A stretch of 60,810 bases of DNA from assembly GCA_903858935.1 (NCBI GenBank), contig CAIOKO010000217.1, forward strand, positions 1-60,810, given 5' to 3'. Position 1 is the first letter of the stretch; each line of letters starts with the position of its first letter. The position numbers were made by a program, and so were the translations under genes. Shown one piece after another: positions 1 through 60,810 of the stretch. A model generated the notes under the pieces. It ran no database searches, was not told the DNA's origin, and saw nothing but the letters and a program-made list of their open reading frames with translations. The DNA comes from an uncultured Schlesneria sp. (GTDB lineage Bacteria; Planctomycetota; Planctomycetia; Planctomycetales; Planctomycetaceae).

Positions 1-152
1 CGCGTGATGAGCATGCGTCGGAAACGATTCAACCGTTGCCGACGCATCGGGACAGATATTCCGTTTGAATTTCTGATTTGAGACGATGCGTATTGGAATT
101 TGGTAGGTTCTCGAACAATGCTCATCACGCGGAGCGATGATGGCTACTTTGG
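1..152. repeat. TIR-bounded dispersed repeat, copy 1 (left arm cut by window edge)
   Basis: The first 14 bases (CGCGTGATGAGCAT) are the exact reverse complement of 118-131. The right arm continues to 152 with a sequence that matches the 35-bp right arm of a second copy at 51519-51691. The interior is also shared between copies, for example the stretch around TCGGAAACGATTCAA and the stretch before CGAACAATGCTCAT. The right arm is followed by the small hairpin GAGGC-AAA-GCCTC in both copies. It has no coding capacity and looks like a MITE-like or REP-composite element. The left arm is presumably complete outside the window. Confidence 0.75.
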
Positions 153-186
153 TCTGAGGCAAAGCCTCACCGGACTCCTCAGAGAA

Positions 187-252
187 GCAGTGTCTTGAAA
201 TCGACGTTGGCGATGTCGTTCGCCACTGCTTGACGGAAGACCGTCAAGCAGT
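187..252. repeat. GGAAGA-loop palindrome unit (REP-like family)
   Basis: A stem-loop at 224-252 (arms ACTGCTTGACGG and CCGTCAAGCAGT, loop AAGA) is preceded by a TTGAAATCGACG stretch. The whole unit matches the tandem units at 16471-16530 and 16603-16662, and less well the palindrome at 51762-51792. It lies just after the TIR repeat, as does the 51762 copy. Confidence 0.6.
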
Positions 253-353
253 CATCAGTTGGGGCTCTGTGGTTCTCATAGATTTGTTGGCTCGTTCCCA
301 AGGCCCCGCCGTTGAAGTTGTGCATGTTCGATATCAAACTTTTGATCGGCCTC

Positions 354-396
354 GATGCTGGCAGCATCGGCCACGTGGCCGACGCTGCCAGCGTCG
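354..396. repeat. long near-perfect hairpin
   Basis: The arms GCTGGCAGC (357-365) and GCTGCCAGC (384-392) enclose TCGGCC-ACGT-GGCCGA with one mismatch, giving a stem of about 17 bp with almost no loop. There is no T-run on either side, so it does not look like an intrinsic terminator. A cruciform or repeat remnant is more likely. Confidence 0.5.
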
Positions 397-769
397 GAAG
401 CGATCAGCAAAAACCGTCCACATTATCTGCACAGCGACAAACGCGTATTTTCATCGGTCGAAATCCCTCGCTTTCCACCCTGGCTCGTCGAGGCACAGGC
501 AAATTCGGTGACCAGGTAACGCGTCTCCCTTTGACCTCTTTTTTCTGTTTTCCAAGTTGGCTCGTCCGAGTGGAAGCGAATTTGGAACCGAGAAATCGAT
601 GCATTGGCACGGCAAACCAAACATGAAAAAGCTGTGTTGGCGGAGTCGGAGTTGGATCTGGCAAACGTGCGACTTTAATGATTCCCGCTCATTGGGATAT
701 TGACAGGTCAGTGAACGCGATTGAGAATCAAGTCTGGTAACAGTCTGCCTATCATCTGGATCGTGAACC

Positions 770-1009
770 ATGACTCTAAAAGAGATTCGTGAAAGCGCGT
801 TGAAATTGGACGACAATGATCGTGAGTTGCTTGCGGTCGAGCTTCTTGAGAGTCTGACGTCGGCTGATTCTCAATCCGAAATCGACGCCGGGTGGAAGGT
901 TGAGATAATCGCCCGTTCGGAGCGTCATCGCGTTAACCCATCCGAAGCCATTGACGCAAATGAGTCGCTTCAGCGAATTCGTCACAGAATTCAAAGTGAG
1001 AATCGGTAG
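770..1009 (+). CDS. addiction-module antitoxin-like protein (orphan)
   Basis: This is a 79-residue acidic protein beginning MTLKEIRESALKLDDNDREL, followed by LLAVELLESL and a GWKVEI segment. This layout (helix, ELLESL, then a W-containing helix) is typical of the short RelB/StbD-like 'putative addiction module component' antitoxins (family remembered as TIGR02574). Such proteins normally sit directly upstream of a RelE/ParE toxin. The next 240 bases in all three frames show no recognisable toxin, so the gene appears to be an orphan or its partner has decayed. The start is the first ATG. It lies between repeat debris and the end of the defence array and is transcribed towards that array. Function is inferred from family resemblance only. 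Confidence 0.6.
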   Translation: MTLKEIRESALKLDDNDRELLAVELLESLTSADSQSEIDAGWKVEIIARSERHRVNPSEAIDANESLQRIRHRIQSENR

Positions 1010-1246
1010 TGTTGGTTCGAAGTGTCTGAGCCTCGGTCATGAACAACCGTTTGACGTTCTCTTTGGCCAGTTTCCTTATATTCTGCGAACGCTTCGAGGT
1101 GTCGGTTGTCCCACTAACGCATCACTCGAGGCCAAGGCGATTGGCGAATTCTTACCTTGTACGAAACTTGTACTCGCTACAATCCTCCGGCTTACGCTGG
1201 CGCAGGGTGTCCCCAGAGTCAAGAAAAAACGGTGGTTCCGCAGTTG

Positions 1247-1567
1247 TCAATCCGTCGTACTTAATACTGCGTCGCCGAAAAATGAGTACGTTCGTGTTTC
1301 GACTTCTGCATCTCCGTCGCCATCCGACCCGTAACAGTGGGTCGCGCCATTGTCATCTTCGGCAATCATTTCTGCTTCGTCTTCTGGAACGAGTTCAATG
1401 AACGACGAAACTAACGCGAACCCGATCGGACTGAGGACGTGACTCACCAGGTTCACGTAACAAATCGGCATGATTCGCACGCGTTTCGGCCATCGCCCGT
1501 ATCGACCGCGAAACCCATCGACTGCCATACAGACTCGCATCCAGTTCTTATCGTCGCCGTTTGCCAT
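1247..1567 (-). CDS. small conserved-looking protein at the end of the defence array
   Basis: This 106-residue protein starts 3 nt after the DUF499 stop codon, so it is almost certainly co-transcribed and perhaps translationally coupled. The N-terminal half contains a basic segment, VDGFRGRYGRWPKRVRI. The C-terminal half is strongly acidic (ELVPEDEAEMIAEDD, then a DGDGDAEVE run) and aromatic near the end. There is no signal peptide, membrane segment or known catalytic motif. I do not recognise a named family. Charge and position suggest an accessory or DNA-mimic-like factor of the system, but that is inference. The coding length and the tight junction with the upstream gene support it being real. 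Confidence 0.65.
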   Translation of the reverse strand: MANGDDKNWMRVCMAVDGFRGRYGRWPKRVRIMPICYVNLVSHVLSPIGFALVSSFIELVPEDEAEMIAEDDNGATHCYGSDGDGDAEVETRTYSFFGDAVLSTTD

Positions 1568-1570
1568 TTC

Positions 1571-4465
1571 TTAAATCTCCCAGTCTTTCGTTTTTAATCC
1601 GAGACTGTTCGCATTTTCGGTCACTGCTCGTTTGATCTGATCGGAAACACCGTCTGGGAATTCCGCCGAGATTTCCAGTGAGACTTTCACCGTAGCGTTG
1701 GGGTCCGAACATAGCAGTGAGATGATCTCATCCGCCAGTTGAATCAAACGCATCTTGGCCCCGGTCGGAGTCACATCCGCCGCACCGTGAAACGTCCTCG
1801 ATTTCGCTGCGACGGCTGGACCTGTCCCCGTCGATCCCGTGCCGCCGTTGGCACCGGTTCCGGTCTGGCCATTTGTTGTTGACCCAGTGCCGGTAGTGGC
1901 TCCCGTTGTGTCGCCACCTGTTGATGTGCCGCCGGCGGTCCCTGTTAACGCCGCTTTTGCAGCTTCTTCCGCCTTCTTCAATTTGGTGTCGTATTCGATG
2001 GCGGCGCCGGGCTCGATTAACAATAACGTATCATCAAACTGAACGTTCCCTTCGCCAAATTGGAAGCCAACGTACTTGTCGCCGTCCTGGCCGTAGGCGG
2101 TTCCGAAGAAGTCGCGTGACGCTGCTCCCGTGCGTATTGCTTGAGTCAATGGATCGCGATTTTTGAATCGTGGAAGAAAAAGATACCGATGCGAGTCTTC
2201 CCAGAAAGCCATCGCGCCGGCTGCGGCTTTGCCGTCTTTCCAGTACAGTTCCTTGAGCTTCGCACGGAGGTGGATCGGGGACCAGGTGGTGATGACCAAT
2301 TCGTTGTCGACGCAGACTTTTTCGATCTCATTTCCGGCCGAACCGCCGGTCGTGTTGAGCGGGAATGCTTCGACGGTAAGTTCAATTTCGGTGGGAGTAT
2401 TTTGAACGGGGCAAAGCAGCCACTTGTAACATTCCCGTGCAGCGCGGGGCACGACCTCTTCTGCGCTTTGCAGTTCCTTTTCAGCCTGCTTCTTCTGGAA
2501 CAGGTCGATGTTAAGGCGGCCATCCTTCACGTCTTCGACAATGGAATTCCACGCCAGGGCCACGCGTGCGGTGTCGCGGAGTCTGGTGAGGATCGCCATG
2601 TCGGGAGCGAGGAAAACGAGCCGATTGCCACGGTGTCTCGGTTTTGCACCATTGCTACGAACGTAATCGAGGGCCGCTCGTTCAGCAGGTTGCTTCAGGT
2701 CGCGTGAATGGCAGTTTTCGGGCGAGAGAACCACCAGCCGAAGCGAACTGTCGTCAGGCACGTCACCATGAGGCGTGAAGATATGGACGCCATCAAAGAA
2801 CGCAGCGATGCCGACCATCTTCTTGAGCGCTTCGGCGATCTTGCCTCGGACATCTGAATTGTCATCAAAGCGACGTTTGCGATCTTCCATCTCGCGGCGC
2901 AGATTCGCGCGTGTGTCAAACCAGAACCGAGTCGCTTCCTGGGTCTTGTCTCCCGAACTATTGAGATAGTGAAGTCGATCCGCCAAACGATTCAGTGCGT
3001 CGATGTATGTGGCCGATGTCTGGCCGGGCTGGAGACAGCCCAGCAATACGCGAGCTCGATCGAGTCCACGTATTCCCGACTTACCAGCAACAGAGGACGG
3101 CGCACTACCGAGGAATAACGTTCGCCCAGCACGTCGGGCCGCGTTTACCTGGCCGAAGCGAGGTTCCTTATTCTCGAGTTCAGTCGTTTCGGCACGATCG
3201 CCATCAATGTCTTTCTCGACAACGGCATCCCAACCGGCCGGAAGATAGACCGTCAATTCGTTTCGAGAGCTTCCGTCATAGAGCGGTAGACTGCCCGGCA
3301 TGATCATCAAGTCTTTGTTGTCATCCTTCCAGAGTCGGTAGATGACCTTGGCCATTAATTTCAGCACTCCACGAGTACGCTGGAAGCCATCGATGGTTGT
3401 CCAATCTTCGTAAAGGCGATCGAAAACTTCGGGATGGATCGGGTAAGCCTGGTGCAATCGATCAAAGTAATGACTTTCCTGCGTTTCGGCAGGAAGCTTT
3501 GAACCTTCGGCGACATACGCGTCGGCAAAGGCTCGACAGACCGCATCGCGTGCAACGCCGTCACGAACTGGTTCGAACAGACGCCGCCGGACGATTTCGA
3601 ACGCCTCTTCGGTGGCCACCGGTTTCCAGAGGGCCTGAACGCGTCCGAAGACATTTTCGAGACTACGCAAGGCTAACAGGCCGCGAGTTCCACCAACTTG
3701 CACGTTGGCGGTATCCTTGCCTGGTTCGCTTTCCGGCAACGATGCGAGAACAACAGCATTGGGGACGAGCTTGACCGCTTCCGTCAATGCTTGAATAAAC
3801 GAGATGTTGCTTTCGAAGCTGCCACCGCTCAGGGTCTGGCCATCCGGAAATTGACGAACGTAGGCGACCATTTCGTCGATCAGAATTACGCATGGGGCGT
3901 ACTTCGACAACAGATCTCGAAGCACCTCTTTTCCCGGCGAGGTACCAGTCGCGTCAGATTCTTTGACCATCGCGAATGCTTCGCTACCCCCGAGTTGCCA
4001 GGCCAATTCTCCCCAGAGTGTCTTGATCGATTGCCGACCATGCTTCCACGCCTGACCCGGCGAATGCTCATTCCCATCGAGGACTGCGACGGTTGCTTGT
4101 GGCAAGTCCATGATCCCCGCTTGTTCGATCAGCGATGGAATCCCGGCCAGCGACGAAAGTGCGCAGCGTCGGGTTGCCAGATGGTAAACGGCAAGCATCG
4201 TATGAGTCTTGCCACCCCCGAAGGCTGTTTGAAGCTGAATGACCGGCTCGCCGCCGTGTCCGGCCAGTCGCTGGGCCACTTGCATCAACAGTTGTCGCAT
4301 CCCCTCCGTAATATACGTCCGTTCGAAAAACGAGACCGTATCCTGGTACTCGCGCGCCGCCGTACCCGCTCGAACCGCCGTGATGTCGGCAGCGAACTCA
4401 GATTGCAGGAAGGTTCCTTCCAACACATCACGGTGGGGGACTGCTATTTCTCGCCAAGGTTTCAT
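1571..4465 (-). CDS. DUF499 family AAA+ ATPase (BrxC/PglY-like)
   Basis: A 964-residue cytoplasmic ATPase. The Walker A loop is AFGGGKTH (residues 81-88) and Walker B is ILIDEM (about 194-199), followed by long alpha/beta regions. This N-terminal layout and the start [19 protein letters not shown] fit the DUF499 family (COG1483 as remembered), which includes BrxC/PglY of BREX phage-defence systems. A Gly/Thr-rich low-complexity linker (roughly residues 842-888) joins the core to a separate C-terminal domain of about 75 residues, which may be a movable partner-binding module. The start is 20 nt downstream of the probable nuclease gene, and the stop is 3 nt before the 106-residue gene. Expected role: ATP-driven motor or assembly factor working with the DUF1156 methylase and the helicase. 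The role in this locus is inferred from neighbours. Confidence 0.9.
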
Positions 4466-4485
4466 ATTAGTTAAAGTCCTTTTCC

Positions 4486-5067
4486 TTATGTCACCGCCCA
4501 GGAAACGCCGTTCATTTGTGTCGTTTCAACGACGAGTGGGTGCGGGTCGATTGCCTTCACTAGCTGTTTCAATCGCTGAAGCACGCTTTTGGGTTCAATC
4601 GCTCGCGGGAATAATTTGGAATGTTTTGCAGGTTGCTCAAGGTACAACACAATCCGAAACCGTCGGCAAGCTAAAGCAGCAATCGCTTGTTCTCTTTCGG
4701 ATTCTTTGTTTGCGTTTGCTGCCGCTGCGGCCAATGCCGCCAGGCTGTCGCGTACCTTGATTGCGATTTCGTCGGCAATATCGAATGTCTTCGTGCGGCG
4801 GTGTTTACGATAATCCTTGATTTCGATGCACCAGCAACAGATCGTTCCCTCGATCGCGAGGATGTCAATCGCTTTTGTACCCGTCGTTGCAGGCTTTCCA
4901 CATGCCTGACAGGTTAATTCGTTGCCACATTTCTTGCTGCTACAGACGGCGCGCGTGCCACTCAGGCGATTAAACTGCTGCCGATAAAAGATCCATTCGT
5001 CGAACTTAGACGCTTGCCATCCGTCAGGAAAAGTGAATGTCAGTTGGCCCTCAGTGATCGATATCAT
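4486..5067 (-). CDS. probable PD-(D/E)XK-type nuclease, partner of the AAA ATPase
   Basis: A 193-residue protein whose ATG overlaps the stop of the upstream ATPase (ATGA, 5064-5067), a classic coupling junction. Residues around 64-90 read [10 protein letters not shown], then CIEIKDYR: an Asp on one strand, then E-x-K on the next, the spacing expected of a PD-(D/E)XK core. Before it lies a cluster of cysteines (CSSKKCG and CQACG), likely a zinc ribbon. A helix with KVRDSLAAL follows, then [10 protein letters not shown] do not recognise a named family. The nuclease call rests on the D...ExK pattern and on pairing with an OLD-like ATPase; it could instead be a non-catalytic DNA-binding subunit. 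It sits between the ATPase and the DUF499 gene. Confidence 0.6.
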
Positions 5068-6128
5068 GAGTGGACCTCAGCATCGATGTAACGGTCGGAT
5101 TGGCTGAGATCTTCCTGCAATGCGTCGATCTGGCCGATGTCGTCAATCGTCTCACCTTGTTCGACCTGGACACCGTCTTCACCCGGCTGCAGGCCGATGT
5201 ATTGGGACTTGATCTTCTTGAATTCCTTGTACTGGGACAGGATGTAAAGTTCACGAAGCAAAAAAAGGCTGTGGCTGGCAATGAAGACCTGAATCCCGCT
5301 TAGACACAGGTTGAGAATCGTGCGAGCGATCAGCTTGATGACTTTCGGATTCAAGTTCGATTCGGGTTCATCCCAAAACAAACACCCCTTATCGATGAGC
5401 GAACCAGTCGCAATCAGACGGGCGATCGTCGCGAGTTTCCGCAGCCCTTCCGCGACGAGGTGCATCTCCATATTGACGCCAGCAATATTCAGATAAAAAC
5501 GGCCTGACTTGTCTAATTCCACCTTTCCGTTCATCGCCTCTTCGAGCGGCGCCAGCAAGTCCTTGATCCGTTTCTCGCGAGGGCCTTTCGCCAGCGGCGC
5601 ACCCAGAAGGATACATGTGTCCCGCCACGTCTCTTCAAACGGGAAATAGGTGGTTTCATAGAGCGAGACAAAACCGGGATAGATCGTCAGCAGCTCACGG
5701 GTTGGAAGGTAGACGGGAAGCTTTTCGACCCACGAGGACGGCGTTTTGTCGATCGTGACTTCGGACTTACTTGTCGTGTTGAACGAGTAGGCCAAACTTT
5801 GTTCGGTGGGAATCAATTCGCATTTGACTTCGCATCGCTGCCGACCCCTACGATCGCGACGTGCGAGACGCCCAAGTTCATCGGGGCGAAAGACAACGTT
5901 AAGTTTATCGGCAATCGCGGTCTGAAGGTACGCTTTGGTCGGAGGGGCCGGATTCGGGTCTCTGTTACCCTTCGCGCTGACGTAAAGTGCCGAGTAAGCA
6001 GCTTTCAGAATATGAGTCTTGCCGGTTCCATTTTCACCCACGATGACGTTGAGACCGGGCGCGAATTTCAAATTGGCATGCTTGAAAGTGGTGAAATTCA
6101 CCAACTCCATCGATTTCAGCATTTTCAA
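5064..6128 (-). CDS. AAA ATPase, OLD/SMC-like (AAA_21 type)
   Basis: A 354-residue ABC-like ATPase. Walker A is GENGTGKT (about residues 32-39), an ABC-signature-like AEGLRKLA sits at about 228-235, Walker B is CLFWDEPESNLNP, and an H-loop IASHS follows. The spacing between Walker A and the signature is short, without a long coiled coil. No TOPRIM domain follows, unlike OLD proteins, so nuclease activity must come from a partner. The gene immediately downstream overlaps it by 4 nt and encodes a probable nuclease. The start lies 9 nt after the methylase stop. Such ATPase-nuclease pairs (Septu, Gabija, retron effectors) act in phage sensing, and I infer the same here. The C-terminal tail is acidic and Gln-rich. 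Confidence 0.85.
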   Translation of the reverse strand: MKMLKSMELVNFTTFKHANLKFAPGLNVIVGENGTGKTHILKAAYSALYVSAKGNRDPNPAPPTKAYLQTAIADKLNVVFRPDELGRLARRDRRGRQRCEVKCELIPTEQSLAYSFNTTSKSEVTIDKTPSSWVEKLPVYLPTRELLTIYPGFVSLYETTYFPFEETWRDTCILLGAPLAKGPREKRIKDLLAPLEEAMNGKVELDKSGRFYLNIAGVNMEMHLVAEGLRKLATIARLIATGSLIDKGCLFWDEPESNLNPKVIKLIARTILNLCLSGIQVFIASHSLFLLRELYILSQYKEFKKIKSQYIGLQPGEDGVQVEQGETIDDIGQIDALQEDLSQSDRYIDAEVHS

Positions 6129-6137
6129 ATTCCCTTC

Positions 6138-9041
6138 TCATTCAAATAAGGTGCGCTGGGTCGGAGTCGGAACCTTCGCAGCGGCGGATTCGATGCCGGC
6201 CCAGGAAGTGACGACTTCGTTGTACGCACGAGCGTCCTCGGCCCAGCTTTTACGCTCGCAGAGAGTGTAAAGCCGATAGGCGAGCTGTCGGGCGGCTTCC
6301 GCTTTTGATTGGACGGCCGCGAAAACCGCCGCCGCTCCCGTTTCGCCATCGGTGTTGAAAACCCGGATCAGTTGATGCAGGACTTCCCAGATCGGTAGCC
6401 GTTGATCGGATTGCGGGTCCCAATCGTTGGGGTACTCCGCCCATTTCAGCAGCCTCACATTACCGCTCGCGGAGTAGAGCACGCCCGCGTGTTTCACACC
6501 GTCGACGCTTGTGCCCTTAGCACGTGCCAGAGTGTCGGCCGCTCCGAATTTGCCGGTTTCCCATCCGTATTGTTCGAACCAATGAAGGCAGAATTGGGTA
6601 TCAGCATCGAAGTCATCTTCCGCGAGAAAGCGATTAATAAGTTGAAGTGCGGATTTGATGCTCATACGCGAGCCGTCGGCTTCGAGGACTGCACCGTATT
6701 TCGAGAAGACGGCCATGCCAGGGCCAATGATCGCTTGCGATAGGTCAACTGGTGTAACAGGCGAGCGTAATCCATCGCTCGCGCGCGTCATTGCGTCCAT
6801 AGCGATCGGCAGCGTCACATTAAGCTCCCGAATGAACTGCCGACGAGAAATCGTCTGGGCGTCATCCAATCTTGGTCTGCAGATCAAAATAATTGACGAC
6901 GCGAGCGCGTTAGCGCCCAACCCAATTTGCCGATTGTCGCCTTCCGTTCGCATCGGCCAAGTACCAGTAATGGCCAGACCTGACCGCAATACGGCCTCAA
7001 GAAACGTTTCCCATCCCGTATTCGAAGTCTCCCCCTTGGCCTCAGTCTCGCTCTGCTTAAACGCGTAATAAATTGAAATAGGAGCGGACGGATGGGCTTG
7101 AACCGCGAGGTTGCGCATTGCTTCTGTCATGCCATTCAAGAAAAACTTTTCTGCGCAGTCTTTTGTCGCATGGCGATGCGGCATCGCGACGAGTTCTTCG
7201 GTTTTTGGAACGGAGATTGTCGCGAGGAGTTTTGGAAACATTGTCCGAAGAGACCGCCGTAGCCAAACGTAGAAGAAGTCTGATAGGTCAGCATAGCCGA
7301 TATTGTCGTAATACGGCGGGTCAGTTGAGATGAATTTCGAAACGCTCACCGATTGAGTCTGGGCGTCTGCCTGCTGTGCGTAACCGTGACCCAATGCAGG
7401 TAATAAAGGTATCACGTTCGATACGACACCTATCGCCTCAATGAAACCGGAACTCGACTTGGCGAACGGAGAACCTTCAGCGAAGTCCCATGTCATCGGC
7501 ACAGCCTGCTTCGAAAACATCGAACGCATGGCATTGTCTTTCGTCCGCCATGTCGCAATCGTACATCCATAATCAGCGAGGCGGCTGATTCCGAATGCGA
7601 GGAAGAGACACACGCTATCTGCGTAGGCTTTAGCTCCAGTCCCTTCACTTTCAAGACCGAGACCGTCGTCGACGAAGCCTGCTCGCAATGCATCTCCATG
7701 AATTATTTCCCGCACTTCGGAAATCAAATCACTAAACGTCGTTAACGCAACTAATTGTCGGCGCGTGAAGATATCGCCGAAATTATTCATCCCATAAACC
7801 GGGGCTTGAAAGTTGCGATGTTTTTTCGGCATCTCACAATCAGGCTTCCACGTCGGCGCTGCGGATGCGGCGACAGATTCCATTTCGGTTGTGGGAGAGA
7901 GGTAAATTCGGCCACGGGTTCCTTCTACGACGATGGCGAGCAATTTTTGCCCAATCCGCCCTGATTTACCTTCCTCGCGAATATATTTGTAGTCAATGGC
8001 AGCGTCAGACATCAGACAACGAAAGGCCTGCCGTTTGCCAGCGGAAGTGCCGATTTTAGCCTCGATAGGCGGTTTTCCCACTTTTACCGTAAACCGGTAG
8101 TTACCGCCGTCGATAATGGGCTGAACGTACGATTCCTTGCCAGGCTTGCTGCTCAGAACAAAAGTAGTTGCAAGCGGTACGTCGACATTTGAGAAAGCTG
8201 GATTTGGACTTTTAACCGTTCGCACCCATAGGCAGGCAATTGTGGATAATTTGCACCCTAGATACGCTTGAAGGTCAGTTCTTACCGACGCCATCTCCTG
8301 CGTGATTTCAGTTGCTGGATAGAGGTGGCCGATCCGCTTAAACGCTTCATCCCACATCCATTGACCATAATTGCGCACATCCGCAGCTAGTCCCTGCGCC
8401 CCATGAAATGCCTTGAGTTCAGTTACGATTTTGTTCTGCGAGGAGGATTTGACGGATGGACGCCCTGCAAATTTTGGTGGAATCTCGATCAACGCTTTAT
8501 TGATGAGGACGGCGACGGGGTTGAGATCGCTTGCGTACGCATCCAACCCGAGACGTTGCGCTTCGAGCGGGATTGAGCCGCCACCACAAAACGGGTCATG
8601 AAATCCCGGCATTTTTTCTGGGTTGAAGAGGCAGTTGGCTTGCGGATGAGATTTATTGAGCTCACATGTTTCACTCCACGACTTACACACTTCTTCTCGA
8701 GCTCTATCTAGGATCGTTTGATTGGTAGTGTTCTCCCAGCGAACGAGATCTTCAATCACGGTAAAGAGCCTCGCGCGCGCTTTTGTCCAATGGCCCTTCA
8801 CCTGTTGATTTGGCACCGTGCCAGGGTTCTGACATCGCCAAAGGTCCTCAGGGTCGTTGACCAATTGCGCGAAGATCACGGCGCGCGCCGCAGCTAGCGG
8901 ACGCTGCGCCCACCATGTGTGAAGAGTCGTCGGGTAGCCCTTTGGTGCCTTACGTTTTGTAGCGGCCGATGCAGCATTAATAGCGTCAAGCGGCAATGCG
9001 ACCTCGATAAGCTTTTTCGGCGATATGATCATTGATAACAT
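6138..9041 (-). CDS. DUF1156 adenine-specific DNA methyltransferase (PglX-like)
   Basis: This 967-residue protein (start ATG at 9041; an in-frame ATG at 9032 is equally possible) begins with the DUF1156 signature, IEVALPLDAINAAS then TTLHTWWAQRPLAAARA. Methyltransferase motif I is DPFCGGGSIPLEA (about 149-161), followed by SDLNPVAV. The catalytic motif IV is DPPYYDN (574-580), typical of N6-adenine enzymes. The family (COG1743 as remembered) occurs in defence islands together with DUF499 ATPases and SNF2 helicases, where it replaces PglX. Role: modification of self DNA, or a modification-dependent step of exclusion. It begins 17 nt downstream of the HNH gene, and the next ATPase gene starts 9 nt after its stop. 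All motif residues are present. Confidence 0.92.
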   Translation of the reverse strand: MLSMIISPKKLIEVALPLDAINAASAATKRKAPKGYPTTLHTWWAQRPLAAARAVIFAQLVNDPEDLWRCQNPGTVPNQQVKGHWTKARARLFTVIEDLVRWENTTNQTILDRAREEVCKSWSETCELNKSHPQANCLFNPEKMPGFHDPFCGGGSIPLEAQRLGLDAYASDLNPVAVLINKALIEIPPKFAGRPSVKSSSQNKIVTELKAFHGAQGLAADVRNYGQWMWDEAFKRIGHLYPATEITQEMASVRTDLQAYLGCKLSTIACLWVRTVKSPNPAFSNVDVPLATTFVLSSKPGKESYVQPIIDGGNYRFTVKVGKPPIEAKIGTSAGKRQAFRCLMSDAAIDYKYIREEGKSGRIGQKLLAIVVEGTRGRIYLSPTTEMESVAASAAPTWKPDCEMPKKHRNFQAPVYGMNNFGDIFTRRQLVALTTFSDLISEVREIIHGDALRAGFVDDGLGLESEGTGAKAYADSVCLFLAFGISRLADYGCTIATWRTKDNAMRSMFSKQAVPMTWDFAEGSPFAKSSSGFIEAIGVVSNVIPLLPALGHGYAQQADAQTQSVSVSKFISTDPPYYDNIGYADLSDFFYVWLRRSLRTMFPKLLATISVPKTEELVAMPHRHATKDCAEKFFLNGMTEAMRNLAVQAHPSAPISIYYAFKQSETEAKGETSNTGWETFLEAVLRSGLAITGTWPMRTEGDNRQIGLGANALASSIILICRPRLDDAQTISRRQFIRELNVTLPIAMDAMTRASDGLRSPVTPVDLSQAIIGPGMAVFSKYGAVLEADGSRMSIKSALQLINRFLAEDDFDADTQFCLHWFEQYGWETGKFGAADTLARAKGTSVDGVKHAGVLYSASGNVRLLKWAEYPNDWDPQSDQRLPIWEVLHQLIRVFNTDGETGAAAVFAAVQSKAEAARQLAYRLYTLCERKSWAEDARAYNEVVTSWAGIESAAAKVPTPTQRTLFE

Positions 9042-9058
9042 CTTTAACCCGGCCCAGC

Positions 9059-9703
9059 CTAAAACGGCGATAACGTATGCTTGATTGCGGAAGCAAATGG
9101 TAGATGTCGGGTCGCTGCAATTTCCATTTCCAAATACGACTTCACTTCTTCCAACGGTGACTGCTGTGCGATAGCGGCGATGTCATCGCCAATTGTGACG
9201 TATTCCATGCACGCGTTTTTCCTCATATAACGAAGAGGCCCGCGCGTGGAATCTAAATTAAAAACTCGTAGCGTCTCGTTAGCTCGATGCAGTTCCGCCG
9301 CGGTCAATCCTGACCTTGGACGAATCGTTCCATCGCTGGAAAATCGAAGAAAATGCTCGGGGTCTTCGTCCGCTGGATTGATCAGGTCATTGACGTTGTA
9401 AGGCCCCGCACCGTTGTCTTTGAAACGCCCACAGTGGTACAGATCGTCACACGACCAGAACAGATTTTCCCAGGTGAAGATCAACGTTGGGAAGTCGCCC
9501 CGTGATCGAAAGTGCTCAATATGCTGGCCGCGTTCGTCCAGGGAAGCCTCACAATAAGCACATCGTCGACCTTGGAATTGTTCGAGAGAGTCACGGATTT
9601 CCTGACGTTCATCGAAATCCAGGGAGTCCCAGTTGTGAGTCCCGTGCCGAAATTGTCCGAGACAGTTCGGCGCCTGGATGGGAGTTCGATCAAGCTTATG
9701 CAC
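9059..9703 (-). CDS. ptuB: PtuB-like HNH endonuclease (Septu type)
   Basis: A 214-residue protein. The HNH-like core runs RRCAYCEASL, then HIEHFRSR, then FTWENLFWSCDD with a downstream HCGRFKDN. This is the CxxC / IEHF / W-x-NL-x-SC pattern of the family remembered as TIGR02646, which covers PtuB of Septu and the retron Ec78 HNH effector. It overlaps the upstream PtuA-like ATPase by 8 nt (9696-9703), as expected for a coupled ptuAB pair. In Septu, PtuB is the DNA-cleaving subunit bound to PtuA. Here the pair lies between a helicase and a methylase in one direction. The metal/zinc cysteines and the central histidine are visible. The gene symbol is given by family resemblance. Confidence 0.82.
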   Translation of the reverse strand: MHKLDRTPIQAPNCLGQFRHGTHNWDSLDFDERQEIRDSLEQFQGRRCAYCEASLDERGQHIEHFRSRGDFPTLIFTWENLFWSCDDLYHCGRFKDNGAGPYNVNDLINPADEDPEHFLRFSSDGTIRPRSGLTAAELHRANETLRVFNLDSTRGPLRYMRKNACMEYVTIGDDIAAIAQQSPLEEVKSYLEMEIAATRHLPFASAIKHTLSPF

Positions 9704-11066
9704 GCTGCGAATCCCCCGTTAAACGACTTCGTTTGAACTGGGTAAACCGGATCAGACGTTCACATTCCAAAATCAGAGGATGCTGTTCGCCGAAATGGAC
9801 GATCAGTTGCGCCTTCAACGCCTTTCCTTCCTCCGTTTCCTCGCGTCCTGTTTCAATCAATGCACGATAATCACTTAACCAATGAACCTGAGGGACATCC
9901 GGGACCGGATCAACTCCCATGATTTCTGCCAGGACAACTGCGCTTTCAACACCCCTTGTCTGAAACTGTCGCCCGGACAACTGCGTCGTTCCGTCAGGTG
10001 GTCCCAACACGCCGATCGTGCTCACATCGACAGTCGACAAGACTTGAGGACTGTGTGTTGTCAAAATAAGTTGAGTATTTGGAAACGTCCGACGCAAATC
10101 CGGAATCACTCGCTGTTGCCACGAGGGATGTAAATGTAAGTCGATTTCATCGATGATTAGAATTGCCGGTGTGGCCAGGACGTCATCTGATTCTGAGCAC
10201 GGTGGGTTTGCCAGCGATAAGCGGAGAGCGAAATCCATTACGACGCCCAGCATTACCTGATAACCATCCGACAACTGCTCGAGGTGCAAGCGAATTCTTG
10301 CACCGGAAGTATCAACCGAATCAACGGCGAATCGTCCCGTTTTGCTATCGATTCGCGGATTCTGTACCCTCGGGATCATCTGCTCGATCGCCCGTCGTAC
10401 TGCTGTCAGCGAAAGTGCCGCTTCGGGTGGATCGTTATCCCGTTTCTCACGAAATTCACGCTGCTCCAGCATGTCAAACCAGGAAACAGCCCTTCGGAAA
10501 TCGGATTTGGATTCCAAGGCGTTCTCCAATCCGACGAGGCGACGAAACGTTCTGGGCATTTCTTTCGATCGCATCCGATTGTGGGGAACATCGACGGCTC
10601 GATTGGTGCCGTAATGAGCGAACACCGGCAGTTGATACAGCTCCTTCTGGTTATGGGCCTCAATCAATGAGTCGACGTAAGAGTACAGACCCTTGGTGTC
10701 ACGGCGTCCGCGTGGTGCCTGCTCCTTCGTCCCTTTTGCCGTATCGCGATGTTTGATTCGATCCCAAGCCCACTCTTGGACATGGCTTCCCTCTATGATG
10801 CCACCACGTGCCTGCAGAAAGGTATAGGGCTCGGACCGATCTTCTTCCGTCAGGCGGATATCCTGGGGTGTCAGGCCCGGAACAGTTGGACGTTTTTCAA
10901 ATGGCAGTCGACTGAGAATCGGTGCCAACAAAACCCTGATCGCGTCCAGCAACGAACTCTTACCCGATCCGTTTCCGCCGACGAAAACGTTCAGATCCGG
11001 TTTTAAATCGAATTTGATCGATTTGAAACAGCGATAGTTTTGGATCTCGATGTGATTAAGAATCAT
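9696..11066 (-). CDS. ptuA: PtuA-like AAA ATPase (Septu type)
   Basis: A 456-residue ATPase of the AAA_21 group. The start MILNHIEIQNYRCFKSIKF leads into Walker A GGNGSGKSS (about 31-39). Further on are the ABC-type signature EQLSDGYQ, Walker B ILIIDEIDLHLHP and the H-loop LTTHSPQV. The C-terminal third contains the segment ESAVVLAEIMGVDP, common in PtuA and retron-associated ATPases, and ends in a basic helix. It senses or gates the HNH partner, with which it overlaps by 8 nt. The 362-nt gap to the upstream helicase holds a TIR-bounded repeat, so it may have its own promoter or depend on read-through. RloA-like or generic OLD-like ATPases are alternatives, but the adjacent HNH gene favours PtuA. 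Confidence 0.82.
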   Translation of the reverse strand: MILNHIEIQNYRCFKSIKFDLKPDLNVFVGGNGSGKSSLLDAIRVLLAPILSRLPFEKRPTVPGLTPQDIRLTEEDRSEPYTFLQARGGIIEGSHVQEWAWDRIKHRDTAKGTKEQAPRGRRDTKGLYSYVDSLIEAHNQKELYQLPVFAHYGTNRAVDVPHNRMRSKEMPRTFRRLVGLENALESKSDFRRAVSWFDMLEQREFREKRDNDPPEAALSLTAVRRAIEQMIPRVQNPRIDSKTGRFAVDSVDTSGARIRLHLEQLSDGYQVMLGVVMDFALRLSLANPPCSESDDVLATPAILIIDEIDLHLHPSWQQRVIPDLRRTFPNTQLILTTHSPQVLSTVDVSTIGVLGPPDGTTQLSGRQFQTRGVESAVVLAEIMGVDPVPDVPQVHWLSDYRALIETGREETEEGKALKAQLIVHFGEQHPLILECERLIRFTQFKRSRLTGDSQRA

Positions 11067-11109
11067 GGTCTAATTTTCGTCTTCCGCCGCGATTTCTGTT
11101 CTTGTCTTT

Positions 11110-11333
11110 CGCCGCGAAGCGGCACAGGCATTCAGCCTGGGGTTTCAACCCCAGGAAAATTGAGCAATCTCGTTTTTCAAGCTCCGAAGGAGCGACGGTG
11201 AACCTCTCGATGCAGCCCCGGATTCAACGGCAACCTCGATGAGACCTGCGCCCCTAACAGGGCTTCGAGGATTATGGCGGACATCTGCCTGGGGTTGAAA
11301 CCCCAGGCTTCATGCCGACGCCGCATCGCGGCT
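11110..11333. repeat. MITE-like element with ~46-bp terminal inverted repeats
   Basis: The left arm (11110-11155) and right arm (11288-11333) are reverse complements with only a few mismatches. Each contains the perfect palindrome CCTGGGGTTNNAACCCCAGG and a GCCGCGA-x-GCGGC hairpin. The interior has a short GCTCCGAAGGAGC palindrome. No coding capacity is seen. It lies exactly between the helicase and ptuA genes, the only sizeable gap in the array. Confidence 0.75.
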
Positions 11334-11428
11334 AAGACCATTGATGAGTCCGCGTATCCAGCCACGACGTTTTCTTCATCTCGGAAAAATCATTACGCCT
11401 CCTGCCAAAATATTTTTTCTGTCGACAC

Positions 11429-14400
11429 TCAAAAATGTCCTCCGGCCTTTTCCATTTTCGACAATAAGTCGCTCACGTTGTAGTTAATCGAACAGACGCC
11501 CCAGCCCGGTTCTCGGTCGAACGGGCGACGGATGTAGAACGGCCCTTCTACACTATCATTCTCAGCAACGAATACGATGGCTAACACAAACTTGTCACCC
11601 TGATTGAAGGCGTACAACATTTCATTGCGTGTGACGGTGATTGTGGCCGCTCCTTTGATCCGTCCTTTCACTTCGATGTGACGCGGCTCGGGTTGCTTGT
11701 GGTCGGTTGCCGGGGGATGAGATGTCAGGTCCCAACCGCATTTGTCTTGGGAAACATCTACGACACGGCAACCAGCGGCCTCCTCGGTGCGTCGCACGGC
11801 GTCCATAGCAATGCGTTCGATCCGGCTGCGAGCAATCGGATCGGCTGAGAAGCTAGACGAAGTTTCTTCGTCGCCTCGAATTTTCCGCATCAACCCCGCT
11901 GGAACAACCAACGCCCCCCCCAGCACAATCGGCGTGCCGTTAACGACGTGACGCATCGATTGAAGTTCTTTTTTCCGGTTCTCCAGTCGACCTTCCAGAT
12001 CTGTCACCATTCGCCGGGCATTTTCGACGTTCATTCGCAGGTCTTTGCCCGCTTCCAGATCGTGTTTGAGTTTGATCCAGCGATCGGTCCAAAACGCAAT
12101 TTCCTTGCTCAGTCGCTCGTTCACCGCCGCCAGTGTTTTGTCGACATGGGCCACTCGGCGCTCAGAGACTTCTCGAAAATGTTCGGGGACCAGGGTGTTG
12201 GCGGCTAAGGCAATCGCTCGCTGCTCCTGGTTGACGTGAATCCATGGGGCATTGAGGATGTCTTTGAGCAGCACCTGTTCCGAAGCGGTCACCGGTTCCA
12301 GGTCGAGATGGGGTGCCCAGCCCGCGAATGATGTCGAGCCGTCGGGATTGACGCGGACGAATTGCAGCCGTTTGGAAAGGACCTGTCCGTCGCCTGATTT
12401 GACCTCGTGCGTTAGCAGAAACATTAACCACGGATCGAGACCGTCGTCGCCCGGATCGACTAATACAGCCCCTTGACGTAATAAGTTGGCATGTTGTTCC
12501 AGCAGCACGTCGCTGACGGCCAACATTAACGGATGCCCAGGATGCATCAACACGGCTCGTTCCATGCCGGGTTTGTCTGATGGCTGCACCGCTTCCTTTT
12601 CGAAACAGACTCGGCCATACCGTTTGAGGACCGGTTCAAGCTCGCGGCGGTTGCGTCCCGTGATCCGGCGATCGCGTTCGCGGATTGACGCCGGAACGTG
12701 GGTGATCTCGTACCGCCCGGACTCCCGAGGGTACATCGAGCCACCAAGCTGTTCGAACGCCTTCATGAAGAAGGAACGGACGAAATAAGGCTGAAGTCGA
12801 CGTGCTTCGGCCTTTTCCATTTCGGATTTTACCGCAAACAGTCGGTCGGCACTCATTGTCTCTTGGGCCAATGCGTTGCTATCGAGCAATGACTTCAGAT
12901 GGCTATGGTCTAGAGCTTGATCGATCTTCTGCGTGAGACGTGCGCGGACATCGGGATCATCGCCGTAGCGGATTGCTCGTATCAACAATTCCTTCAGACT
13001 CGTCCCCTCGAACACTTCACCGAGGATGTCGAAGACGCGTCCCTTGAGAGCCTCGCTTTCAATCGCCAGCTTTTCGAGCAAGCGATGATAAACGTCCCCC
13101 TCTCGAGTCTCCTTGGCCACAAGGTTCCACAGATGGCAAACCTCGACCTGGCCGATACGGTGAATTCGGCCAAATCGCTGTTCCAGTCGATTGGGATTCC
13201 ACGGAAGGTCGTAGTTGACCATCAGGTTGGCGCATTGCAGGTTGACCCCTTCACCTGCGGCATCGGTGGCGACCAATACGCGTACTTCAGGGTCGGAACG
13301 GAACAAGGCTTGTAATCGTCGGCGTTCGTCACGATTGGTTCCACCGTGAATCGTAATAATTGCGTCGTGGTTCCCGAGGACTCCGGCGATTTTCTGATGC
13401 AGGTAGTTCAGGGTATCGCGGTGCTCGGAAAAAATGATCAATTTCCGTTGACGACCGGAGGCGTCCCGCATTTCCGGTGCGTTCTGAAGAATCTTTGAGA
13501 GCTCTTCCCATTTCCGATCCTGCCCCGAGGCAACGACTCCTTTGGCTCGCTCTTCGAGTCCTTTGAGGATGACGATTTCTGCTTCCAGTTCGTTGATGGT
13601 CTGGGCTGCGGTGGCGTCATCGACCAAGGCTTCTTCAAGGTTTTCCTGCTCCTCGGCGTTCAGGTCATCATCGTCCTCGGGAGCGGCGGCGAGCGGTTCG
13701 GCCATGGCATTGCGGCCTCGAATGCCGAGCTTTTCTTCTCGCAGTCGGCTTTCCAGACGCTCTTTGCGGCGGCGGAGCGATTGGAAGATCGCTTCCGGGC
13801 TGGAAGCGAGCCGACGCTGAAGGGCGGTGAGTGCGAAACCGACCGAGCCTTTGCGGGACCCTTTCAGCTCGTCCGCCTTCCCCATTTCGGTCTTCACGTA
13901 GTCGGTCACCGCTTCGTAGAGGGCCGATTCGATGTCCGAAAGTTTGTAATTGACGGTGTACGCCTTCCGTTCGGGAAACAGCGGCGTGTTATCGAATTTG
14001 ACCAATTCCTCTTTGACCATGCGGCGCATCAGGTCCGACGCATCCACTTTGTGAACGCCGTCCCGAAATTTTCCATAGAAGCGGTCTGAATCGAGCAACG
14101 AAAGAAAGAGCTGAAAATCCTCTTCCTTTCCGCTGTGGGGTGTCGCTGTCATCAAGAGCAGGTGACGCGAGTTCTGACCCAGACGTTCCGCAAACCGGAA
14201 CCGTCCGGTTTTTTCGAGTTTTGTCCCAAAGTAGTGTGCCGCGAGTTTGTGGGCTTCGTCAAAAACGGCGAGATCCCATCCGGCGTTACAGAGTTTTTCC
14301 TGGAGATCCTCGTTCCGGGCCATCTGATCGAGACGAACGATCAATTGATGATGGTCTTCAAACGGGTTGACGCCCGGTGTCGCCTCTTCGAGTGCCGATG

Positions 14401-14947
14401 AATAGACTCGAAAATCGAGGCCGAATTTCTCGGACAGTTCGTCCCGCCATTGCTCGACCAGACTCCCGGGCGCGACGATCAGAATGCGTCTGGCGTCGGC
14501 TCGCATGATCAGTTCGCGGATGTAGAGGCCCGCCATGATAGTTTTGCCCGCTCCAGGGTCGTCGGCTAGAACGAACCGCAGCGGCTGTCGGGGAAGCATG
14601 GACTCGTAAACGGCGGTGATCTGGTGGGGAAGTGGATCGACGTTCGAGGTGTGAACCGCCATCATCGGGTCGAAGAGGAATGCGAGGTCGATTCGCTTGG
14701 CTTCGCAGGTCAACTGGAACGCGGCCCCATCGCCATCGAATGACCAGGGACGTTCGACGGTGGCAACGCTGAGACTGACTTCATCGCCTCGGCCTAACAA
14801 TCGTTCTTTTGTCGTTCCGTCAGGCGTACGGTAAAAGACCTGAACCGCACCTTCCCCGATCGGTACGACGGCAGCGACCGTAGCGACGACGGACGGCTCC
14901 AGTCCATCGAGGGCGAGCCCTGGCTTCAGGTCTTCAAGTTTCGTCAT
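11429..14947 (-). CDS. SNF2/DEAH-type helicase with C-terminal DUF3883
   Basis: I place the start at the ATG at 14947 ([10 protein letters not shown]), giving 1172 residues; an upstream in-frame extension to 15010 looks non-native. Motif I is ADDPGAGKT (about 129-137), motif [10 protein letters not shown] (DEAH about 230-233), motif [13 protein letters not shown]. The C-terminal helicase lobe has [15 protein letters not shown], then [19 protein letters not shown] charged coiled-coil region lies between lobes. The last 130 residues match DUF3883 (a nuclease-like or protease-like fold found in defence helicases), with [16 protein letters not shown]; the E-V-K there could be a degenerate PD-(D/E)XK core. 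It is first in the array and resembles BrxHII/DrmD-type helicases, so I infer DNA translocation during exclusion. The stop is followed by the 362-nt repeat gap. Confidence 0.9.
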
Positions 14948-15271
14948 ATAGCCCTGATGCTCCAACAGTTTACGGCATCTGCGTGGACACGGAATTTGGC
15001 GGCACCACACCCTACAATGAAGGAGATTTTGATAAGGACGTTTACTCTACCGAGGTGGATCAAGATTCACCATCCTCATGCGAAAAGGGTCGAACGGAAT
15101 CGTTTCGATTCAGCCTCGGTGACACTGCCGTTTTCAAGAACAGGACAAACGATCCAGGCCGCGAGTTTTCGGAAGAAGATTTCTCACGCCAACATAGAAC
15201 GAGGGGTACGCTTGGCTACGTCAGCGTTTCGTTAGTGTGGGGGGAACTGAAGTTTGCCCCCAACCGCCGCC

Positions 15272-15342
15272 TCAAAATCGACTATTCCCATGAGCATCTT
15301 CCAATCGTTAAGAATCTGTGTCGCTTGTGTGATGTGTTGTGC
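15272..15342 (+). repeat. direct repeat, copy 1 of 2
   Basis: About 70 bp starting TCAAAATCGACTATTC recurs at 15596 with few differences (324-bp period). Both copies contain TTAAGAATCTGTGTCG. No ORF is supported here. Confidence 0.7.
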
Positions 15343-15426
15343 ACCAACCTCCCTTCACGAAGACCCCATGGGAGGCAAATTCCCGAGCGAGTCTGATTTT
15401 CGCTGCCAGGACTAGGGCAAAGGCCC

Positions 15427-15458
15427 GTTAACCACCGCCGCGGGGGCGGTGGGGTTTG
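15427..15458. repeat. GC-rich hairpin (CCACCGCC / GGCGGTGG)
   Basis: A perfect 8-bp GC stem around GCGG, followed by GGTTTGG on the + strand. It could act as a weak terminator for + strand transcription, but no gene ends here. Confidence 0.35.
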
Positions 15459-15595
15459 GTCAGATGATGGCCTGTTTTACGGGCAATCTCGCCGGAAAAT
15501 GGCTTCGCTGCGGTGTCTGTCGGGGCGAAATGATCGCTTTCCCGAACCAGTTATTCGTACCGGACTTATGCGCCCTGAACGACTGATTCCTTTCT

Positions 15596-15665
15596 TCAAA
15601 ATCGACTATTCTCATGAGCATCTTCCAAATGTTAAGAATCTGTGTCGATTTTATGTTGTGTTGTT
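15596..15665 (+). repeat. direct repeat, copy 2 of 2
   Basis: Second copy of the block at 15272. The copies share the CATGAGCATCTTCCAA stretch and differ mainly in the TG-rich tail. Confidence 0.7.
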
Positions 15666-15846
15666 CTTGTCGTAATGTTATGGTTACATGTGATGTGTGT
15701 GTATGTGTTGAACGAGGTCGGAATTTGCCGGGGAAAGTTGTTCTTGTTTCTGCCGAGTGACCTGGAAAACAGACCGAAGAGGTTGAAACGAAAGCTTGAA
15801 TGGAGAAGGATGGATTATGGATTTGTCGGGATTTCAAACCGGGGAA

Positions 15847-16060
15847 TTGAACAGAAGTCAACGAAGGTAACGAAGGGGGCAGGAAGCATAAGACCGATCC
15901 GGCCTGATGTTATGATTGGAGATCCAGGGAATCTCGCGGAAGTCAAATCAAACTGGTCGACAGCGTTTTAAGGACGTTGCCGCCGGTGGCAAATCTGGAT
16001 TGAACAGACAGCCGGCTCCTTCCAACTCTTCCTTCGTTAACTTTGCTGCCTTCTGTTCAA
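15847..16060. repeat. TIR-bounded element (TTGAACAGAAG arms)
   Basis: The left arm 15847-15876 (starting TTGAACAGAAG and ending AACGAAGG) is inverted at 16031-16060 (CCTTCGTTAA to CTTCTGTTCAA). There are about 30-bp arms with a few mismatches around a 150-bp non-coding core. Confidence 0.6.
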
Positions 16061-16240
16061 AGTCCTGATTATCCCTTCTGGATAACCGGGGAACAGACTG
16101 TGGTCGTCGATATCAAACAAATCGTATCGGATTCCGCGCGAGACTTTTCAGCCCTCGGCACCGACATTTCAGAATCCGCCCACGGAGCGTGTATGAGCGA
16201 GCAGAACCCATTGTTACCCAAACTTCACCATCGTTGCCTA

Positions 16241-16259
16241 ATGAACGGTAACCGTTCAT
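16241..16259. promoter_or_regulatory. 19-bp perfect palindrome (operator-like)
   Basis: ATGAACGGT-A-ACCGTTCAT has two perfect 9-bp arms around one base. It could be a protein-binding site, but no regulator gene is nearby, so the function is unknown. Confidence 0.35.
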
Positions 16260-16289
16260 GGGCAGTGCGGAGGGGCAATCGATGTCCAA

Positions 16290-16760
16290 TGTTGCTCATA
16301 CATTCCCATAGTTGCCTAAAGTTTTTGAATTGATGTTTCGCAGCGGATTTCACGGAAAGCAGGAGCACTGGCGAGCGAAGACGCACGCCAGTGGCATCCG
16401 GCTCCCTGTGTTCCCACGGAAGAGTGTCAAAACCCATAGTTGCTCAACGATTCCATAGTTGCTCAACGGTTTTGAATCGACGTTTGTTGCGACGCTCGGC
16501 ACTGCTTAACGGAAGATCATCAAGTGGTGGCACGGTTTTCATCGCAATGGAAGGGTATGAATGTCCATAGTTTCCCATCGATTCCATAGTTGCCCAACGG
16601 ATTTTGAATCGACGGTCGTTGTGTCGCTGGGCACTGCTTGGCGGAAGATCGTCAAGCGATGGTACGGTTTTCGTCGCGACGGACGAGTGTCAATGCCCAT
16701 AGTTGCTCAAAGATTCCATAGTTGCTCAACGGATTTTGAATCGGTGTTTCACAGCGTCCT
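16290..16760. repeat. tandem array (~132-bp units) carrying GGAAGA-loop palindromes
   Basis: About 3.5 units are anchored by TTTGAAT at 16324, 16471, 16603 and 16735 (spacings 147, 132 and 132). Each unit opens with two close copies of CCATAGTTGCTCAACG-like sequence. It then carries a palindrome with a GAAGA loop: 16366-16393 (divergent arms), 16500-16530 and 16632-16662. The last unit is truncated after the TTTGAAT anchor. A related unit lies at 187-252 and a divergent one at 51762-51792. The array has no coding potential. Confidence 0.75.
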
Positions 16761-16799
16761 GCGACAACGAGATGAACATCGAAGTTCCCGAGTTGCGAT

Positions 16800-16935
16800 A
16801 AGCCAGTTGAGAATAGATGCCCTGCGCAGTAACCTATACTCAATCAGGTTGAATGAATTTGCTCGCGGTATGTGCGGGCAATGTCTCGGTAGACTAGTTT
16901 CAAGAGCCAACTGTTTCGGTTGGCTAGGTAAATAG
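16800..16935 (+). ncRNA. possible small RNA ahead of a strong terminator
   Basis: There is no ORF between the array and the terminator at 16936, although that terminator must end some + strand transcript. The segment has its own stem (AGCCAAC / GTTGGCT near 16910) and a TATACT box at about 16839. It is unlike 4.5S, 6S or tmRNA as far as I can tell. Existence and boundaries are inference only. Confidence 0.2.
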
Positions 16936-16992
16936 TAGGCCGACGCAACGAACCTCGTAACAGAGGCTTCGATGCGTCGGCCTATTTTTTTT
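16936..16992 (+). terminator. strong intrinsic terminator
   Basis: A 12-bp stem TAGGCCGACGCA / TGCGTCGGCCTA with an inner hairpin CCTC/GAGG in the loop is directly followed by eight T. The form is unambiguous. No coding gene precedes it. Confidence 0.8.
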
Positions 16993-17248
16993 CGTTCACG
17001 GGCAATGCAGGGGGACAGACCCATTTTCATGGGCAAATAGTAAGTCAGGCTTGAGTGACTTAAGTGAGTTCGGTGTTTAACGCCATGAAAATGCGTCAGT
17101 CCCCGGCCCGTGAACGTTTTTTTTCGTTCACGGGCAAAGCAGGGGAGCAGACTTATTTTCATGGGCAAACAGTGAGTCAGGCTTGAGTGACTCAAATGAG
17201 CTCGGTGTTTTTCGCCATGAAAGTGTGTCAGTCCCCGGCCCGTTAACG
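16985..17248. repeat. two tandem 132-bp palindromic repeats upstream of the glucan synthase
   Basis: Two copies of an 8-T tract plus a 124-bp palindromic unit (16993-17116 and 17125-17248). Each unit has ends CGTTCACGGGC and GCCCGTGAACG (second copy GTTAACG), inner inverted segments around ATTTTCATGG/CCATGAAAAT, and GGTCTGTCCCC-like/CAGTCCCCGG borders. Unit 1 is followed by T8, so it may also terminate transcription. The layout is MITE- or REP-like. The second copy ends 28 nt before the start codon at 17277. Confidence 0.75.
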
Positions 17249-17276
17249 ATTATCTTTTTAAATAGAGGAATCACCC

Positions 17277-20200
17277 TTGAAGCTGCGCAGCAAGACGATT
17301 CGCCAGGGAATCGAGCGTTTGAAAGCAAGGATCGGCGTTGATGGTCTTTTCCGGGAATTTGGAAATGATCTGCCATTACGCTCAGAATTGTTCAGTCTGA
17401 GCCAGTTAGAGGAACATGCCGAGACGCTGGCCGCATGGCATGAAATCGACCCTCGGTCGGGGCCAGACCGATTGCTGGTTCGGCTGACCGATAACCAGAA
17501 CATTCTGCGAGAAGCTTACAAGCTGATGCTCGATGCCGTGCAGCACGATCGACATATCGTGCCGGCGGGGGAGTGGTTGCTCGACAACTACTATTTGATC
17601 GAAGAGCAGATTCGGACCGCTCGACGACATCTTCCGGCCAAGTACAGTCGAGATCTGCCTCGGCTGATGAATGGTCCTTCCGCGGGATACCCGTGCGTCT
17701 ATGATCTGGCACTTGAATTGATTTCACACGTCGATGGAAGGATCGATGCCGAAACTTTGCGGACGTATGTCGCAGCCTATCAGCGACGACGACCACTCAA
17801 GCTGGGTGAGCTTTGGGCGGTTCCGATTATGATGCGGCAGGCGCTCATCGAGAATTTGCGTCGCGTGGCGGCAAGGATCGCGACCGGTCGCCTTGATCGT
17901 GACTCGGCCTCACGCTGGGCCGATCAGTTCATTCAATGTGTCGAGACCTCTCCGAAAGATCTGGTGCTGTGCCTGGCCGATATGGCGAGACCGAATCCCG
18001 TTCTTTCCAGTGCATTCGTGGCGGAACTGGCTCGGCGTCTTCAACGCCAAAGTCCGGCACTCGCGTTTCCGCTTACCTGGGTTGAACAGCGGCTGGCGGA
18101 AAACGGCCAAACCATTGAAACTATGGTTCAGATCGAAGGTCATCAACAGGCGGTCGACCAGGTTTCGATCGGCAACAGCATTAATAGTTTGCGTGAACTC
18201 GAAGCGATTGACTGGCGCGATTTCGTTGAAGGATTAAGTGTCGTCGAGCATTCGTTGCGGGATGATCCTGCCGGCGTCTATTCAAATATGGATTTCAGCA
18301 CGCGCGACCAATATCGTCACGTGATCGAAGCCATGGCCAAGCGAAGTAAACTTTCCGAATACGACGTTTCACAGAACGCGATCCAACTGGCCCGACAATC
18401 GGAATTAGAAAAAGGAGCAACAGATCGGAAGTCACATGTCGGATTCTATCTCGTTGACAAGGGTCTGCCGGAGCTGGAACGTACGTCTCAGATGCATCAT
18501 TCCATCGTTTCCTTCGCGGCACGACTGGCAAGCAAGCAACCACTTTTATTTTATGTCGGTGGGATCGGCCTGATTTCCATACTGGTGACCGCTGGAGTTC
18601 TGGAACGAACGACGGTTCTTCACGGTCAGCGGTTCGGCTTATGGTTCGTCGCATTGCTGCTATTCGTCAGCGCGACTCATCTGGGTGTCGGTCTGGTGAA
18701 CTGGCTGACGACGATGTTCGTCAGGCCAAGTCGTCTGCCGCGAATGGATTTTTCTGAAGGAATTCCCGAGGAATTCAGTACGCTTGTGGTGGTTCCCACG
18801 ATGCTGGTTACCCATGACGGGGTGAAACGACTTCTGGAAGGACTTGAAGTCCGCTATCTCGCCAATCGTGATCCTCACTTGCGATTCTGTTTGCTGACAG
18901 ACGTCCGGGATGCGGCTCAGCAGGTCATGCCCGAAGACGACGCGTTAATTGCATTGGCCGGCGCGGGGATCGAATCCCTAAATGCGAAATATCGTGATCA
19001 AGCCGAACGCCAGACCAACGGAGAAGATACGGATTCGCTATCGACCGATCTCTTTTTCCTGTTACATCGGCCGCGTCTCTGGAACCCCCAGGAACAAATC
19101 TGGATGGGCTATGAGCGAAAGCGAGGGAAACTCGGCGAGCTTAACAAGCTTTTGCTGCGGGGCTCGAACGAAGGATTTTCGCTGGTCGTGGGTGATGTCG
19201 CACTGCTGAATCATGTGAAGTACGTCATCACGCTTGATACCGATACGCTGTTGCCGCGCGACGCGGCGAGACAACTTGTAGGAACGATGGCCCATCCTCT
19301 TAATCGGCCTCAGCTCGATCCCCGTCGAAACATCGTCGTTGAAGGTTACGGGATCCTGCAACCCGGAGTCGCAGTCCGTTTCGAGAAAACCCGTCCGTCC
19401 TGGTTCCTGGAACTATTTGGTGGAGAGCCCGGGATTGATCCGTACACACGTGCAATTTCAGATGTGTATCAGGATGTTTTCCACGAAGGTTCGTTCATCG
19501 GCAAAGGGATCTACGATGTCGACACGTTTTCGGCCACAGTCGACGGGCGATTTCCGGAAAATCGAATTCTGAGTCATGATCTGCTCGAAGGTTGTTATGC
19601 CCGATCCGGGCTGGTGAGTGACATCTGCGTTTTCGAAAGTTTTCCTTCTAATTATCAGTCCGATGTCAGCCGTCGGCACCGCTGGATTCGAGGCGACTGG
19701 CAAATCGCCGGATGGTTGTTGCCAACAAGCGGTAATCCCATCAGCCTCCTTTCTCGGTGGAAGATTCTGGATAACCTGCGACGAAGTGTTGTTCCATTCG
19801 CCGTCATTCTGACATTGATTCTGGCCTGGTTGGACATGACTCGAGCGGGATTATTGACGGCAGTTGTCGTGGGGATCATGGTGTTCCCTACGCTCTGTGC
19901 GTCATTTGTGGCATCGTTTCGAAAAGCAACGGATCTGCCGCTCGCCATGCATTTGCGAAGATCATTCAATTCCATCGGCACCAGCCTGTTGCAATCGACA
20001 TTGACCATCGCATTTCTTCCCTACGAGGCCTATTTCAGTCTCGATGCCATTGTACGAACGATTGTCCGCGGGGTTTGGACTCACCGACGGATGCTCGAAT
20101 GGAAGACCGCCAGCGATGCCGAATGCGATGGAACAGGCGATGTTGCTGACTGGTATCGGACAATGTGGATTGCACCAGCACTGTCGATCGTTGTCAGCGG

Positions 20201-23200
20201 AATTCTGATGGCTTTCCGCCGTGAATCGCTTTGGATGGCCGCGCCGATCCTTGTGGCCTGGATATTGGCTCCGTTTATCGCCTGGAAAATCAGCCAACCC
20301 ATTCCAAAACGTAACGACGTGCTCGACGTCGAACAGGCGATGTTTCTGCACAGTCTGACTCGGAAGACCTGGCGGTTTTTTCAAAGGTTTGTCGGACCGG
20401 AAGACAATTGGTTGCCACCTGATAATTTTCAGGAATTTCCCACGCCCGTCGTTGCTCATCGAACATCGCCGACCAATATTGGTCTCTCATTGTTAGCGAA
20501 TCTTGCTGCCTACGATTTTGGCTTCGTTTCGTCTCGACAATTGCTTGATCGGACCAGCAATGCCATGCGGACAATGGGTCGACTCGAACGATTTCACGGT
20601 CATTTTTTGAATTGGTACGACACCCGTTCGCTGCAACCGCTTTTCCCCAAATACGTCTCTGCTGTCGACAGTGGAAATCTTTCGGGTCACCTGCTGACGT
20701 TACGTCGCGGGCTTCTCGAACTGGGTGACAATAAGCTGATCTCTTTTGGGTTTTGGAAATCGTTGCCTGTGACGCTTCAAATCCTTGAGGCTGATGTGAA
20801 CGGGAAGAAGGAAAAGGCCGCTCGAAAACGTTTCGGGCTCTCATCCGAATCTGTTGTGACAACGATTGATGCCACCGTTACAACACCCCATCGCGATCTT
20901 CGATTGGATGATGATCTGATGATCCTCTTGCGTCGAAACAATACTAAAAACCCTGTTCCGCAGACGCTCACGACATCTCGCGAGTTGTTGAAAGAACTCC
21001 AGGGGGCCGCAGCCAAGTTTCTGAAAGGCTCGTCAGATATCGATCAAAACTTTGTCGTCGTGACCGTGCGCGATCTTGAACAACAATGCATTGATCAGCT
21101 CGCCGACCTTTCGTCCAACGCGTTGTGGTTGACCCATTCGGCAACTCCACCGAACTTAAGACCGTACGGATCTGCCAACGAATCTCAACAGGTCAGCGAA
21201 TGGCAAACGGTTTTCCAGCGGCTGGACGAAATTCCCTCTTTACGGGACATCGCGGGTTTCGAGAGCCTGTTGCTGCCGAAAATCGACGCGATGATTGCCG
21301 GCCCGTTTGTTAATGATCAAAACGGTTACGTGAGTCCCAATTCCTCCTCCAATTCAGCTGTTGAGCCAAAAGCTCAAACGCTTGAATCAGCCGAATTGAC
21401 CTGGCTGATACAGTTACGAGAACTGCTACACGCATCGATCCAGCAGGCGAATCGAGTCCTGTTGGATATCGATGAGCGGGCGGATCAGTGCCGCGAGTTC
21501 GCGGATATTGAATACGACTTCTTATACGACCCTCGGCGTCGTCTGCTGGCGATTGGGTTTAACGTCAGTGAGATGCGGCGTGACGGCAGTTTTTATGACC
21601 TGCTCGCATCGGAAGCGCGGCTGGCCAGCTTTGTCGGAATCGCCCAGGGACGACTTGAACAGGAACATTGGTTTGCCTTAGGGCGATCACTGACGACGTT
21701 GCATGGTCAACAGACATTGCTGTCGTGGAGCGGCTCCATGTTCGAATACTTGATGCCGTTACTAGTCATGCCGACATACGACAATACACTGCTTGACCAA
21801 ACCTATCATGCCGTGATTGACCGCCAGATCCAATACGGGAAACAGCGGGGAGTCCCCTGGGGTGTTTCGGAATCGGGTTACCATGCGACCGATGCACAGT
21901 TGAATTATCAATACCGGGCGTTCGGTGTTCCGGGCCTGGGGTTCAAGCGGGGCCTGGCGGACGATCTTGTCATTGCCCCTTACGCCGCAGCGATGGCCTT
22001 GATGGTCACTCCCAAAAAGGCTTGTGCCAACCTGCAGCTTATGACCGTAAAAGGCTTTGAGGGAACCTATGGATTTCATGAGGCGATTGACTACACGCCA
22101 TCGCGATTATCAAGGGGACAATCATTTGCGGTCGTTCAGTCTTATATGGCTCATCATCAGGGGATGACCTTTCTTTCCCTGGCCTACGTTCTGCTGAATC
22201 GCCCGATGCAAAAACGGTTCGAATCCGACCCGGAATTTCAGGCAACGGATCTGTTGTTGCAAGAGCGAATTCCGCAAGCCCTTCCGTGTTTTCCGCACGC
22301 GAGCGAGGTCTCATCCGATCGTCCGCCGGTCGGCGATCGCGAGTCACTCATACGTGTCTTCACGACACCGAACACTCCTGGCCCCGAAGTGCATCTGCTG
22401 TCGAACGGCCGCTACCATGTCATGGTGACGAACAGTGGAGGAGGGTATAGCCAATGGAAAGATCTTGCCATCAATCGTTGGCGCGAAGACAGTACGCGCG
22501 ACAGCACGGGGATCTTCTGTTATCTCCGCGATGTGAACAGCGGCGAAGTCTGGTCGACATCGCATCAACCGACACTTCAGCCAACCAAACGTTACGAGGC
22601 AATTTTCTCACAAGCGCGAGCCGAATTCCGGCGTCGAGACAGTTTGATCAAGCTTCATACCGAGATTGCCGTTTCGCCCGAAGACGATATTGAAATTCGC
22701 CGCACGACGATCGTGAATCGTTCGAAGGTCATACGGACGATCGAATTAACAAGTTATGCTGAAGTAGTACTTGCCGCACCGAATTCCGATACGACACACC
22801 CGGCGTTTTCAAATCTGTTCGTTCAGACAGAAATCCTCGAACAACGACAGGCGATTCTCTGCACGCGCCGACCCCGGTCGCATCAGGAAAATCCCCCCTG
22901 GATGATGCATCTGCTGGACGTTCGCGGCCCGTCAGTCGGAGATGCGTCCTATGAAACAGATCGATCGAAATTCATCGGTCGGAACCGCACAACAGCGGCT
23001 CCGCTGGCCATGGGTCGATCTGGAAACCTTTCCAACAATGATGGTTCGGTTCTTGATCCGATCGTCGCCATCCGACGACGAATCACTCTGGCACCTGATG
23101 AGGCTGTTATCATTGATCTTGTCGTCGGCATGTCTGAGACACGGGATGGGGCTCTGGCACTGATCGACAAGTACCACGATCGACATCTTGCCGATCGTGT

Positions 23201-26200
23201 ATTCGACATGGCCTGGACTCACGGGCAAGTTTTGCTGCGGCAGCTCAATTCCAGCGAATCGGATGCTCAGCTGTTCGGTCGGCTTGCCAGTTCAGTCATC
23301 TACGCCACCGCTGCGCGTCGGGCAAATTCAACGATTCTGGCAAAAAATCTGCGGGGACAATCGGGACTATGGGGTTATGGCATCTCGGGCGATTTGCCTA
23401 TCGTGCTTTTGCGGATCTCCAATGCCGAGAAGATCGATCTTGTTCGGCAAGTGGTCCAGGCGCAAGCCTATTGGAGACTGAAGGGCCTTGCCGTTGATCT
23501 TGTGATCTGGAACGAAGACTCTTCCGGTTATCGACAGGTCTTGCAAGATCTGATCATTGGGGTGATTTCAGCAGGGATTGGTGTTCAAACTCTCGACCGA
23601 CCGGGTGGGATTTTCGTTCGCCGTGCCGAACAGATGTCGGATGAAGATCGCATTCTATTTCAAACCGTCGCACGAGCCATCATCGTTGATGCCGATGGAA
23701 CGCTGGCCGAACAGGTTGAACGACGAGCACGTACGGACGTGAGAGTTGCTGAACTCATCCCTAGCCGATTGCGTCGAATGGATGTCATGCCGAATGTCGT
23801 GACGTCGTCGCAAGACCTGGTGTTTTTTAATGGATTTGGCGGATTTACGACGGACGGACGTGAATACGTCATCCGTCTTGAACCAGGCCAGGTCACACCG
23901 GCACCCTGGGTCAATGTGATTGCTAATCCGAATTTCGGCACCGTGATTTCCGAAAGTGGTGGAGCCTATACCTGGGGACTGAACGCCCACGAATTTCGAC
24001 TGACTCCGTGGAATAACGATCCTGTGTCAGATGTCAGCGGCGAAGCATTTTACATTCGCGACGAAGAGAGCGGGTACTTCTGGTCGCCGACACCGCAGCC
24101 TGCTCGAGGCACGCGGCCCTACGTTTGCCGCCATGGATTCGGATACAGCGTCTTCGAGTACACCGAAAACGGTATTACATCGGAATTGTGGATTTATGTC
24201 GCGACTGATGCTCCGATCAAGTTCGCGGTCCTCAAGGTCAAAAACACCTCAGGACGATCGCGACGACTATCGGCGACGGCCTATTCTGAATGGGTGCTGG
24301 CAGAAATGCGATCGAAGTCGCTGATGCACATCGTTACGGAAGTCGATCCGAAATGCGGAGCATTGCTCGCACGTAATCCGTATAGCATCGAATTTGCCGA
24401 ACGAATCGCCTTCATCGACGTGAGTGATCCGGTACGTAGCGTGACAGGAGATCGAACAGAATTCCTTGGTCGTAACGGAAATTCGACCAAGCCAGCCGCG
24501 ATGTCTCGCATGCGACTTTCGGGAAAAGTCGGCGCGGGACTGGATCCATGTGCTGCCATGCAGGTTTCGTTCGATCTGGCCGACAACCGCGAACGGGAAA
24601 TCGTGTTCACAATGGGAGTCGGGCGTGACATTGACGATGTCCGTACGCTGGTTCAGCGGTTTCGGGGCCATGAGCCGGCGAGGCATGCTTTGGAAGCGGT
24701 CTGGGGCCTTTGGAACCACACGCTTGGCGCTGTTCGCGTGGAAACCCCCGATCCGGCGCTCAATTTGATGGCCAATGGCTGGTTATTGTATCAGACGTTG
24801 TCGTCCCGGTTCTGGGCGCGAAGTGGCTTCTATCAATCAGGTGGAGCGATTGGTTTTCGCGATCAATTGCAGGATGTTGCAGCGCTGCTCCATACGGAAC
24901 CGCGATTGATACGCGAGCATCTGTTGCTTTGCGCGGGTCATCAGTTTCGGGAAGGGGATGTCCAGCACTGGTGGCACCCGCCGCAGGAAAGGGGAGTCCG
25001 TACTCATTTTTCGGATGACTTTCTCTGGTTGCCGCTTGTTGCCTGTCGATACGTGATGGGGACGGGAGATACGGGTGTTTTGGACGAAGTCGTTCCATTC
25101 ATCGAAGGCCGTCCCGTTAAGTCGGATGAAGACGCCTATTACGACCTTCCCACGCGCTCGAACGAATCGGCAACACTCTACGAGCACTGTGTTCGTGCGA
25201 TCGTCAAAGGTCTGTCGTTCGGAGCTCACGGACTTCCGTTAATCGGTTGTGGCGATTGGAATGACGGCATGAATCTGGTCGGTGAAAAGGGGAAAGGGGA
25301 AAGCGTCTGGCTCGCTTTCTTTCTTTACGACATTTTGCAGAAGTTTTCCAAGATTGCGCGGGCACGAGGTGATTTGAATTTTGCGGAACGCTGCGAGACT
25401 GAGGCGGCAAAACTGATCCGAAACATCGAAGAGCACGCCTGGGATGGCGAATGGTATCGACGTGCTTACTTTGATAATGGCGAGCCACTCGGTTCGGCCA
25501 CGAATATCGAATGCCAGATCGATTCGCTGCCCCAGAGCTGGTCCATCCTGTCGAAGGGGGGTGACCCCGCTCGATCACGGATGGCGATGGAAGCCGTTGA
25601 TCGGCGACTTGTACGACGCGATAGCGGTCTGATTCAACTGTTCGATCCGCCGTTCGATCATTCGGCACTCGATCCAGGATATATCAAGGGCTACGTTCCC
25701 GGAGTCCGCGAGAACGGAGGCCAGTACACCCACGCCGCAATCTGGACCGTGATGGCGTTTGCCGAACTCGGTGACCACAAACGAGCCTGGGAGTTGTTTT
25801 CAATGATCAATCCCGTCAATCATGGTTCGACTTCCGAACAGATTGCGGTCTATAAGGTCGAGCCGTATGTTGTTGCCGCCGATGTCTACGCAGTCGCCCC
25901 CCACGTTGGACGTGGTGGCTGGACGTGGTATACGGGCTCGGCCGGCTGGATGTATCGACTGATCACGGAATCGTTGCTCGGGCTGCATCTGGAAGTTGAC
26001 AAGCTGCGAATTGCCCCCTGCCTGAACGCCGACTGGAAGTCGTACACAATCCAGTACCGTTTTCGAGAGACCTATTATCGAATTACAGTCCTGCAACCAG
26101 AGCCGAGTCGATCCGTGAAACGAGTGACACTCGATGGTGTCGATCAAAGCGATTGTCTGATCGCACTCAAGGACGACAGGCGCAATCATCAGGTCGAGGT

Positions 26201-26213
26201 CGAATTGGGGTAG
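17277..26213 (+). CDS. ndvB: cyclic beta-1,2-glucan synthase (NdvB/ChvB type, GT84 + GH94)
   Basis: This giant 2978-residue inner-membrane enzyme builds a beta-1,2-glucan from UDP-glucose and cyclises it for the periplasm. The start is TTG at 17277 with AGAGGA about 8 nt upstream. Several membrane helices are visible (about residues 415-480, 835-890 and 960-1000). The glycosyltransferase core has LDTDTLLPR (about 652), a SHDLLEGCYARSG segment and RRHRWIRGDWQI (about 798). The C-terminal phosphorylase-like GH94 domain, which controls ring size in known homologues, keeps GCGDWNDGMN (about 2658). The length is close to the 2800-2870 residues of Brucella and Agrobacterium enzymes, so it is full length. 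It is followed at 88 nt by a metal P-type ATPase, probably co-transcribed. Repeats fill its upstream region. Confidence 0.93.
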   Translation: MKLRSKTIRQGIERLKARIGVDGLFREFGNDLPLRSELFSLSQLEEHAETLAAWHEIDPRSGPDRLLVRLTDNQNILREAYKLMLDAVQHDRHIVPAGEWLLDNYYLIEEQIRTARRHLPAKYSRDLPRLMNGPSAGYPCVYDLALELISHVDGRIDAETLRTYVAAYQRRRPLKLGELWAVPIMMRQALIENLRRVAARIATGRLDRDSASRWADQFIQCVETSPKDLVLCLADMARPNPVLSSAFVAELARRLQRQSPALAFPLTWVEQRLAENGQTIETMVQIEGHQQAVDQVSIGNSINSLRELEAIDWRDFVEGLSVVEHSLRDDPAGVYSNMDFSTRDQYRHVIEAMAKRSKLSEYDVSQNAIQLARQSELEKGATDRKSHVGFYLVDKGLPELERTSQMHHSIVSFAARLASKQPLLFYVGGIGLISILVTAGVLERTTVLHGQRFGLWFVALLLFVSATHLGVGLVNWLTTMFVRPSRLPRMDFSEGIPEEFSTLVVVPTMLVTHDGVKRLLEGLEVRYLANRDPHLRFCLLTDVRDAAQQVMPEDDALIALAGAGIESLNAKYRDQAERQTNGEDTDSLSTDLFFLLHRPRLWNPQEQIWMGYERKRGKLGELNKLLLRGSNEGFSLVVGDVALLNHVKYVITLDTDTLLPRDAARQLVGTMAHPLNRPQLDPRRNIVVEGYGILQPGVAVRFEKTRPSWFLELFGGEPGIDPYTRAISDVYQDVFHEGSFIGKGIYDVDTFSATVDGRFPENRILSHDLLEGCYARSGLVSDICVFESFPSNYQSDVSRRHRWIRGDWQIAGWLLPTSGNPISLLSRWKILDNLRRSVVPFAVILTLILAWLDMTRAGLLTAVVVGIMVFPTLCASFVASFRKATDLPLAMHLRRSFNSIGTSLLQSTLTIAFLPYEAYFSLDAIVRTIVRGVWTHRRMLEWKTASDAECDGTGDVADWYRTMWIAPALSIVVSGILMAFRRESLWMAAPILVAWILAPFIAWKISQPIPKRNDVLDVEQAMFLHSLTRKTWRFFQRFVGPEDNWLPPDNFQEFPTPVVAHRTSPTNIGLSLLANLAAYDFGFVSSRQLLDRTSNAMRTMGRLERFHGHFLNWYDTRSLQPLFPKYVSAVDSGNLSGHLLTLRRGLLELGDNKLISFGFWKSLPVTLQILEADVNGKKEKAARKRFGLSSESVVTTIDATVTTPHRDLRLDDDLMILLRRNNTKNPVPQTLTTSRELLKELQGAAAKFLKGSSDIDQNFVVVTVRDLEQQCIDQLADLSSNALWLTHSATPPNLRPYGSANESQQVSEWQTVFQRLDEIPSLRDIAGFESLLLPKIDAMIAGPFVNDQNGYVSPNSSSNSAVEPKAQTLESAELTWLIQLRELLHASIQQANRVLLDIDERADQCREFADIEYDFLYDPRRRLLAIGFNVSEMRRDGSFYDLLASEARLASFVGIAQGRLEQEHWFALGRSLTTLHGQQTLLSWSGSMFEYLMPLLVMPTYDNTLLDQTYHAVIDRQIQYGKQRGVPWGVSESGYHATDAQLNYQYRAFGVPGLGFKRGLADDLVIAPYAAAMALMVTPKKACANLQLMTVKGFEGTYGFHEAIDYTPSRLSRGQSFAVVQSYMAHHQGMTFLSLAYVLLNRPMQKRFESDPEFQATDLLLQERIPQALPCFPHASEVSSDRPPVGDRESLIRVFTTPNTPGPEVHLLSNGRYHVMVTNSGGGYSQWKDLAINRWREDSTRDSTGIFCYLRDVNSGEVWSTSHQPTLQPTKRYEAIFSQARAEFRRRDSLIKLHTEIAVSPEDDIEIRRTTIVNRSKVIRTIELTSYAEVVLAAPNSDTTHPAFSNLFVQTEILEQRQAILCTRRPRSHQENPPWMMHLLDVRGPSVGDASYETDRSKFIGRNRTTAAPLAMGRSGNLSNNDGSVLDPIVAIRRRITLAPDEAVIIDLVVGMSETRDGALALIDKYHDRHLADRVFDMAWTHGQVLLRQLNSSESDAQLFGRLASSVIYATAARRANSTILAKNLRGQSGLWGYGISGDLPIVLLRISNAEKIDLVRQVVQAQAYWRLKGLAVDLVIWNEDSSGYRQVLQDLIIGVISAGIGVQTLDRPGGIFVRRAEQMSDEDRILFQTVARAIIVDADGTLAEQVERRARTDVRVAELIPSRLRRMDVMPNVVTSSQDLVFFNGFGGFTTDGREYVIRLEPGQVTPAPWVNVIANPNFGTVISESGGAYTWGLNAHEFRLTPWNNDPVSDVSGEAFYIRDEESGYFWSPTPQPARGTRPYVCRHGFGYSVFEYTENGITSELWIYVATDAPIKFAVLKVKNTSGRSRRLSATAYSEWVLAEMRSKSLMHIVTEVDPKCGALLARNPYSIEFAERIAFIDVSDPVRSVTGDRTEFLGRNGNSTKPAAMSRMRLSGKVGAGLDPCAAMQVSFDLADNREREIVFTMGVGRDIDDVRTLVQRFRGHEPARHALEAVWGLWNHTLGAVRVETPDPALNLMANGWLLYQTLSSRFWARSGFYQSGGAIGFRDQLQDVAALLHTEPRLIREHLLLCAGHQFREGDVQHWWHPPQERGVRTHFSDDFLWLPLVACRYVMGTGDTGVLDEVVPFIEGRPVKSDEDAYYDLPTRSNESATLYEHCVRAIVKGLSFGAHGLPLIGCGDWNDGMNLVGEKGKGESVWLAFFLYDILQKFSKIARARGDLNFAERCETEAAKLIRNIEEHAWDGEWYRRAYFDNGEPLGSATNIECQIDSLPQSWSILSKGGDPARSRMAMEAVDRRLVRRDSGLIQLFDPPFDHSALDPGYIKGYVPGVRENGGQYTHAAIWTVMAFAELGDHKRAWELFSMINPVNHGSTSEQIAVYKVEPYVVAADVYAVAPHVGRGGWTWYTGSAGWMYRLITESLLGLHLEVDKLRIAPCLNADWKSYTIQYRFRETYYRITVLQPEPSRSVKRVTLDGVDQSDCLIALKDDRRNHQVEVELG

Positions 26214-26301
26214 TTTACGTTCACCAGGACGATTGCCAGTGGGTATAACCTAAGCGATTGGTTATTTCATAAAACTCCTTTGCCGGTTGGAAAAGCGCCG
26301 C

Positions 26302-28209
26302 ATGTCATCCACTGCGAATCCCGTTGTCATACACGATGAGCATTACTTCGATAAGTGGATCGCGCTGCTGGCAACGATCGCCATCGTCGTTCATCTTTCT
26401 CTGAGATTCACGACGAGCGGTTCAGCGATGTTCGGCCCGCTCAGGTTGATGGATTGGCCATTGATCATCGCACTTGTCTTCGGCGGATTGCCTCTGGTCG
26501 CCGAACTGCTATGGAAACTGGTTCATTTTGAGTTCGGTTCGGACCTGCTTGCAGGGTTATCGATCATTACGTCGATTCTGCTGGGCGAATATCTCGCCGG
26601 AACGCTCGTCGTGCTGATGCTGTCGGGTGGTGAGGCATTGGAAGCATTCGCGGTCAAAAGTGCTTCGTCTGTGCTGGATGCTCTGGCCCGTCGGATGCCG
26701 ACGAAGGCTCATCGCAAGTCTGGAGAAGTGATTCAGGACATCACTGTCGATCAAGTTGTGATTGGTGACACGCTGGTGGTGTTTCCGCATGAGATTTGTC
26801 CAGTGGATGGAACTGTCGTGGCGGGGAATGGCTCAATGGACGAAGCGTTTCTCACTGGTGAACCCTACCTGATGCCTAAGTCGGCGGGCTCTGCGGTTTT
26901 GTCAGGTGCGATGAACGGCGAGGCTGCCCTGACGATCAGATCGGACAAGCTGGCGGTCGATTCCCGTTACGCTCAAGTCATGAAGGTGATGCAGACGGCC
27001 GATGAAAATCGACCTCGAATGCGACGGCTCGGTGATACGCTTGGAGCCTACTACACTCCACTTGCGATCGCGCTGGCGGCGATCGCATGGTGGCTCAGTG
27101 GTAACGTCACTCGGTTTCTGGCCGTATTAGTCGTTGCGACACCTTGTCCGCTGCTGATTGCGATTCCGGTGGCAATCATCGGATCGATTTCGCTGGCGGC
27201 CAGGCGGGGAATCATTATTCGTGATCCAAGCGTTCTGGAACGAATCGCAACGTGTCGAGTTGCGATCTTTGATAAAACCGGCACGTTGACGTACGGCCGG
27301 CCCGCACTGACTGAGATCATCCCGGGCCCTGGACTCAGCAAAGACGAAGCGCTGTCACTGCTGGGTAGCCTGGAACGGTACTCCAAGCATCCACTCGCAT
27401 CGGCGATTATGAGTCTGGCACGCGAACGACACGTGCCGCTACACGATGTCAGTGAAGTTCACGAGTTGCCAGGAGAAGGCTTAACCGGAGTCGTCGCCGG
27501 GCGCCGTGTTCGCGTGACCAGTCGAGCCAAGTTGGCCAAGCAGTCTTCCGACGAAGGTGTCGCCCATATTCTGCAAAGTTTGCCTTTGCAGGTCGCCGGA
27601 ATGGAGTGCATCGCCATTATTGATGATCAGATTCCTGTCACCTGCCGATTTCGTGATCAACCCCGGACTGATGGAGCCCCCTTCGTCCAGCATTTGACTC
27701 CTAAACACCATTTCCAAAAAGTGATGATTGTTTCGGGTGACCGCGAATCCGAGGTTCGGTATCTGGCCGATTTGATTGGAATTCATGAAGTCCATTTCAG
27801 TCAGACGCCAGAACAAAAACTCGAGCTGATCCGGAACGAGACCAAACTGGCAAACACCGTGTTTGTCGGTGATGGGATCAATGATGCGCCCGCTTTAACC
27901 GCCGCAACTGTTGGAATCGCACTCGGAGGGAGCACGGATATTACCTCGGAAGCGGCTCACGCAGTGATCCTGGATAGCTCACTAAGCAAAGTCGACGAGC
28001 TGCTGCATATCGGTCAACAGCTGCGACGGATCGTGCTGGAAAGCGCTGTGGGAGGGATGATTCTGAGCGTGGGAGGAATGATTCTCGCCGCGTGTGGACT
28101 ATTACCGCCGATTACGGGCGCCATCGCACAGGAAGTGATCGATCTTCTCGCCGTTTTGAATGCCTTGCGTGCGGCCCGCGCGCCAAAACACCTGACGGAT
28201 TTTGACTGA
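26302..28209 (+). CDS. P1B-type heavy-metal ATPase with TPC motif
   Basis: The start is probably the ATG at 26302 (MSSTANPVV), 635 residues; an upstream TTG at 26287 adds five. It is an ATP-driven metal cation exporter of the inner membrane. P-type hallmarks: FLTGEP (about 184), DKTGTLT with the phosphorylated Asp (about 323), KHPLASAI, GDGINDAPAL (about 522). The metal-site motif in the membrane is TPCPLL (about 279) rather than CPC, as in the P1B-5-like (Nia-type, Ni/Fe) group as I remember it. There is no N-terminal HMA domain and no C-terminal hemerythrin domain. About six membrane segments are seen, fewer than the usual eight. Its last codons overlap a dehydrogenase remnant. The substrate is not predictable with certainty. 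Confidence 0.9.
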   Translation: MSSTANPVVIHDEHYFDKWIALLATIAIVVHLSLRFTTSGSAMFGPLRLMDWPLIIALVFGGLPLVAELLWKLVHFEFGSDLLAGLSIITSILLGEYLAGTLVVLMLSGGEALEAFAVKSASSVLDALARRMPTKAHRKSGEVIQDITVDQVVIGDTLVVFPHEICPVDGTVVAGNGSMDEAFLTGEPYLMPKSAGSAVLSGAMNGEAALTIRSDKLAVDSRYAQVMKVMQTADENRPRMRRLGDTLGAYYTPLAIALAAIAWWLSGNVTRFLAVLVVATPCPLLIAIPVAIIGSISLAARRGIIIRDPSVLERIATCRVAIFDKTGTLTYGRPALTEIIPGPGLSKDEALSLLGSLERYSKHPLASAIMSLARERHVPLHDVSEVHELPGEGLTGVVAGRRVRVTSRAKLAKQSSDEGVAHILQSLPLQVAGMECIAIIDDQIPVTCRFRDQPRTDGAPFVQHLTPKHHFQKVMIVSGDRESEVRYLADLIGIHEVHFSQTPEQKLELIRNETKLANTVFVGDGINDAPALTAATVGIALGGSTDITSEAAHAVILDSSLSKVDELLHIGQQLRRIVLESAVGGMILSVGGMILAACGLLPPITGAIAQEVIDLLAVLNALRAARAPKHLTDFD

Positions 28210-28417
28210 TGTATTCCCATATCAGATTCTGTGGGAAGAGCGTCAACTCGTTTCCGTGGCGAATCTGACTCGACAGGACGGAATCGACTTCTTGCGGCTG
28301 GTACCACAGATGGGCATCGTCACCAGGACAACCAGTTATCCTCTTCGTCAGGCTAATCAAGCCCTGGCCGATTTAAGAGCGGGTCGGTTTGAAGGTGCGG
28401 CAGTCCTCGTTCCATGA
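28202..28417 (+). pseudogene. C-terminal remnant of a zinc-dependent alcohol dehydrogenase
   Basis: The 71-residue frame reads like the end of an AdhA-type Zn-alcohol dehydrogenase: ILWEERQLVSVANLTRQDG, then the family's closing segment YPLRQANQALADLRAGRF with GAAVLVP. The family is about 330-350 residues, so the catalytic and NAD-binding parts are missing. The fragment abuts the P-type ATPase stop with an 8-nt overlap, suggesting a deletion that fused the ATPase gene to the tail of an adh gene. It could be translated from the ATG at 28202 but would not be an enzyme. The reading frame has stayed open, so decay may be recent. Confidence 0.7.
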
Positions 28418-28419
28418 AA

Positions 28420-28731
28420 TCAATCCGAGTCCGCCTCGATGAGAAGTTCCGAGATTCGTTTCGTAAGCTCTTCCAGATCGATGCCTCGAATCAGAAATTT
28501 TTTGTGCGTCGACGTCTGGCCGCTCAGCAATTCGATTTGGTTTTTCTTAATTCCAAGAGAATCTGCCAGGACATTAACGATCGCCGCAGTCGCTTTTCCT
28601 TTTTCAGGCGCCTGGCTGACGGACACTTTCAGCGCGCCGTCGTGCACTCCCGTCACACCGTTCCTTCGGGCACCCGGCTGCGCTTTGACGGGCAGTATAA
28701 GACCGTTCGCAGTTTGTTCCAGGGAGACCAA
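28420..28731 (-). CDS. DUF167 / YggU family protein
   Basis: A 103-residue small protein of the widespread YggU/DUF167 family, whose function is unknown. Signature segments are LPVKAQPGARRNGV, ALKVSVSQAPEKGKA and LSGQTSTHKKFLI, in the usual order and at full length. The start is TTG at 28731 with GAGGAA about 7 nt upstream; no ATG is available. It runs convergent to the dehydrogenase remnant, whose stop is 2 nt away. Confidence 0.88.
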   Translation of the reverse strand: MVSLEQTANGLILPVKAQPGARRNGVTGVHDGALKVSVSQAPEKGKATAAIVNVLADSLGIKKNQIELLSGQTSTHKKFLIRGIDLEELTKRISELLIEADSD

Positions 28732-28755
28732 CGAGATTCCTCACTGACTACAAAC

Positions 28756-28799
28756 GAAGACAGACGGATCGACTCATATCAAGTCGACCGTCTGTCTTC
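28756..28799. terminator. long stem-loop between yggU and the small basic protein gene
   Basis: GAAGACAGACGG pairs with CCGTCTGTCTTC, extended by TCGACT/AGTCGA after one mismatch. The loop is about 7 nt and there is only a weak T-run. It probably terminates minus-strand transcription of the small basic protein gene. Confidence 0.5.
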
Positions 28800-28945
28800 C
28801 GTTCCCGTCGTGCTGGCTTGGTCGCCTGCACATTATTTTCTTCAGTGGCTGGAAGCCCCGGTTACGGGGCGCCATTCGGCACACATTGTGAAAAACCGAC
28901 AACTGATCCGCATGGGACCAACGCAATTCGAAGCAAACCAGAGGT

Positions 28946-29182
28946 CTACTTCTTCTTGGCGGCCTTCTTCTTGTCGTCTTTCTTGTCTTCCCCGGCGGCT
29001 TTCTTTTTCTTTTTCTTGCCGACAACCAGACGAACGACACGCAGCTTTGGCAGACCAAACGGGCTGGTCCCGTCGGCCCAACGTTCGTCGGTTTGCATCT
29101 GAGTAATACGTTCATCACGCGTCATTACACTGCGAAGGCGAGCCAGACGCCCCTTCCGCTTCAAACTCTTGTCGATGGTCAC
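28946..29182 (-). CDS. small basic protein (PVC-superphylum family)
   Basis: A 78-residue, very basic protein starting MTIDKSLKRKGRLARLRSVM, with TRDERI and a DGTSPFGLPKLRV segment. It ends in a Lys/Ala tail with runs of K. This matches the family remembered as TIGR04137, a small basic protein conserved in Planctomycetes, Verrucomicrobia and Chlamydiae. Its function is not established; nucleic-acid binding is likely from the charge. The gene stands alone between a stem-loop and the tRNA-Gln gene, on the opposite strand to the tRNA. It is a useful taxonomic marker for this window. Confidence 0.85.
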   Translation of the reverse strand: MTIDKSLKRKGRLARLRSVMTRDERITQMQTDERWADGTSPFGLPKLRVVRLVVGKKKKKKAAGEDKKDDKKKAAKKK

Positions 29183-29447
29183 AACAAATCACTCCCGCCA
29201 GTCTGGCGATCTAAATTGAGCATGAGCCTACAATACTCGGATGCCCCAGCGGACGGCTCAACCCAAACAGGGAGCCGCCTCACGGGGGGACACATCGTAG
29301 TGGGATAACAATCGATATTCAAGCCGGGATCTGCCCAATCTGACGAAACATCAACCTTTGATGCGTTCAATTCCAAAAATCAGACCTCTTGCCGTCAGAC
29401 CTCCCCTTGCCACTAGATGCATCCATTCGATAGATTACCCCTCGGCT

Positions 29448-29518
29448 TACCCGATAGTGTAACGGTAGCACAACAGATTTTGGTTCTGTTTGTCCAGGTT
29501 CGAATCCTGGTCGGGTAA
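29448..29518 (+). tRNA. tRNA-Gln (anticodon UUG)
   Basis: The cloverleaf folds by eye: acceptor TACCCGA/TCGGGTA (29448-29454 with 29511-29517), D stem GTGT/GCAC, anticodon stem ACAGA/TCTGT with loop TTTTGGT (anticodon TTG at 29480-29482), T arm around GGTTCGAATCC, discriminator A. CCA is not encoded. Confidence 0.95.
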
Positions 29519-30040
29519 TTAGACTTACGGCGAATTGTTGGCGTTTTTTGCCAGTGATTCGCCGTGGTTGTTTTCAGGCATTCCTACGCTGATCGAACTG
29601 ACCAGAATTCGTTCACGGTCGGAATTGAAGATTTTAGACGTTTGTTAGTCTTCGCCAGCTTGATCAAAAATCATGTTGGTTTCGATGAGGCACTCAATCG
29701 CCCCGGAATAATTCTGACCCCGTTTGCATTCCACTCCGAGCGGAATGAGCGGCTCCTAAGGCTTTTTTTTGAATTTCGAATGTGCTCGGTCGACTTCCCG
29801 TGTCATTCCTTCAGCGATCGCCTGCGCGTGTCTTCGAATCGGCCCCAGAGCGAAGCGGCAACGGCACCTCGCCGATGGATAACGATGGGAAGATATCTCA
29901 ATCAAATGAACATGCGGGCATTTTGCGAACGGTCCTTATTCGAAATGTGACGGTCGGGTGGAACCGATAACGGGCGACAACTAAGGACGTGAACGCAAAT
30001 CCAGGGGTGAAACCAACCGTTTTCTTAAGAAAAGAGCTGG
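29519..30040. other. intergenic, nothing recognised
   Basis: There is a hairpin-like GGCGAATTGTTGGCG...TGATTCGCC just after the tRNA (about 29529-29562) that could end its transcript. Open frames here have no recognisable protein character. Confidence 0.4.
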
Positions 30041-30490
30041 TTGCACGATCGACTCGTACCTAAAACGATCCGCCCATGTTTGGGTATCGGGTTGATTTCA
30101 AGTGCGGGCCGTTCACTTGCAGGGTTAAATTCAGTGATTTCTTCTGTCTCTCAGTCGTTGAACGAAAAGTTGTTGGATGACGTTTCGGGACTCGCTCGCT
30201 CAATGCTTATCGGATCAGTCTGTGGTGCTGTCCTGCTCCCGACACTTTTTCCAGTTTGGTTTGCTCTTCACGCCGATGATGACCTCGTGAACTGCGGGGA
30301 CGGTTTTGGCGCACGTCAAAAGGACGTCGACCACTTTTTGGTCATCGTACTTTTTGTGATTTGGCTGGCCGGGGTTGTTTTTGGATACTCGTCCTCCAGT
30401 GTCCCCGGTGCGATTACAGCGAGTCTTTGCGTTGGTTCGGTCGCAGGCGCATTCCTCGGCTTCTGGGTTCACCAGCGGAAGTTTTCGTGA
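30041..30490 (+). CDS. small predicted membrane protein
   Basis: This frame of up to 149 residues begins with TTG at 30041 (AAGAG is upstream); internal starts such as TTG at 30094 are possible. Three hydrophobic segments are visible: MLIGSVCGAVLLPTLFPVWF, FLVIVLFVIWLAGVVFGY and ITASLCVGSVAGAFLGFWV. A polar loop lies between the first two. No family is recognised. A good intrinsic terminator 130 nt downstream supports a real transcript on this strand. No co-directional neighbour is close enough for an operon. Confidence 0.5.
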   Translation: MHDRLVPKTIRPCLGIGLISSAGRSLAGLNSVISSVSQSLNEKLLDDVSGLARSMLIGSVCGAVLLPTLFPVWFALHADDDLVNCGDGFGARQKDVDHFLVIVLFVIWLAGVVFGYSSSSVPGAITASLCVGSVAGAFLGFWVHQRKFS

Positions 30491-30622
30491 GAAGTCTGAC
30501 CTGAATCCGGTGAAGACGATTTTCTTGTTTCGAAGCATGGTCGCGATCATCGTTTTGGCTGATGTTGATCAGACAGGAAAAGTCTGTCGGTAATTTCTTT
30601 GAATCAGTCGCTGATGGAATAC

Positions 30623-30658
30623 AGCCTTCGTGTTTGAACAACGCACGAAGGCTTTTTT
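30623..30658 (+). terminator. intrinsic terminator
   Basis: AGCCTTCGTG and CACGAAGGCT form a 10-bp perfect stem followed by T6. It ends the transcript of the 30041-30490 gene. Confidence 0.8.
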
Positions 30659-31080
30659 ACTATCAAGAATCGATTGACGTTTTCGCGATTTTTACAGACT
30701 TCGCCTTTTGAACCGACTTGACGGCACCAGCTTTTCGACATCAATCTGGTCGAAGTACCGCGACGTTTTCTCGCTCGGAACTCCATGTCGACATCGTTCT
30801 TATTTGTCACGGTACGACAAAGTTGGCAAAAGCCATTTCTGACGCACAATGCAGGCGAAGCCCTGCTTGACGATATTTTGAATCGTCTATTTTCATTACT
30901 CGACCCTTTTAAGCTGTTGGCGCAAGTTGCCGCGAAGCTCTTTTCGTGCACACTTAGAGCATTCTTAATGTGATTCCACACGCATGAGTGGCCACTTTGC
31001 TTCTCTTTGGCAACGTTCCTTTGCGATACCGCTTATCGTGTTTACGGATTCGCGCAAAAAAAACGTGTTTCGGTAATTTT

Positions 31081-31290
31081 CTTCCTTGCCGCGTGATGGC
31101 TGCCGTCTAAAACTTTTCACGCTCGGCCTCATCAATTTGACCGAGATCGCAAGTCTTCAAGCCATACGGATCTGTGCGAAATGGCTTGATTGGAATCGCT
31201 TGCGTGACGGTTCCGGCTTCGACGAAGCGCCTAGTTTCTGTCTATCGAGGTGATTGGCCGGAGACCCTCAGTGCAACTCGTCATGAGGAC
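31081..31290 (+). promoter_or_regulatory. PEP-CTERM upstream leader, copy 1
   Basis: Aligns with 33121-33335 and 34431-34650. Shared blocks in order: TTTTCTTCNTNGCCG, a GTCTANNAC block, CATCAATTNNNCCGAGA, TCTTCAAGCCATNCNGATCT, AATCGCTTGC, GTTTCTGTC and GGAGACCCTC. It is non-coding and may be a promoter-plus-5'UTR or a structured RNA. It precedes a decayed signal-peptide start rather than an intact gene. Confidence 0.6.
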
Positions 31291-31342
31291 GTCAAACGCC
31301 ATAGTCATTTAGAAATGCAGGAAACTATCTGAAATAACAAAC

Positions 31343-31390
31343 ATGTCGTTGTTGGGGTTGGCGTGTATGTGTGCCGCGATTGCGATCTGA
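31343..31390 (+). pseudogene. decayed start of a PEP-CTERM-type gene
   Basis: Reads M-S-L-L-G-L-A-C-M-C-A-A-I-A-I then TGA. The surrounding DNA (GCAGGAAACT, then TTGTTGGGGTTGGCGTGT) parallels the start of the intact gene at 33398 (GCAGGAAACT, then TTGCTGGGTTTGGCGTTT). I read it as the ribosome site and signal peptide of a lost paralogue lying behind leader copy 1. Confidence 0.5.
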
Positions 31391-31662
31391 CTCGCCGTCG
31401 TTTGATTCAGTCTGTCAATTTAATTGGCGCGGCAACTGCGGGTGAGTGCCGACGCAGATCTCGCGCTCGGAATTGGCTGTTGCGCCAGGGCGCTCACCAG
31501 CGATTCAGCAAACGCAGCGTCCCGAAGTCGAGAGTCTGATGTGTTTTGACCATTCGAGCCGGTCGAATGTCTCACTTAATAAAGAGAACACTGAGAATCT
31601 GTTTGTCAACGTGGCTTACGGACAAGACTCAGTAACAGATTTATCATTGTCAGTCACGAGAT

Positions 31663-32499
31663 ATGGAAAGTGTTTTTAAGATGCGAGCATCATTCGGAAG
31701 ACAATTTGTAGTTGGGATTGCGGCGATCATTCTGACAATCGGTCCTGCCAATTTGAGTCAGGCGGGCAATCTGTTAGTCACTAATGGCAATTTCACCGAT
31801 TTCACCGGTGGTTATAAAGGCGCACCCTCTCAGCTCGCCAATCCCTCGCAAAATGGAACCGGCTACACAACTGTGACCGGCTGGACTGTCACCGACGGTA
31901 CCTACGGATTCCTGATGGGCTCAGGTACGGCCGACACGACGGGCGCATACAGCCCTCAATACAGTAACACGTTCAACCTTTGGGGGCCGGGGACGGGCGG
32001 TGGAAGTGTTAATAATGGTCTCACGCCGTCCAGCCCGGACGGCGGGAACTATCTTGCACTCGACGGTGGATCGAGTTACCGGGGCGGCGGGATTTCACAG
32101 ACAATCACGGGTTTGACTGCAGGTACGAATTACGACGTCACATTCTATTGGGCGGGCGCTCAACAACAGGGTCCAAATTTCAATGGTGCCACGACAGAGC
32201 AGGTTCAGGTGAGCTTTGGAAGCCAGGTTCAAAGTACGGCGGTTGTGAACAACGCAAACCACGGTTTCACTGGATGGGTCGAAGAGCGATTCACCTTCAA
32301 AGCCGATTCGACGAGCGACGTGTTGAATTTTCTGGCGATCGGTACGCCGAATGGTGTGCCCCCCTTCGTTCTTCTTGACGGTGTGTCCGTCGATTTGCAC
32401 CCGGTCCCCGAACCCGGCACTTTGGCTCTCTCGGCTTTGGGAGCGCTCGGACTTTTCGTTGTTCGTGCTCGTCGACGCGCAACAAGAAATGTCGCGTGA
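31663..32499 (+). CDS. PEP-CTERM sorting-domain protein (jelly-roll-like)
   Basis: A 278-residue exported protein; the start is ATG at 31663 or 31681. The N-terminal signal peptide (VVGIAAIILTIGPANLSQAG) is followed by a beta-rich domain beginning NLLVTNGNF and containing YDVTFYWAGAQQQ and VLLDGVSVDL, a plan shared with the gene at 34757 (DUF642- or CBM-like). The C-terminus is VPEPGTLALSALGALGLFV plus an Arg-rich end, the PEP-CTERM signal that exosortase cleaves to place proteins at the surface. No exosortase gene is in the window. A perfect 20-bp terminator lies 145 nt downstream. Leader copy 1 lies about 370 nt upstream, separated by the decayed gene start. Confidence 0.85.
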   Translation: MESVFKMRASFGRQFVVGIAAIILTIGPANLSQAGNLLVTNGNFTDFTGGYKGAPSQLANPSQNGTGYTTVTGWTVTDGTYGFLMGSGTADTTGAYSPQYSNTFNLWGPGTGGGSVNNGLTPSSPDGGNYLALDGGSSYRGGGISQTITGLTAGTNYDVTFYWAGAQQQGPNFNGATTEQVQVSFGSQVQSTAVVNNANHGFTGWVEERFTFKADSTSDVLNFLAIGTPNGVPPFVLLDGVSVDLHPVPEPGTLALSALGALGLFVVRARRRATRNVA

Positions 32500-32643
32500 A
32501 ATTACTTTCATGAAAGTCGTTGGAAATAACTGACCTCTTTTCCCGGCAGTGTCTCAATCACCAGCTGAAGCTTTCTGAACAATGCATCGCTGGTGCCGAC
32601 CGACGGCAAATGGATGCTGCATTCAACATGCGTTTGACATTTT

Positions 32644-32687
32644 GAAATGAAAGAAGCCGCCCACGGATGGGCGGCTTCTTTCATTTC
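32644..32687. terminator. terminator with perfect 20-bp stem, copy 1
   Basis: GAAATGAAAGAAGCCGCCCA, loop CGGA, then its exact complement ending TTTCATTTC. The A-rich 5' and T-rich 3' arms allow action in both directions. Nearly the same stem recurs at 34273 behind the next PEP-CTERM gene. Confidence 0.85.
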
Positions 32688-33120
32688 TGCTCCGCGATTG
32701 CTCGCAGTTAATCTCCCACATCTGAAAGGGGGGATCGTCGTTTGCAAAAATGCTCAACCGCACTTTGCTTTCGAAAGACAACGAACTGTTTGACGTCATC
32801 GTGTTCGCCATTGATGCGACGATTTCTGGCTCGGATCTTCTGGCTGATATCGAAAGGTTTAGCAAGATTGGGGTTGAATCGGCTGCGGACATCCCTGGTA
32901 ATGAAAATCGACGACCCTTTGCAAGAAAAGTTCGGTACTTTTTGACCTGGAACTCTTTTCTCCCCGCGTCCCCAGTTGTTTGTCAGCGCAGGGAACGTGC
33001 TGGTTTCTTCGACAATGAATAACGTTATTTACTTGGATGCCGCGCGCAGCTGCAGCGACTGGCTTCTTCCTTTGGAATGGCAACTTCAAACGTGGCCAGG
33101 TGGTCTTATTAATAAGCGGT
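32688..33120. other. intergenic, nothing recognised
   Basis: No gene-like frame is found between the terminator and leader copy 2. Short frames lack family signals or a ribosome site. Confidence 0.4.
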
Positions 33121-33335
33121 TTATTTTTTGTTTCTCCGATTTTCTTCATCGCCGCCTGCGAGCGGTGGTCTAGAACCTTTCCAACTGGGTCACATCAATT
33201 CGGCCGAGAAAGAAAATCTTCAAGCCATGCCGATCTTTGCGGCTTTATGTGGTCTGAATCGCTTGCAAGTAGCGCGGTTCAGGTATCGAAACAGCTCCGA
33301 GTTTCTGCCGATTAAAGTAATTGGCAGGAGACCCT
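33121..33335 (+). promoter_or_regulatory. PEP-CTERM upstream leader, copy 2
   Basis: Second member of the leader family (see 31081 and 34431). It contains the conserved TCTTCAAGCCATGCCGATCT and GGAGACCCTC blocks about 100 nt apart. It ends about 60 nt before the start codon at 33398, the closest spacing of the three. Confidence 0.6.
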
Positions 33336-33397
33336 CTCGGCGCATCAAACCAGGTGAATCTCAAACTTCACTTATGAATTGCAGGAAACTGTCGGAA

Positions 33398-34141
33398 ATG
33401 AAATCGAAAATGTGGTTGCTGGGTTTGGCGTTTGTTTGCAGCTTTGGCCAGATGGCAGGCGCCGGTATGATCCAGTACGAGACGCCAGATTCGGCGCGAA
33501 CGGGTGCGTCAGGGAGCGTTCACAGCGTCAGCGGCGAAGCCGATTTCACGCTGGGAAATGGCACTCTGACGGTAACTTTGACGAATAACACTGCTGATCC
33601 CATCGCAGATACTCAGATGATTAGTGGAATTAGATTCAACGTCTCGGGAGCATCGGCTGAGACTCTGAAGTCAAGCCTCGGCAAAACCGGTACGATCACC
33701 GGCGGCGGAACTCTACCAACTGGAGTTTCAAGCAGTCCGGTTTCTCTTGATCACTGGCAAGCGTCGGAATCGGGCACCCAGATTTATCTTAACACTTTTT
33801 CCGGGGGTAAACCGAACCAGTTAATTATTGGCCCCGGTGATGTCCATGGAAAATATAATAACGCAAATCCGTCGATCACCGGCCATGAACCAAGCGTCTT
33901 GAACACCGCCACGTTTACGTTCGACATCACTGGCATCACTTCCTCAAGTACGCTTAGCAACGTTTCGCTCATCTTCGGAACGGAATCGAATTTACCATCC
34001 TATAATCTTGTGAGTCTCTCTCAAGTGAGCGGTCAAGTGACCGCTCCAGTTCCCGAGCCTTCTTCTCTTGCTCTCATGGGAATTGGTGGGCTTGCCATGG
34101 CGGTCGGAGCTTATCGCCGAGGCCGGAAACGGACTGCGTAA
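33398..34141 (+). CDS. PEP-CTERM sorting-domain protein
   Basis: I place the start at 33398 (MKSKMWLLGLAFVCSFG): AGGAAAC lies about 10 nt upstream and the signal peptide then begins correctly; the in-frame sequence upstream belongs to the leader. The mature 220 residues are rich in Ser, Thr and Gly with beta-strand character (EADFTLGNGTLTVTLTNNT, FTFDITGITSSSTLSNVSLI) and show no catalytic motif. The C-terminal tail VPEPSSLALMGIGGLAMAV with YRRGRKR is a PEP-CTERM signal. It is not homologous to its neighbours in the mature domain, although it shares leader and terminator sequences with them. Surface or extracellular location is inferred. Confidence 0.85.
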   Translation: MKSKMWLLGLAFVCSFGQMAGAGMIQYETPDSARTGASGSVHSVSGEADFTLGNGTLTVTLTNNTADPIADTQMISGIRFNVSGASAETLKSSLGKTGTITGGGTLPTGVSSSPVSLDHWQASESGTQIYLNTFSGGKPNQLIIGPGDVHGKYNNANPSITGHEPSVLNTATFTFDITGITSSSTLSNVSLIFGTESNLPSYNLVSLSQVSGQVTAPVPEPSSLALMGIGGLAMAVGAYRRGRKRTA

Positions 34142-34272
34142 TCATGACGAGTGGTGCTGTGGGCTTCAAAGCCGGCACCCGCAGTGCTCTCGGACTTCAG
34201 TAGAATCGATGTCAGAACCGGTACCAACCGATGGCAAATGGGTCTACCACCCAAATGCGTTTGACAATTTGA

Positions 34273-34314
34273 AATGAAAGAAGCCGCTCATGACTGGGCG
34301 GCTTCTTTCATTTG
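34273..34314. terminator. terminator, copy 2 (shared with 32644)
   Basis: AAATGAAAGAAGCCGC and GCGGCTTCTTTCATTT form a 16-bp stem. The preceding 45 bp (ATGCGTTTGACA and GGCAAATGG) also match the region before the 32644 terminator. Confidence 0.8.
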
Positions 34315-34430
34315 GACATCATCCAAAGAATCATCACCTTCGCCTGCGACGAGAGTTCAATCCTGGCATGATGAACAAGTTGATTCTTGCTTGGATCACT
34401 ATCCAGACAGATATACGAGCCGAAAGGCGA

Positions 34431-34650
34431 ACGTTTTTCTTTTCTTCAACTTTCGCCATTGCCGTACGTGAGCAGTTGTCTATGACTATGTCATCTCGGA
34501 CACATGAATGAAGCCGAGAAACATAACTCTTCAGGCCATACCGATCTGTTCGGCATGGAGTGCTCTGGATCGCTTTCTTGAAGCGGGTCTGAAGTAGAAG
34601 CCGCACAAAGTTCCTGTCGATTGAACAGGTTTGGCGGGGCCCTCCGTATA
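34431..34650 (+). promoter_or_regulatory. PEP-CTERM upstream leader, copy 3
   Basis: Third leader copy, more diverged: GCCGAGAAAC, CTTCAGGCCATACCGATCT, GGATCGCTTTC, TTCCTGTCGATT and GGGGCCCTCC in the same order as copies 1 and 2. It ends about 105 nt before the start at 34757. Confidence 0.55.
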
Positions 34651-34756
34651 TCAAGCCAAGTGCGCCGCGCGTGGTGTTGTTCTGTCGGAATCATGTTGAT
34701 TCTAACGCCCACGTGACCAGAGTTAGTTGAAATGTTTCTGTGAAGGCAGAAGAGTC

Positions 34757-35554
34757 ATGAGACGTGCGAAATTTGCGTCGATTGTGATCGCGGCCCTGGC
34801 CCTCGCCGGGCTGGTGGGCGGTTCCGCGGCTCTTGCAGGAAACCTGGTGGTTAACGGTAGCTTCGAAAACAGTACTCCGGCGAATGGCAAGTCGGAACTT
34901 GAAACCTTCAATCCGAATGGCACTGTATTAACACCCGGCGCCGTCATTCCCAACTGGACCCTGGATATCAATGCCTCCGCTAAGGCGTTCCTCGTTACGG
35001 GTAACAATGACAGTCAAAGCACCGGTTACCTTCAGGTCGGCGTCTCTCCAAGTGGCAATTTTGATGGCATTAACTATGTCATGGTGGACTCCGGTCCGAA
35101 GTACAGTACGGTGCTTTACCAGACTGTCGACGGCCTCGTAAAGGGCCAATCGTACGATATCTCCTTCTATCAAGCCTCCAGCCAGCAGATCAATACTCAC
35201 GGGGCGACAACGGATGTCTGGCAGGTCGGTCTCGGCGACACGCTCGCCCTCAGCAAGAGCAATTTTCAGACTTCGTCTTTGATGAACAACCCCAGCGCAG
35301 GCTCGACCCCCTGGACGCTGCAACACATGGTATTCACGGCCGATATAACCGGCAGCGAAGTGTTAAGCTTCTACGCGGTCGGATTGTCGGTTGCGGCCGG
35401 GGGCAACCCGAACTCTCAGCCGCCGATCGCCTACCTCGATGGCGTGACCATGAACCCTGTTCCCGAACCTTCCACCGTCGCCCTGACGGCTCTGGGCGTG
35501 ATCTGGGTCGGCGCGGTTCACGTTCGCCGGCGGCTCAAGGCCGCTAAGGCCTGA
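34757..35554 (+). CDS. PEP-CTERM sorting-domain protein (jelly-roll-like)
   Basis: The start at 34757 (MRRAKFASIVIAALALAGL) gives a clean signal peptide ending near ALAG; an in-frame upstream ATG at 34727 is less likely. The mature domain starts NLVVNGSFEN and contains YDISFYQASSQQ, WQVGLGDT and PPIAYLDGVTM, the same layout as the 31663 protein, so the two are probably paralogues of a DUF642/CBM-like fold. The C-terminus VPEPSTVALTALGVIWVG with VRRRLK is the sorting tail. It lacks the terminator found behind the other two genes; only a weak GC-rich hairpin follows (about 35585-35620). Confidence 0.85.
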   Translation: MRRAKFASIVIAALALAGLVGGSAALAGNLVVNGSFENSTPANGKSELETFNPNGTVLTPGAVIPNWTLDINASAKAFLVTGNNDSQSTGYLQVGVSPSGNFDGINYVMVDSGPKYSTVLYQTVDGLVKGQSYDISFYQASSQQINTHGATTDVWQVGLGDTLALSKSNFQTSSLMNNPSAGSTPWTLQHMVFTADITGSEVLSFYAVGLSVAAGGNPNSQPPIAYLDGVTMNPVPEPSTVALTALGVIWVGAVHVRRRLKAAKA

Positions 35555-35795
35555 TCTCTTCTGACGTTCGAACGAGATTTTTTAAGGCCGGGTGGGACTT
35601 CGTTCTAACCGGGCTTTATGTATAAAATAACTCGCGTCCCTCGCCCCGCGGTTCGGCGAGTATCAAACCGGTCGCCACCCGGTCGAAGCGTCTTGATCAG
35701 GACATCGCTTGCGTTGCCGATGAAGCCCGTCGGGCCAGGGTAAGCTCTGCCAGATGGGACAGCCGCTGTTTTTAACATAAAAAGCTCGAGGACCC

Positions 35796-36704
35796 ATGAC
35801 GCAAGTACCTTCCGTCGTCATTGAGATCGCTCACCTCAGCGCGTGGCTGATGGCTCTGGTCGTGATCTTCATACCTCTTGAGCGAATCTTCTCAGTGCGA
35901 CCACAGAGGTTTTTTCGTAAGGGGATTGGCGTCGACCTGGCGTATTACTTCATCAGCGGTCTTGTTCCAGCCGTCCTGCTGGCGTTCCCGGTCAGCTTGC
36001 TTGCCTGGCTGTCGCACCGTTTCGTTCCAAACTTCATATTGGAGGGGGCGGGGTCGTTGCCCCCCTGGGCTCGCATTGTCGCGGGTTTATTTCTCGTGGA
36101 TGTCGGTTATTACTGGGGCCATCGCTGGTGCCATGAGGTGCCATTCCTCTGGCGGTTCCACGCAGTTCACCATAGTGCCGAGGAGATGGACTTCCTGGTC
36201 AGCAGCCGGTCTCATCCGTTCGACATTGTCTTCGGCCATTTCTGCGGCCTGGTGCCGTTATACGTACTGGGTCTGGCGGGGCCGACCAGGGAGCAGGGGG
36301 GGAGCGACGTGGCACTCGTGGTCAAAATAATCGGTCTGTTCTGGGGGTTCTTCATTCACTCCAACTTGAACTGGCGGTTTGGACCGCTTGAGTGGCTGAT
36401 CTCCACGCCCGCGTTCCACCACTGGCATCACACCAAGACCGGGCCGATCGACCGCAACTATTGTGCGACCTTGCCCTGGGTCGACTGGCTGTTCGGGACA
36501 CTTTACCTGCCGAAAGAGTGGCCGTCGGATTATGGGATTAAAGGGCCGATGTCGGATTCCCTGGTCGACCAGCTGATGAACCCGATTTTTCCGCCAGCGG
36601 CCGCAACCACGTCGGTATCGGTATCGGTATCGGTATCGGCAGCGCCAGTGGCCGCTACCGAGTCTCACTCAAACGAACCCGATGCGGTCTCAAGAGTGGA
36701 TTAA
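35796..36704 (+). CDS. sterol desaturase / fatty acid hydroxylase family protein
   Basis: A 302-residue membrane di-iron enzyme; GAGGA lies just upstream of the ATG. The three histidine boxes are present: HRWCHE, FHAVHHS and FHHWHH, with the early membrane helices (LMALVVIFIPLERIF, LVPAVLLAFPVSLLAWL) before them. Family members hydroxylate or desaturate sterols, hopanoid-like or fatty acyl chains in the inner membrane; the substrate here is unknown. The C-terminal 35 residues contain a VSVSVSVS run coded by a GGTATC microsatellite and look non-essential. The gene appears to be single, with 240 nt of spacer upstream. Confidence 0.88.
   Translation: MTQVPSVVIEIAHLSAWLMALVVIFIPLERIFSVRPQRFFRKGIGVDLAYYFISGLVPAVLLAFPVSLLAWLSHRFVPNFILEGAGSLPPWARIVAGLFLVDVGYYWGHRWCHEVPFLWRFHAVHHSAEEMDFLVSSRSHPFDIVFGHFCGLVPLYVLGLAGPTREQGGSDVALVVKIIGLFWGFFIHSNLNWRFGPLEWLISTPAFHHWHHTKTGPIDRNYCATLPWVDWLFGTLYLPKEWPSDYGIKGPMSDSLVDQLMNPIFPPAAATTSVSVSVSVSAAPVAATESHSNEPDAVSRVD
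36613..36640 (+). repeat. GGTATC hexanucleotide microsatellite within a coding region
   Basis: Four consecutive units encode Val-Ser repeats near the C-terminus of the desaturase. Gain or loss of units keeps frame. Confidence 0.8.
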
Positions 36705-37012
36705 ACAGGCTTTTCGATATCGAAGCGGTTTGGCCGTTATTCGTCCACGGCGAGATCAGTTCGAGACGGAAGGAGAGGTGTCCGGGCGGGCCGACACTTA
36801 GGTTGGATCGCCATACGTTCTCCTGACGAAGTTCGAACGACCGATTGCATTCCAACCGGGAAAATCACGCGTGTTACTGGCACCTGCAAGTTTGACCACG
36901 TCGCCGATCCTCGCGTCGCACGGTCGCCACGATTATAATATGGGCATCTAAGGGCCGTGTCGCATCTGCACTTTGCTGGTCTTTTTGAACTCCCTTTTTT
37001 GCAGCGGGCACC
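36705..37012. other. intergenic, possible -10 box
   Basis: The only notable site is TATAAT at 36934-36939, about 75 nt before the next start codon, without a clear -35. Nothing else is recognised. Confidence 0.3.
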
Positions 37013-38113
37013 ATGAGTATCAATCGCGGAATTGTCGTTGCTTCGATCGTCATTTTTGTATGTGGCGGTGACTTCGCCCATGCGCAGGATCGTGATAAAC
37101 AGGTCGACACTGCGGTCGACTTGATCAAACCACGAGTCGCAGCCGGTGGCGTAGCGCCGGAACTTGTCAAAAAGAGAATTCAACTGGTTCCCAAGGTCGA
37201 CGCCGGAATCAAGCCTGCCGACGTGGCGAAGAAGCCTGTCGAGCCCGCCATCGCCCGCGGCGCGGCGACGCCAGTAGACCAGGAGGAACGCGCGATCCGC
37301 GCCAGTGCGGCAGCCTTTACGAAGTTTTACAACGCGCACGACGCCAAAGGGCTGGCGTCACTGTTTTCACCGAAGGCGGAAATGATCGATGAGAACGACA
37401 GAGTCGTGAAGGGGCGCGAAAAGATCGAAGAAGCATTCGCGAGTGTGTTCAAGAATTTTCCTGACGCCTCGATGGAGGTCGATATCACATCGATCCGCGT
37501 TCTGACACCCATGCTGGCCATTGAAGAAGGGTCGGCGCGGTCGAAAGATTCCAAGGAAGATCCTGAAGACGCTACGGTCTACGTTGCAATCCATGTGAAG
37601 GTCGACGGGAATTGGCAGCTTGCCTGCGTCCGCGACTGGAACGCTCCGACTGCCGCTTTGACGCCCCATGACCACCTCGAACGAGATCTCTCGTGGCTGA
37701 TCGGCGAATGGACTCAGGAGAGCCCTGATTCTGTGGTACACACTGTCTGCCGATGGCATGACAATGGCAACTTTCTGATGCAGGAATTCAAGGTCAACGT
37801 CGCTGGCCAGGTTGCGATGTCCGGAACGGTCCGCATCGGCTGGAACGCGGTGACGAAGCAGTTTCAATCATGGACCTTTGATTCGCACGGGGGCCATTCC
37901 ACAGGATTCTGGGTCAACGCTGGCGACCGCTGGATCGTGAAAATGCAGGGAGCAACCGCTAACGGCGAAACAGGCTCGTCGACGAACTATTACCGCCCAA
38001 TCGACGCCGATACCACCGCTTGGGGATCAATCGACCGCATCATTGATGGTGAAGCGATCGAAGACATTAACGAGATTATTGTCAAACGCCGGCCTCCGCT
38101 TCCGGCAGAATAG
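37013..38113 (+). CDS. secreted SnoaL/NTF2-like protein (SgcJ/EcaC type)
   Basis: A 366-residue protein with a signal peptide (IVVASIVIFVCGGDFAHAQ). A variable Lys/Ala/Val-rich stretch follows (to about residue 95), then an NTF2-like domain with FTKFYNAHDAKGLASLF and VVKGREKIEEAF, the pattern of the SgcJ/EcaC group. A second domain of about 150 residues (LSWLIGEWTQESPD, WHDNGNFLMQEF, GWNAVTKQFQSWTFD) resembles a lipocalin-like or DUF1579-type beta barrel. No catalytic site can be named. The next gene starts 56 nt after the stop on the same strand, so the two may be co-transcribed. The same combination is common in planctomycetes as far as I recall, with function unknown. Confidence 0.75.
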   Translation: MSINRGIVVASIVIFVCGGDFAHAQDRDKQVDTAVDLIKPRVAAGGVAPELVKKRIQLVPKVDAGIKPADVAKKPVEPAIARGAATPVDQEERAIRASAAAFTKFYNAHDAKGLASLFSPKAEMIDENDRVVKGREKIEEAFASVFKNFPDASMEVDITSIRVLTPMLAIEEGSARSKDSKEDPEDATVYVAIHVKVDGNWQLACVRDWNAPTAALTPHDHLERDLSWLIGEWTQESPDSVVHTVCRWHDNGNFLMQEFKVNVAGQVAMSGTVRIGWNAVTKQFQSWTFDSHGGHSTGFWVNAGDRWIVKMQGATANGETGSSTNYYRPIDADTTAWGSIDRIIDGEAIEDINEIIVKRRPPLPAE

Positions 38114-38169
38114 GTGCCTGACAGTTTTTACGAATTCAACTGCATCGGACTGTTCGAGAGAATCAAACT

Positions 38170-40053
38170 ATGAGAATCAAATCTGTCTGTGCCGTCTTGT
38201 TATCTGCGGCGATGTTAATACCTTCTGAAGCGGTCTTCGCACGCGGTTTCGGCGGTCGAGGTGGCGGCGGGGGCGGCTTTGGTGGTGGTGGAGCTCGCCC
38301 CAGCTTTGGTGGTGGTGGCGGCGGGTTTGGCGGCGGTGGTGGAGCACGACCCAACTTCGGCGGGGGTGGGGGCGGAGGTTTTGGCGGCGGCAACTTTGGC
38401 GGGGGTGGCGCGCGGCCTAACTTTGGCGGCGGCGGAATCGGCGGAGGGTCGAACTTTGGAGGTGGTGCGAGACCGGATATTGGCAATATCTCCAATCATA
38501 GCCCCTCGTTCAGTCATCCCATCGGGGGAGGATCGTTCCAACAGAATTTCGGCGGCGGAAATCGGCCCCAGTTCGATGGTGGCGGAAATCGCTTCGGCGG
38601 CGGACTAAATGGCGAGCGCAACCCATTTGCAGGGGGAAATCAAGGTGGGATGCGCCCCAATGTCAACGGAGGGATTGGCGACCGCACGAATATCGGGGGC
38701 GGGATCGGCAATCGTACGGACATCGGTAACCGGACAAATATCGGAAACCGTACGAACATCGGCCAGATCGGCAACAATAATTTCAACAACATACACAATA
38801 ACATTAACATCGCCTCCAACCGCCCTTACTACAACAACTGGCAGCATGGCAATTGGAATGGCAACTGGAACCACCCTGCGGGTGGCGGGTACTGGAATGG
38901 CTGGGCCCATGGTTACGCGAATGGGTACAACCACGGCTACTGGAATGGTGGCTGGGGTGGTTACTGGCACGGCGGATGGGGTGGGTATTGGGGACGTCCC
39001 TGGTATGCCGCACCCATCACCTGGGGCCTTGGTGCCTGGGCACTCGGCTCGATCATGTATAACTCAGGCTATGCAAGTTACAGCAATCCCTACTATGTCA
39101 GTGGCGGCGGAACTTCCGCGTATTACGACTATTCACAGCCAATCACGGTGATCAACCAGCAGCCTGGCGACGCGACGATCGTGGACGCCTCTGGCGTTGC
39201 CACTCCTGCTGTCAATAATCAGGCGACCTCGCCCGAAGTGCAGGAGGGGACCGCTCACATGGAATTGGCCCGCTCAGCATTTAAGCAGTTAGACTATGTC
39301 ACGGCATCACACGAAATCGACGCAGCGATCAAAGCGCTGCCGAAGGATGCCGCATTGCACGAATTTCGTGCTCTCATTTTCTTCGCGACGAAAGACTACA
39401 AGCAGGCGGCGGCGACTTTGTACGCCGTATTGTCAGCCGGACCTGGATGGGATTGGACGACGTTGGGGAGCATGTATGCCAACGTGACAACGTATACCGA
39501 ACAACTCAGAGCGCTGGAGTCTTACACCAGCGCCAATCCATCCGCCGCTGACGCACGGTTTGTTCTGGCTTACCACTATCTCGCTTGTGGACATCCCGAT
39601 GCAGCCCGCAAACAATATGCACACGTGGTGGAACTGCTTCCGAACGATCAACTTTCGGCGCAACTGCTCAAACTCGTCGGGGAAGATCAGGCCTCAAAAG
39701 AAGCCAGCCAGCCGACCCCCCAGCCGCCCGATGCCACAGCCTCTAGCGATCAACCTGTCGCGCCACAATCCATTGATGCGGCAAAGATCGTTGGCAAGTG
39801 GACGGCAAAGCGACCTGATGGCTCAGCATTTTCCCTCGACTTGACCGCCGATTCAAAGTTCACGTGGTCATTCGAGCAAGCGGGAAAGAAGCAGGAATTC
39901 GGAGGCAAATACTCAGTGGACGGCGCGGTCCTTGTCCTTGAGCGAGCAGACGGCGCTCAGATGCCCGGGCTAGTCGTGCTCTCTGACAACGGCTTCAATT
40001 TCAAGCTGTACGGCGGTGCTCCCGACGATCCGGGATTGGATTTCAAGAAATAA
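38170..40053 (+). CDS. exported Gly-rich protein with TPR-like region
   Basis: This 627-residue protein has a signal peptide (VCAVLLSAAMLIPSEAVFA). A Gly/Phe/Arg/Asn-rich repeat region follows (about residues 20-220) with GGGG runs and many TNIGNRTNIG-type units. Then comes a Trp/Gly/Tyr-rich segment (about 225-300). From about 355 a helical tetratricopeptide-like region contains MELARSAFKQLDYVTASHEI and YYLACGHPDAARKQY. The last 90 residues form a beta-rich domain starting VGKWTAKRPDGSAFSLDL. The protein is probably periplasmic or surface-bound. The glycine region is low-complexity DNA that creates long false frames on the other strand. It follows the SnoaL-like gene by 56 nt. Confidence 0.8.
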   Translation: MRIKSVCAVLLSAAMLIPSEAVFARGFGGRGGGGGGFGGGGARPSFGGGGGGFGGGGGARPNFGGGGGGGFGGGNFGGGGARPNFGGGGIGGGSNFGGGARPDIGNISNHSPSFSHPIGGGSFQQNFGGGNRPQFDGGGNRFGGGLNGERNPFAGGNQGGMRPNVNGGIGDRTNIGGGIGNRTDIGNRTNIGNRTNIGQIGNNNFNNIHNNINIASNRPYYNNWQHGNWNGNWNHPAGGGYWNGWAHGYANGYNHGYWNGGWGGYWHGGWGGYWGRPWYAAPITWGLGAWALGSIMYNSGYASYSNPYYVSGGGTSAYYDYSQPITVINQQPGDATIVDASGVATPAVNNQATSPEVQEGTAHMELARSAFKQLDYVTASHEIDAAIKALPKDAALHEFRALIFFATKDYKQAAATLYAVLSAGPGWDWTTLGSMYANVTTYTEQLRALESYTSANPSAADARFVLAYHYLACGHPDAARKQYAHVVELLPNDQLSAQLLKLVGEDQASKEASQPTPQPPDATASSDQPVAPQSIDAAKIVGKWTAKRPDGSAFSLDLTADSKFTWSFEQAGKKQEFGGKYSVDGAVLVLERADGAQMPGLVVLSDNGFNFKLYGGAPDDPGLDFKK

Positions 40054-40142
40054 AGTCTCAGCATCGACCGGCAACGACGCCTGAATTCCGTCAAATGTTT
40101 CACCGCGATGTTTTTACCAATAGCTGAAAGACGAGTCTTTAC

Positions 40143-41108
40143 ATGGGCTTGATTGTTCGATTGTGTCGTACCGCAGTCCGTAACGTGCGGAATGCCTTTC
40201 AGAGTCCGATCGTTTTGCTTGCAGTGTTTCTGCAGATGTTTCAAACGGCCAGTGCATGGGCGGATACCCTTTATGTTACGGAATATAATTCGGGCCGCGT
40301 GACGGCGATCGCTGCCAACGGTACGAAGAGCGTCTTTACTACGTCCGGACTCGACAGTCCCTATGGAATTGCAGTCGATAAGACCGGCAATGTTTATGTT
40401 AATAATCATCTCAGCGGTACGGTTCGCGAATACTCTCCTTCGGGCACAAATATCGGCACTCTTTCTTTTACTGGATCCTATCCAGCGCAAATGACATTCG
40501 ATGCAACTGGCAATCTTTACCTGGCGAACTACGGTGCGAATACCGTCGAGAAATTCTCGTCAACGGGGGCCGACTTGGGAGTCATTGCCACCGGTCTGCA
40601 TAGTCCGACCTCCGTGGCTGTCGACGCATCCGGCAACCTGTATGTGACAGAGCTTACATCAAACGATGTCGTAAAGTTCTCTTCGACGGGTGTTCTGTTG
40701 GGAACCTTCGCTTCTGGTTTGAATTCCCCCGAAGACCTTGCTTTTGACTCAAAGGGGAACCTTTACGTTGCAAATTATGGCAGTAATTCCATCGAAAAGT
40801 TTTCATCGACGGGAGTTGACCTTGGCCCCTTCGCCTCCGGGTTGAACAGCCCAAACGGTTTGGCGTTCGACTCATCTGGCAACTTATATGTGGCGAATTA
40901 TTCAAACGGTACGATTCGAGAATACTCTGCGGATGGAACAGATCTGGGAAATTTCGCTACCGGCCTCAGCAATGTCGCTTATCTTGCAATTTACTCGGAT
41001 CAGACGACAACGGTCCCGACCCCTTCGTCATTGACGCTTTTTGTCATCGGCGGATTAATTCTTTTCGGTTGGCGACAATGGCAAGACGGCCAAGCAGTCG
41101 TAACGTGA
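40143..41108 (+). CDS. NHL-repeat beta-propeller protein with PEP-CTERM-like tail
   Basis: A 321-residue exported protein. After the signal peptide (about residues 15-40, ending AWA) come five to six repeats of about 42 residues with G-N-[LV]-Y-[LV]-x-N/E motifs (GNVYVNNH, GNLYLANYG, GNLYVTEL, GNLYVANYG, GNLYVANYS) and SPxGxA/F-D between them. This is an NHL/SMP-30-type propeller. The C-terminus VPTPSSLTLFVIGGLILFG then WRQWQ has the shape of a PEP-CTERM tail with T replacing E. Likely surface-displayed; the ligand is unknown. A weak terminator lies at 41184. Confidence 0.8.
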   Translation: MGLIVRLCRTAVRNVRNAFQSPIVLLAVFLQMFQTASAWADTLYVTEYNSGRVTAIAANGTKSVFTTSGLDSPYGIAVDKTGNVYVNNHLSGTVREYSPSGTNIGTLSFTGSYPAQMTFDATGNLYLANYGANTVEKFSSTGADLGVIATGLHSPTSVAVDASGNLYVTELTSNDVVKFSSTGVLLGTFASGLNSPEDLAFDSKGNLYVANYGSNSIEKFSSTGVDLGPFASGLNSPNGLAFDSSGNLYVANYSNGTIREYSADGTDLGNFATGLSNVAYLAIYSDQTTTVPTPSSLTLFVIGGLILFGWRQWQDGQAVVT

Positions 41109-41183
41109 ATAACTCGGAAACCCCGTTTAGTTCGGGTGTTACCAAAGGTACTATCCGCCGATCGGGAATCGATGGGTGTCCGT

Positions 41184-41212
41184 CTTTGCGACTGTTAGCA
41201 AAGTCGTTTTTT
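41184..41212 (+). terminator. weak intrinsic terminator
   Basis: CTTTGC/GCAAAG stem of 6 bp with an 8-nt loop, then TCG and T6. It lies between the convergent NHL and M24 genes. Confidence 0.5.
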
Positions 41213-41280
41213 GTTGATCAGCGTCGACCTCGGATAGATTTCCCAACCGTTCAAAAAATTATGAAACGTCCCCGAACGGA

Positions 41281-42462
41281 TCAAAAATCTTTCAGGATCG
41301 GGATCACCGATCTTTGAAGCTCGCCGGCTGTGACGTGGACTTGGCCTGTTCGATCGACGAAGACATCGACTTCGCTGCGAACGCCGAATTCGGGCAGGTA
41401 AATTCCTGGCTCGATCGAGAAGCAGCAGCCGGGGAGGATTCTGCGGGTTTCATGGGTTTCCAAATTGTCGATGTTTGCTCCGTTACCGTGTGTTTCCTGG
41501 CCGATACTATGGCCGGTGCGGTGAACGAAGTATTGGCCGTAGCCCGCTTTTTCGATGACGTGGCGCGACGCGTCGTCGACTTCATAACCCTGTAAGACCT
41601 GCTTGGCTGCGAAACGGTCGCGAACGAGTTGAATGGCCGCATCGCGTGCTGCCGCGACGATTTGAAAAATTGCTTCGTACTTCGTGGGAACGGTGTCGCC
41701 GACAAAGCCGGTGCGGGTCAAATCGCTATAAACGGCTCGTGGCTTGTCGAGCTTGGCCCACAGATCGACGAGGACAAAGTCCCCTTTTCTGATCGGAGCC
41801 TTTCCCGTCTCATAGTGCGGGTCGCCGCTGTTGGCGTTCACGCCGACGATTGGCGGGTGATACGTGGTCAAACCGTGTTTCGCGAAATGAGCCATGATCA
41901 CATCGCGAACGGCCGCTTCGGTTGTCTCGCCTCGTGATCGGATCTCGCTCGCGATGAAACTCCATGCCGCGACATAGGCCGAATCGGTGTGGCGACTCGC
42001 TTCAAGATGCATGGCCCATTGAGCGTCGTCCCAGACCGCTTCGAACAGTTGAATCAGGTCGCCTGAAGGAATGACATCGACTCCACTGGCCTTCACCAGT
42101 TCGACTGTTCCTGCATCGACGCGCGAAATATAAGGGTTGCCGTTACGAGGAGAATACTCCATCGCCACTCGCTTGCGGCCTGCGACAAGGCTTGCGACCC
42201 CTGCTTCGAACTCCTGCCACTTGAGATAAACAATTCGATCTCCTGGCAGATGATCGAGCGCACCCGACTCAATACGATGGACCAGCTTCTTCGGCGGCCC
42301 TTCGCTCGGGATGAAGTACATCCATCGACGTGATCCGGCAGGCCCGTCGGGAAATTGAAGGATTCGTCGAGCGAGAATATTGCTGGCTCGAAAATCGTAA
42401 AGCAGCCAGCCGTCGAGCTTGCTTTCACGAATTGCTGCTTGAATCGCTGGGAGATCGAACAT
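41281..42462 (-). CDS. M24 family metallopeptidase (aminopeptidase P / Xaa-Pro type)
   Basis: A 393-residue cytoplasmic enzyme that removes N-terminal residues next to proline, or a close relative (creatinase fold). The N-terminal domain starts MFDLPAIQAAIRES. The C-terminal pita-bread domain has the complete two-metal set: DLWAK (Asp), SDLTRTG (Asp), HRTGHSIG (His), SIEPG (Glu) and SEVDV (Glu). There is no signal peptide. The upstream neighbour on the same strand ends 45 nt away on the far side and encodes an unrelated secreted protein, so an operon is possible but not required. Substrate specificity cannot be read from sequence. Confidence 0.9.
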   Translation of the reverse strand: MFDLPAIQAAIRESKLDGWLLYDFRASNILARRILQFPDGPAGSRRWMYFIPSEGPPKKLVHRIESGALDHLPGDRIVYLKWQEFEAGVASLVAGRKRVAMEYSPRNGNPYISRVDAGTVELVKASGVDVIPSGDLIQLFEAVWDDAQWAMHLEASRHTDSAYVAAWSFIASEIRSRGETTEAAVRDVIMAHFAKHGLTTYHPPIVGVNANSGDPHYETGKAPIRKGDFVLVDLWAKLDKPRAVYSDLTRTGFVGDTVPTKYEAIFQIVAAARDAAIQLVRDRFAAKQVLQGYEVDDASRHVIEKAGYGQYFVHRTGHSIGQETHGNGANIDNLETHETRRILPGCCFSIEPGIYLPEFGVRSEVDVFVDRTGQVHVTAGELQRSVIPILKDF

Positions 42463-42507
42463 GGATTTTTCTTCTCGTCACCCTGAATCAGGTGCTGAAT
42501 GGCGGTT

Positions 42508-43737
42508 TCAATTGGATGTTGCGTCGGGTTGTTTGGCTTTTGCAGGTGCCAACCCACCCCCCGCTTGTTTCACCGATTGAACGAATTCCGGGTCCAGGCT
42601 GTCAAGGAAGGACTGAGCTTTGGCCGCGTGATCCGGTAGTTTGGCGCCGGCCCCGGTGGGGGCGTCTTTACGGCAGCTGAGCGCATACGCGACGATTTTT
42701 TCTTTAGCGGATCGAGAATCCCAGGGATCGCGACCGTAGGCGGCGATCAATTGATCGAGCGGTTTCCAGTCTTTCCAGCGAGCCAAGTCGACGACTGCCA
42801 GGTCGGCAAGTTCGGGACGGTCCAGGAACCGTCGCATGGCCGCTCGAAGGGGTTCTTCACCAAACTGACTGCGTCGGTAATCCCACAAAAAAACGAGCGT
42901 CATTCGCATACCGTTCAGGTCCGACAGTTGGTCATTCGACAATTTCGCAGGAAGAGAGTCGATCTTCTGGACGATCATCGACTGCAATCCCGCATCACCG
43001 CGCAGCAACAGGTAACCTCCCATCAAACCATCGAAGCCGATCCGGTTGTCGTTGGGGTCGACCGTCTGAATTCGACGTTTGAGGTATTCTGCATCGTCGT
43101 CGTTTCCACACAGTCCAAGCAGCATTCCATAAAACGCCCGGCGAACAATCAGTTGACGGTTTGGATCTTCCAGCCAGCCTCTAACTTTGGCGCGAGAAAC
43201 CTGTGGAGCGAGTTGTTCGACATCCTCGAATTTCGACCTCGCAAATTCACTAAAGGCGTCAGTCGAAATGGTGTTATTATTATCATCAAGAAATTTGAGG
43301 AAATAGGCGAGTCGTTCGACGGGTGGGCTTTCTAGCGAGGGGGCGTTTCGAAGGTATTTTTCTTCACGACCCAACTCGTCCATTTCGATCGGCAGGCTCC
43401 ATTCCATTTCGTCATTTTTCAGCTGACCCATCAACAGGAATAAATCGCCTGGTTTTCCCGTGACACCGATCGGTATTTCGATTTTTGCCCCTGGCTTGTA
43501 GGAGTCAGAAGGACGCACTTGTTTCAGGACCTCGAACGTCGTCTTCTGCATTGACAGTTCTTCACCGTCCACAGAACTCAGAAATTTTACGACGCACGCC
43601 GCCTCAGATTGAGCGAGTTTTTCGCTGAGCGTTGCATCGGTCGGCGGGCAAAACGGGCACGCATGAACGACGAAAGCAGCAGCGGCCGTGATACAGGCAA
43701 TGAATCCGATCAATGAAAAGCGCCGATTCCGTGGCAT
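42508..43737 (-). CDS. secreted CPFC-motif protein, paralogue 1
   Basis: A 409-residue protein with a signal peptide (FSLIGFIACITAAAAFVVHA) directly followed by CPFCPP, a possible redox or metal-binding Cys pair. Next comes a small beta domain (AQSEAACVVKFLSSVDGEE, PIGVTGKPGDLFLLMG) and a long helical region (LAYFLKFLDDNNNTISTDAF, MRRFLDRPELADLAVVDLA), HEAT-like in feel. It is clearly paralogous to the gene at 43938 along its entire length. No family name comes to mind; I believe it is planctomycete-specific. The C-terminus is Pro/Lys-rich. Confidence 0.8.
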   Translation of the reverse strand: MPRNRRFSLIGFIACITAAAAFVVHACPFCPPTDATLSEKLAQSEAACVVKFLSSVDGEELSMQKTTFEVLKQVRPSDSYKPGAKIEIPIGVTGKPGDLFLLMGQLKNDEMEWSLPIEMDELGREEKYLRNAPSLESPPVERLAYFLKFLDDNNNTISTDAFSEFARSKFEDVEQLAPQVSRAKVRGWLEDPNRQLIVRRAFYGMLLGLCGNDDDAEYLKRRIQTVDPNDNRIGFDGLMGGYLLLRGDAGLQSMIVQKIDSLPAKLSNDQLSDLNGMRMTLVFLWDYRRSQFGEEPLRAAMRRFLDRPELADLAVVDLARWKDWKPLDQLIAAYGRDPWDSRSAKEKIVAYALSCRKDAPTGAGAKLPDHAAKAQSFLDSLDPEFVQSVKQAGGGLAPAKAKQPDATSN

Positions 43738-43773
43738 CTTGAACCCCAGTGTAATGGGTGGCGTGGTCGTTAT

Positions 43774-43870
43774 GGGGTCGGGTGTTCAAATTTCAAGATT
43801 GGCCGTTAAAGCGATTTCCATTTGTTAATCAAGTTGCTCGGCCAATCTTGAAATCTGAACGCCAGACCCC
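43774..43870. repeat. 97-nt inverted repeat between the two paralogues
   Basis: GGGGTC-x-GG, then TTCAAATTTCAAGATTGGCCG, is inverted as CGGCCAATCTTGAAATCTGAA and GACCCC, around a 35-nt loop. Arms of about 32 bp with few mismatches. It lies just upstream of paralogue 1 and behind paralogue 2. It could be a mobile palindromic repeat acting as a terminator. Confidence 0.7.
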
Positions 43871-43937
43871 CTCTTGATTCGCAATGAAAAACAAAAAGAA
43901 TCCGGGGGTTGACACCGCCCGACTCGCTTTATTTTCC

Positions 43938-45176
43938 TCACTTCAGCAGGAAAAACCGCTTGGCTTCGTTAACGGTTTTCGGGTCTTTCTGTTCCAGTTC
44001 TTCCAGGCATTTCTGGCCTTTCAGGACGTGAGCCGGCAGTTCGACAGGTTCACTCGTTGCTACGGATGGACCAGCAGAAGCACCCGTTGCGGCCGTCGCG
44101 TCTGGCTTCTTTTCGCCCGTGTCTTTGGTACTCGACAGCATGTACCGGACAATCGCTCGTTTCACCGAGGGGATATTTTCCGGGGCATCGTACAGCGACA
44201 TCAACTTATCCTGCACGGACCAGTCCTTCATGCGTGACAAATCGGCGATGACCAGGTCGGCCAGTTCCGGTCGGTCGAGCAACAGTCGCATCGACTGGCG
44301 CAATCGATCGACCGAGATGCGACCATCACCATATTGCCACATGAACCGCAGCGCCTGCATGGCTGCGTAAGTCTCACTGAAGGGAGCTTTTGAGTTGGTC
44401 AGCTTTTGTTTTTCAATCAGCTCCAGACCCTTGTCACCCGTCAGCAGTAGATAACCACCCATGATTCCGTCGACACCCAAACGAAAATCGTCGGTCTGTT
44501 CGACAATCTTTTCTTCCATCAGCTTGGCGTCATCAGCGTTACCACAAAGCCCCAGCATCATACCGTACAGGCCGGTTCGTCCAGGAGACACATCTTTCGA
44601 GGTCAACCACTTTCGCAGCTTTTCACGGGGGAGTTGTTTTCCCAGCTTGGCAACATCGGCATAAGCGGCGTTGGCAAATTCGCCGAACGCATCGTCCGAA
44701 ATCATCTTGTCATCGGTTTCCAGGTACTTGAGGAAGAACGCCAATCGTTCGCCAGGGGGAAGACTTGGTTTGGGCGAATTCCGCATGTAGTCGTACGCGA
44801 CCTTGCTGACCTCCAGAGGGCTGCCCCATTCGATGGCGGAATCGACCTTTGTGCCAAACAGCATGAACTGGTCACCCGGTTTGGCGGATCGATAGCGAAC
44901 GAGGCTGATCTTGCTTCCTTTCGCCAGCTTTCCACCGTCGGGCTGATGAACGACGTCGACGACTTCAAATTCGGTCGACCCTGCGTCCGAGATCTTCGCG
45001 GCCTGACCACCGACCCATTTCACCAATACGACCGCGTCGGATTGAGAAACCTGCTCAGACAGTGTCAGCGATGGTGCCGAGCAAAACGGGCACGCACCAA
45101 CCGTAAATGGCGAGATCATCACTGCCGAGATCATGGCGAGGACGGCAGTCCATTGAAACAATCGAGATGACATCAT
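43938..45176 (-). CDS. secreted CPFC-motif protein, paralogue 2
   Basis: The start is at the tandem ATGs 45176/45173, which follow AGGAG by about 10 nt; an in-frame extension to 45218 lacks support. Signal peptide then CPFCSAP. The layout matches paralogue 1: TLSEQVSQSDAVVLVKWVG, RSAKPGDQFMLFG, PPGERLAFFLKYLETDDK, MMLGLCGNADDAKLMEEKI and LLLDRPELADLVIADLS. The Cys pair, the LCG-N-DDA segment and the RPELADL segment are conserved between the two, so these are likely the functional core. Tandem duplication is inferred. Function unknown. Confidence 0.8.
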   Translation of the reverse strand: MMSSRLFQWTAVLAMISAVMISPFTVGACPFCSAPSLTLSEQVSQSDAVVLVKWVGGQAAKISDAGSTEFEVVDVVHQPDGGKLAKGSKISLVRYRSAKPGDQFMLFGTKVDSAIEWGSPLEVSKVAYDYMRNSPKPSLPPGERLAFFLKYLETDDKMISDDAFGEFANAAYADVAKLGKQLPREKLRKWLTSKDVSPGRTGLYGMMLGLCGNADDAKLMEEKIVEQTDDFRLGVDGIMGGYLLLTGDKGLELIEKQKLTNSKAPFSETYAAMQALRFMWQYGDGRISVDRLRQSMRLLLDRPELADLVIADLSRMKDWSVQDKLMSLYDAPENIPSVKRAIVRYMLSSTKDTGEKKPDATAATGASAGPSVATSEPVELPAHVLKGQKCLEELEQKDPKTVNEAKRFFLLK

Positions 45177-45300
45177 CAGAAAATCTCCTGCAGGGAGAGA
45201 AAGCGTCTTTGCGAACACAGGCGTCCATCAACCGAAAAATATTATACCAAAACTCGTCACGCGGCGCGAGATCAAATCGAATTTGGAATGACCTTCAAAA

Positions 45301-46773
45301 TCAGCTCGTCAGGATTTCTGAAACGACGCGGGCTGTTCTTCCGTCGGTGATCTGTTGTTCCCGGCCATTGAATTGATACAGCAGCTTTGAATGATCGAGA
45401 CCCAGTTGACGGAGAATTGTGGCCTGAAAGTCGTTTGGGGTCACGACATTCACGGCGGCCCGGTGGCCGACTTCGTCAGTCTCGCCATATGTCATACCTG
45501 GCTTGAAACCACCCCCCGCAAGCCAGATCGAGAACCCCTGACCGTTGTGGTCGCGGCCATTTCCGTCGGTAAAGTCCCCCTCGCTGACCGGCAGGCGTCC
45601 AATCTCGCCACCCCAATGGACGATCGTCGAATCGAGCATGCCTCGCTGTTTCAGGTCGGTGACAAGTGCCGCGGCAGGTTGATCCGTACGCAGACAAATC
45701 GCGGGGAGGTTCTTGCGGATATCTGTATGAGTATCCCACGGCTGGCCACCGAGAAACATCTGCACAAACCGAACACCCCGTTCGACCAGTCGCCGAGCGA
45801 TCAGGCAACGGGTCCCGTACTCACGAGAATGAGGTTGATCGAGGCCGTATAACTTATGAATGTGTTCAGGCTCTTGAGTGATATCCAAGGCTTCCTTCGC
45901 TTCTGTCTGCATCGCAGCTGCCAATTCATAACTGGCGATGCGGGCTTCGAGATCCGATTCACCGGGATGTTGTTCCAGATGCTTCTTATTCAGACGAGCC
46001 AGTAAGTCGAGATTCTGTCGCTGCAGCGGACCACGCAACTGTGGCGGTGGATCAAGATTAAAAATTCGTGGTTCTTCAGCCCGCAGAACCGTTCCTTGAA
46101 ACAATGGCGGCATGAAGCCGCTGGACCAGTTTAATGTTCCGTCAACAGGATGGCCGCCGGGGTCAGCAAGAACGAGGTACGCCGGAAGATTCTGGTTCTC
46201 ATTCCCCAATCCATAGACGATCCAGCTTCCCAGCGTGGGCCGACCGGTCACTGCGGGAATGCCACCGTGGAAATAGCGGATCGAAACCTCGTGCCCGTTA
46301 TGGCCGGTATGCATCGAACGGACGACACAAATATCGTCGACGATCCCCGCGGTGTGAGGCAGAAGTTCGGAGACTTCCGTACCGCATTGTCCATGTGCCG
46401 CGAATTTCCAGGGGCTGCCGAACAGCTTTTTGCTGGCCCGATTAACGAAGCTGAATGCGACCTCGCCGCCATAATCCTGGCCATGATGTTTCGTCAGTTC
46501 AGGTTTGGGGTCAAGCAGGTCCATGTGGGCAGGTCCGCCATGCATGAACATGGAAATCATGGCGGTCGCCTGCGGGGCCGAAGGAGGCGACCGCCGCATC
46601 ATATCGTTTGCTTGAAGTTCCTTAGGCTTTCCGGGTGGAGCGGCCAGCAACCCCTCGTCACGAAGCAATGAGGCGAGAGCGAAACTGCCGATTCCAAACG
46701 CATTGGTCGCCAGGAATTGGCGCCGCGTACCACAGCTATGGCTTGTCGTGTTCATCGGTAAATAATTTGTCAT
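45301..46773 (-). CDS. DUF1501 protein (Tat-exported)
   Basis: The start at 46773 (MTNYLPMNTTSH) has AAGAG about 8 nt upstream; a GTG at 46782 is possible. About 490 residues. The Tat signal has RRQFLATNAFGIGSFALASL. The body matches DUF1501 (sulfatase-like fold): SMFMHGGPAHMDLLDPKP, RSMHTGHNGHEVSIRYFHGG, LARRLVERGVRF-like text and WGGEIGRLP, DHNGQGFSIWLAGGG. In planctomycetes this family is nearly always encoded next to a DUF1549/DUF1553 cytochrome, as here (48 nt downstream of it). The two are thought to act together outside the cytoplasmic membrane, possibly in polysaccharide breakdown, but the reaction is not established. Confidence 0.92.
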   Translation of the reverse strand: MTNYLPMNTTSHSCGTRRQFLATNAFGIGSFALASLLRDEGLLAAPPGKPKELQANDMMRRSPPSAPQATAMISMFMHGGPAHMDLLDPKPELTKHHGQDYGGEVAFSFVNRASKKLFGSPWKFAAHGQCGTEVSELLPHTAGIVDDICVVRSMHTGHNGHEVSIRYFHGGIPAVTGRPTLGSWIVYGLGNENQNLPAYLVLADPGGHPVDGTLNWSSGFMPPLFQGTVLRAEEPRIFNLDPPPQLRGPLQRQNLDLLARLNKKHLEQHPGESDLEARIASYELAAAMQTEAKEALDITQEPEHIHKLYGLDQPHSREYGTRCLIARRLVERGVRFVQMFLGGQPWDTHTDIRKNLPAICLRTDQPAAALVTDLKQRGMLDSTIVHWGGEIGRLPVSEGDFTDGNGRDHNGQGFSIWLAGGGFKPGMTYGETDEVGHRAAVNVVTPNDFQATILRQLGLDHSKLLYQFNGREQQITDGRTARVVSEILTS

Positions 46774-46821
46774 GGAAGTCACTCTTGCGATTTAAGTTTC
46801 TCGGATTGTGGGCAGGCCTAT

Positions 46822-49800
46822 TCAATCGATATACAAAAACTCGTTGCTGCTCAGAACTTGCTGACACAGGCTGGAAAGTGCGATCAAATCGTGATCACCC
46901 TTGGCTCCCCTCGCCCGCAATGTTTGCAACTGCTGATCGAGAAACTGACAGGACATTTCCAATTCATCCGCCGTGATCGGGCGGCAATAGGCAAGTCGCC
47001 AGACATACGCGATCTGTTGTGGTGCCGACGTGGTCAACGGGCCATGAAAATCGGCCACAGAATCCCAACGGCCTCGTTCGTGACCAGCCTGGTCAGTCAA
47101 TTGAAGGTTAAAGGCCCAATCGAACGAGTCACTGGTATCAGCCTCAAGGCAATCGGTGACAAAATCGAGAATGTCTCCTTGCTGAACCCCGATCCGGGCG
47201 ACGCTGGTCTCAACGGTGTTTGTTTTCGATAACCACGTCCCGGCGAGACCCGCGCGGTTGGAAATGACTCTTGATCGAACCCCGTCACCTGATTCGGAAT
47301 GATGTTTCAGGGACCCTTTGATGGAAACGATTCCGCTTTCGGGGGCCGTCCATCGACGGATGACAGAGCGTAGTTGACTGTTGCCCGGGTGTCCCGCTGA
47401 CGTGTGAAGAAACGCATGTCCGACGACGGAATCAGGAAACGCACTTGAGGCCTGCCACTGCGAACCGGTCCAGTGAGCGAACGGCTGAAACTGGACGGTC
47501 GGGGACTGCGCCGGTTCGGCTGGAGGGGCATCAACGACTGTTCCATACCCGTATTTCCACGCCGCTTGCCGGCTGGGGAATCGATCTTCAAATGTTCGGG
47601 TTACGTCGCGGTCAAGATCGTTGGGGGTTTCCAGACGCAATCGTTTTGCCAGTTGATCGGCTTGTTTCATGGTGAAGTCGCCGTTCATGAGCATCAGCGA
47701 CTGCAGGGCGACCGTACTGCTGATTCGTCGATCACAGTTAACCGACATGACCGGTGCATCGAATGCGGTTAACAACGACACCGGCTTGCTGCGTCGGCTC
47801 TGGATATACACGCTGCGACGTGCAGAATCATCTTTGACATGGACTTGGCCGGCAAAGTCTTCGACGACATCCACAGGTGGACCAAACTGAGCTTTGTCGA
47901 GTCGACCGTTTGTTGCGAGCATCCGATCTCGGACGATTTCCGCTTCAAGGCGTCTCACGCTGAAGCGGGAATAGAGTGCTCCGTCAGAATCGATGGAGGC
48001 CGCCGTCGGATCGATCCGACGAGAAGATTGACGATAGACTGATGATGTCATGATCACTTTATGTAGACGCTTTAGACTCCAGCCCTGGCGGACCAGCTCG
48101 TCTGCCAGCCAGTCGAGCAATTCAGGGTGCGTCGGTCGACTTCCCAGCACGCCCAATTCGCCCGGTGTGTCGACGATCCCCTTGCCAAAATGATTCAGCC
48201 AGATGCGGTTCGCGAGAACTCGCCCCACAAGTGGGTGCTGGCCATTGACCAGATGCCTGGCCCAGGCAAGCCGACGACCTGAAGTTGGAAGAGCCGAATC
48301 GTGTTCAGGAATATCAAATCTCTGGCCAACCGGAGACGCGATCGTCAAGTCAGCCGGTTTCACGACGCTCGTCGGCTGTCGATGATCTCCACGGTGAAAG
48401 ATGTTTGTGACGGGCGGTGCCCCAGCCGGTTCAGTCAGCACGCTGATAAAATCTTCGACCGGTTTTTCCGCTCGTTTGGCCTGGATGACCGCCATATCCT
48501 TTTTCAGTTCTTCTGCCGCCGCGGCGTTGAACTGGTACAGGACACCAGGGTTCACGTTCAGCCCCGGATTTGTGGCAACCAGCTTTTTCTGTTCGTCTGT
48601 CCGTTTATCGTCTGGTGTTTTGAATGCCGCCCGCAGAACTTCCCGCTGGTCTTCGGGGAATTTTTCTAACGCTTTATCGAATGCTTCCGCGACCAGTTTT
48701 GCCTGTTTCTCGTTGTAGGCAGCCTGCAACTTTCCAGCGTCCGCTTCAACTTCTGCGGCTTTTGCCCGGTCAGCATCGGTATAAAGCGAAACGACTCGAT
48801 CACGAGGAATGACCCAGCTCTTCCAGTTCAGCGCCGGCTCAAAAACGGCTCGCAACTGGTAATAATCAGACTGTGGGATCGGATCGTAGCGATGGTCGTG
48901 ACACTGGGCACACCCGACGCTAAGTCCTAATAACGACGATGAAACAATCTTGATGGTATCTGTCACGACCAGATTTCGTGACGTGTCGGGGTCGCCCTGT
49001 CCGCTGGCTGTCGGGTCTGCCGCCATCCGTAAAAACCCCGTTGCGATCAAGGTTTCGATCGTTTCTGGAGACATGTTTTTATACGGTGGAGTCACCAATT
49101 CATCTCCGGCCAGTTGCTCAATCACGAACTGATTCAGCGGCTTGTCGGCGTTCAGTGACTTAATCACATAGTCGCGATATTTATAGATATACGATCTGAC
49201 GGTGTCGGTATTTCCGTCTCCTTCCGAGTCGGCATATCCCGCGACATCCAGCCAATGCCGCCCCCACCGTTCGCCGTAATGTTTTGATTCAAGGAGCCGG
49301 TCGAGCATGGCATCGTAAGCGCTGGGTGACTCGTCTTTCAGAAATGCCTGAGTCTCTTCCAGTGAAGGGGGGAGACCGATCAGGTCAAAATAGGCCCGCT
49401 TCAACAGGGTGAATCGGTCCGCTTCCGGATTCAGGCTCAGCCCGATCGATTCGAGCTTGGCGAGTACGAACGAATCGATTGGCGTTTTCACAAGGTTTGC
49501 AGCTTTGACGCTGGGAACATCAGGTCGGCGGATCGGTTGGAAGGCCCAGTAGGCTCGTTCTTCACTGGTGATTCCGATTCCGGGGTCCAGTGTGAGTGGT
49601 TCTTCCCTGGCGGTTGGAGCGCCCGCAGCGATCCAGCGTTCGATGATCTGAACTTTGTCGGCAGGAACCTTCTTTTCACCTGGCGGCATTTCTCCTGAGA
49701 CGATGCGGCGCAAGATCAGGCTGTCAGCGGGCGTTCCTGGCTGAATCGCTGTACCGCTTTCGCCACCGGTTACCATAAATCGTCGTAAACGGAGGTCTAA

Positions 49801-50013
49801 TCCTCCGGAAAGTTTTTCGGCACCCCCGTGACAGTCGAGGCAGTACGCTTTCAGGATTGGACGGATGTCGGTTTCAAACGACGGTTTTGGCGGTGGCGAT
49901 CCCGCTGTCGTATTGGAATCGGCGATTGCCACATCGTAGGTGAGGGCAGCCGACAGCACCGTACAGTAAAAGAAAAAAGCTCGAATCTTCGAAGTTAGGT
50001 AAGTCATATTCAT
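46822..50013 (-). CDS. PSCyt1-DUF1549-DUF1553 secreted cytochrome c protein
   Basis: The start is probably ATG at 50013 (MNMTYLTSKIRAFF), 1063 residues; an extension to 50088 would bury the signal peptide. After the signal come PSCyt1 with the haem site CLDCH, DUF1549/PSCyt2 (TPIDSFVLAKLESIGL, FDLIGLPPSLEE, ERWGRHWLDVAGYADSEG), a second CAQCH motif, then DUF1553/PSD1 (RRLAWARHLVNGQHPLVGRV, NRIWLNHFGKGIVDTPGELG, LLDWLADELVRQGWSLKRLH). This is a hallmark planctomycete architecture. It precedes and is likely co-transcribed with the DUF1501 gene. Role: extracytoplasmic electron-transfer enzyme of unknown substrate. Confidence 0.92.
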   Translation of the reverse strand: MNMTYLTSKIRAFFFYCTVLSAALTYDVAIADSNTTAGSPPPKPSFETDIRPILKAYCLDCHGGAEKLSGGLDLRLRRFMVTGGESGTAIQPGTPADSLILRRIVSGEMPPGEKKVPADKVQIIERWIAAGAPTAREEPLTLDPGIGITSEERAYWAFQPIRRPDVPSVKAANLVKTPIDSFVLAKLESIGLSLNPEADRFTLLKRAYFDLIGLPPSLEETQAFLKDESPSAYDAMLDRLLESKHYGERWGRHWLDVAGYADSEGDGNTDTVRSYIYKYRDYVIKSLNADKPLNQFVIEQLAGDELVTPPYKNMSPETIETLIATGFLRMAADPTASGQGDPDTSRNLVVTDTIKIVSSSLLGLSVGCAQCHDHRYDPIPQSDYYQLRAVFEPALNWKSWVIPRDRVVSLYTDADRAKAAEVEADAGKLQAAYNEKQAKLVAEAFDKALEKFPEDQREVLRAAFKTPDDKRTDEQKKLVATNPGLNVNPGVLYQFNAAAAEELKKDMAVIQAKRAEKPVEDFISVLTEPAGAPPVTNIFHRGDHRQPTSVVKPADLTIASPVGQRFDIPEHDSALPTSGRRLAWARHLVNGQHPLVGRVLANRIWLNHFGKGIVDTPGELGVLGSRPTHPELLDWLADELVRQGWSLKRLHKVIMTSSVYRQSSRRIDPTAASIDSDGALYSRFSVRRLEAEIVRDRMLATNGRLDKAQFGPPVDVVEDFAGQVHVKDDSARRSVYIQSRRSKPVSLLTAFDAPVMSVNCDRRISSTVALQSLMLMNGDFTMKQADQLAKRLRLETPNDLDRDVTRTFEDRFPSRQAAWKYGYGTVVDAPPAEPAQSPTVQFQPFAHWTGSQWQASSAFPDSVVGHAFLHTSAGHPGNSQLRSVIRRWTAPESGIVSIKGSLKHHSESGDGVRSRVISNRAGLAGTWLSKTNTVETSVARIGVQQGDILDFVTDCLEADTSDSFDWAFNLQLTDQAGHERGRWDSVADFHGPLTTSAPQQIAYVWRLAYCRPITADELEMSCQFLDQQLQTLRARGAKGDHDLIALSSLCQQVLSSNEFLYID

Positions 50014-50410
50014 ACGAAGCTCAGCGAGGAACAACGGCGGGGCTGTCAGATCCAGTTCCACAAGCGGGTGAAAGCTGTCTGACAGCAAAATCTAAGGCGG
50101 ATTCATCGGCAGGTATTGATATCTTCAACAAACTCAGAGCGCAACGCAAGCCGGAAGTTTACGGCGGTAGATTTTGAATCGATTCGAACTTTTTCCGACT
50201 CTCTTCTATTACGAGCGACTTTGCTAAGATTCGCGACTTCTTGAAGGGGGGGATTTACAGATACCCGCTCGTTTCGGATGTTTTCACGAAGTTTTTGATA
50301 ATCCCAGGGGGCTCGGCCTCGAGGTGCCGCTATTCAATGGTCGGCTCGAAAGCGAGTCCCTCACGAATTTGTTCAGCAAAACTCGACAATTAATTCAGGA
50401 GCATATAGTC
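50014..50410. other. divergent intergenic region
   Basis: It must hold promoters for the minus-strand cytochrome gene and the plus-strand GlmU-like gene. A G-rich GAAGGGGGGGA stretch lies near 50243. No confident -10/-35 pair or palindrome is seen. Confidence 0.4.
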
Positions 50411-51196
50411 ATGTCTGGTTCGATGGCGATCATACTGGCGGCAGGGAAAAGCACGCGGATGAAGTCGGCGCTCCCGAAGGTGCTGCATAATGTCTGTGGT
50501 CGACCAATGATCGAGTACGTCATCGACGCGGCTCGATCGGCGGGTGTGACCCGCATCGTCGCCATCGTTGGGCATCGTGCGGAAATGGTTCAGGCCGAAT
50601 TGTCGAAGCATCGCGATATTGAATTCGCCTTGCAGGCCGAACAGAAGGGGACGGGGCATGCCGTCATGATGTGCCAGGAACAGCTTCGCTCGCATCACGG
50701 TCCCGTCCTGGTGCTGGCGGGCGATACGCCGCTGCTCAAGCGCGAATCATTGGAGTCACTGCTTAAGACGCAGAAAGAGCAGGGGGCCGCGTGTGTGATC
50801 GGGACGGCTGTGACTGAAGCGAATTTCGGACTTGGCCGGATTATCCGAAACGGTCAGGGCCAGTTCGAAAAGATTGTCGAAGAGAAAGACGCGACACCCG
50901 AAGAAAAGAAAGTTCAAGAGATTAATACGGGTTGCTACGCCTTCGATTCGCAGGGATTGCTCGCGTCGCTCGATAAAATTCGCCCGAACAACAGTCAGGC
51001 AGAATATTATTTGACGGATTGTCCTCGTGTTTTAAAAGACGAAGGGCGCACCATCGTCGCTCTCGAGGCCTTCGATATGGTTGAAGCGCTGGGAGTGAAC
51101 ACTCGCGAACAATTGGCTCAAGTCACCAGAACGTTACTCCAGGCAGCGATGTCGCGCTGGATGGTGAATGGAACGACAATCGTTGTTCCCGAATAG
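50411..51196 (+). CDS. glmU: GlmU-type UDP-GlcNAc pyrophosphorylase, interrupted by in-frame TAG
   Basis: The start is ATG at 50411 with AGGAG about 10 nt upstream; the frame is open further upstream but not native. This is the N-terminal uridylyltransferase part of GlmU, making UDP-N-acetylglucosamine for peptidoglycan and LPS. It has LAAGKSTRMKSALPKVLH, EQKGTGHAVM, VLAGDTPLL, NTGCYAFD and SQAEYYLTD, all standard for the fold with catalytic residues in place. After WMVNGTTIVVPE the frame hits TAG (51194-51196) exactly where homologues continue into the left-handed helix. The same frame stays open to 51379. The product ending at the TAG keeps the entire pyrophosphorylase domain. The gene is bounded downstream by a stem-loop. 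Confidence 0.85.
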   Translation: MSGSMAIILAAGKSTRMKSALPKVLHNVCGRPMIEYVIDAARSAGVTRIVAIVGHRAEMVQAELSKHRDIEFALQAEQKGTGHAVMMCQEQLRSHHGPVLVLAGDTPLLKRESLESLLKTQKEQGAACVIGTAVTEANFGLGRIIRNGQGQFEKIVEEKDATPEEKKVQEINTGCYAFDSQGLLASLDKIRPNNSQAEYYLTDCPRVLKDEGRTIVALEAFDMVEALGVNTREQLAQVTRTLLQAAMSRWMVNGTTIVVPE

Positions 51197-51379
51197 ACAT
51201 TTATCGATCCTCAGGTCCAGATCGGAGCTGACACGATCATCGAGCCATTTACCCATATCAGCGGGGCGGTTGTGATCGGTGACAATTGTCACATCGGTCC
51301 TCATGCAGTCCTGACAGGGCCCCTCAATGTACCCTCTGGGACGACGGTCGGTCCGTTCCAGGAATTGAGCGGCGGGTGA
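51197..51379 (+). pseudogene. continuation of the GlmU-like frame beyond the TAG
   Basis: In frame after the TAG: TFIDPQVQIGADTIIEP, then FTHISGAVVIGDNCHIGPHA and VPSGTTVGPFQELSGG, ending TGA at 51377-51379. The hexapeptide-repeat pattern (IGADTII, IGDNCHI) shows selection acted on this frame, so the TAG is a recent mutation, a sequencing error, or is read through. The full product would be about 322 residues from 50411, a short GlmU without an acetyltransferase domain. Confidence 0.75.
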
Positions 51380-51480
51380 GTTTGGACGGGTTGATCAATA
51401 ACGTTGACGCACCGCAAAGATTCGATAACGGGTGTCACGGTTTTTGGGGTCTTCGACTAGGCCTCAGGCTTCTTCGAGTT

Positions 51481-51509
51481 TGAAACTTGACTCATTGGGT
51501 CAAGTTTCA
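51481..51509 (+). terminator. stem-loop downstream of glmU
   Basis: TGAAACTTGAC and GTCAAGTTTCA form a perfect 11-bp stem with a 7-nt loop, followed by GGGTTTCTT. It is probably a terminator with a weak T-run. Confidence 0.6.
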
Positions 51510-51518
51510 GGGTTTCTT

Positions 51519-51691
51519 CCAAAGTAGCCATCATCGCTCCGCGTGATGAGCATGTGTCGGAAACGATTCAAGCGTTGCCTTAGCTTCGGGGCAGATACTT
51601 TGTTTAAATTTCTGATTTAAAAACAAGCTGATTGGTATTTTCCCGGTTCTCGAACAATGCTCATTACACGGAGCGATGATGGCTACTTTGG
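51519..51691. repeat. TIR-bounded dispersed repeat, copy 2 (complete)
   Basis: The 35-bp left arm (51519-51553, starting CCAAAGTAGCCATCATCGCT) is inverted at 51657-51691 with two mismatches. The interior matches copy 1 at the window start. A GAGGCAAAGCCTC hairpin and then a GGAAGA-class palindrome follow, as beside copy 1, so the unit is composite. Confidence 0.8.
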
Positions 51692-51761
51692 TCTGAGGCA
51701 AAGCCTCTCTAGAGTCTTCGACAAGGCCGTAGATTCATGGTTTGATAGCGTGTTCGAAGAG

Positions 51762-51792
51762 CACGGCCTTACCGAAGACGGTAAAGCCGTGG
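51762..51792. repeat. GAAGA-loop palindrome (divergent member)
   Basis: CACGGCCTTACCG and CGGTAAAGCCGTG pair around AAGA with one mismatch. The geometry and loop match the palindromes at 224, 16500 and 16632, but the arms differ, with compensating changes that keep the stem. Confidence 0.6.
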
Positions 51793-51806
51793 CACCCCGA
51801 GTTCCA

Positions 51807-52154
51807 TCACTTTTTCGCTGAAGACGACACCGGCAAACCCCAATACCATGGTCCGTTTTTCGTATTTTCTTTTCGCGATAGGCCACCTAACAGCAAAAAC
51901 GCCCGGCGAACTGTTGCCCGGCTCATGCCGTTCTTACGTGCTTCTTTGAGAATGGTTGCATACGGGACCTCTTTGGTTTTTAACCGCTTTTTCAACCAAT
52001 GAGAGACTCGAGCGAGTTCGACGTGGAATTCTTCCCAATACTCGTCTGCTGCGATGTTTGATAGGGCAATGGTCGTTTTCGACGGATGACGGCGCCTGGT
52101 CGGTGTTGATTTAATCGCCGCGATCTGAATGTTCGTCCGTTTCTGTGATTCCAT
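51807..52154 (-). CDS. small winged-helix DNA-binding protein
   Basis: A 115-residue protein; I place the start at ATG 52154 (MESQKRTNIQIAAIK), since the open frame upstream to 52649 has no protein-like character. The N-terminal 35 residues are basic and disordered. The C-terminal domain reads WLKKRLKTKEVPYATILKEA, then KNGMSRATVRRAFLLLG and GPWYWGLP. This is the winged-helix domain often found at the C-terminus of phage or plasmid primase-helicases and replication regulators (LKEAKENGIS..TLRRA..LG). Here it is a free-standing protein next to a mobile-type repeat, so it may be a remnant of a mobile element or a small regulator. Confidence 0.55.
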   Translation of the reverse strand: MESQKRTNIQIAAIKSTPTRRRHPSKTTIALSNIAADEYWEEFHVELARVSHWLKKRLKTKEVPYATILKEARKNGMSRATVRRAFLLLGGLSRKENTKNGPWYWGLPVSSSAKK

Positions 52155-52470
52155 GTGAATTGCCGATCCAAGCTTTCGACGGCTAGAAAACTGGCCTCCG
52201 TAGCGCGATTTATCGATACAGAATATTGTATTCGACCCGCGTCTAAAAATCAATAAAATAACAAGTGGTTTTATGTCGCATTTTGCGGCTTTTTGGCGAT
52301 CGTTCTCGTTAGTGTCCCTGGTGCGAGCTTCGCCTCGCCCTCCCGTGGTCATTCTTCGCGGCACGAGACGACACAAAACTTGAGTAGTACGATATACTTC
52401 GGGCGGAAGATATCGCGAATCTCGGTTTGTCGCGTCATCGTTCGTATTGATTTGGAGCTTGCAATAAAAC
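52155..52470. other. intergenic, nothing recognised
   Basis: A 315-bp spacer between divergent genes. GCGAGCTTCGCCTCGC near 52323 forms a small stem. No other feature is supported. Confidence 0.4.
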
Positions 52471-52878
52471 ATGCAAGAAGAACAGTTGCAGCGAGTCCGG
52501 GAATTTCTGGACGAATACGAAATCCGCGAGCGCGAACAGCGGCAGGTGCTCAGACGCGAGGTATTAACGATTGCAGAGCGAGACGCGGCCATTTCGGCTG
52601 CCGTTCGAACGGCGATCCTGGGCTCCATTCCATCGATCGGGTGGTCCATTTATGCGAGCGTCCGTTCGAGCTGGCCAGCAGGTTTCGCCGTGCTGTTTGC
52701 GCCGCTTTGTTTCGTCGTCCCGTTCGTGATTATCGCCGCTGGGGCAGGAGTGTTTGGGGGTCTTTTTGCCCATTGGTGGTTCGCGGAATCAACGATCTCT
52801 GTCCGAAGTGCCGCTGTCGCGACCGCCCTGCTGGCGGATGCAGTTTTGTTGTTCTGGGTTGTGATGTTGTCGATTTGA
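52471..52878 (+). CDS. small predicted membrane protein
   Basis: A 135-residue protein. A charged helical start (QEEQLQRVREFLDEYEIRER, probable short coiled coil) is followed by three hydrophobic segments (FAVLFAPLCFVVPFVIIAAG, AGVFGGLFAHWWFA and AAVATALLADAVLLFWVVML). The start ATG at 52471 is the first in frame, with GGAG about 14 nt upstream (rather far). No family recognised. It stands alone; the next + strand gene (rsfS) starts 210 nt downstream. Confidence 0.55.
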   Translation: MQEEQLQRVREFLDEYEIREREQRQVLRREVLTIAERDAAISAAVRTAILGSIPSIGWSIYASVRSSWPAGFAVLFAPLCFVVPFVIIAAGAGVFGGLFAHWWFAESTISVRSAAVATALLADAVLLFWVVMLSI

Positions 52879-53087
52879 GGTCGTTATGAATTGACTCGAC
52901 TTTTTCGCATCGCGAGGCAAAAATCGAGTAAGCAGTGATGCGAGCTTCATGGAACTTTCGGGTGAACCTCGTACAAACGGGCGTTGTCTGCTAAGCTACC
53001 TGCAAAACAGAATGTATGTTTGTGTTCAGGGTCATCCCAGAATTGCGGGGTGGACCGTCTGCAAATTGATAAAATGTCTTGTGAGTT

Positions 53088-53522
53088 TTGATTCGATCCC
53101 TGGAGTTTGCTATTTCCGCCGCCGTCGCCACCCCCAGTTCCAAGAACCGATTGCAGCGCAGTCTGGAAGACGCCTGCCACATTGCCAAGCTGTGCGAAGA
53201 GTATCGTGGTAAAGACACCGTTGTCCTCGATCTGACCGGTATTACGGCGATCATGGACTTTTTCGTGATCACGACCGGTACCAGCACCCGGCAGATGCAC
53301 GCACTGACGGACGAAGTCCGTGTGCAAATGAAAGCACGCGGTCACAAGCCTCCCGCGACCGAAGGGTACGAACAGAGTTCATGGATCCTGCAGGACTGGG
53401 GCGACATCGTGTTGCATTCATTTCTTCCCGAAGCCCGTGGACTTTACGATCTCGAAGGACTTTGGGCTGATGCCAAGCGAGTCGACTGGCGCGCAATTGT
53501 CGGCCCGGCGAAAACTGTTTGA
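53088..53522 (+). CDS. rsfS: ribosome silencing factor RsfS (YbeB/Iojap)
   Basis: A 144-residue protein that binds L14 of the 50S subunit and blocks subunit joining under starvation. The family core is present: GKDTVVLDLTGITAIMDFFV, ITTGTSTRQMHAL, GHKPPATEGYEQSSWILQDW and VLHSFLPEARGLYDLEGLW. The start is uncertain: no ATG is in frame, and TTG at 53088 is used here, with a poor ribosome site; CTG or GTN codons slightly downstream are alternatives. The N-terminal 30 residues are variable in the family anyway. The downstream dehydrogenase starts 77 nt after the stop and could be co-transcribed. Confidence 0.9.
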   Translation: MIRSLEFAISAAVATPSSKNRLQRSLEDACHIAKLCEEYRGKDTVVLDLTGITAIMDFFVITTGTSTRQMHALTDEVRVQMKARGHKPPATEGYEQSSWILQDWGDIVLHSFLPEARGLYDLEGLWADAKRVDWRAIVGPAKTV

Positions 53523-53598
53523 GCCGAAGTCGTGAATAACGTCCGTGAGATTTTCCCCGTGAAAATCGTTCTCAAGGTTGTCTGCTGGAGCCCGCCCG

Positions 53599-54627
53599 AT
53601 GACCGTTCGAACCCCCTTTCGTATCGGGTTAACTCGGGATTTTCTCAAGCCCGACGGAACGATTGGGTTTGGTGATATCGGCCTGGAACTGATCGACGCT
53701 GCGCCAAACGTCGTCTGGGAATTTTTGCCTGAGAATCGGCCGGTGCTGGGGCCTGACCAGATCGCGGGATATGACGGCTTGCTGGTCCTCGCCTCGAAAG
53801 TCACGGCGGAAACGCTTTCGCAAACAGATCGTTTGTCGATCATCGCTCGGTTTGGTGTGGGCTATGACAACGTGGATGTGCCAGCCTGTACCGAGACTGG
53901 TGTCATGCTCACGATCACACCAGATGGTGTTCGTCGCCCTGTTGCCGTGTCCGTGATGACATTGTTGCTGGCTCTTTCGCATCAACTGCTGATCAAAGAC
54001 CGGCTGACGCGCGAAGGTCGCTGGGGCGAGAAATTGAACTACATGGGGCAGGGGGTTCGCGGACGGACCTTGGGCGTGATTGGCGTCGGGAATATCGGTC
54101 GCGAAGTGTTTCACCTGGCAGCTCCGTTTGAGATGCGACATCTCGGATTCGATCCGTTTCTGAAAACACCGGTCGAGGGTGTCGATCTCGTATCGCTCGA
54201 GACTTTATTGAAAGAGTCTGACTACGTTGTCGTCTGCTGTGCACTGACTCCCGAAACGCATCATCTGCTCAATGCGGATCGGCTGAATTTGATGAAGCCA
54301 AATGCCTATCTGATCAACGTGGCTCGCGGCCCGATTGTCGATCAGACGGCGTTAATCGAGACGTTGACGCAACGTCGGATTGCCGGAGCGGGCCTGGATG
54401 TCTTTGAGGTCGAACCAATTGCGAAGACTGATCCACTGTTGTCGCTCGACAATGTGATTGTGTCGCCACATGCGATCTGCTGGACTGACGAGTGTTTTCA
54501 GAGTATTGGAAGTAGCGCCTGTCGAAGTTTGATCGATGTTGCGCAGGGACGAACGCCGCCGCACATCGTGAATCGCGAAGTCATGGCAAGTTCACGGTTG
54601 TCGCAGAAGCTTGATCGATATCGGTAG
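53599..54627 (+). CDS. D-isomer-specific 2-hydroxyacid dehydrogenase
   Basis: The start at ATG 53599 (MTVRTPFRIGLTRDF) has GGAG about 8 nt upstream; 342 residues. It is an NAD-dependent oxidoreductase of the SerA/phosphoglycerate dehydrogenase superfamily. The Rossmann motif is GVIGVGNIGREV; the catalytic Arg is in NVARGPIVD, the Glu in LDVFEVEP and the His in VSPHAICW. All key residues are intact. It lacks the C-terminal ACT domain of SerA, so it is more likely a generic 2-hydroxyacid (glyoxylate- or phosphonate-type) dehydrogenase than serine biosynthetic. It ends convergent with the TAXI gene, with an inverted repeat between them. Confidence 0.88.
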   Translation: MTVRTPFRIGLTRDFLKPDGTIGFGDIGLELIDAAPNVVWEFLPENRPVLGPDQIAGYDGLLVLASKVTAETLSQTDRLSIIARFGVGYDNVDVPACTETGVMLTITPDGVRRPVAVSVMTLLLALSHQLLIKDRLTREGRWGEKLNYMGQGVRGRTLGVIGVGNIGREVFHLAAPFEMRHLGFDPFLKTPVEGVDLVSLETLLKESDYVVVCCALTPETHHLLNADRLNLMKPNAYLINVARGPIVDQTALIETLTQRRIAGAGLDVFEVEPIAKTDPLLSLDNVIVSPHAICWTDECFQSIGSSACRSLIDVAQGRTPPHIVNREVMASSRLSQKLDRYR

Positions 54628-54638
54628 TGTGCCAAATC

Positions 54639-54729
54639 GAAGAATGGGACTGATGGGACGCATGGGACTGATGTGACAAATACGCATGCGACAAACAAGT
54701 CCCATAAGGTCCTGTACGTCCCATTCTTC
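54639..54729. repeat. inverted repeat between convergent genes
   Basis: GAAGAATGGGAC (54639-54650) and GTCCCATTCTTC (54718-54729) are perfect 12-bp arms. The interior has GGGAC-TGATG iterations and AAGTCCCATAAGG. Likely a palindromic repeat acting as a two-way terminator. Confidence 0.65.
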
Positions 54730-54755
54730 TCGCGTCGATAAAACCCCATCCCCCG

Positions 54756-56189
54756 CTACACGGGCGGCGTCGCCACCACCGAACCCACACCCGCAGATTC
54801 AATCGGCCCGGTGTTAATCGTCGCGTGCAGAATCTTAAGCTGGATGTTGATCTTCAGCCCGTCGCAGCGCTGATGAATAATCTCCGGCAGTCCGCTGAAT
54901 AACAGGGAAGAATTTTCCTGGGTATAGTACCCGCCGATCATACTCACCAGACCCAGAAGATCACTGCAAAGGCTGAGATACAGCAGGTGGTTTCGTCGGG
55001 TCTGCGGATCTGTCACTCCGAGCACGTCTTTCGAGCTTTGATGAATACTGATCAAGCTGACCAGAGAATTGAGTTCGTGAAACCGCTTTCGATAGGCCAT
55101 CATTTCGAGTCCCGTTAAGGCGAGAAACGCGAGCACAAGGTTAATAATGATTCCCAGAAAGGCATCGACCCCCTGAAATAACTCGCTCGCTTTATCCAGG
55201 TTAGGTTCGTAGCGCCCGTCGGACATGGAAGCGGGTTGGCCATCCAGCAGATGACTTGCCGCAGCCAGCATCCGTGGCGTCATTCTTTTTCTTGCGATGA
55301 GATAGGTTTTCACGCTGTACGTGGAAACGGCCTCGTCAGGAAATGGCGGAATGCTGCGCAAATATCCTGGTGGCACGACATGAGAACTGAGGTATTCCAG
55401 TTGTGCAACACGTGCTCCGATGTCGGGCGAAGCGAGACGAAACCCTGCGTCTGCAAGACGCTCTGCCGCTACAAGAGCGATAGGATCTGACGGATCTTTC
55501 ACGGCAAAAACCGCATCAATGTTGTCAGGGATGACGTAGGGGTCATCACCCGTCAACAGCTTCCAGTCATGGACAAAGGTGACTTTTTCCGCAAGCTTCC
55601 AGGCCTTTAGAAAATTCAGCGCCACCGTGTGACTTCCCGCTCCTTCGGTGGACGTCAGAATCGTTCGAACTGATCCCAGATCTGTGATCGTGTCTCGAAG
55701 GAACCAGAGAACCAGTTCAGGATTGGGCGTTTCGAGTCGTGGCAAATCCACTGGAATTTCGAGGCCTCCTTGAACAAACCCCAAATCCGCTTCTCCACGC
55801 TCAACCTTCTCGATCGCTTCTCGCGAACCGGGAACGATATCTTCCGTAAATTGAATCTGGACTCGATTGTCCTGCGTCATTCGTGATTTGAGATCACGAA
55901 AATCACGGTCTGGTAACGCAATTTTCAAAGTCGTTGTGCGAAAGAACAGAATGTAAATCCAGATGATCAGCAGGATCAGTGCCAGTGCGAGAAACGCCGC
56001 CGGCAACCGATGCAGCCCAAAGGGACGACGAAGACGCTGGGCAACGTGTTCTGCGTCTCGAGCAGCCGTCGCGACCCCTGCTGCCAGGCTTATCAAACCT
56101 GTGTGTTGAGGCAATTCCTGCTCAACACGTCGTTTTACCTCTTCAGCATTCTGAACCACGGGCCCAATTTTCAGCCGAAGTCTGCTCAC
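54756..56189 (-). CDS. TAXI-type TRAP solute-binding protein, membrane-anchored
   Basis: A 477-residue protein. It lacks a cleavable signal and instead has about 60 cytoplasmic-looking residues followed by one membrane helix (FLALALILLIIWIYILFF, about 65-85). The central domain is TAXI-like: LKIALPDRDFRDLKSRM, GEADLGFVQGG, VRTILTSTEGAGSHTVALN and DAVFAVKDPSDPIA, with VSTYSVKTYLIARKRMT near the end. A second membrane helix (IIINLVLAFLALTGLEMM) and about 110 further residues follow. No TRAP permease gene is nearby. The anchored form suggests sensing or substrate presentation rather than a free periplasmic carrier. It is convergent with the dehydrogenase. Confidence 0.8.
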   Translation of the reverse strand: MSRLRLKIGPVVQNAEEVKRRVEQELPQHTGLISLAAGVATAARDAEHVAQRLRRPFGLHRLPAAFLALALILLIIWIYILFFRTTTLKIALPDRDFRDLKSRMTQDNRVQIQFTEDIVPGSREAIEKVERGEADLGFVQGGLEIPVDLPRLETPNPELVLWFLRDTITDLGSVRTILTSTEGAGSHTVALNFLKAWKLAEKVTFVHDWKLLTGDDPYVIPDNIDAVFAVKDPSDPIALVAAERLADAGFRLASPDIGARVAQLEYLSSHVVPPGYLRSIPPFPDEAVSTYSVKTYLIARKRMTPRMLAAASHLLDGQPASMSDGRYEPNLDKASELFQGVDAFLGIIINLVLAFLALTGLEMMAYRKRFHELNSLVSLISIHQSSKDVLGVTDPQTRRNHLLYLSLCSDLLGLVSMIGGYYTQENSSLLFSGLPEIIHQRCDGLKINIQLKILHATINTGPIESAGVGSVVATPPV

Positions 56190-56459
56190 TCGAAGCTCCT
56201 CATTGTTCCGGGGGTGATCAAAGATTCGATGTGAAGCATGCCGATTCAGTCACCGGAGCATACCCGATGTCATCAATGTTCGAGTTTTACTTTCTGTCGC
56301 ATCCCTTCGGAGCTTAACACGACACCTAACGCTGGATGGACGGGACCGGATCACGATTTTTTGACAATCGACACAAGCATGATTCGAGACGGATATCCAA
56401 TCACGAGTCAAACAAGTAAAAGAAGGATTATCGAATGCAACGTCAAAAGGGAAATGTTG

Positions 56460-56726
56460 ATGGACGAACTGGCGATTTTCAACAGTCTGGAAGCAGCCTT
56501 CTGGATGATCGTTGGTTTTGTTGTTTTCAGAAAAAGTCGTTTGAGCGGACTGAATCGACGGCTGGGGGCCATTGCTTCAGTCTGGTTTGTGTTGTTTGGC
56601 CTGTCTGACGTTTGTGAAGCTTTTAGCGGAGCGTGGTGGCGTCCCTGGCCACTGCTTGTCTTGAAAGCGTTGTGTATCGGAGCGTTAATCACCTGCGGAT
56701 TCGTCTATCGAAAGAACAAAGTATAA
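56460..56726 (+). CDS. small membrane protein preceding the NuoN-like gene
   Basis: The start ATG at 56460 (MDELAIFNSLEAAFW) has AAGGG 8-9 nt upstream; 88 residues. Three hydrophobic stretches (AAFWMIVGFVVF, AIASVWFVLFGLSDVCEAF and LLVLKALCIGALITCGFVY) suggest three membrane helices. Its stop TAA overlaps the next ATG by one base, so the two products are probably made together. No family is recognised. A partner subunit for the NuoN-like protein is a reasonable guess from the coupling. Confidence 0.65.
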   Translation: MDELAIFNSLEAAFWMIVGFVVFRKSRLSGLNRRLGAIASVWFVLFGLSDVCEAFSGAWWRPWPLLVLKALCIGALITCGFVYRKNKV

Positions 56727-58411
56727 TGTCATTCCCCACTCCCCCGACGATCTTGCTCGCCGCTGGAGGTCTGGCAATGGTCTCGGGACCGATTTTGCGT
56801 TTTCGCTTTCCAGAATTTTGGAAATGGTATTTCCTCGTCTCAGTCTTGATTGCGGCTGGCGGGATTTTCATCGACCCGCTGACGCCATCTCCCTCGATTG
56901 AAACGTTGAATGTTAATCGAGCCTGGGTCAATGACACCTTGGCGATCTGGGAACAGTGGGTCGTGCTGACGTTTGGTTTACTGTCTGGCGTGGCATTGTT
57001 TGAGGTCCCATCAAAATTCAATGATCGTTCCAGGGTCTATGGCTTTTTATTGTTTGTGATTGCCGGGTTGCTGCTCGTCGTGCGATCAAATGATTTTTTG
57101 AACTTAGGGTTGTCTCTGGAGATCTGCAGTCTCGCGACATTTGCCCTTCGACGGGCATCTCATTTACCTGCCGAGCCTTCGTCAATGAACTTGAATCCGA
57201 CGAGTCTCGTTCCAGGTTTCGAACGGTTTCAAATTCGATTTGAAACTCTGCCATCGGCATGGCTGTGGCTGGGGGTTGCTCTGCTGACAAACTGCGTGGC
57301 GACGACGCATTTTGACGGGGTTCGACTGGTGTTACTCGATGCTTACGATCCAGGCGATCCCGAAAATTCGATTGGCGCACCATCAAAGCTGCTGCTTTTA
57401 TCGACCGGACTGATTGTCTGCAGCTTGATGGCCCGCATGGGGCTGGTGCCGTTCCAGTCTGGTTTTGGTCCGGATGCGTGCCGGCATTCTTTTCGGTTGT
57501 GTGTCCCGGCGATGCTGGTCGAAACACTGGCTGGTTCTGTTGCGCTGACTCGTCTTTGCGGACGAGTGTTTGTGGGGATCGGGCAACCACTTGAGGTGCT
57601 GATGTGTGTGATCTGTCTGGCGACCTTTGCATTGTCGAGTGTGATGGCGGTACGTGGCTTTTCAGCAGAAGTGAAAGCCGTTCCCAGGTGGGTGACCAGC
57701 CTGATGTTGCTGCAGAACGCATGGATGGGGGTTAGCCTGATGACGGCGACGATGGAGCTTCAATACCCAGCCGCTCGCTGGGGTGCCTTCCCTGAACAGA
57801 ATGAAACGCTTGGTCTGATCGTGCTGTCACAATTCGCTGGAATGTTCGCCGTTGGGGGAATGGTCTGGGGCTTGATTCATCTCGAACGTGCTGATCGCGG
57901 AATCGAGTTCCTGGAAGACCTGAAGGGACTTGGGCGATATGCGCCCGCTGCTGCGATCGGATTGACCGTCGCTTTGGCGAGCCTGATTGGCAGTCCGTGG
58001 ACGGCGGGATTCTGGAGTCGCTGGCTGATCTTGCTGTCCGCGAGCAATGTTCACCTTAAAGAGACATCAAGTATCTTCGCCCCTTATGCTGGTCTGCGCA
58101 TTGTCTTAATCGTCGGAACCGTAGCAACGGTGATTGTCGCAGGGAGCGTCATCAGGCTGTTGCGTGAGATGCTGCTGGAATCGGCGCTCAGTCGACCAAC
58201 GCTTATTGGAGGACGTGGTCCTCTGGTCGCCAGCGTGATCGCTGCCGTCGCAACAGTTTTGATCGGGGTTGCTCCGCAGCTTTTGCTGGTCCCACTTCGT
58301 TCGATCGAATCGCCTCGTGAGCTGGAGCCACGAAACCTGCCTCGCGGATCAGGCAAGAATCATTCGGTCTACCGAACGCAAGACAAGCACTTGGTCAAGT
58401 TTTCGGAATGA
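56726..58411 (+). CDS. NuoN-like proton-conducting membrane protein (orphan)
   Basis: The start ATG at 56726 overlaps the previous stop; 561 residues with about 13-14 hydrophobic helices. The order resembles NADH dehydrogenase subunit N: RVYGFLLFVIAGLLLVV, NDFLNLGLSLEICSLATFAL (with the TM5-type Glu), then ARMGLVPFQSGFGPDA where NuoN has a Lys-bearing FKxSxVPFHxWxPD, and later GSPWTAGFWSRWLIL. No other complex I genes are in the window. The positions where antiporter-like subunits carry conserved lysines appear to hold arginine here. It could be a subunit of an atypical ion-translocating complex. The call of family is firm, the function is not. Confidence 0.75.
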   Translation: MSFPTPPTILLAAGGLAMVSGPILRFRFPEFWKWYFLVSVLIAAGGIFIDPLTPSPSIETLNVNRAWVNDTLAIWEQWVVLTFGLLSGVALFEVPSKFNDRSRVYGFLLFVIAGLLLVVRSNDFLNLGLSLEICSLATFALRRASHLPAEPSSMNLNPTSLVPGFERFQIRFETLPSAWLWLGVALLTNCVATTHFDGVRLVLLDAYDPGDPENSIGAPSKLLLLSTGLIVCSLMARMGLVPFQSGFGPDACRHSFRLCVPAMLVETLAGSVALTRLCGRVFVGIGQPLEVLMCVICLATFALSSVMAVRGFSAEVKAVPRWVTSLMLLQNAWMGVSLMTATMELQYPAARWGAFPEQNETLGLIVLSQFAGMFAVGGMVWGLIHLERADRGIEFLEDLKGLGRYAPAAAIGLTVALASLIGSPWTAGFWSRWLILLSASNVHLKETSSIFAPYAGLRIVLIVGTVATVIVAGSVIRLLREMLLESALSRPTLIGGRGPLVASVIAAVATVLIGVAPQLLLVPLRSIESPRELEPRNLPRGSGKNHSVYRTQDKHLVKFSE

Positions 58412-58608
58412 GCGTGTCAAGCCAGATATGCTCGTCAAGTCAACCATCATTTTCTTATCTCAATAAAACTTGCCTGCTGCTCTTGGCAAGCGTGCATCAG
58501 TTGGGCACAATTCTGCCCCGTGTGGTCTGGGACTTCATTAACAGACCATCATCCCTGCGAGGACAATCCTTTCATCCTCGTTGACCCATACTCTTGAGAG
58601 ACGCAAGA

Positions 58609-59535
58609 GTGAGCAATCCGATTTCCGATCACGGCATTCAAAGCTCCACTTTGGATACCGACTTGACTAATTTGTTAGGCTTTCATGCGGCTTCGCAAAA
58701 GACTATCGCTCCGTTCAGAATCTCGCTCAGTCAATTGACCACGCTGCAGTGGTCGTTGTCTGACGAAGTGTCGCAACTCAAACAAGCGGGATTCGATGCA
58801 ATCGGCTTGTGGCGACCAAAACTGAACGAGTTTGGTGAGCGGCATGCCGCCGAGGCGCTCTCGAAGGCCCGGCTGCCTGTTTCGTCTTTGTCGTTCGCCG
58901 GCGGTTTCACAGGAGGCTGTGGCTTCAGTTATCTTGAAGCTGTCGAGGATGGCTGTCAGGCGATTGATCAGGCGGCCATCGTCGGTGCCAAGACCGTCGT
59001 CGTCGTTGGAGGATCGCGGCATGGACACACCGATCGCCATAGCATCCGGCTTGTTGTGGATGGGCTAAGGCGTCTGGCAGAGCACGCAGAGCGGACTCCT
59101 GTCACTTTGTCGCTGCTTCCAATGCATCGATACTTCAACAAACGCTGGACGTTCTTGAATTCGCTGGACCAGACTCTGGAAGTCTTGTCAGCGGTCGATC
59201 GGCCACAAGTCGGGTTGGCGTTCGATACGTACCATTTGTGGGAAGAGCCTCGATTGCAAGAGCGAATTGCCGAGATTGCTCCAATTACCAATATTGTCCA
59301 GCTTAGCGACAGCAATCGCTTGCCAGACTCCGAACAGGATCGCCGGATGCCGGGTGATGGGATTATCCCATTGCGTGACCTGATTCAGGCATTCCAGTCG
59401 TCGGGGTATGCGGGTTACTTTGACATTCAAGTCTGGTCGGGTAATGTGTGGAAGTCGAATTACACACACTTGATCGAACAATCGCACGCTGCCGTGAAGG
59501 GGATGTCTCTTCGGGTTGCGACGCCGAAGCAGTAG
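58609..59535 (+). CDS. sugar phosphate isomerase/epimerase-like TIM-barrel protein
   Basis: The start GTG at 58609 has GAGAG about 10 nt upstream; a TTG at 58594 is in frame. About 308 residues of the xylose-isomerase-like AP_endonuc_2 fold: FRISLSQLTTLQWSLSDEVS, LKQAGFDAIGLW, AAIVGAKTVVVVGG, FDTYHLWEE and MPGDGIIPLRDLIQAFQ. Family members usually bind a metal with Glu-Asp-His-Glu. Here FDTYH supplies Asp and His, but the first Glu position reads SLLPMH (Leu) and the last reads FDIQVWS (Gln). Either activity has changed or the protein is a non-catalytic relative. No sugar-pathway genes lie beside it. Confidence 0.8.
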   Translation: MSNPISDHGIQSSTLDTDLTNLLGFHAASQKTIAPFRISLSQLTTLQWSLSDEVSQLKQAGFDAIGLWRPKLNEFGERHAAEALSKARLPVSSLSFAGGFTGGCGFSYLEAVEDGCQAIDQAAIVGAKTVVVVGGSRHGHTDRHSIRLVVDGLRRLAEHAERTPVTLSLLPMHRYFNKRWTFLNSLDQTLEVLSAVDRPQVGLAFDTYHLWEEPRLQERIAEIAPITNIVQLSDSNRLPDSEQDRRMPGDGIIPLRDLIQAFQSSGYAGYFDIQVWSGNVWKSNYTHLIEQSHAAVKGMSLRVATPKQ

Positions 59536-59661
59536 ATGACACTGAATCAAAAGATGAAGTGGTTGCAAAAGATTGCCGAAAGACGTGAACGGGCGATGTA
59601 AACAGATCGTCCCGTTCACACCTGCAGATTTCCCCCGCCTACGGTTTATCCCGCCCCTTGA

Positions 59662-60381
59662 ATGTCTGGCCGAAACATGTCGCGAGATTGGTTCAGCCTT
59701 GAAGAGCTGGCTCGTCAACTTGGACGAGACCGACGTGAAATCGAAAAGCTCGTTAATCGAGGGAGAATCCCTGGACGGAAGACGGGCGGAGAGTGGCAAT
59801 TCCACCCCACGGAAATCACGCATTGGCTCGAACAAGAGATGCGTGAATACACAGATCGCGAACTGGCGGTGCTGGAGCAGACGCATCGTTCACCAGAGTT
59901 CACCGATCCTCATCCGATCTCCGCATTACTTCGGCTGGAAACAGTGATGGTTCCGCTTGAGGCTCGCACGAAGCGATCGGTCCTGGAAAGTCTGGTCGAG
60001 CTGGCTGGTCGAACATGGGAAGTCTGGCAACCAGCCGCATTACTGGCTGCTGTTCAAGAGCGAGAGTCGGTCTTATCAACCGCGTTCGAAAACGGCGTGG
60101 CAATCCCTCACCCCCGCAATCCGCTGCCTGATGCTCTTGGCCAGTCAGTCATTGCGTTCGGGCGATTGCCGTCTGGCATCGCGTTTGGCGCTCCGCACAA
60201 CGTCAAGACGGATATGTTTTTCCTGGTCGTCTGTCGCGACTCACGAACGCATCTACACGTCCTGGCGAGGCTCGGGCGATTGTTGCAGACCCCTGGGTTC
60301 GTTGATGAACTTCGAGCGGCGGAAGACAGCGTCACCGCGTACGAATTGATCTGCAAGGCGGATCAACAAATCGTTGAATGA
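59662..60381 (+). CDS. HTH (excisionase-type) - PTS EIIA fusion
   Basis: A 239-residue protein; the start is ATG 59662 or 59677 (MSRDWFSLEEL). Residues 6-60 form an excisionase-like helix-turn-helix domain (LEELARQLGRDRREIEKLVN, RGRIPGRKTGGEWQF). From about residue 90 a PTS EIIA type-2 (fructose/nitrogen type) domain follows, with the phosphorylatable His in NGVAIPHPRNP and HLHVLARLGRLL. There are no HPr, EI or permease genes nearby, so a regulatory rather than transport role is likely: DNA binding controlled by phosphorylation. The combination is known from planctomycetes and relatives as I recall it. The gene is followed by the tandem repeat array at the window end. Confidence 0.82.
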   Translation: MSGRNMSRDWFSLEELARQLGRDRREIEKLVNRGRIPGRKTGGEWQFHPTEITHWLEQEMREYTDRELAVLEQTHRSPEFTDPHPISALLRLETVMVPLEARTKRSVLESLVELAGRTWEVWQPAALLAAVQERESVLSTAFENGVAIPHPRNPLPDALGQSVIAFGRLPSGIAFGAPHNVKTDMFFLVVCRDSRTHLHVLARLGRLLQTPGFVDELRAAEDSVTAYELICKADQQIVE

Positions 60382-60400
60382 TGTTGCGTGCGGATTAATT

Positions 60401-60810
60401 GTTTAACCCGCAGCCATCGGCGCAGGCGGATCCGGCGTTAAGCCGGTCTCTTCGGACGTTGCCCCAGCAGAGTTTTTTTTTCGCAATTCCCAACGAGAAA
60501 TGACGCGTCGGTTGCGTTAGTCCCGCCCCCCCGTGCCCGCTTCTCTTCGAGGTGCGGTTAAACGATGAGGGGGCCATCGTCGTTTAACCCGCAGCCATCG
60601 GCGCAGGCGGATCGGCGTTCAGCCGATCTCTTTGAGTTGCCGAGCGTCGGCCAACGATCGGAAAGACTACGGCAACATCCAAACGATCAATGACGCCTCG
60701 GGATCGTCAGTGACGCCGCTCGACTCGCTTCTCTTCGAGGCGCGGTTAAACGATGAGGGGGCCATCGTCGTTTAACCCGCAGCCATCGGCGCAGGCGGAT
60801 CGGCGTTCAG
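60401..60810. repeat. tandem direct repeat array running off the window
   Basis: A 31-nt core starting GTTTAACCCGCAGCCATCGG occurs at 60401, 60582 and 60770 (spacings 181 and 188). Copies 2 and 3 are each preceded by an inverted repeat GGTTAAACGATG / CATCGTCGTTTAACC (60556-60589 and 60744-60777). Each core is followed by a CGGCGTT-x-AGCCG hairpin and a TCTCTT stretch. Spacers between the copies are partly conserved (CTTCTCTTCGAGG). A T-run (60474-60481) follows copy 1. There are no CRISPR-like short unique spacers and no ORF. Confidence 0.8.

Follow-up and report, generated by a model that had tools for sequence, protein, structure and literature searches.

The question raised by this locus is whether eight co-directional genes on the minus strand of the window (the whole 60,810-nucleotide stretch of DNA that was analysed) constitute one undescribed defence system or an association of systems that are known separately. 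Our answer is that the locus is an already described Hma (helicase-methylase-ATPase) system with two embedded defence pairs, not a new eight-gene system or a new class. Specifically, on the basis of the profile matches and sequence comparisons, we assign a probability of about 0.93 to the reading that this is a DUF499-centred, Type-1 BREX-related, RM-like Hma system, in which a Septu pair lies between hmaA and hmaB, a HEC-02 pair lies between hmaB and hmaC, the two cassettes are separate second layers, and the gene for a 106-aa protein (p106) is a bystander.

Layout of the locus

An ORF check of the window found all eight minus-strand ORFs open at the coordinates originally predicted and in the predicted order: hmaA, ptuA, ptuB, hmaB, HEC-02B, HEC-02A, hmaC, and p106. 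The count of short junctions, given as seven of eight, needed correction: eight genes have seven junctions, and six of these are ≤ 20 nt or overlap. These short junctions suggest that the gene row is co-transcribed, and functional coupling of the cassettes to the core is therefore possible. A scan of positions 14900–15500 found no sigma-70-like promoter. Profile searches (Pfam, PADLOC, and NCBIfam) upheld the predicted domains, namely an SNF2/DEAH helicase with DUF3883 (NOV_C in Pfam), DUF1156, DUF499, two SMC/OLD-like ATPases, and PtuA/PtuB. They also supported the reading as a defence locus, with PADLOC profiles naming the core and both pairs; for every gene but p106, PADLOC includes a profile named for its role.

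The sole long junction of the row is the 362-nt gap between hmaA and ptuA (11067–11428, minus strand), which holds a repeat foldback with two inverted arms of ∼48 bp. Two CCTGGGGTTNNAACCCCAGG palindromes occur in this gap, as against a mean of 0.00 in 100 shuffles, and its fold had a z value of −6.17. The Rfam family RF01687 (Acido-Lenti-1) matched at 11110–11155 with 37.7 bits (threshold, 37). The gap repeat had 10 matches, including its own copy, spread over four contigs of the genome.

Core genes

Genes for a helicase, a methylase, and a DUF499 ATPase occur together in the order A–B–C, as expected of Hma and Type-1 BREX-related loci. The first, hmaA (11429–14947), encodes an SNF2/DEAH helicase fused to a predicted C-terminal PD-(D/E)XK-type (DUF3883/NOV_C) nuclease, and matched the PADLOC HmaA profile PDLC00659 over residues 1–1168 with 2036 bits. 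Since this match begins with the first residue encoded from the ATG at 14947, the GTG at 15010, which would lengthen the protein, is a less probable start. The NOV_C domain (Pfam) covers residues 1043–1132 and contains a nuclease motif, D1073…E1092-x-K1094, that was invariant in 67 of 67 aligned HmaA proteins; by sequence, the helicase thus has the C-terminal nuclease that characterizes the Hma and Type-1 BREX-related helicase. This motif had been overlooked in the original prediction.

The product of hmaB (6138–9041) is a predicted DUF1156 amino-methyltransferase, matched by the PADLOC HmaB profile over residues 3–963 (1602 bits), with DUF1156 at residues 15–72 (Pfam) and a DPPY motif at 574–577 that was invariant in 89 of 89 proteins. 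It is probably the self-marking methyltransferase and would serve in target recognition too. The DUF499 AAA+ ATPase encoded by hmaC (1571–4465) matched PADLOC HmaC (PDLC00662) over residues 1–963 with 1440 bits; DUF499, at 104 bits, was its only Pfam match, with no HEPN match at E ≤ 0.1, and a sequence search returned no solved structure at E ≤ 0.01. Residues K86, T87, D197, and E198 were invariant in 75 of 75 HmaC proteins. In PADLOC, which includes BrxC models, HmaC matched only HmaC and DUF499 models at E ≤ 0.1. The earlier statement that DUF499 includes BrxC is outdated, BrxC being best matched by DUF6079 (PMC12839542), and the BrxC (DUF6079) ATPase expected of BREX is not what HmaC resembles.

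Septu and HEC-02 cassettes

Two separate ATPase–nuclease pairs had been predicted, and both are present. The pair in the first gap is Septu: ptuA (9696–11066) encodes an ATPase of 456 aa that matched PADLOC PtuA over residues 1–443 (406 bits), aligned with the solved PtuA 8ee4 over residues 3–440, and carries a Walker A motif at 31–37 and IIDEID at 304–309. The adjoining ptuB (9059–9703) encodes an HNH nuclease matched by PADLOC PtuB over residues 1–212 (295 bits) and by NCBIfam NF041761 with 153.4 bits (cut-off, 150). This arrangement is that of Septu type I, and since none of the eight genes encodes a reverse transcriptase, the locus is not of the retron Ec78 type.

The pair in the second gap, between hmaB and hmaC, consists of adjacent HEC-02B and HEC-02A genes. 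HEC-02B (5064–6128), an SMC/OLD-like ATPase, matched PADLOC PDLC04146 over residues 3–350 (510 bits) and has the Walker A motif GENGTGKT at 31–38. HEC-02A (4486–5067; 193 aa) matched PDLC04145 with 208 bits, the best stretch being residues 60–192. Its PD-(D/E)XK label was borne out in part: a D68/E82/K84 motif was invariant in seven of seven embedded copies, and a structure prediction from five sequences, of modest confidence (mean pLDDT, 71.5), placed strands at 66–73 and 77–85, but a fold search with this model returned nothing at E ≤ 0.001. We regard HEC-02A as a putative PD-(D/E)XK-type nuclease. The window copy has an extra four-Cys insert, which is also present in the free-standing copies of L164 and L165. 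The further claim that DNA cleavage comes from the two pairs is doubtful, because HmaA has a nuclease motif of its own and because the PtuAB of an E. coli Septu is reported to cleave tRNA-Tyr (PMC13096335).

Cassettes and p106 in related loci

The survey comprised the best 80 of at least 576 confirmed relatives, and the sample consequently leans towards relatives of the window HmaB. Left out of the locus reading were L032 (the same record as L047), L043 (truncated), and L045 (in which a helicase was not recognized); L044 and L046, with 27–33% identity and probably of another DUF499 type, were read but placed outside the gap counts. Gap occupancy and clusters were based on ORFs of ≥ 90 aa, small genes overlapping longer antisense ORFs being missed; on this basis, 65 loci with both junctions readable had genes in both gaps (19), in the first only (19), in the second only (12), or in neither (15). 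Because ORF picking passed over p106 in the window, PtuB in L159, and the HEC-02 of L166, searches at the DNA level underlie the statements on the absence of p106, on the gaps in which the cassettes lie, and on free-standing loci; for each cassette protein, the single best match in a locus was used (E ≤ 1e-8, > 55 bits, > 100 residues). PADLOC names were taken from one member each of the HEC-05 and HEC-09 clusters, from two proteins of the HEC-01 pair, and from the HEC-06 of L077.

Where both neighbours were readable, Septu lay in the first gap in all 15 loci and HEC-02 in the second gap in all 12. Two loci that were not counted fit the same rule: in L067, Septu lies upstream of hmaB, with hmaA off the contig, and in L056, HEC-02 lies downstream of hmaB, with hmaC not found. 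Among the best 80 of at least 576 relatives, the two closest cores (L047 and L077) contain neither pair, the second gap of L077 being occupied by HEC-06. Both pairs also occur in stretches in which no HmaA, HmaB, or HmaC was found. A full free-standing Septu pair is present in L159 (PtuA 48% and PtuB 57% identical to those of the window), more distant free-standing Septu copies having 28–31% identity; free-standing HEC-02B copies have 57–63% (L163–L166) or 35% (L167) identity to the window copy, and L166 has the full HEC-02 pair.

The 106-aa gene (1247–1567, minus strand) had no family match (E ≤ 0.1) in any of Pfam, PADLOC, and NCBIfam. A tblastn search (E ≤ 0.01) of 95 other Hma or DUF499 loci detected both positive controls and no copy of this gene. 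Among 198 related genomes, it occurred in one besides its own, with 64% identity; among 392 genomes of the phylum, it occurred in its own genome only, and it was absent from the plasmid collection. Judging from this distribution, it is a bystander gene, and we rejected it as a component of the system.

Probable exchange of cassettes

Identities of HmaA and HmaC co-vary closely (r = 0.93 in the PtuA set and 0.84 in the HEC-02 set), and the cassettes co-vary less with HmaA (PtuA, 0.66; HEC-02B, 0.63). In the PtuA tree, the window copy is sister to a free-standing copy (99/97) and does not group with the PtuA of the neighbouring core; a clade of the window and L035 copies was rejected (AU p = 2.6e-10) in a test chosen after the identities had been seen and before the tree. 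Embedded and free PtuA copies were clustered beyond chance (2 changes, with 11 of 500 shuffles as low), which limits how freely the copies mix; those of HEC-02B were not clustered (500 of 500 shuffles). On the HmaA tree (FastTree), the minimum number of changes is 12 for Septu and nine for HEC-02, gains and losses not being separated. The trees support the replacement of cassettes in at least some loci while the core persisted. What goes beyond the known is the confinement of Septu to the first gap and of HEC-02 to the second, together with the grouping of the window PtuA with a free copy.

As a tentative generalization, which we consider slightly short of an even chance, Hma loci may be a defence chassis with two sockets. 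In such a chassis, hmaA and hmaC would be retained together, hmaB would have its target-recognition part swapped, each socket would hold its own class of cassette (A–B: Septu and HEC-09-like; B–C: HEC-02 and HEC-01-like), and the cassettes would move between distant bacteria and between free and embedded states.

Alternative identities of the locus

The original prediction took the eight genes as one integrated, undescribed system, in which detection is the task of the helicase, methylase, and DUF499 motor and the two ATPase–nuclease pairs cut DNA. Besides the short or overlapping junctions, the recurrence of the seven-gene order, from hmaA to hmaC with both pairs, in L035 (same family) and L122 speaks for this. 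However, core and pairs combine freely (on the HmaA tree, Septu is present in 15 of 66 loci and HEC-02 in 10 of 64), the pairs also stand alone, most of the genes carry role-named profiles, and p106 is absent from the 95 other loci. We rejected this reading on the free combinations, the free-standing pairs, and the absence of p106, and consider it very improbable.

The predicted BREX-like core without PglZ is supported: the three proteins are homologous to parts of type-3 BREX according to PMC12839542, and HmaA matched BrxHI/HII with 310 bits. Descent from a BREX system by loss or displacement of PglZ nevertheless has hardly any probability in our view, the scores for HmaA, HmaB, and HmaC being far higher. 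Neither PglZ nor BrxL was among the PADLOC matches listed for the eight proteins. In a PF08665 search of the whole genome (E ≤ 0.001), the window's contig had no PglZ, and the one match lay on another contig (C220), beside BrxL and a PglX end; the stronger Hma matches and this location led us to reject the reading. Of two observations named in advance as contrary to a new system, unrelated combinations of core and pairs were found, and a PglZ or BrxL gene just outside the locus was not. DISARM is tentatively disfavoured: the Drm matches listed in PADLOC were those of HmaA to the helicases DrmD (388 bits) and DrmA (256 bits), the HmaA profile scoring 2036 bits, and neither DrmB nor DrmC was among the matches listed.

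Proposed working of the locus

In an Hma system with two second layers, HmaB would mark the host's own DNA through methylation of an amino group, probably that of N6-adenine, given its DPPY motif. By homology to BREX, HmaC may assemble a complex that scans for and senses unmarked DNA, along which HmaA would translocate and which it would cut with its C-terminal nuclease, whose residues are observed. Septu and HEC-02 would act separately, each with its own ATPase sensor: PtuAB as an infection-triggered HNH nuclease, perhaps acting on tRNA by analogy with E. coli Septu, and HEC-02 as a pair of ATPase and PD-(D/E)XK-like nuclease.

Alternatively, the embedded pairs may be wired to the Hma core, for example, being triggered when a phage inhibits it. 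Such coupling would account for the fixed gap of each pair, a preference seen in every countable locus (the slot shuffle test ignoring relatedness), and it accords with the tight junctions and with the proposal that such modules are backup effectors (PMC12839542). However, homologous exchange via the flanking core genes can also give gap fidelity, and the free-standing modules in related genomes (Septu, L159; HEC-02B, L163–L167) indicate that no Hma partner is needed; we consider coupling unlikely, though less so than the alternative identities above. With two named cassettes at once, one per gap of a single Hma gene row, and a relative of identical gene order but with a differently related PtuA (L035), the locus is a usable test case for in-place swapping of defence modules and for embedding as mere linkage versus functional coupling.

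Comparison with known systems

BREX type 3 has a homologous helicase, methylase, and ATPase (PMC12839542), but the window locus has no PglZ. In Septu type I, the likeness extends to full-length profile matches of both proteins and to the PtuA structure, the difference being that the window pair is embedded in Hma rather than alone. Both proteins of HEC-02, a “Hma-embedded candidate” of PADLOC-DB 2.0, were matched, adjacent and within Hma, but the four-Cys insert of the window HEC-02A is missing in the six other embedded copies compared.

The closest likeness is to Hma itself, of which Payne et al. (2021) report 1,638 instances in 26 phyla, often with Septu type I (PMC8565338); the same three core genes are present with full-length profile matches, and “Septu in Hma” is a published case of embedding. 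In that paper, HmaB is called an m5C methyltransferase, whereas the DPPY motif of the window HmaB fits N6-adenine (or N4-cytosine) methylation, in agreement with PMC12839542. The latter study, which in 2026 named Hma Type-1 BREX-related, describes the same DUF499 ATPase, DUF1156 N6-methylase, and Swi2/Snf2 helicase with a C-terminal REase. The window differs from that type in its DUF499 protein without a HEPN match (E ≤ 0.1) and in having two different backup pairs in one locus; Type-1 loci with OLD-ABC ATPases paired with HNH or PD-(D/E)XK nucleases are described there, as observed here.

Identity of the Locus

The eight open reading frames of the original prediction are all present on the minus strand as described, and the window is the entire contig C217 (60,810 bases) of a 7.93 Mb genome. 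The window also carries members of the families PSCyt1, PSCyt2, PSD1, and DUF1501. Seven of the eight genes are named by PADLOC-DB profiles: the core genes hmaA (11429–14947; 2036 bits, residues 1–1168), hmaB (6138–9041; 1602 bits, residues 3–963), and hmaC (1571–4465; 1440 bits, residues 1–963), the Septu cassette of ptuA (9696–11066; 406 bits) and ptuB (9059–9703; 295 bits), and the HEC-02 cassette of HEC-02B (5064–6128; 510 bits) and HEC-02A (4486–5067; 208 bits). With these profiles already in place, the proposal of a single undescribed eight-gene system is not supported; judged by its profile matches, the locus is a well-preserved member of the already described Hma kind. Payne et al. (2021, PMC8565338) named Hma on the basis of 1,638 instances across 26 phyla, often accompanied by Septu type I, and a later paper cites Septu in Hma to illustrate how one system can sit inside another (PMC12255303). 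A 2026 paper (PMC12839542) describes Type-1 DUF499-centred BREX-related systems that combine a DUF499 ATPase, a DUF1156 N6-methylase, and a Swi2/Snf2 helicase ending in a REase, and at whose loci OLD-ABC ATPases pair with HNH or PD-(D/E)XK nucleases. HECs are Hma-embedded candidates, several of which have been tested for antiviral activity, HEC-06 and HEC-04 being named (PMC12988326; PMC12111858); in the HEC descriptions of these papers, we found no statement on HEC-02 itself.

The core was correctly predicted to lack PglZ: the genome's single PglZ match, an 872-aa protein adjoining BrxL and the end of PglX, lies on contig C220. In that locus (L138, G000:C220:1-20000), pglZ and pglX are separated by four genes: two that look ATPase-like by eye and two small ones. 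It is a separate BREX-type locus and not a missing part of the Hma locus.

Occupancy of the Gaps

Of 198 related genomes, 47 had HmaC profile matches, although many of these were weak or partial. We surveyed 91 Hma loci, comprising the best 80 of at least 576 confirmed relatives, ten further relatives, and the window. The hmaA–hmaB (A–B) junction was readable in 67, the hmaB–hmaC (B–C) junction in 79, and both in 65, among which both gaps were filled in 19, only A–B in 19, only B–C in 12, and neither in 15. Conserved co-occurrence of all eight genes is not supported: the core and pairs occur in varied combinations, and the 106-aa gene was found in 0 of 95 fetched loci. In a DNA-level search of the 95 loci, wherever both neighbours were visible, the best Septu match lay in the A–B gap (14 of 14 loci; 15 of 15 counting the window) and that of HEC-02 in the B–C gap (11 of 11; 12 of 12 counting the window); none lay outside the Hma genes. 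Among the 12 clusters of three or more proteins, ten occupied a single gap and two occupied both. Six of eight collapsed modules were single-gap, which was reached by 0 of 100,000 label shuffles, although such shuffles take no account of relatedness. In PADLOC-DB, single members of other clusters match HEC-01 (two proteins), HEC-05, and HEC-09, and a gene of L077, one of the cores near that of the window, matches HEC-06; therefore, the clusters mostly recover modules that had already been published. What keeps cassettes to a single gap is the question worth pursuing. In the sister locus L047, the second gap holds a 501-aa helicase-like protein (6969–8474) and, next to it, one of 285 aa; the former shows weak similarity to BrxH, DrmD, and HmaA.

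Nine stretches of 11–17 kb with PtuA or HEC-02B matches had no HmaA, HmaB, or HmaC at E ≤ 1e-4. These were free Septu pairs (L159, with PtuA 48% and PtuB 57% identical to those of the window, L160, and L162), a free PtuA only (L161), free HEC-02 pairs (L163, L164, L165, and L166), and a distant one (L167). A profile search detected no HmaC match in the genomes of L159, L160, and L162–L165, and one elsewhere in each of the genomes of L161, L166, and L167.

Histories of the Core and Cassettes

The cores nearest to the window by HmaA are from Planctomycetota. In the HmaA tree (67 rows, FastTree), L047 and L077 are the sisters of the window (support 100) and lack both Septu and HEC-02. L035 branches off next (99) and carries the two cassettes in the order seen in the window. 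On this tree, Septu presence (15/66) requires at least 12 changes and HEC-02 presence (10/64) at least nine. HmaA identity correlated with that of HmaC at r = 0.93 (PtuA set) and 0.84 (HEC-02 set); the values were lower for HmaB (0.60 and 0.63), and those for the cassettes were 0.66 (PtuA) and 0.63 (HEC-02B). L065 and L066 are 84% identical in HmaA and 87% in HmaC, but 40% in PtuA.

In the PtuA tree (18 rows), the window copy groups with the free copy L159 from another genome of the same family (99/97), and the L035 copy with alphaproteobacterial Hma copies (99/98). Grouping the window with L035 was rejected (p-AU 2.6e-10), as was L065 with L066 (p 0.015). Embedded and free PtuA copies were more clustered than by chance (2 changes, shuffled mean 3.7, 11/500 as low), which argues against free mixing. 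In the HEC-02B tree (15 rows), they were not clustered (4 changes, 500/500 as low), and the L035 copy joins the free L164 (98/94) within a six-row set that includes the window (99/99). Long branches in the cassette trees are L049, L103, and L161, and L069, L111, L122, and L167; the end branch of L159 is 1.2.

HmaB residues 481–540 are 88% identical to L037, a more distant core, and 33% to both sister cores, whereas residues 841–960 are 85–92% identical to the sisters and 67–75% to L037. HmaB thus looks mosaic, which suggests an exchange in the target-recognition region. The Bradyrhizobium Hma locus L099 shares 78% identity with the window in HmaA and 69% in HmaC, against only 53% in HmaB, and a methylase replacement may separate the two.

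Conserved Residues and Putative Activities

Invariant residues include HmaA D230/E231 of the DEAH motif and D1073/E1092/K1094 (67/67 each), HmaB DPPY (89/89), HmaC K86, T87, D197, and E198 (75/75), and HEC-02A D68/E82/K84 (7/7); PtuB H64 and N80 are kept in 13/13 and H61 in 11/13. The DPPY motif points to an amino-methyltransferase, most probably of N6-adenine, and not to an m5C enzyme. The Hma core would restrict DNA by its methylation state, as its families and the literature suggest. The fold assignment of HEC-02A remains a motif call, and a fold search of its model against solved structures gave no match at E ≤ 0.001. Its residues from about 41 to 60 form a four-Cys, zinc-ribbon-like insert, which is present in the free copies L164 and L165 and absent from the other six embedded copies printed. 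The ATPase–nuclease pairs had been expected to cut DNA; this is not to be assumed for PtuAB, because an E. coli PtuAB Septu cleaves tRNA-Tyr upon infection, with the ATPase and the HNH motif both required (PMC13096335).

The Flanking Gene and the hmaA–ptuA Gap

The 106-aa gene (1247–1567), predicted to be a component, matched no family in Pfam, PADLOC, or NCBIfam, and tblastn (E ≤ 0.01) detected it in none of the 95 fetched loci, with both positive controls found; these loci come from 94 distinct records, of which three are not Hma proper. Among 392 genomes of the phylum, it occurred in its own genome only. One homologue (64% identity) is in genome G070, which lacks an HmaC match, on an 11-kb contig with no Hma gene among its ORFs by eye. 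These searches speak against a role as component, and the gene is a neighbour of the system. Just past it is a 79-aa Unstab_antitox (PF09720) addiction-module component (770–1009, plus strand). Farther along the window, a 2978-aa ORF (17277–26213, plus strand) with GH94, glucoamylase-like, and glycosyltransferase domains resembles a cyclic beta-glucan synthase.

The hmaA–ptuA gap (11067–11428, minus strand) forms a foldback, its two inverted arms being ∼48 bp long and 85% alike. One arm scores just above the Rfam threshold for Acido-Lenti-1, and contigs C142, C82, and C143 carry similar arms. The predicted tight packing of the row holds for six junctions, which are short or overlapping, out of a total of seven and not eight. 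The remaining one is this gap, which spans 362 nt in the window, whereas the hmaA–ptuA spacing at the other 13 PtuA loci is −64 to 46 nt.
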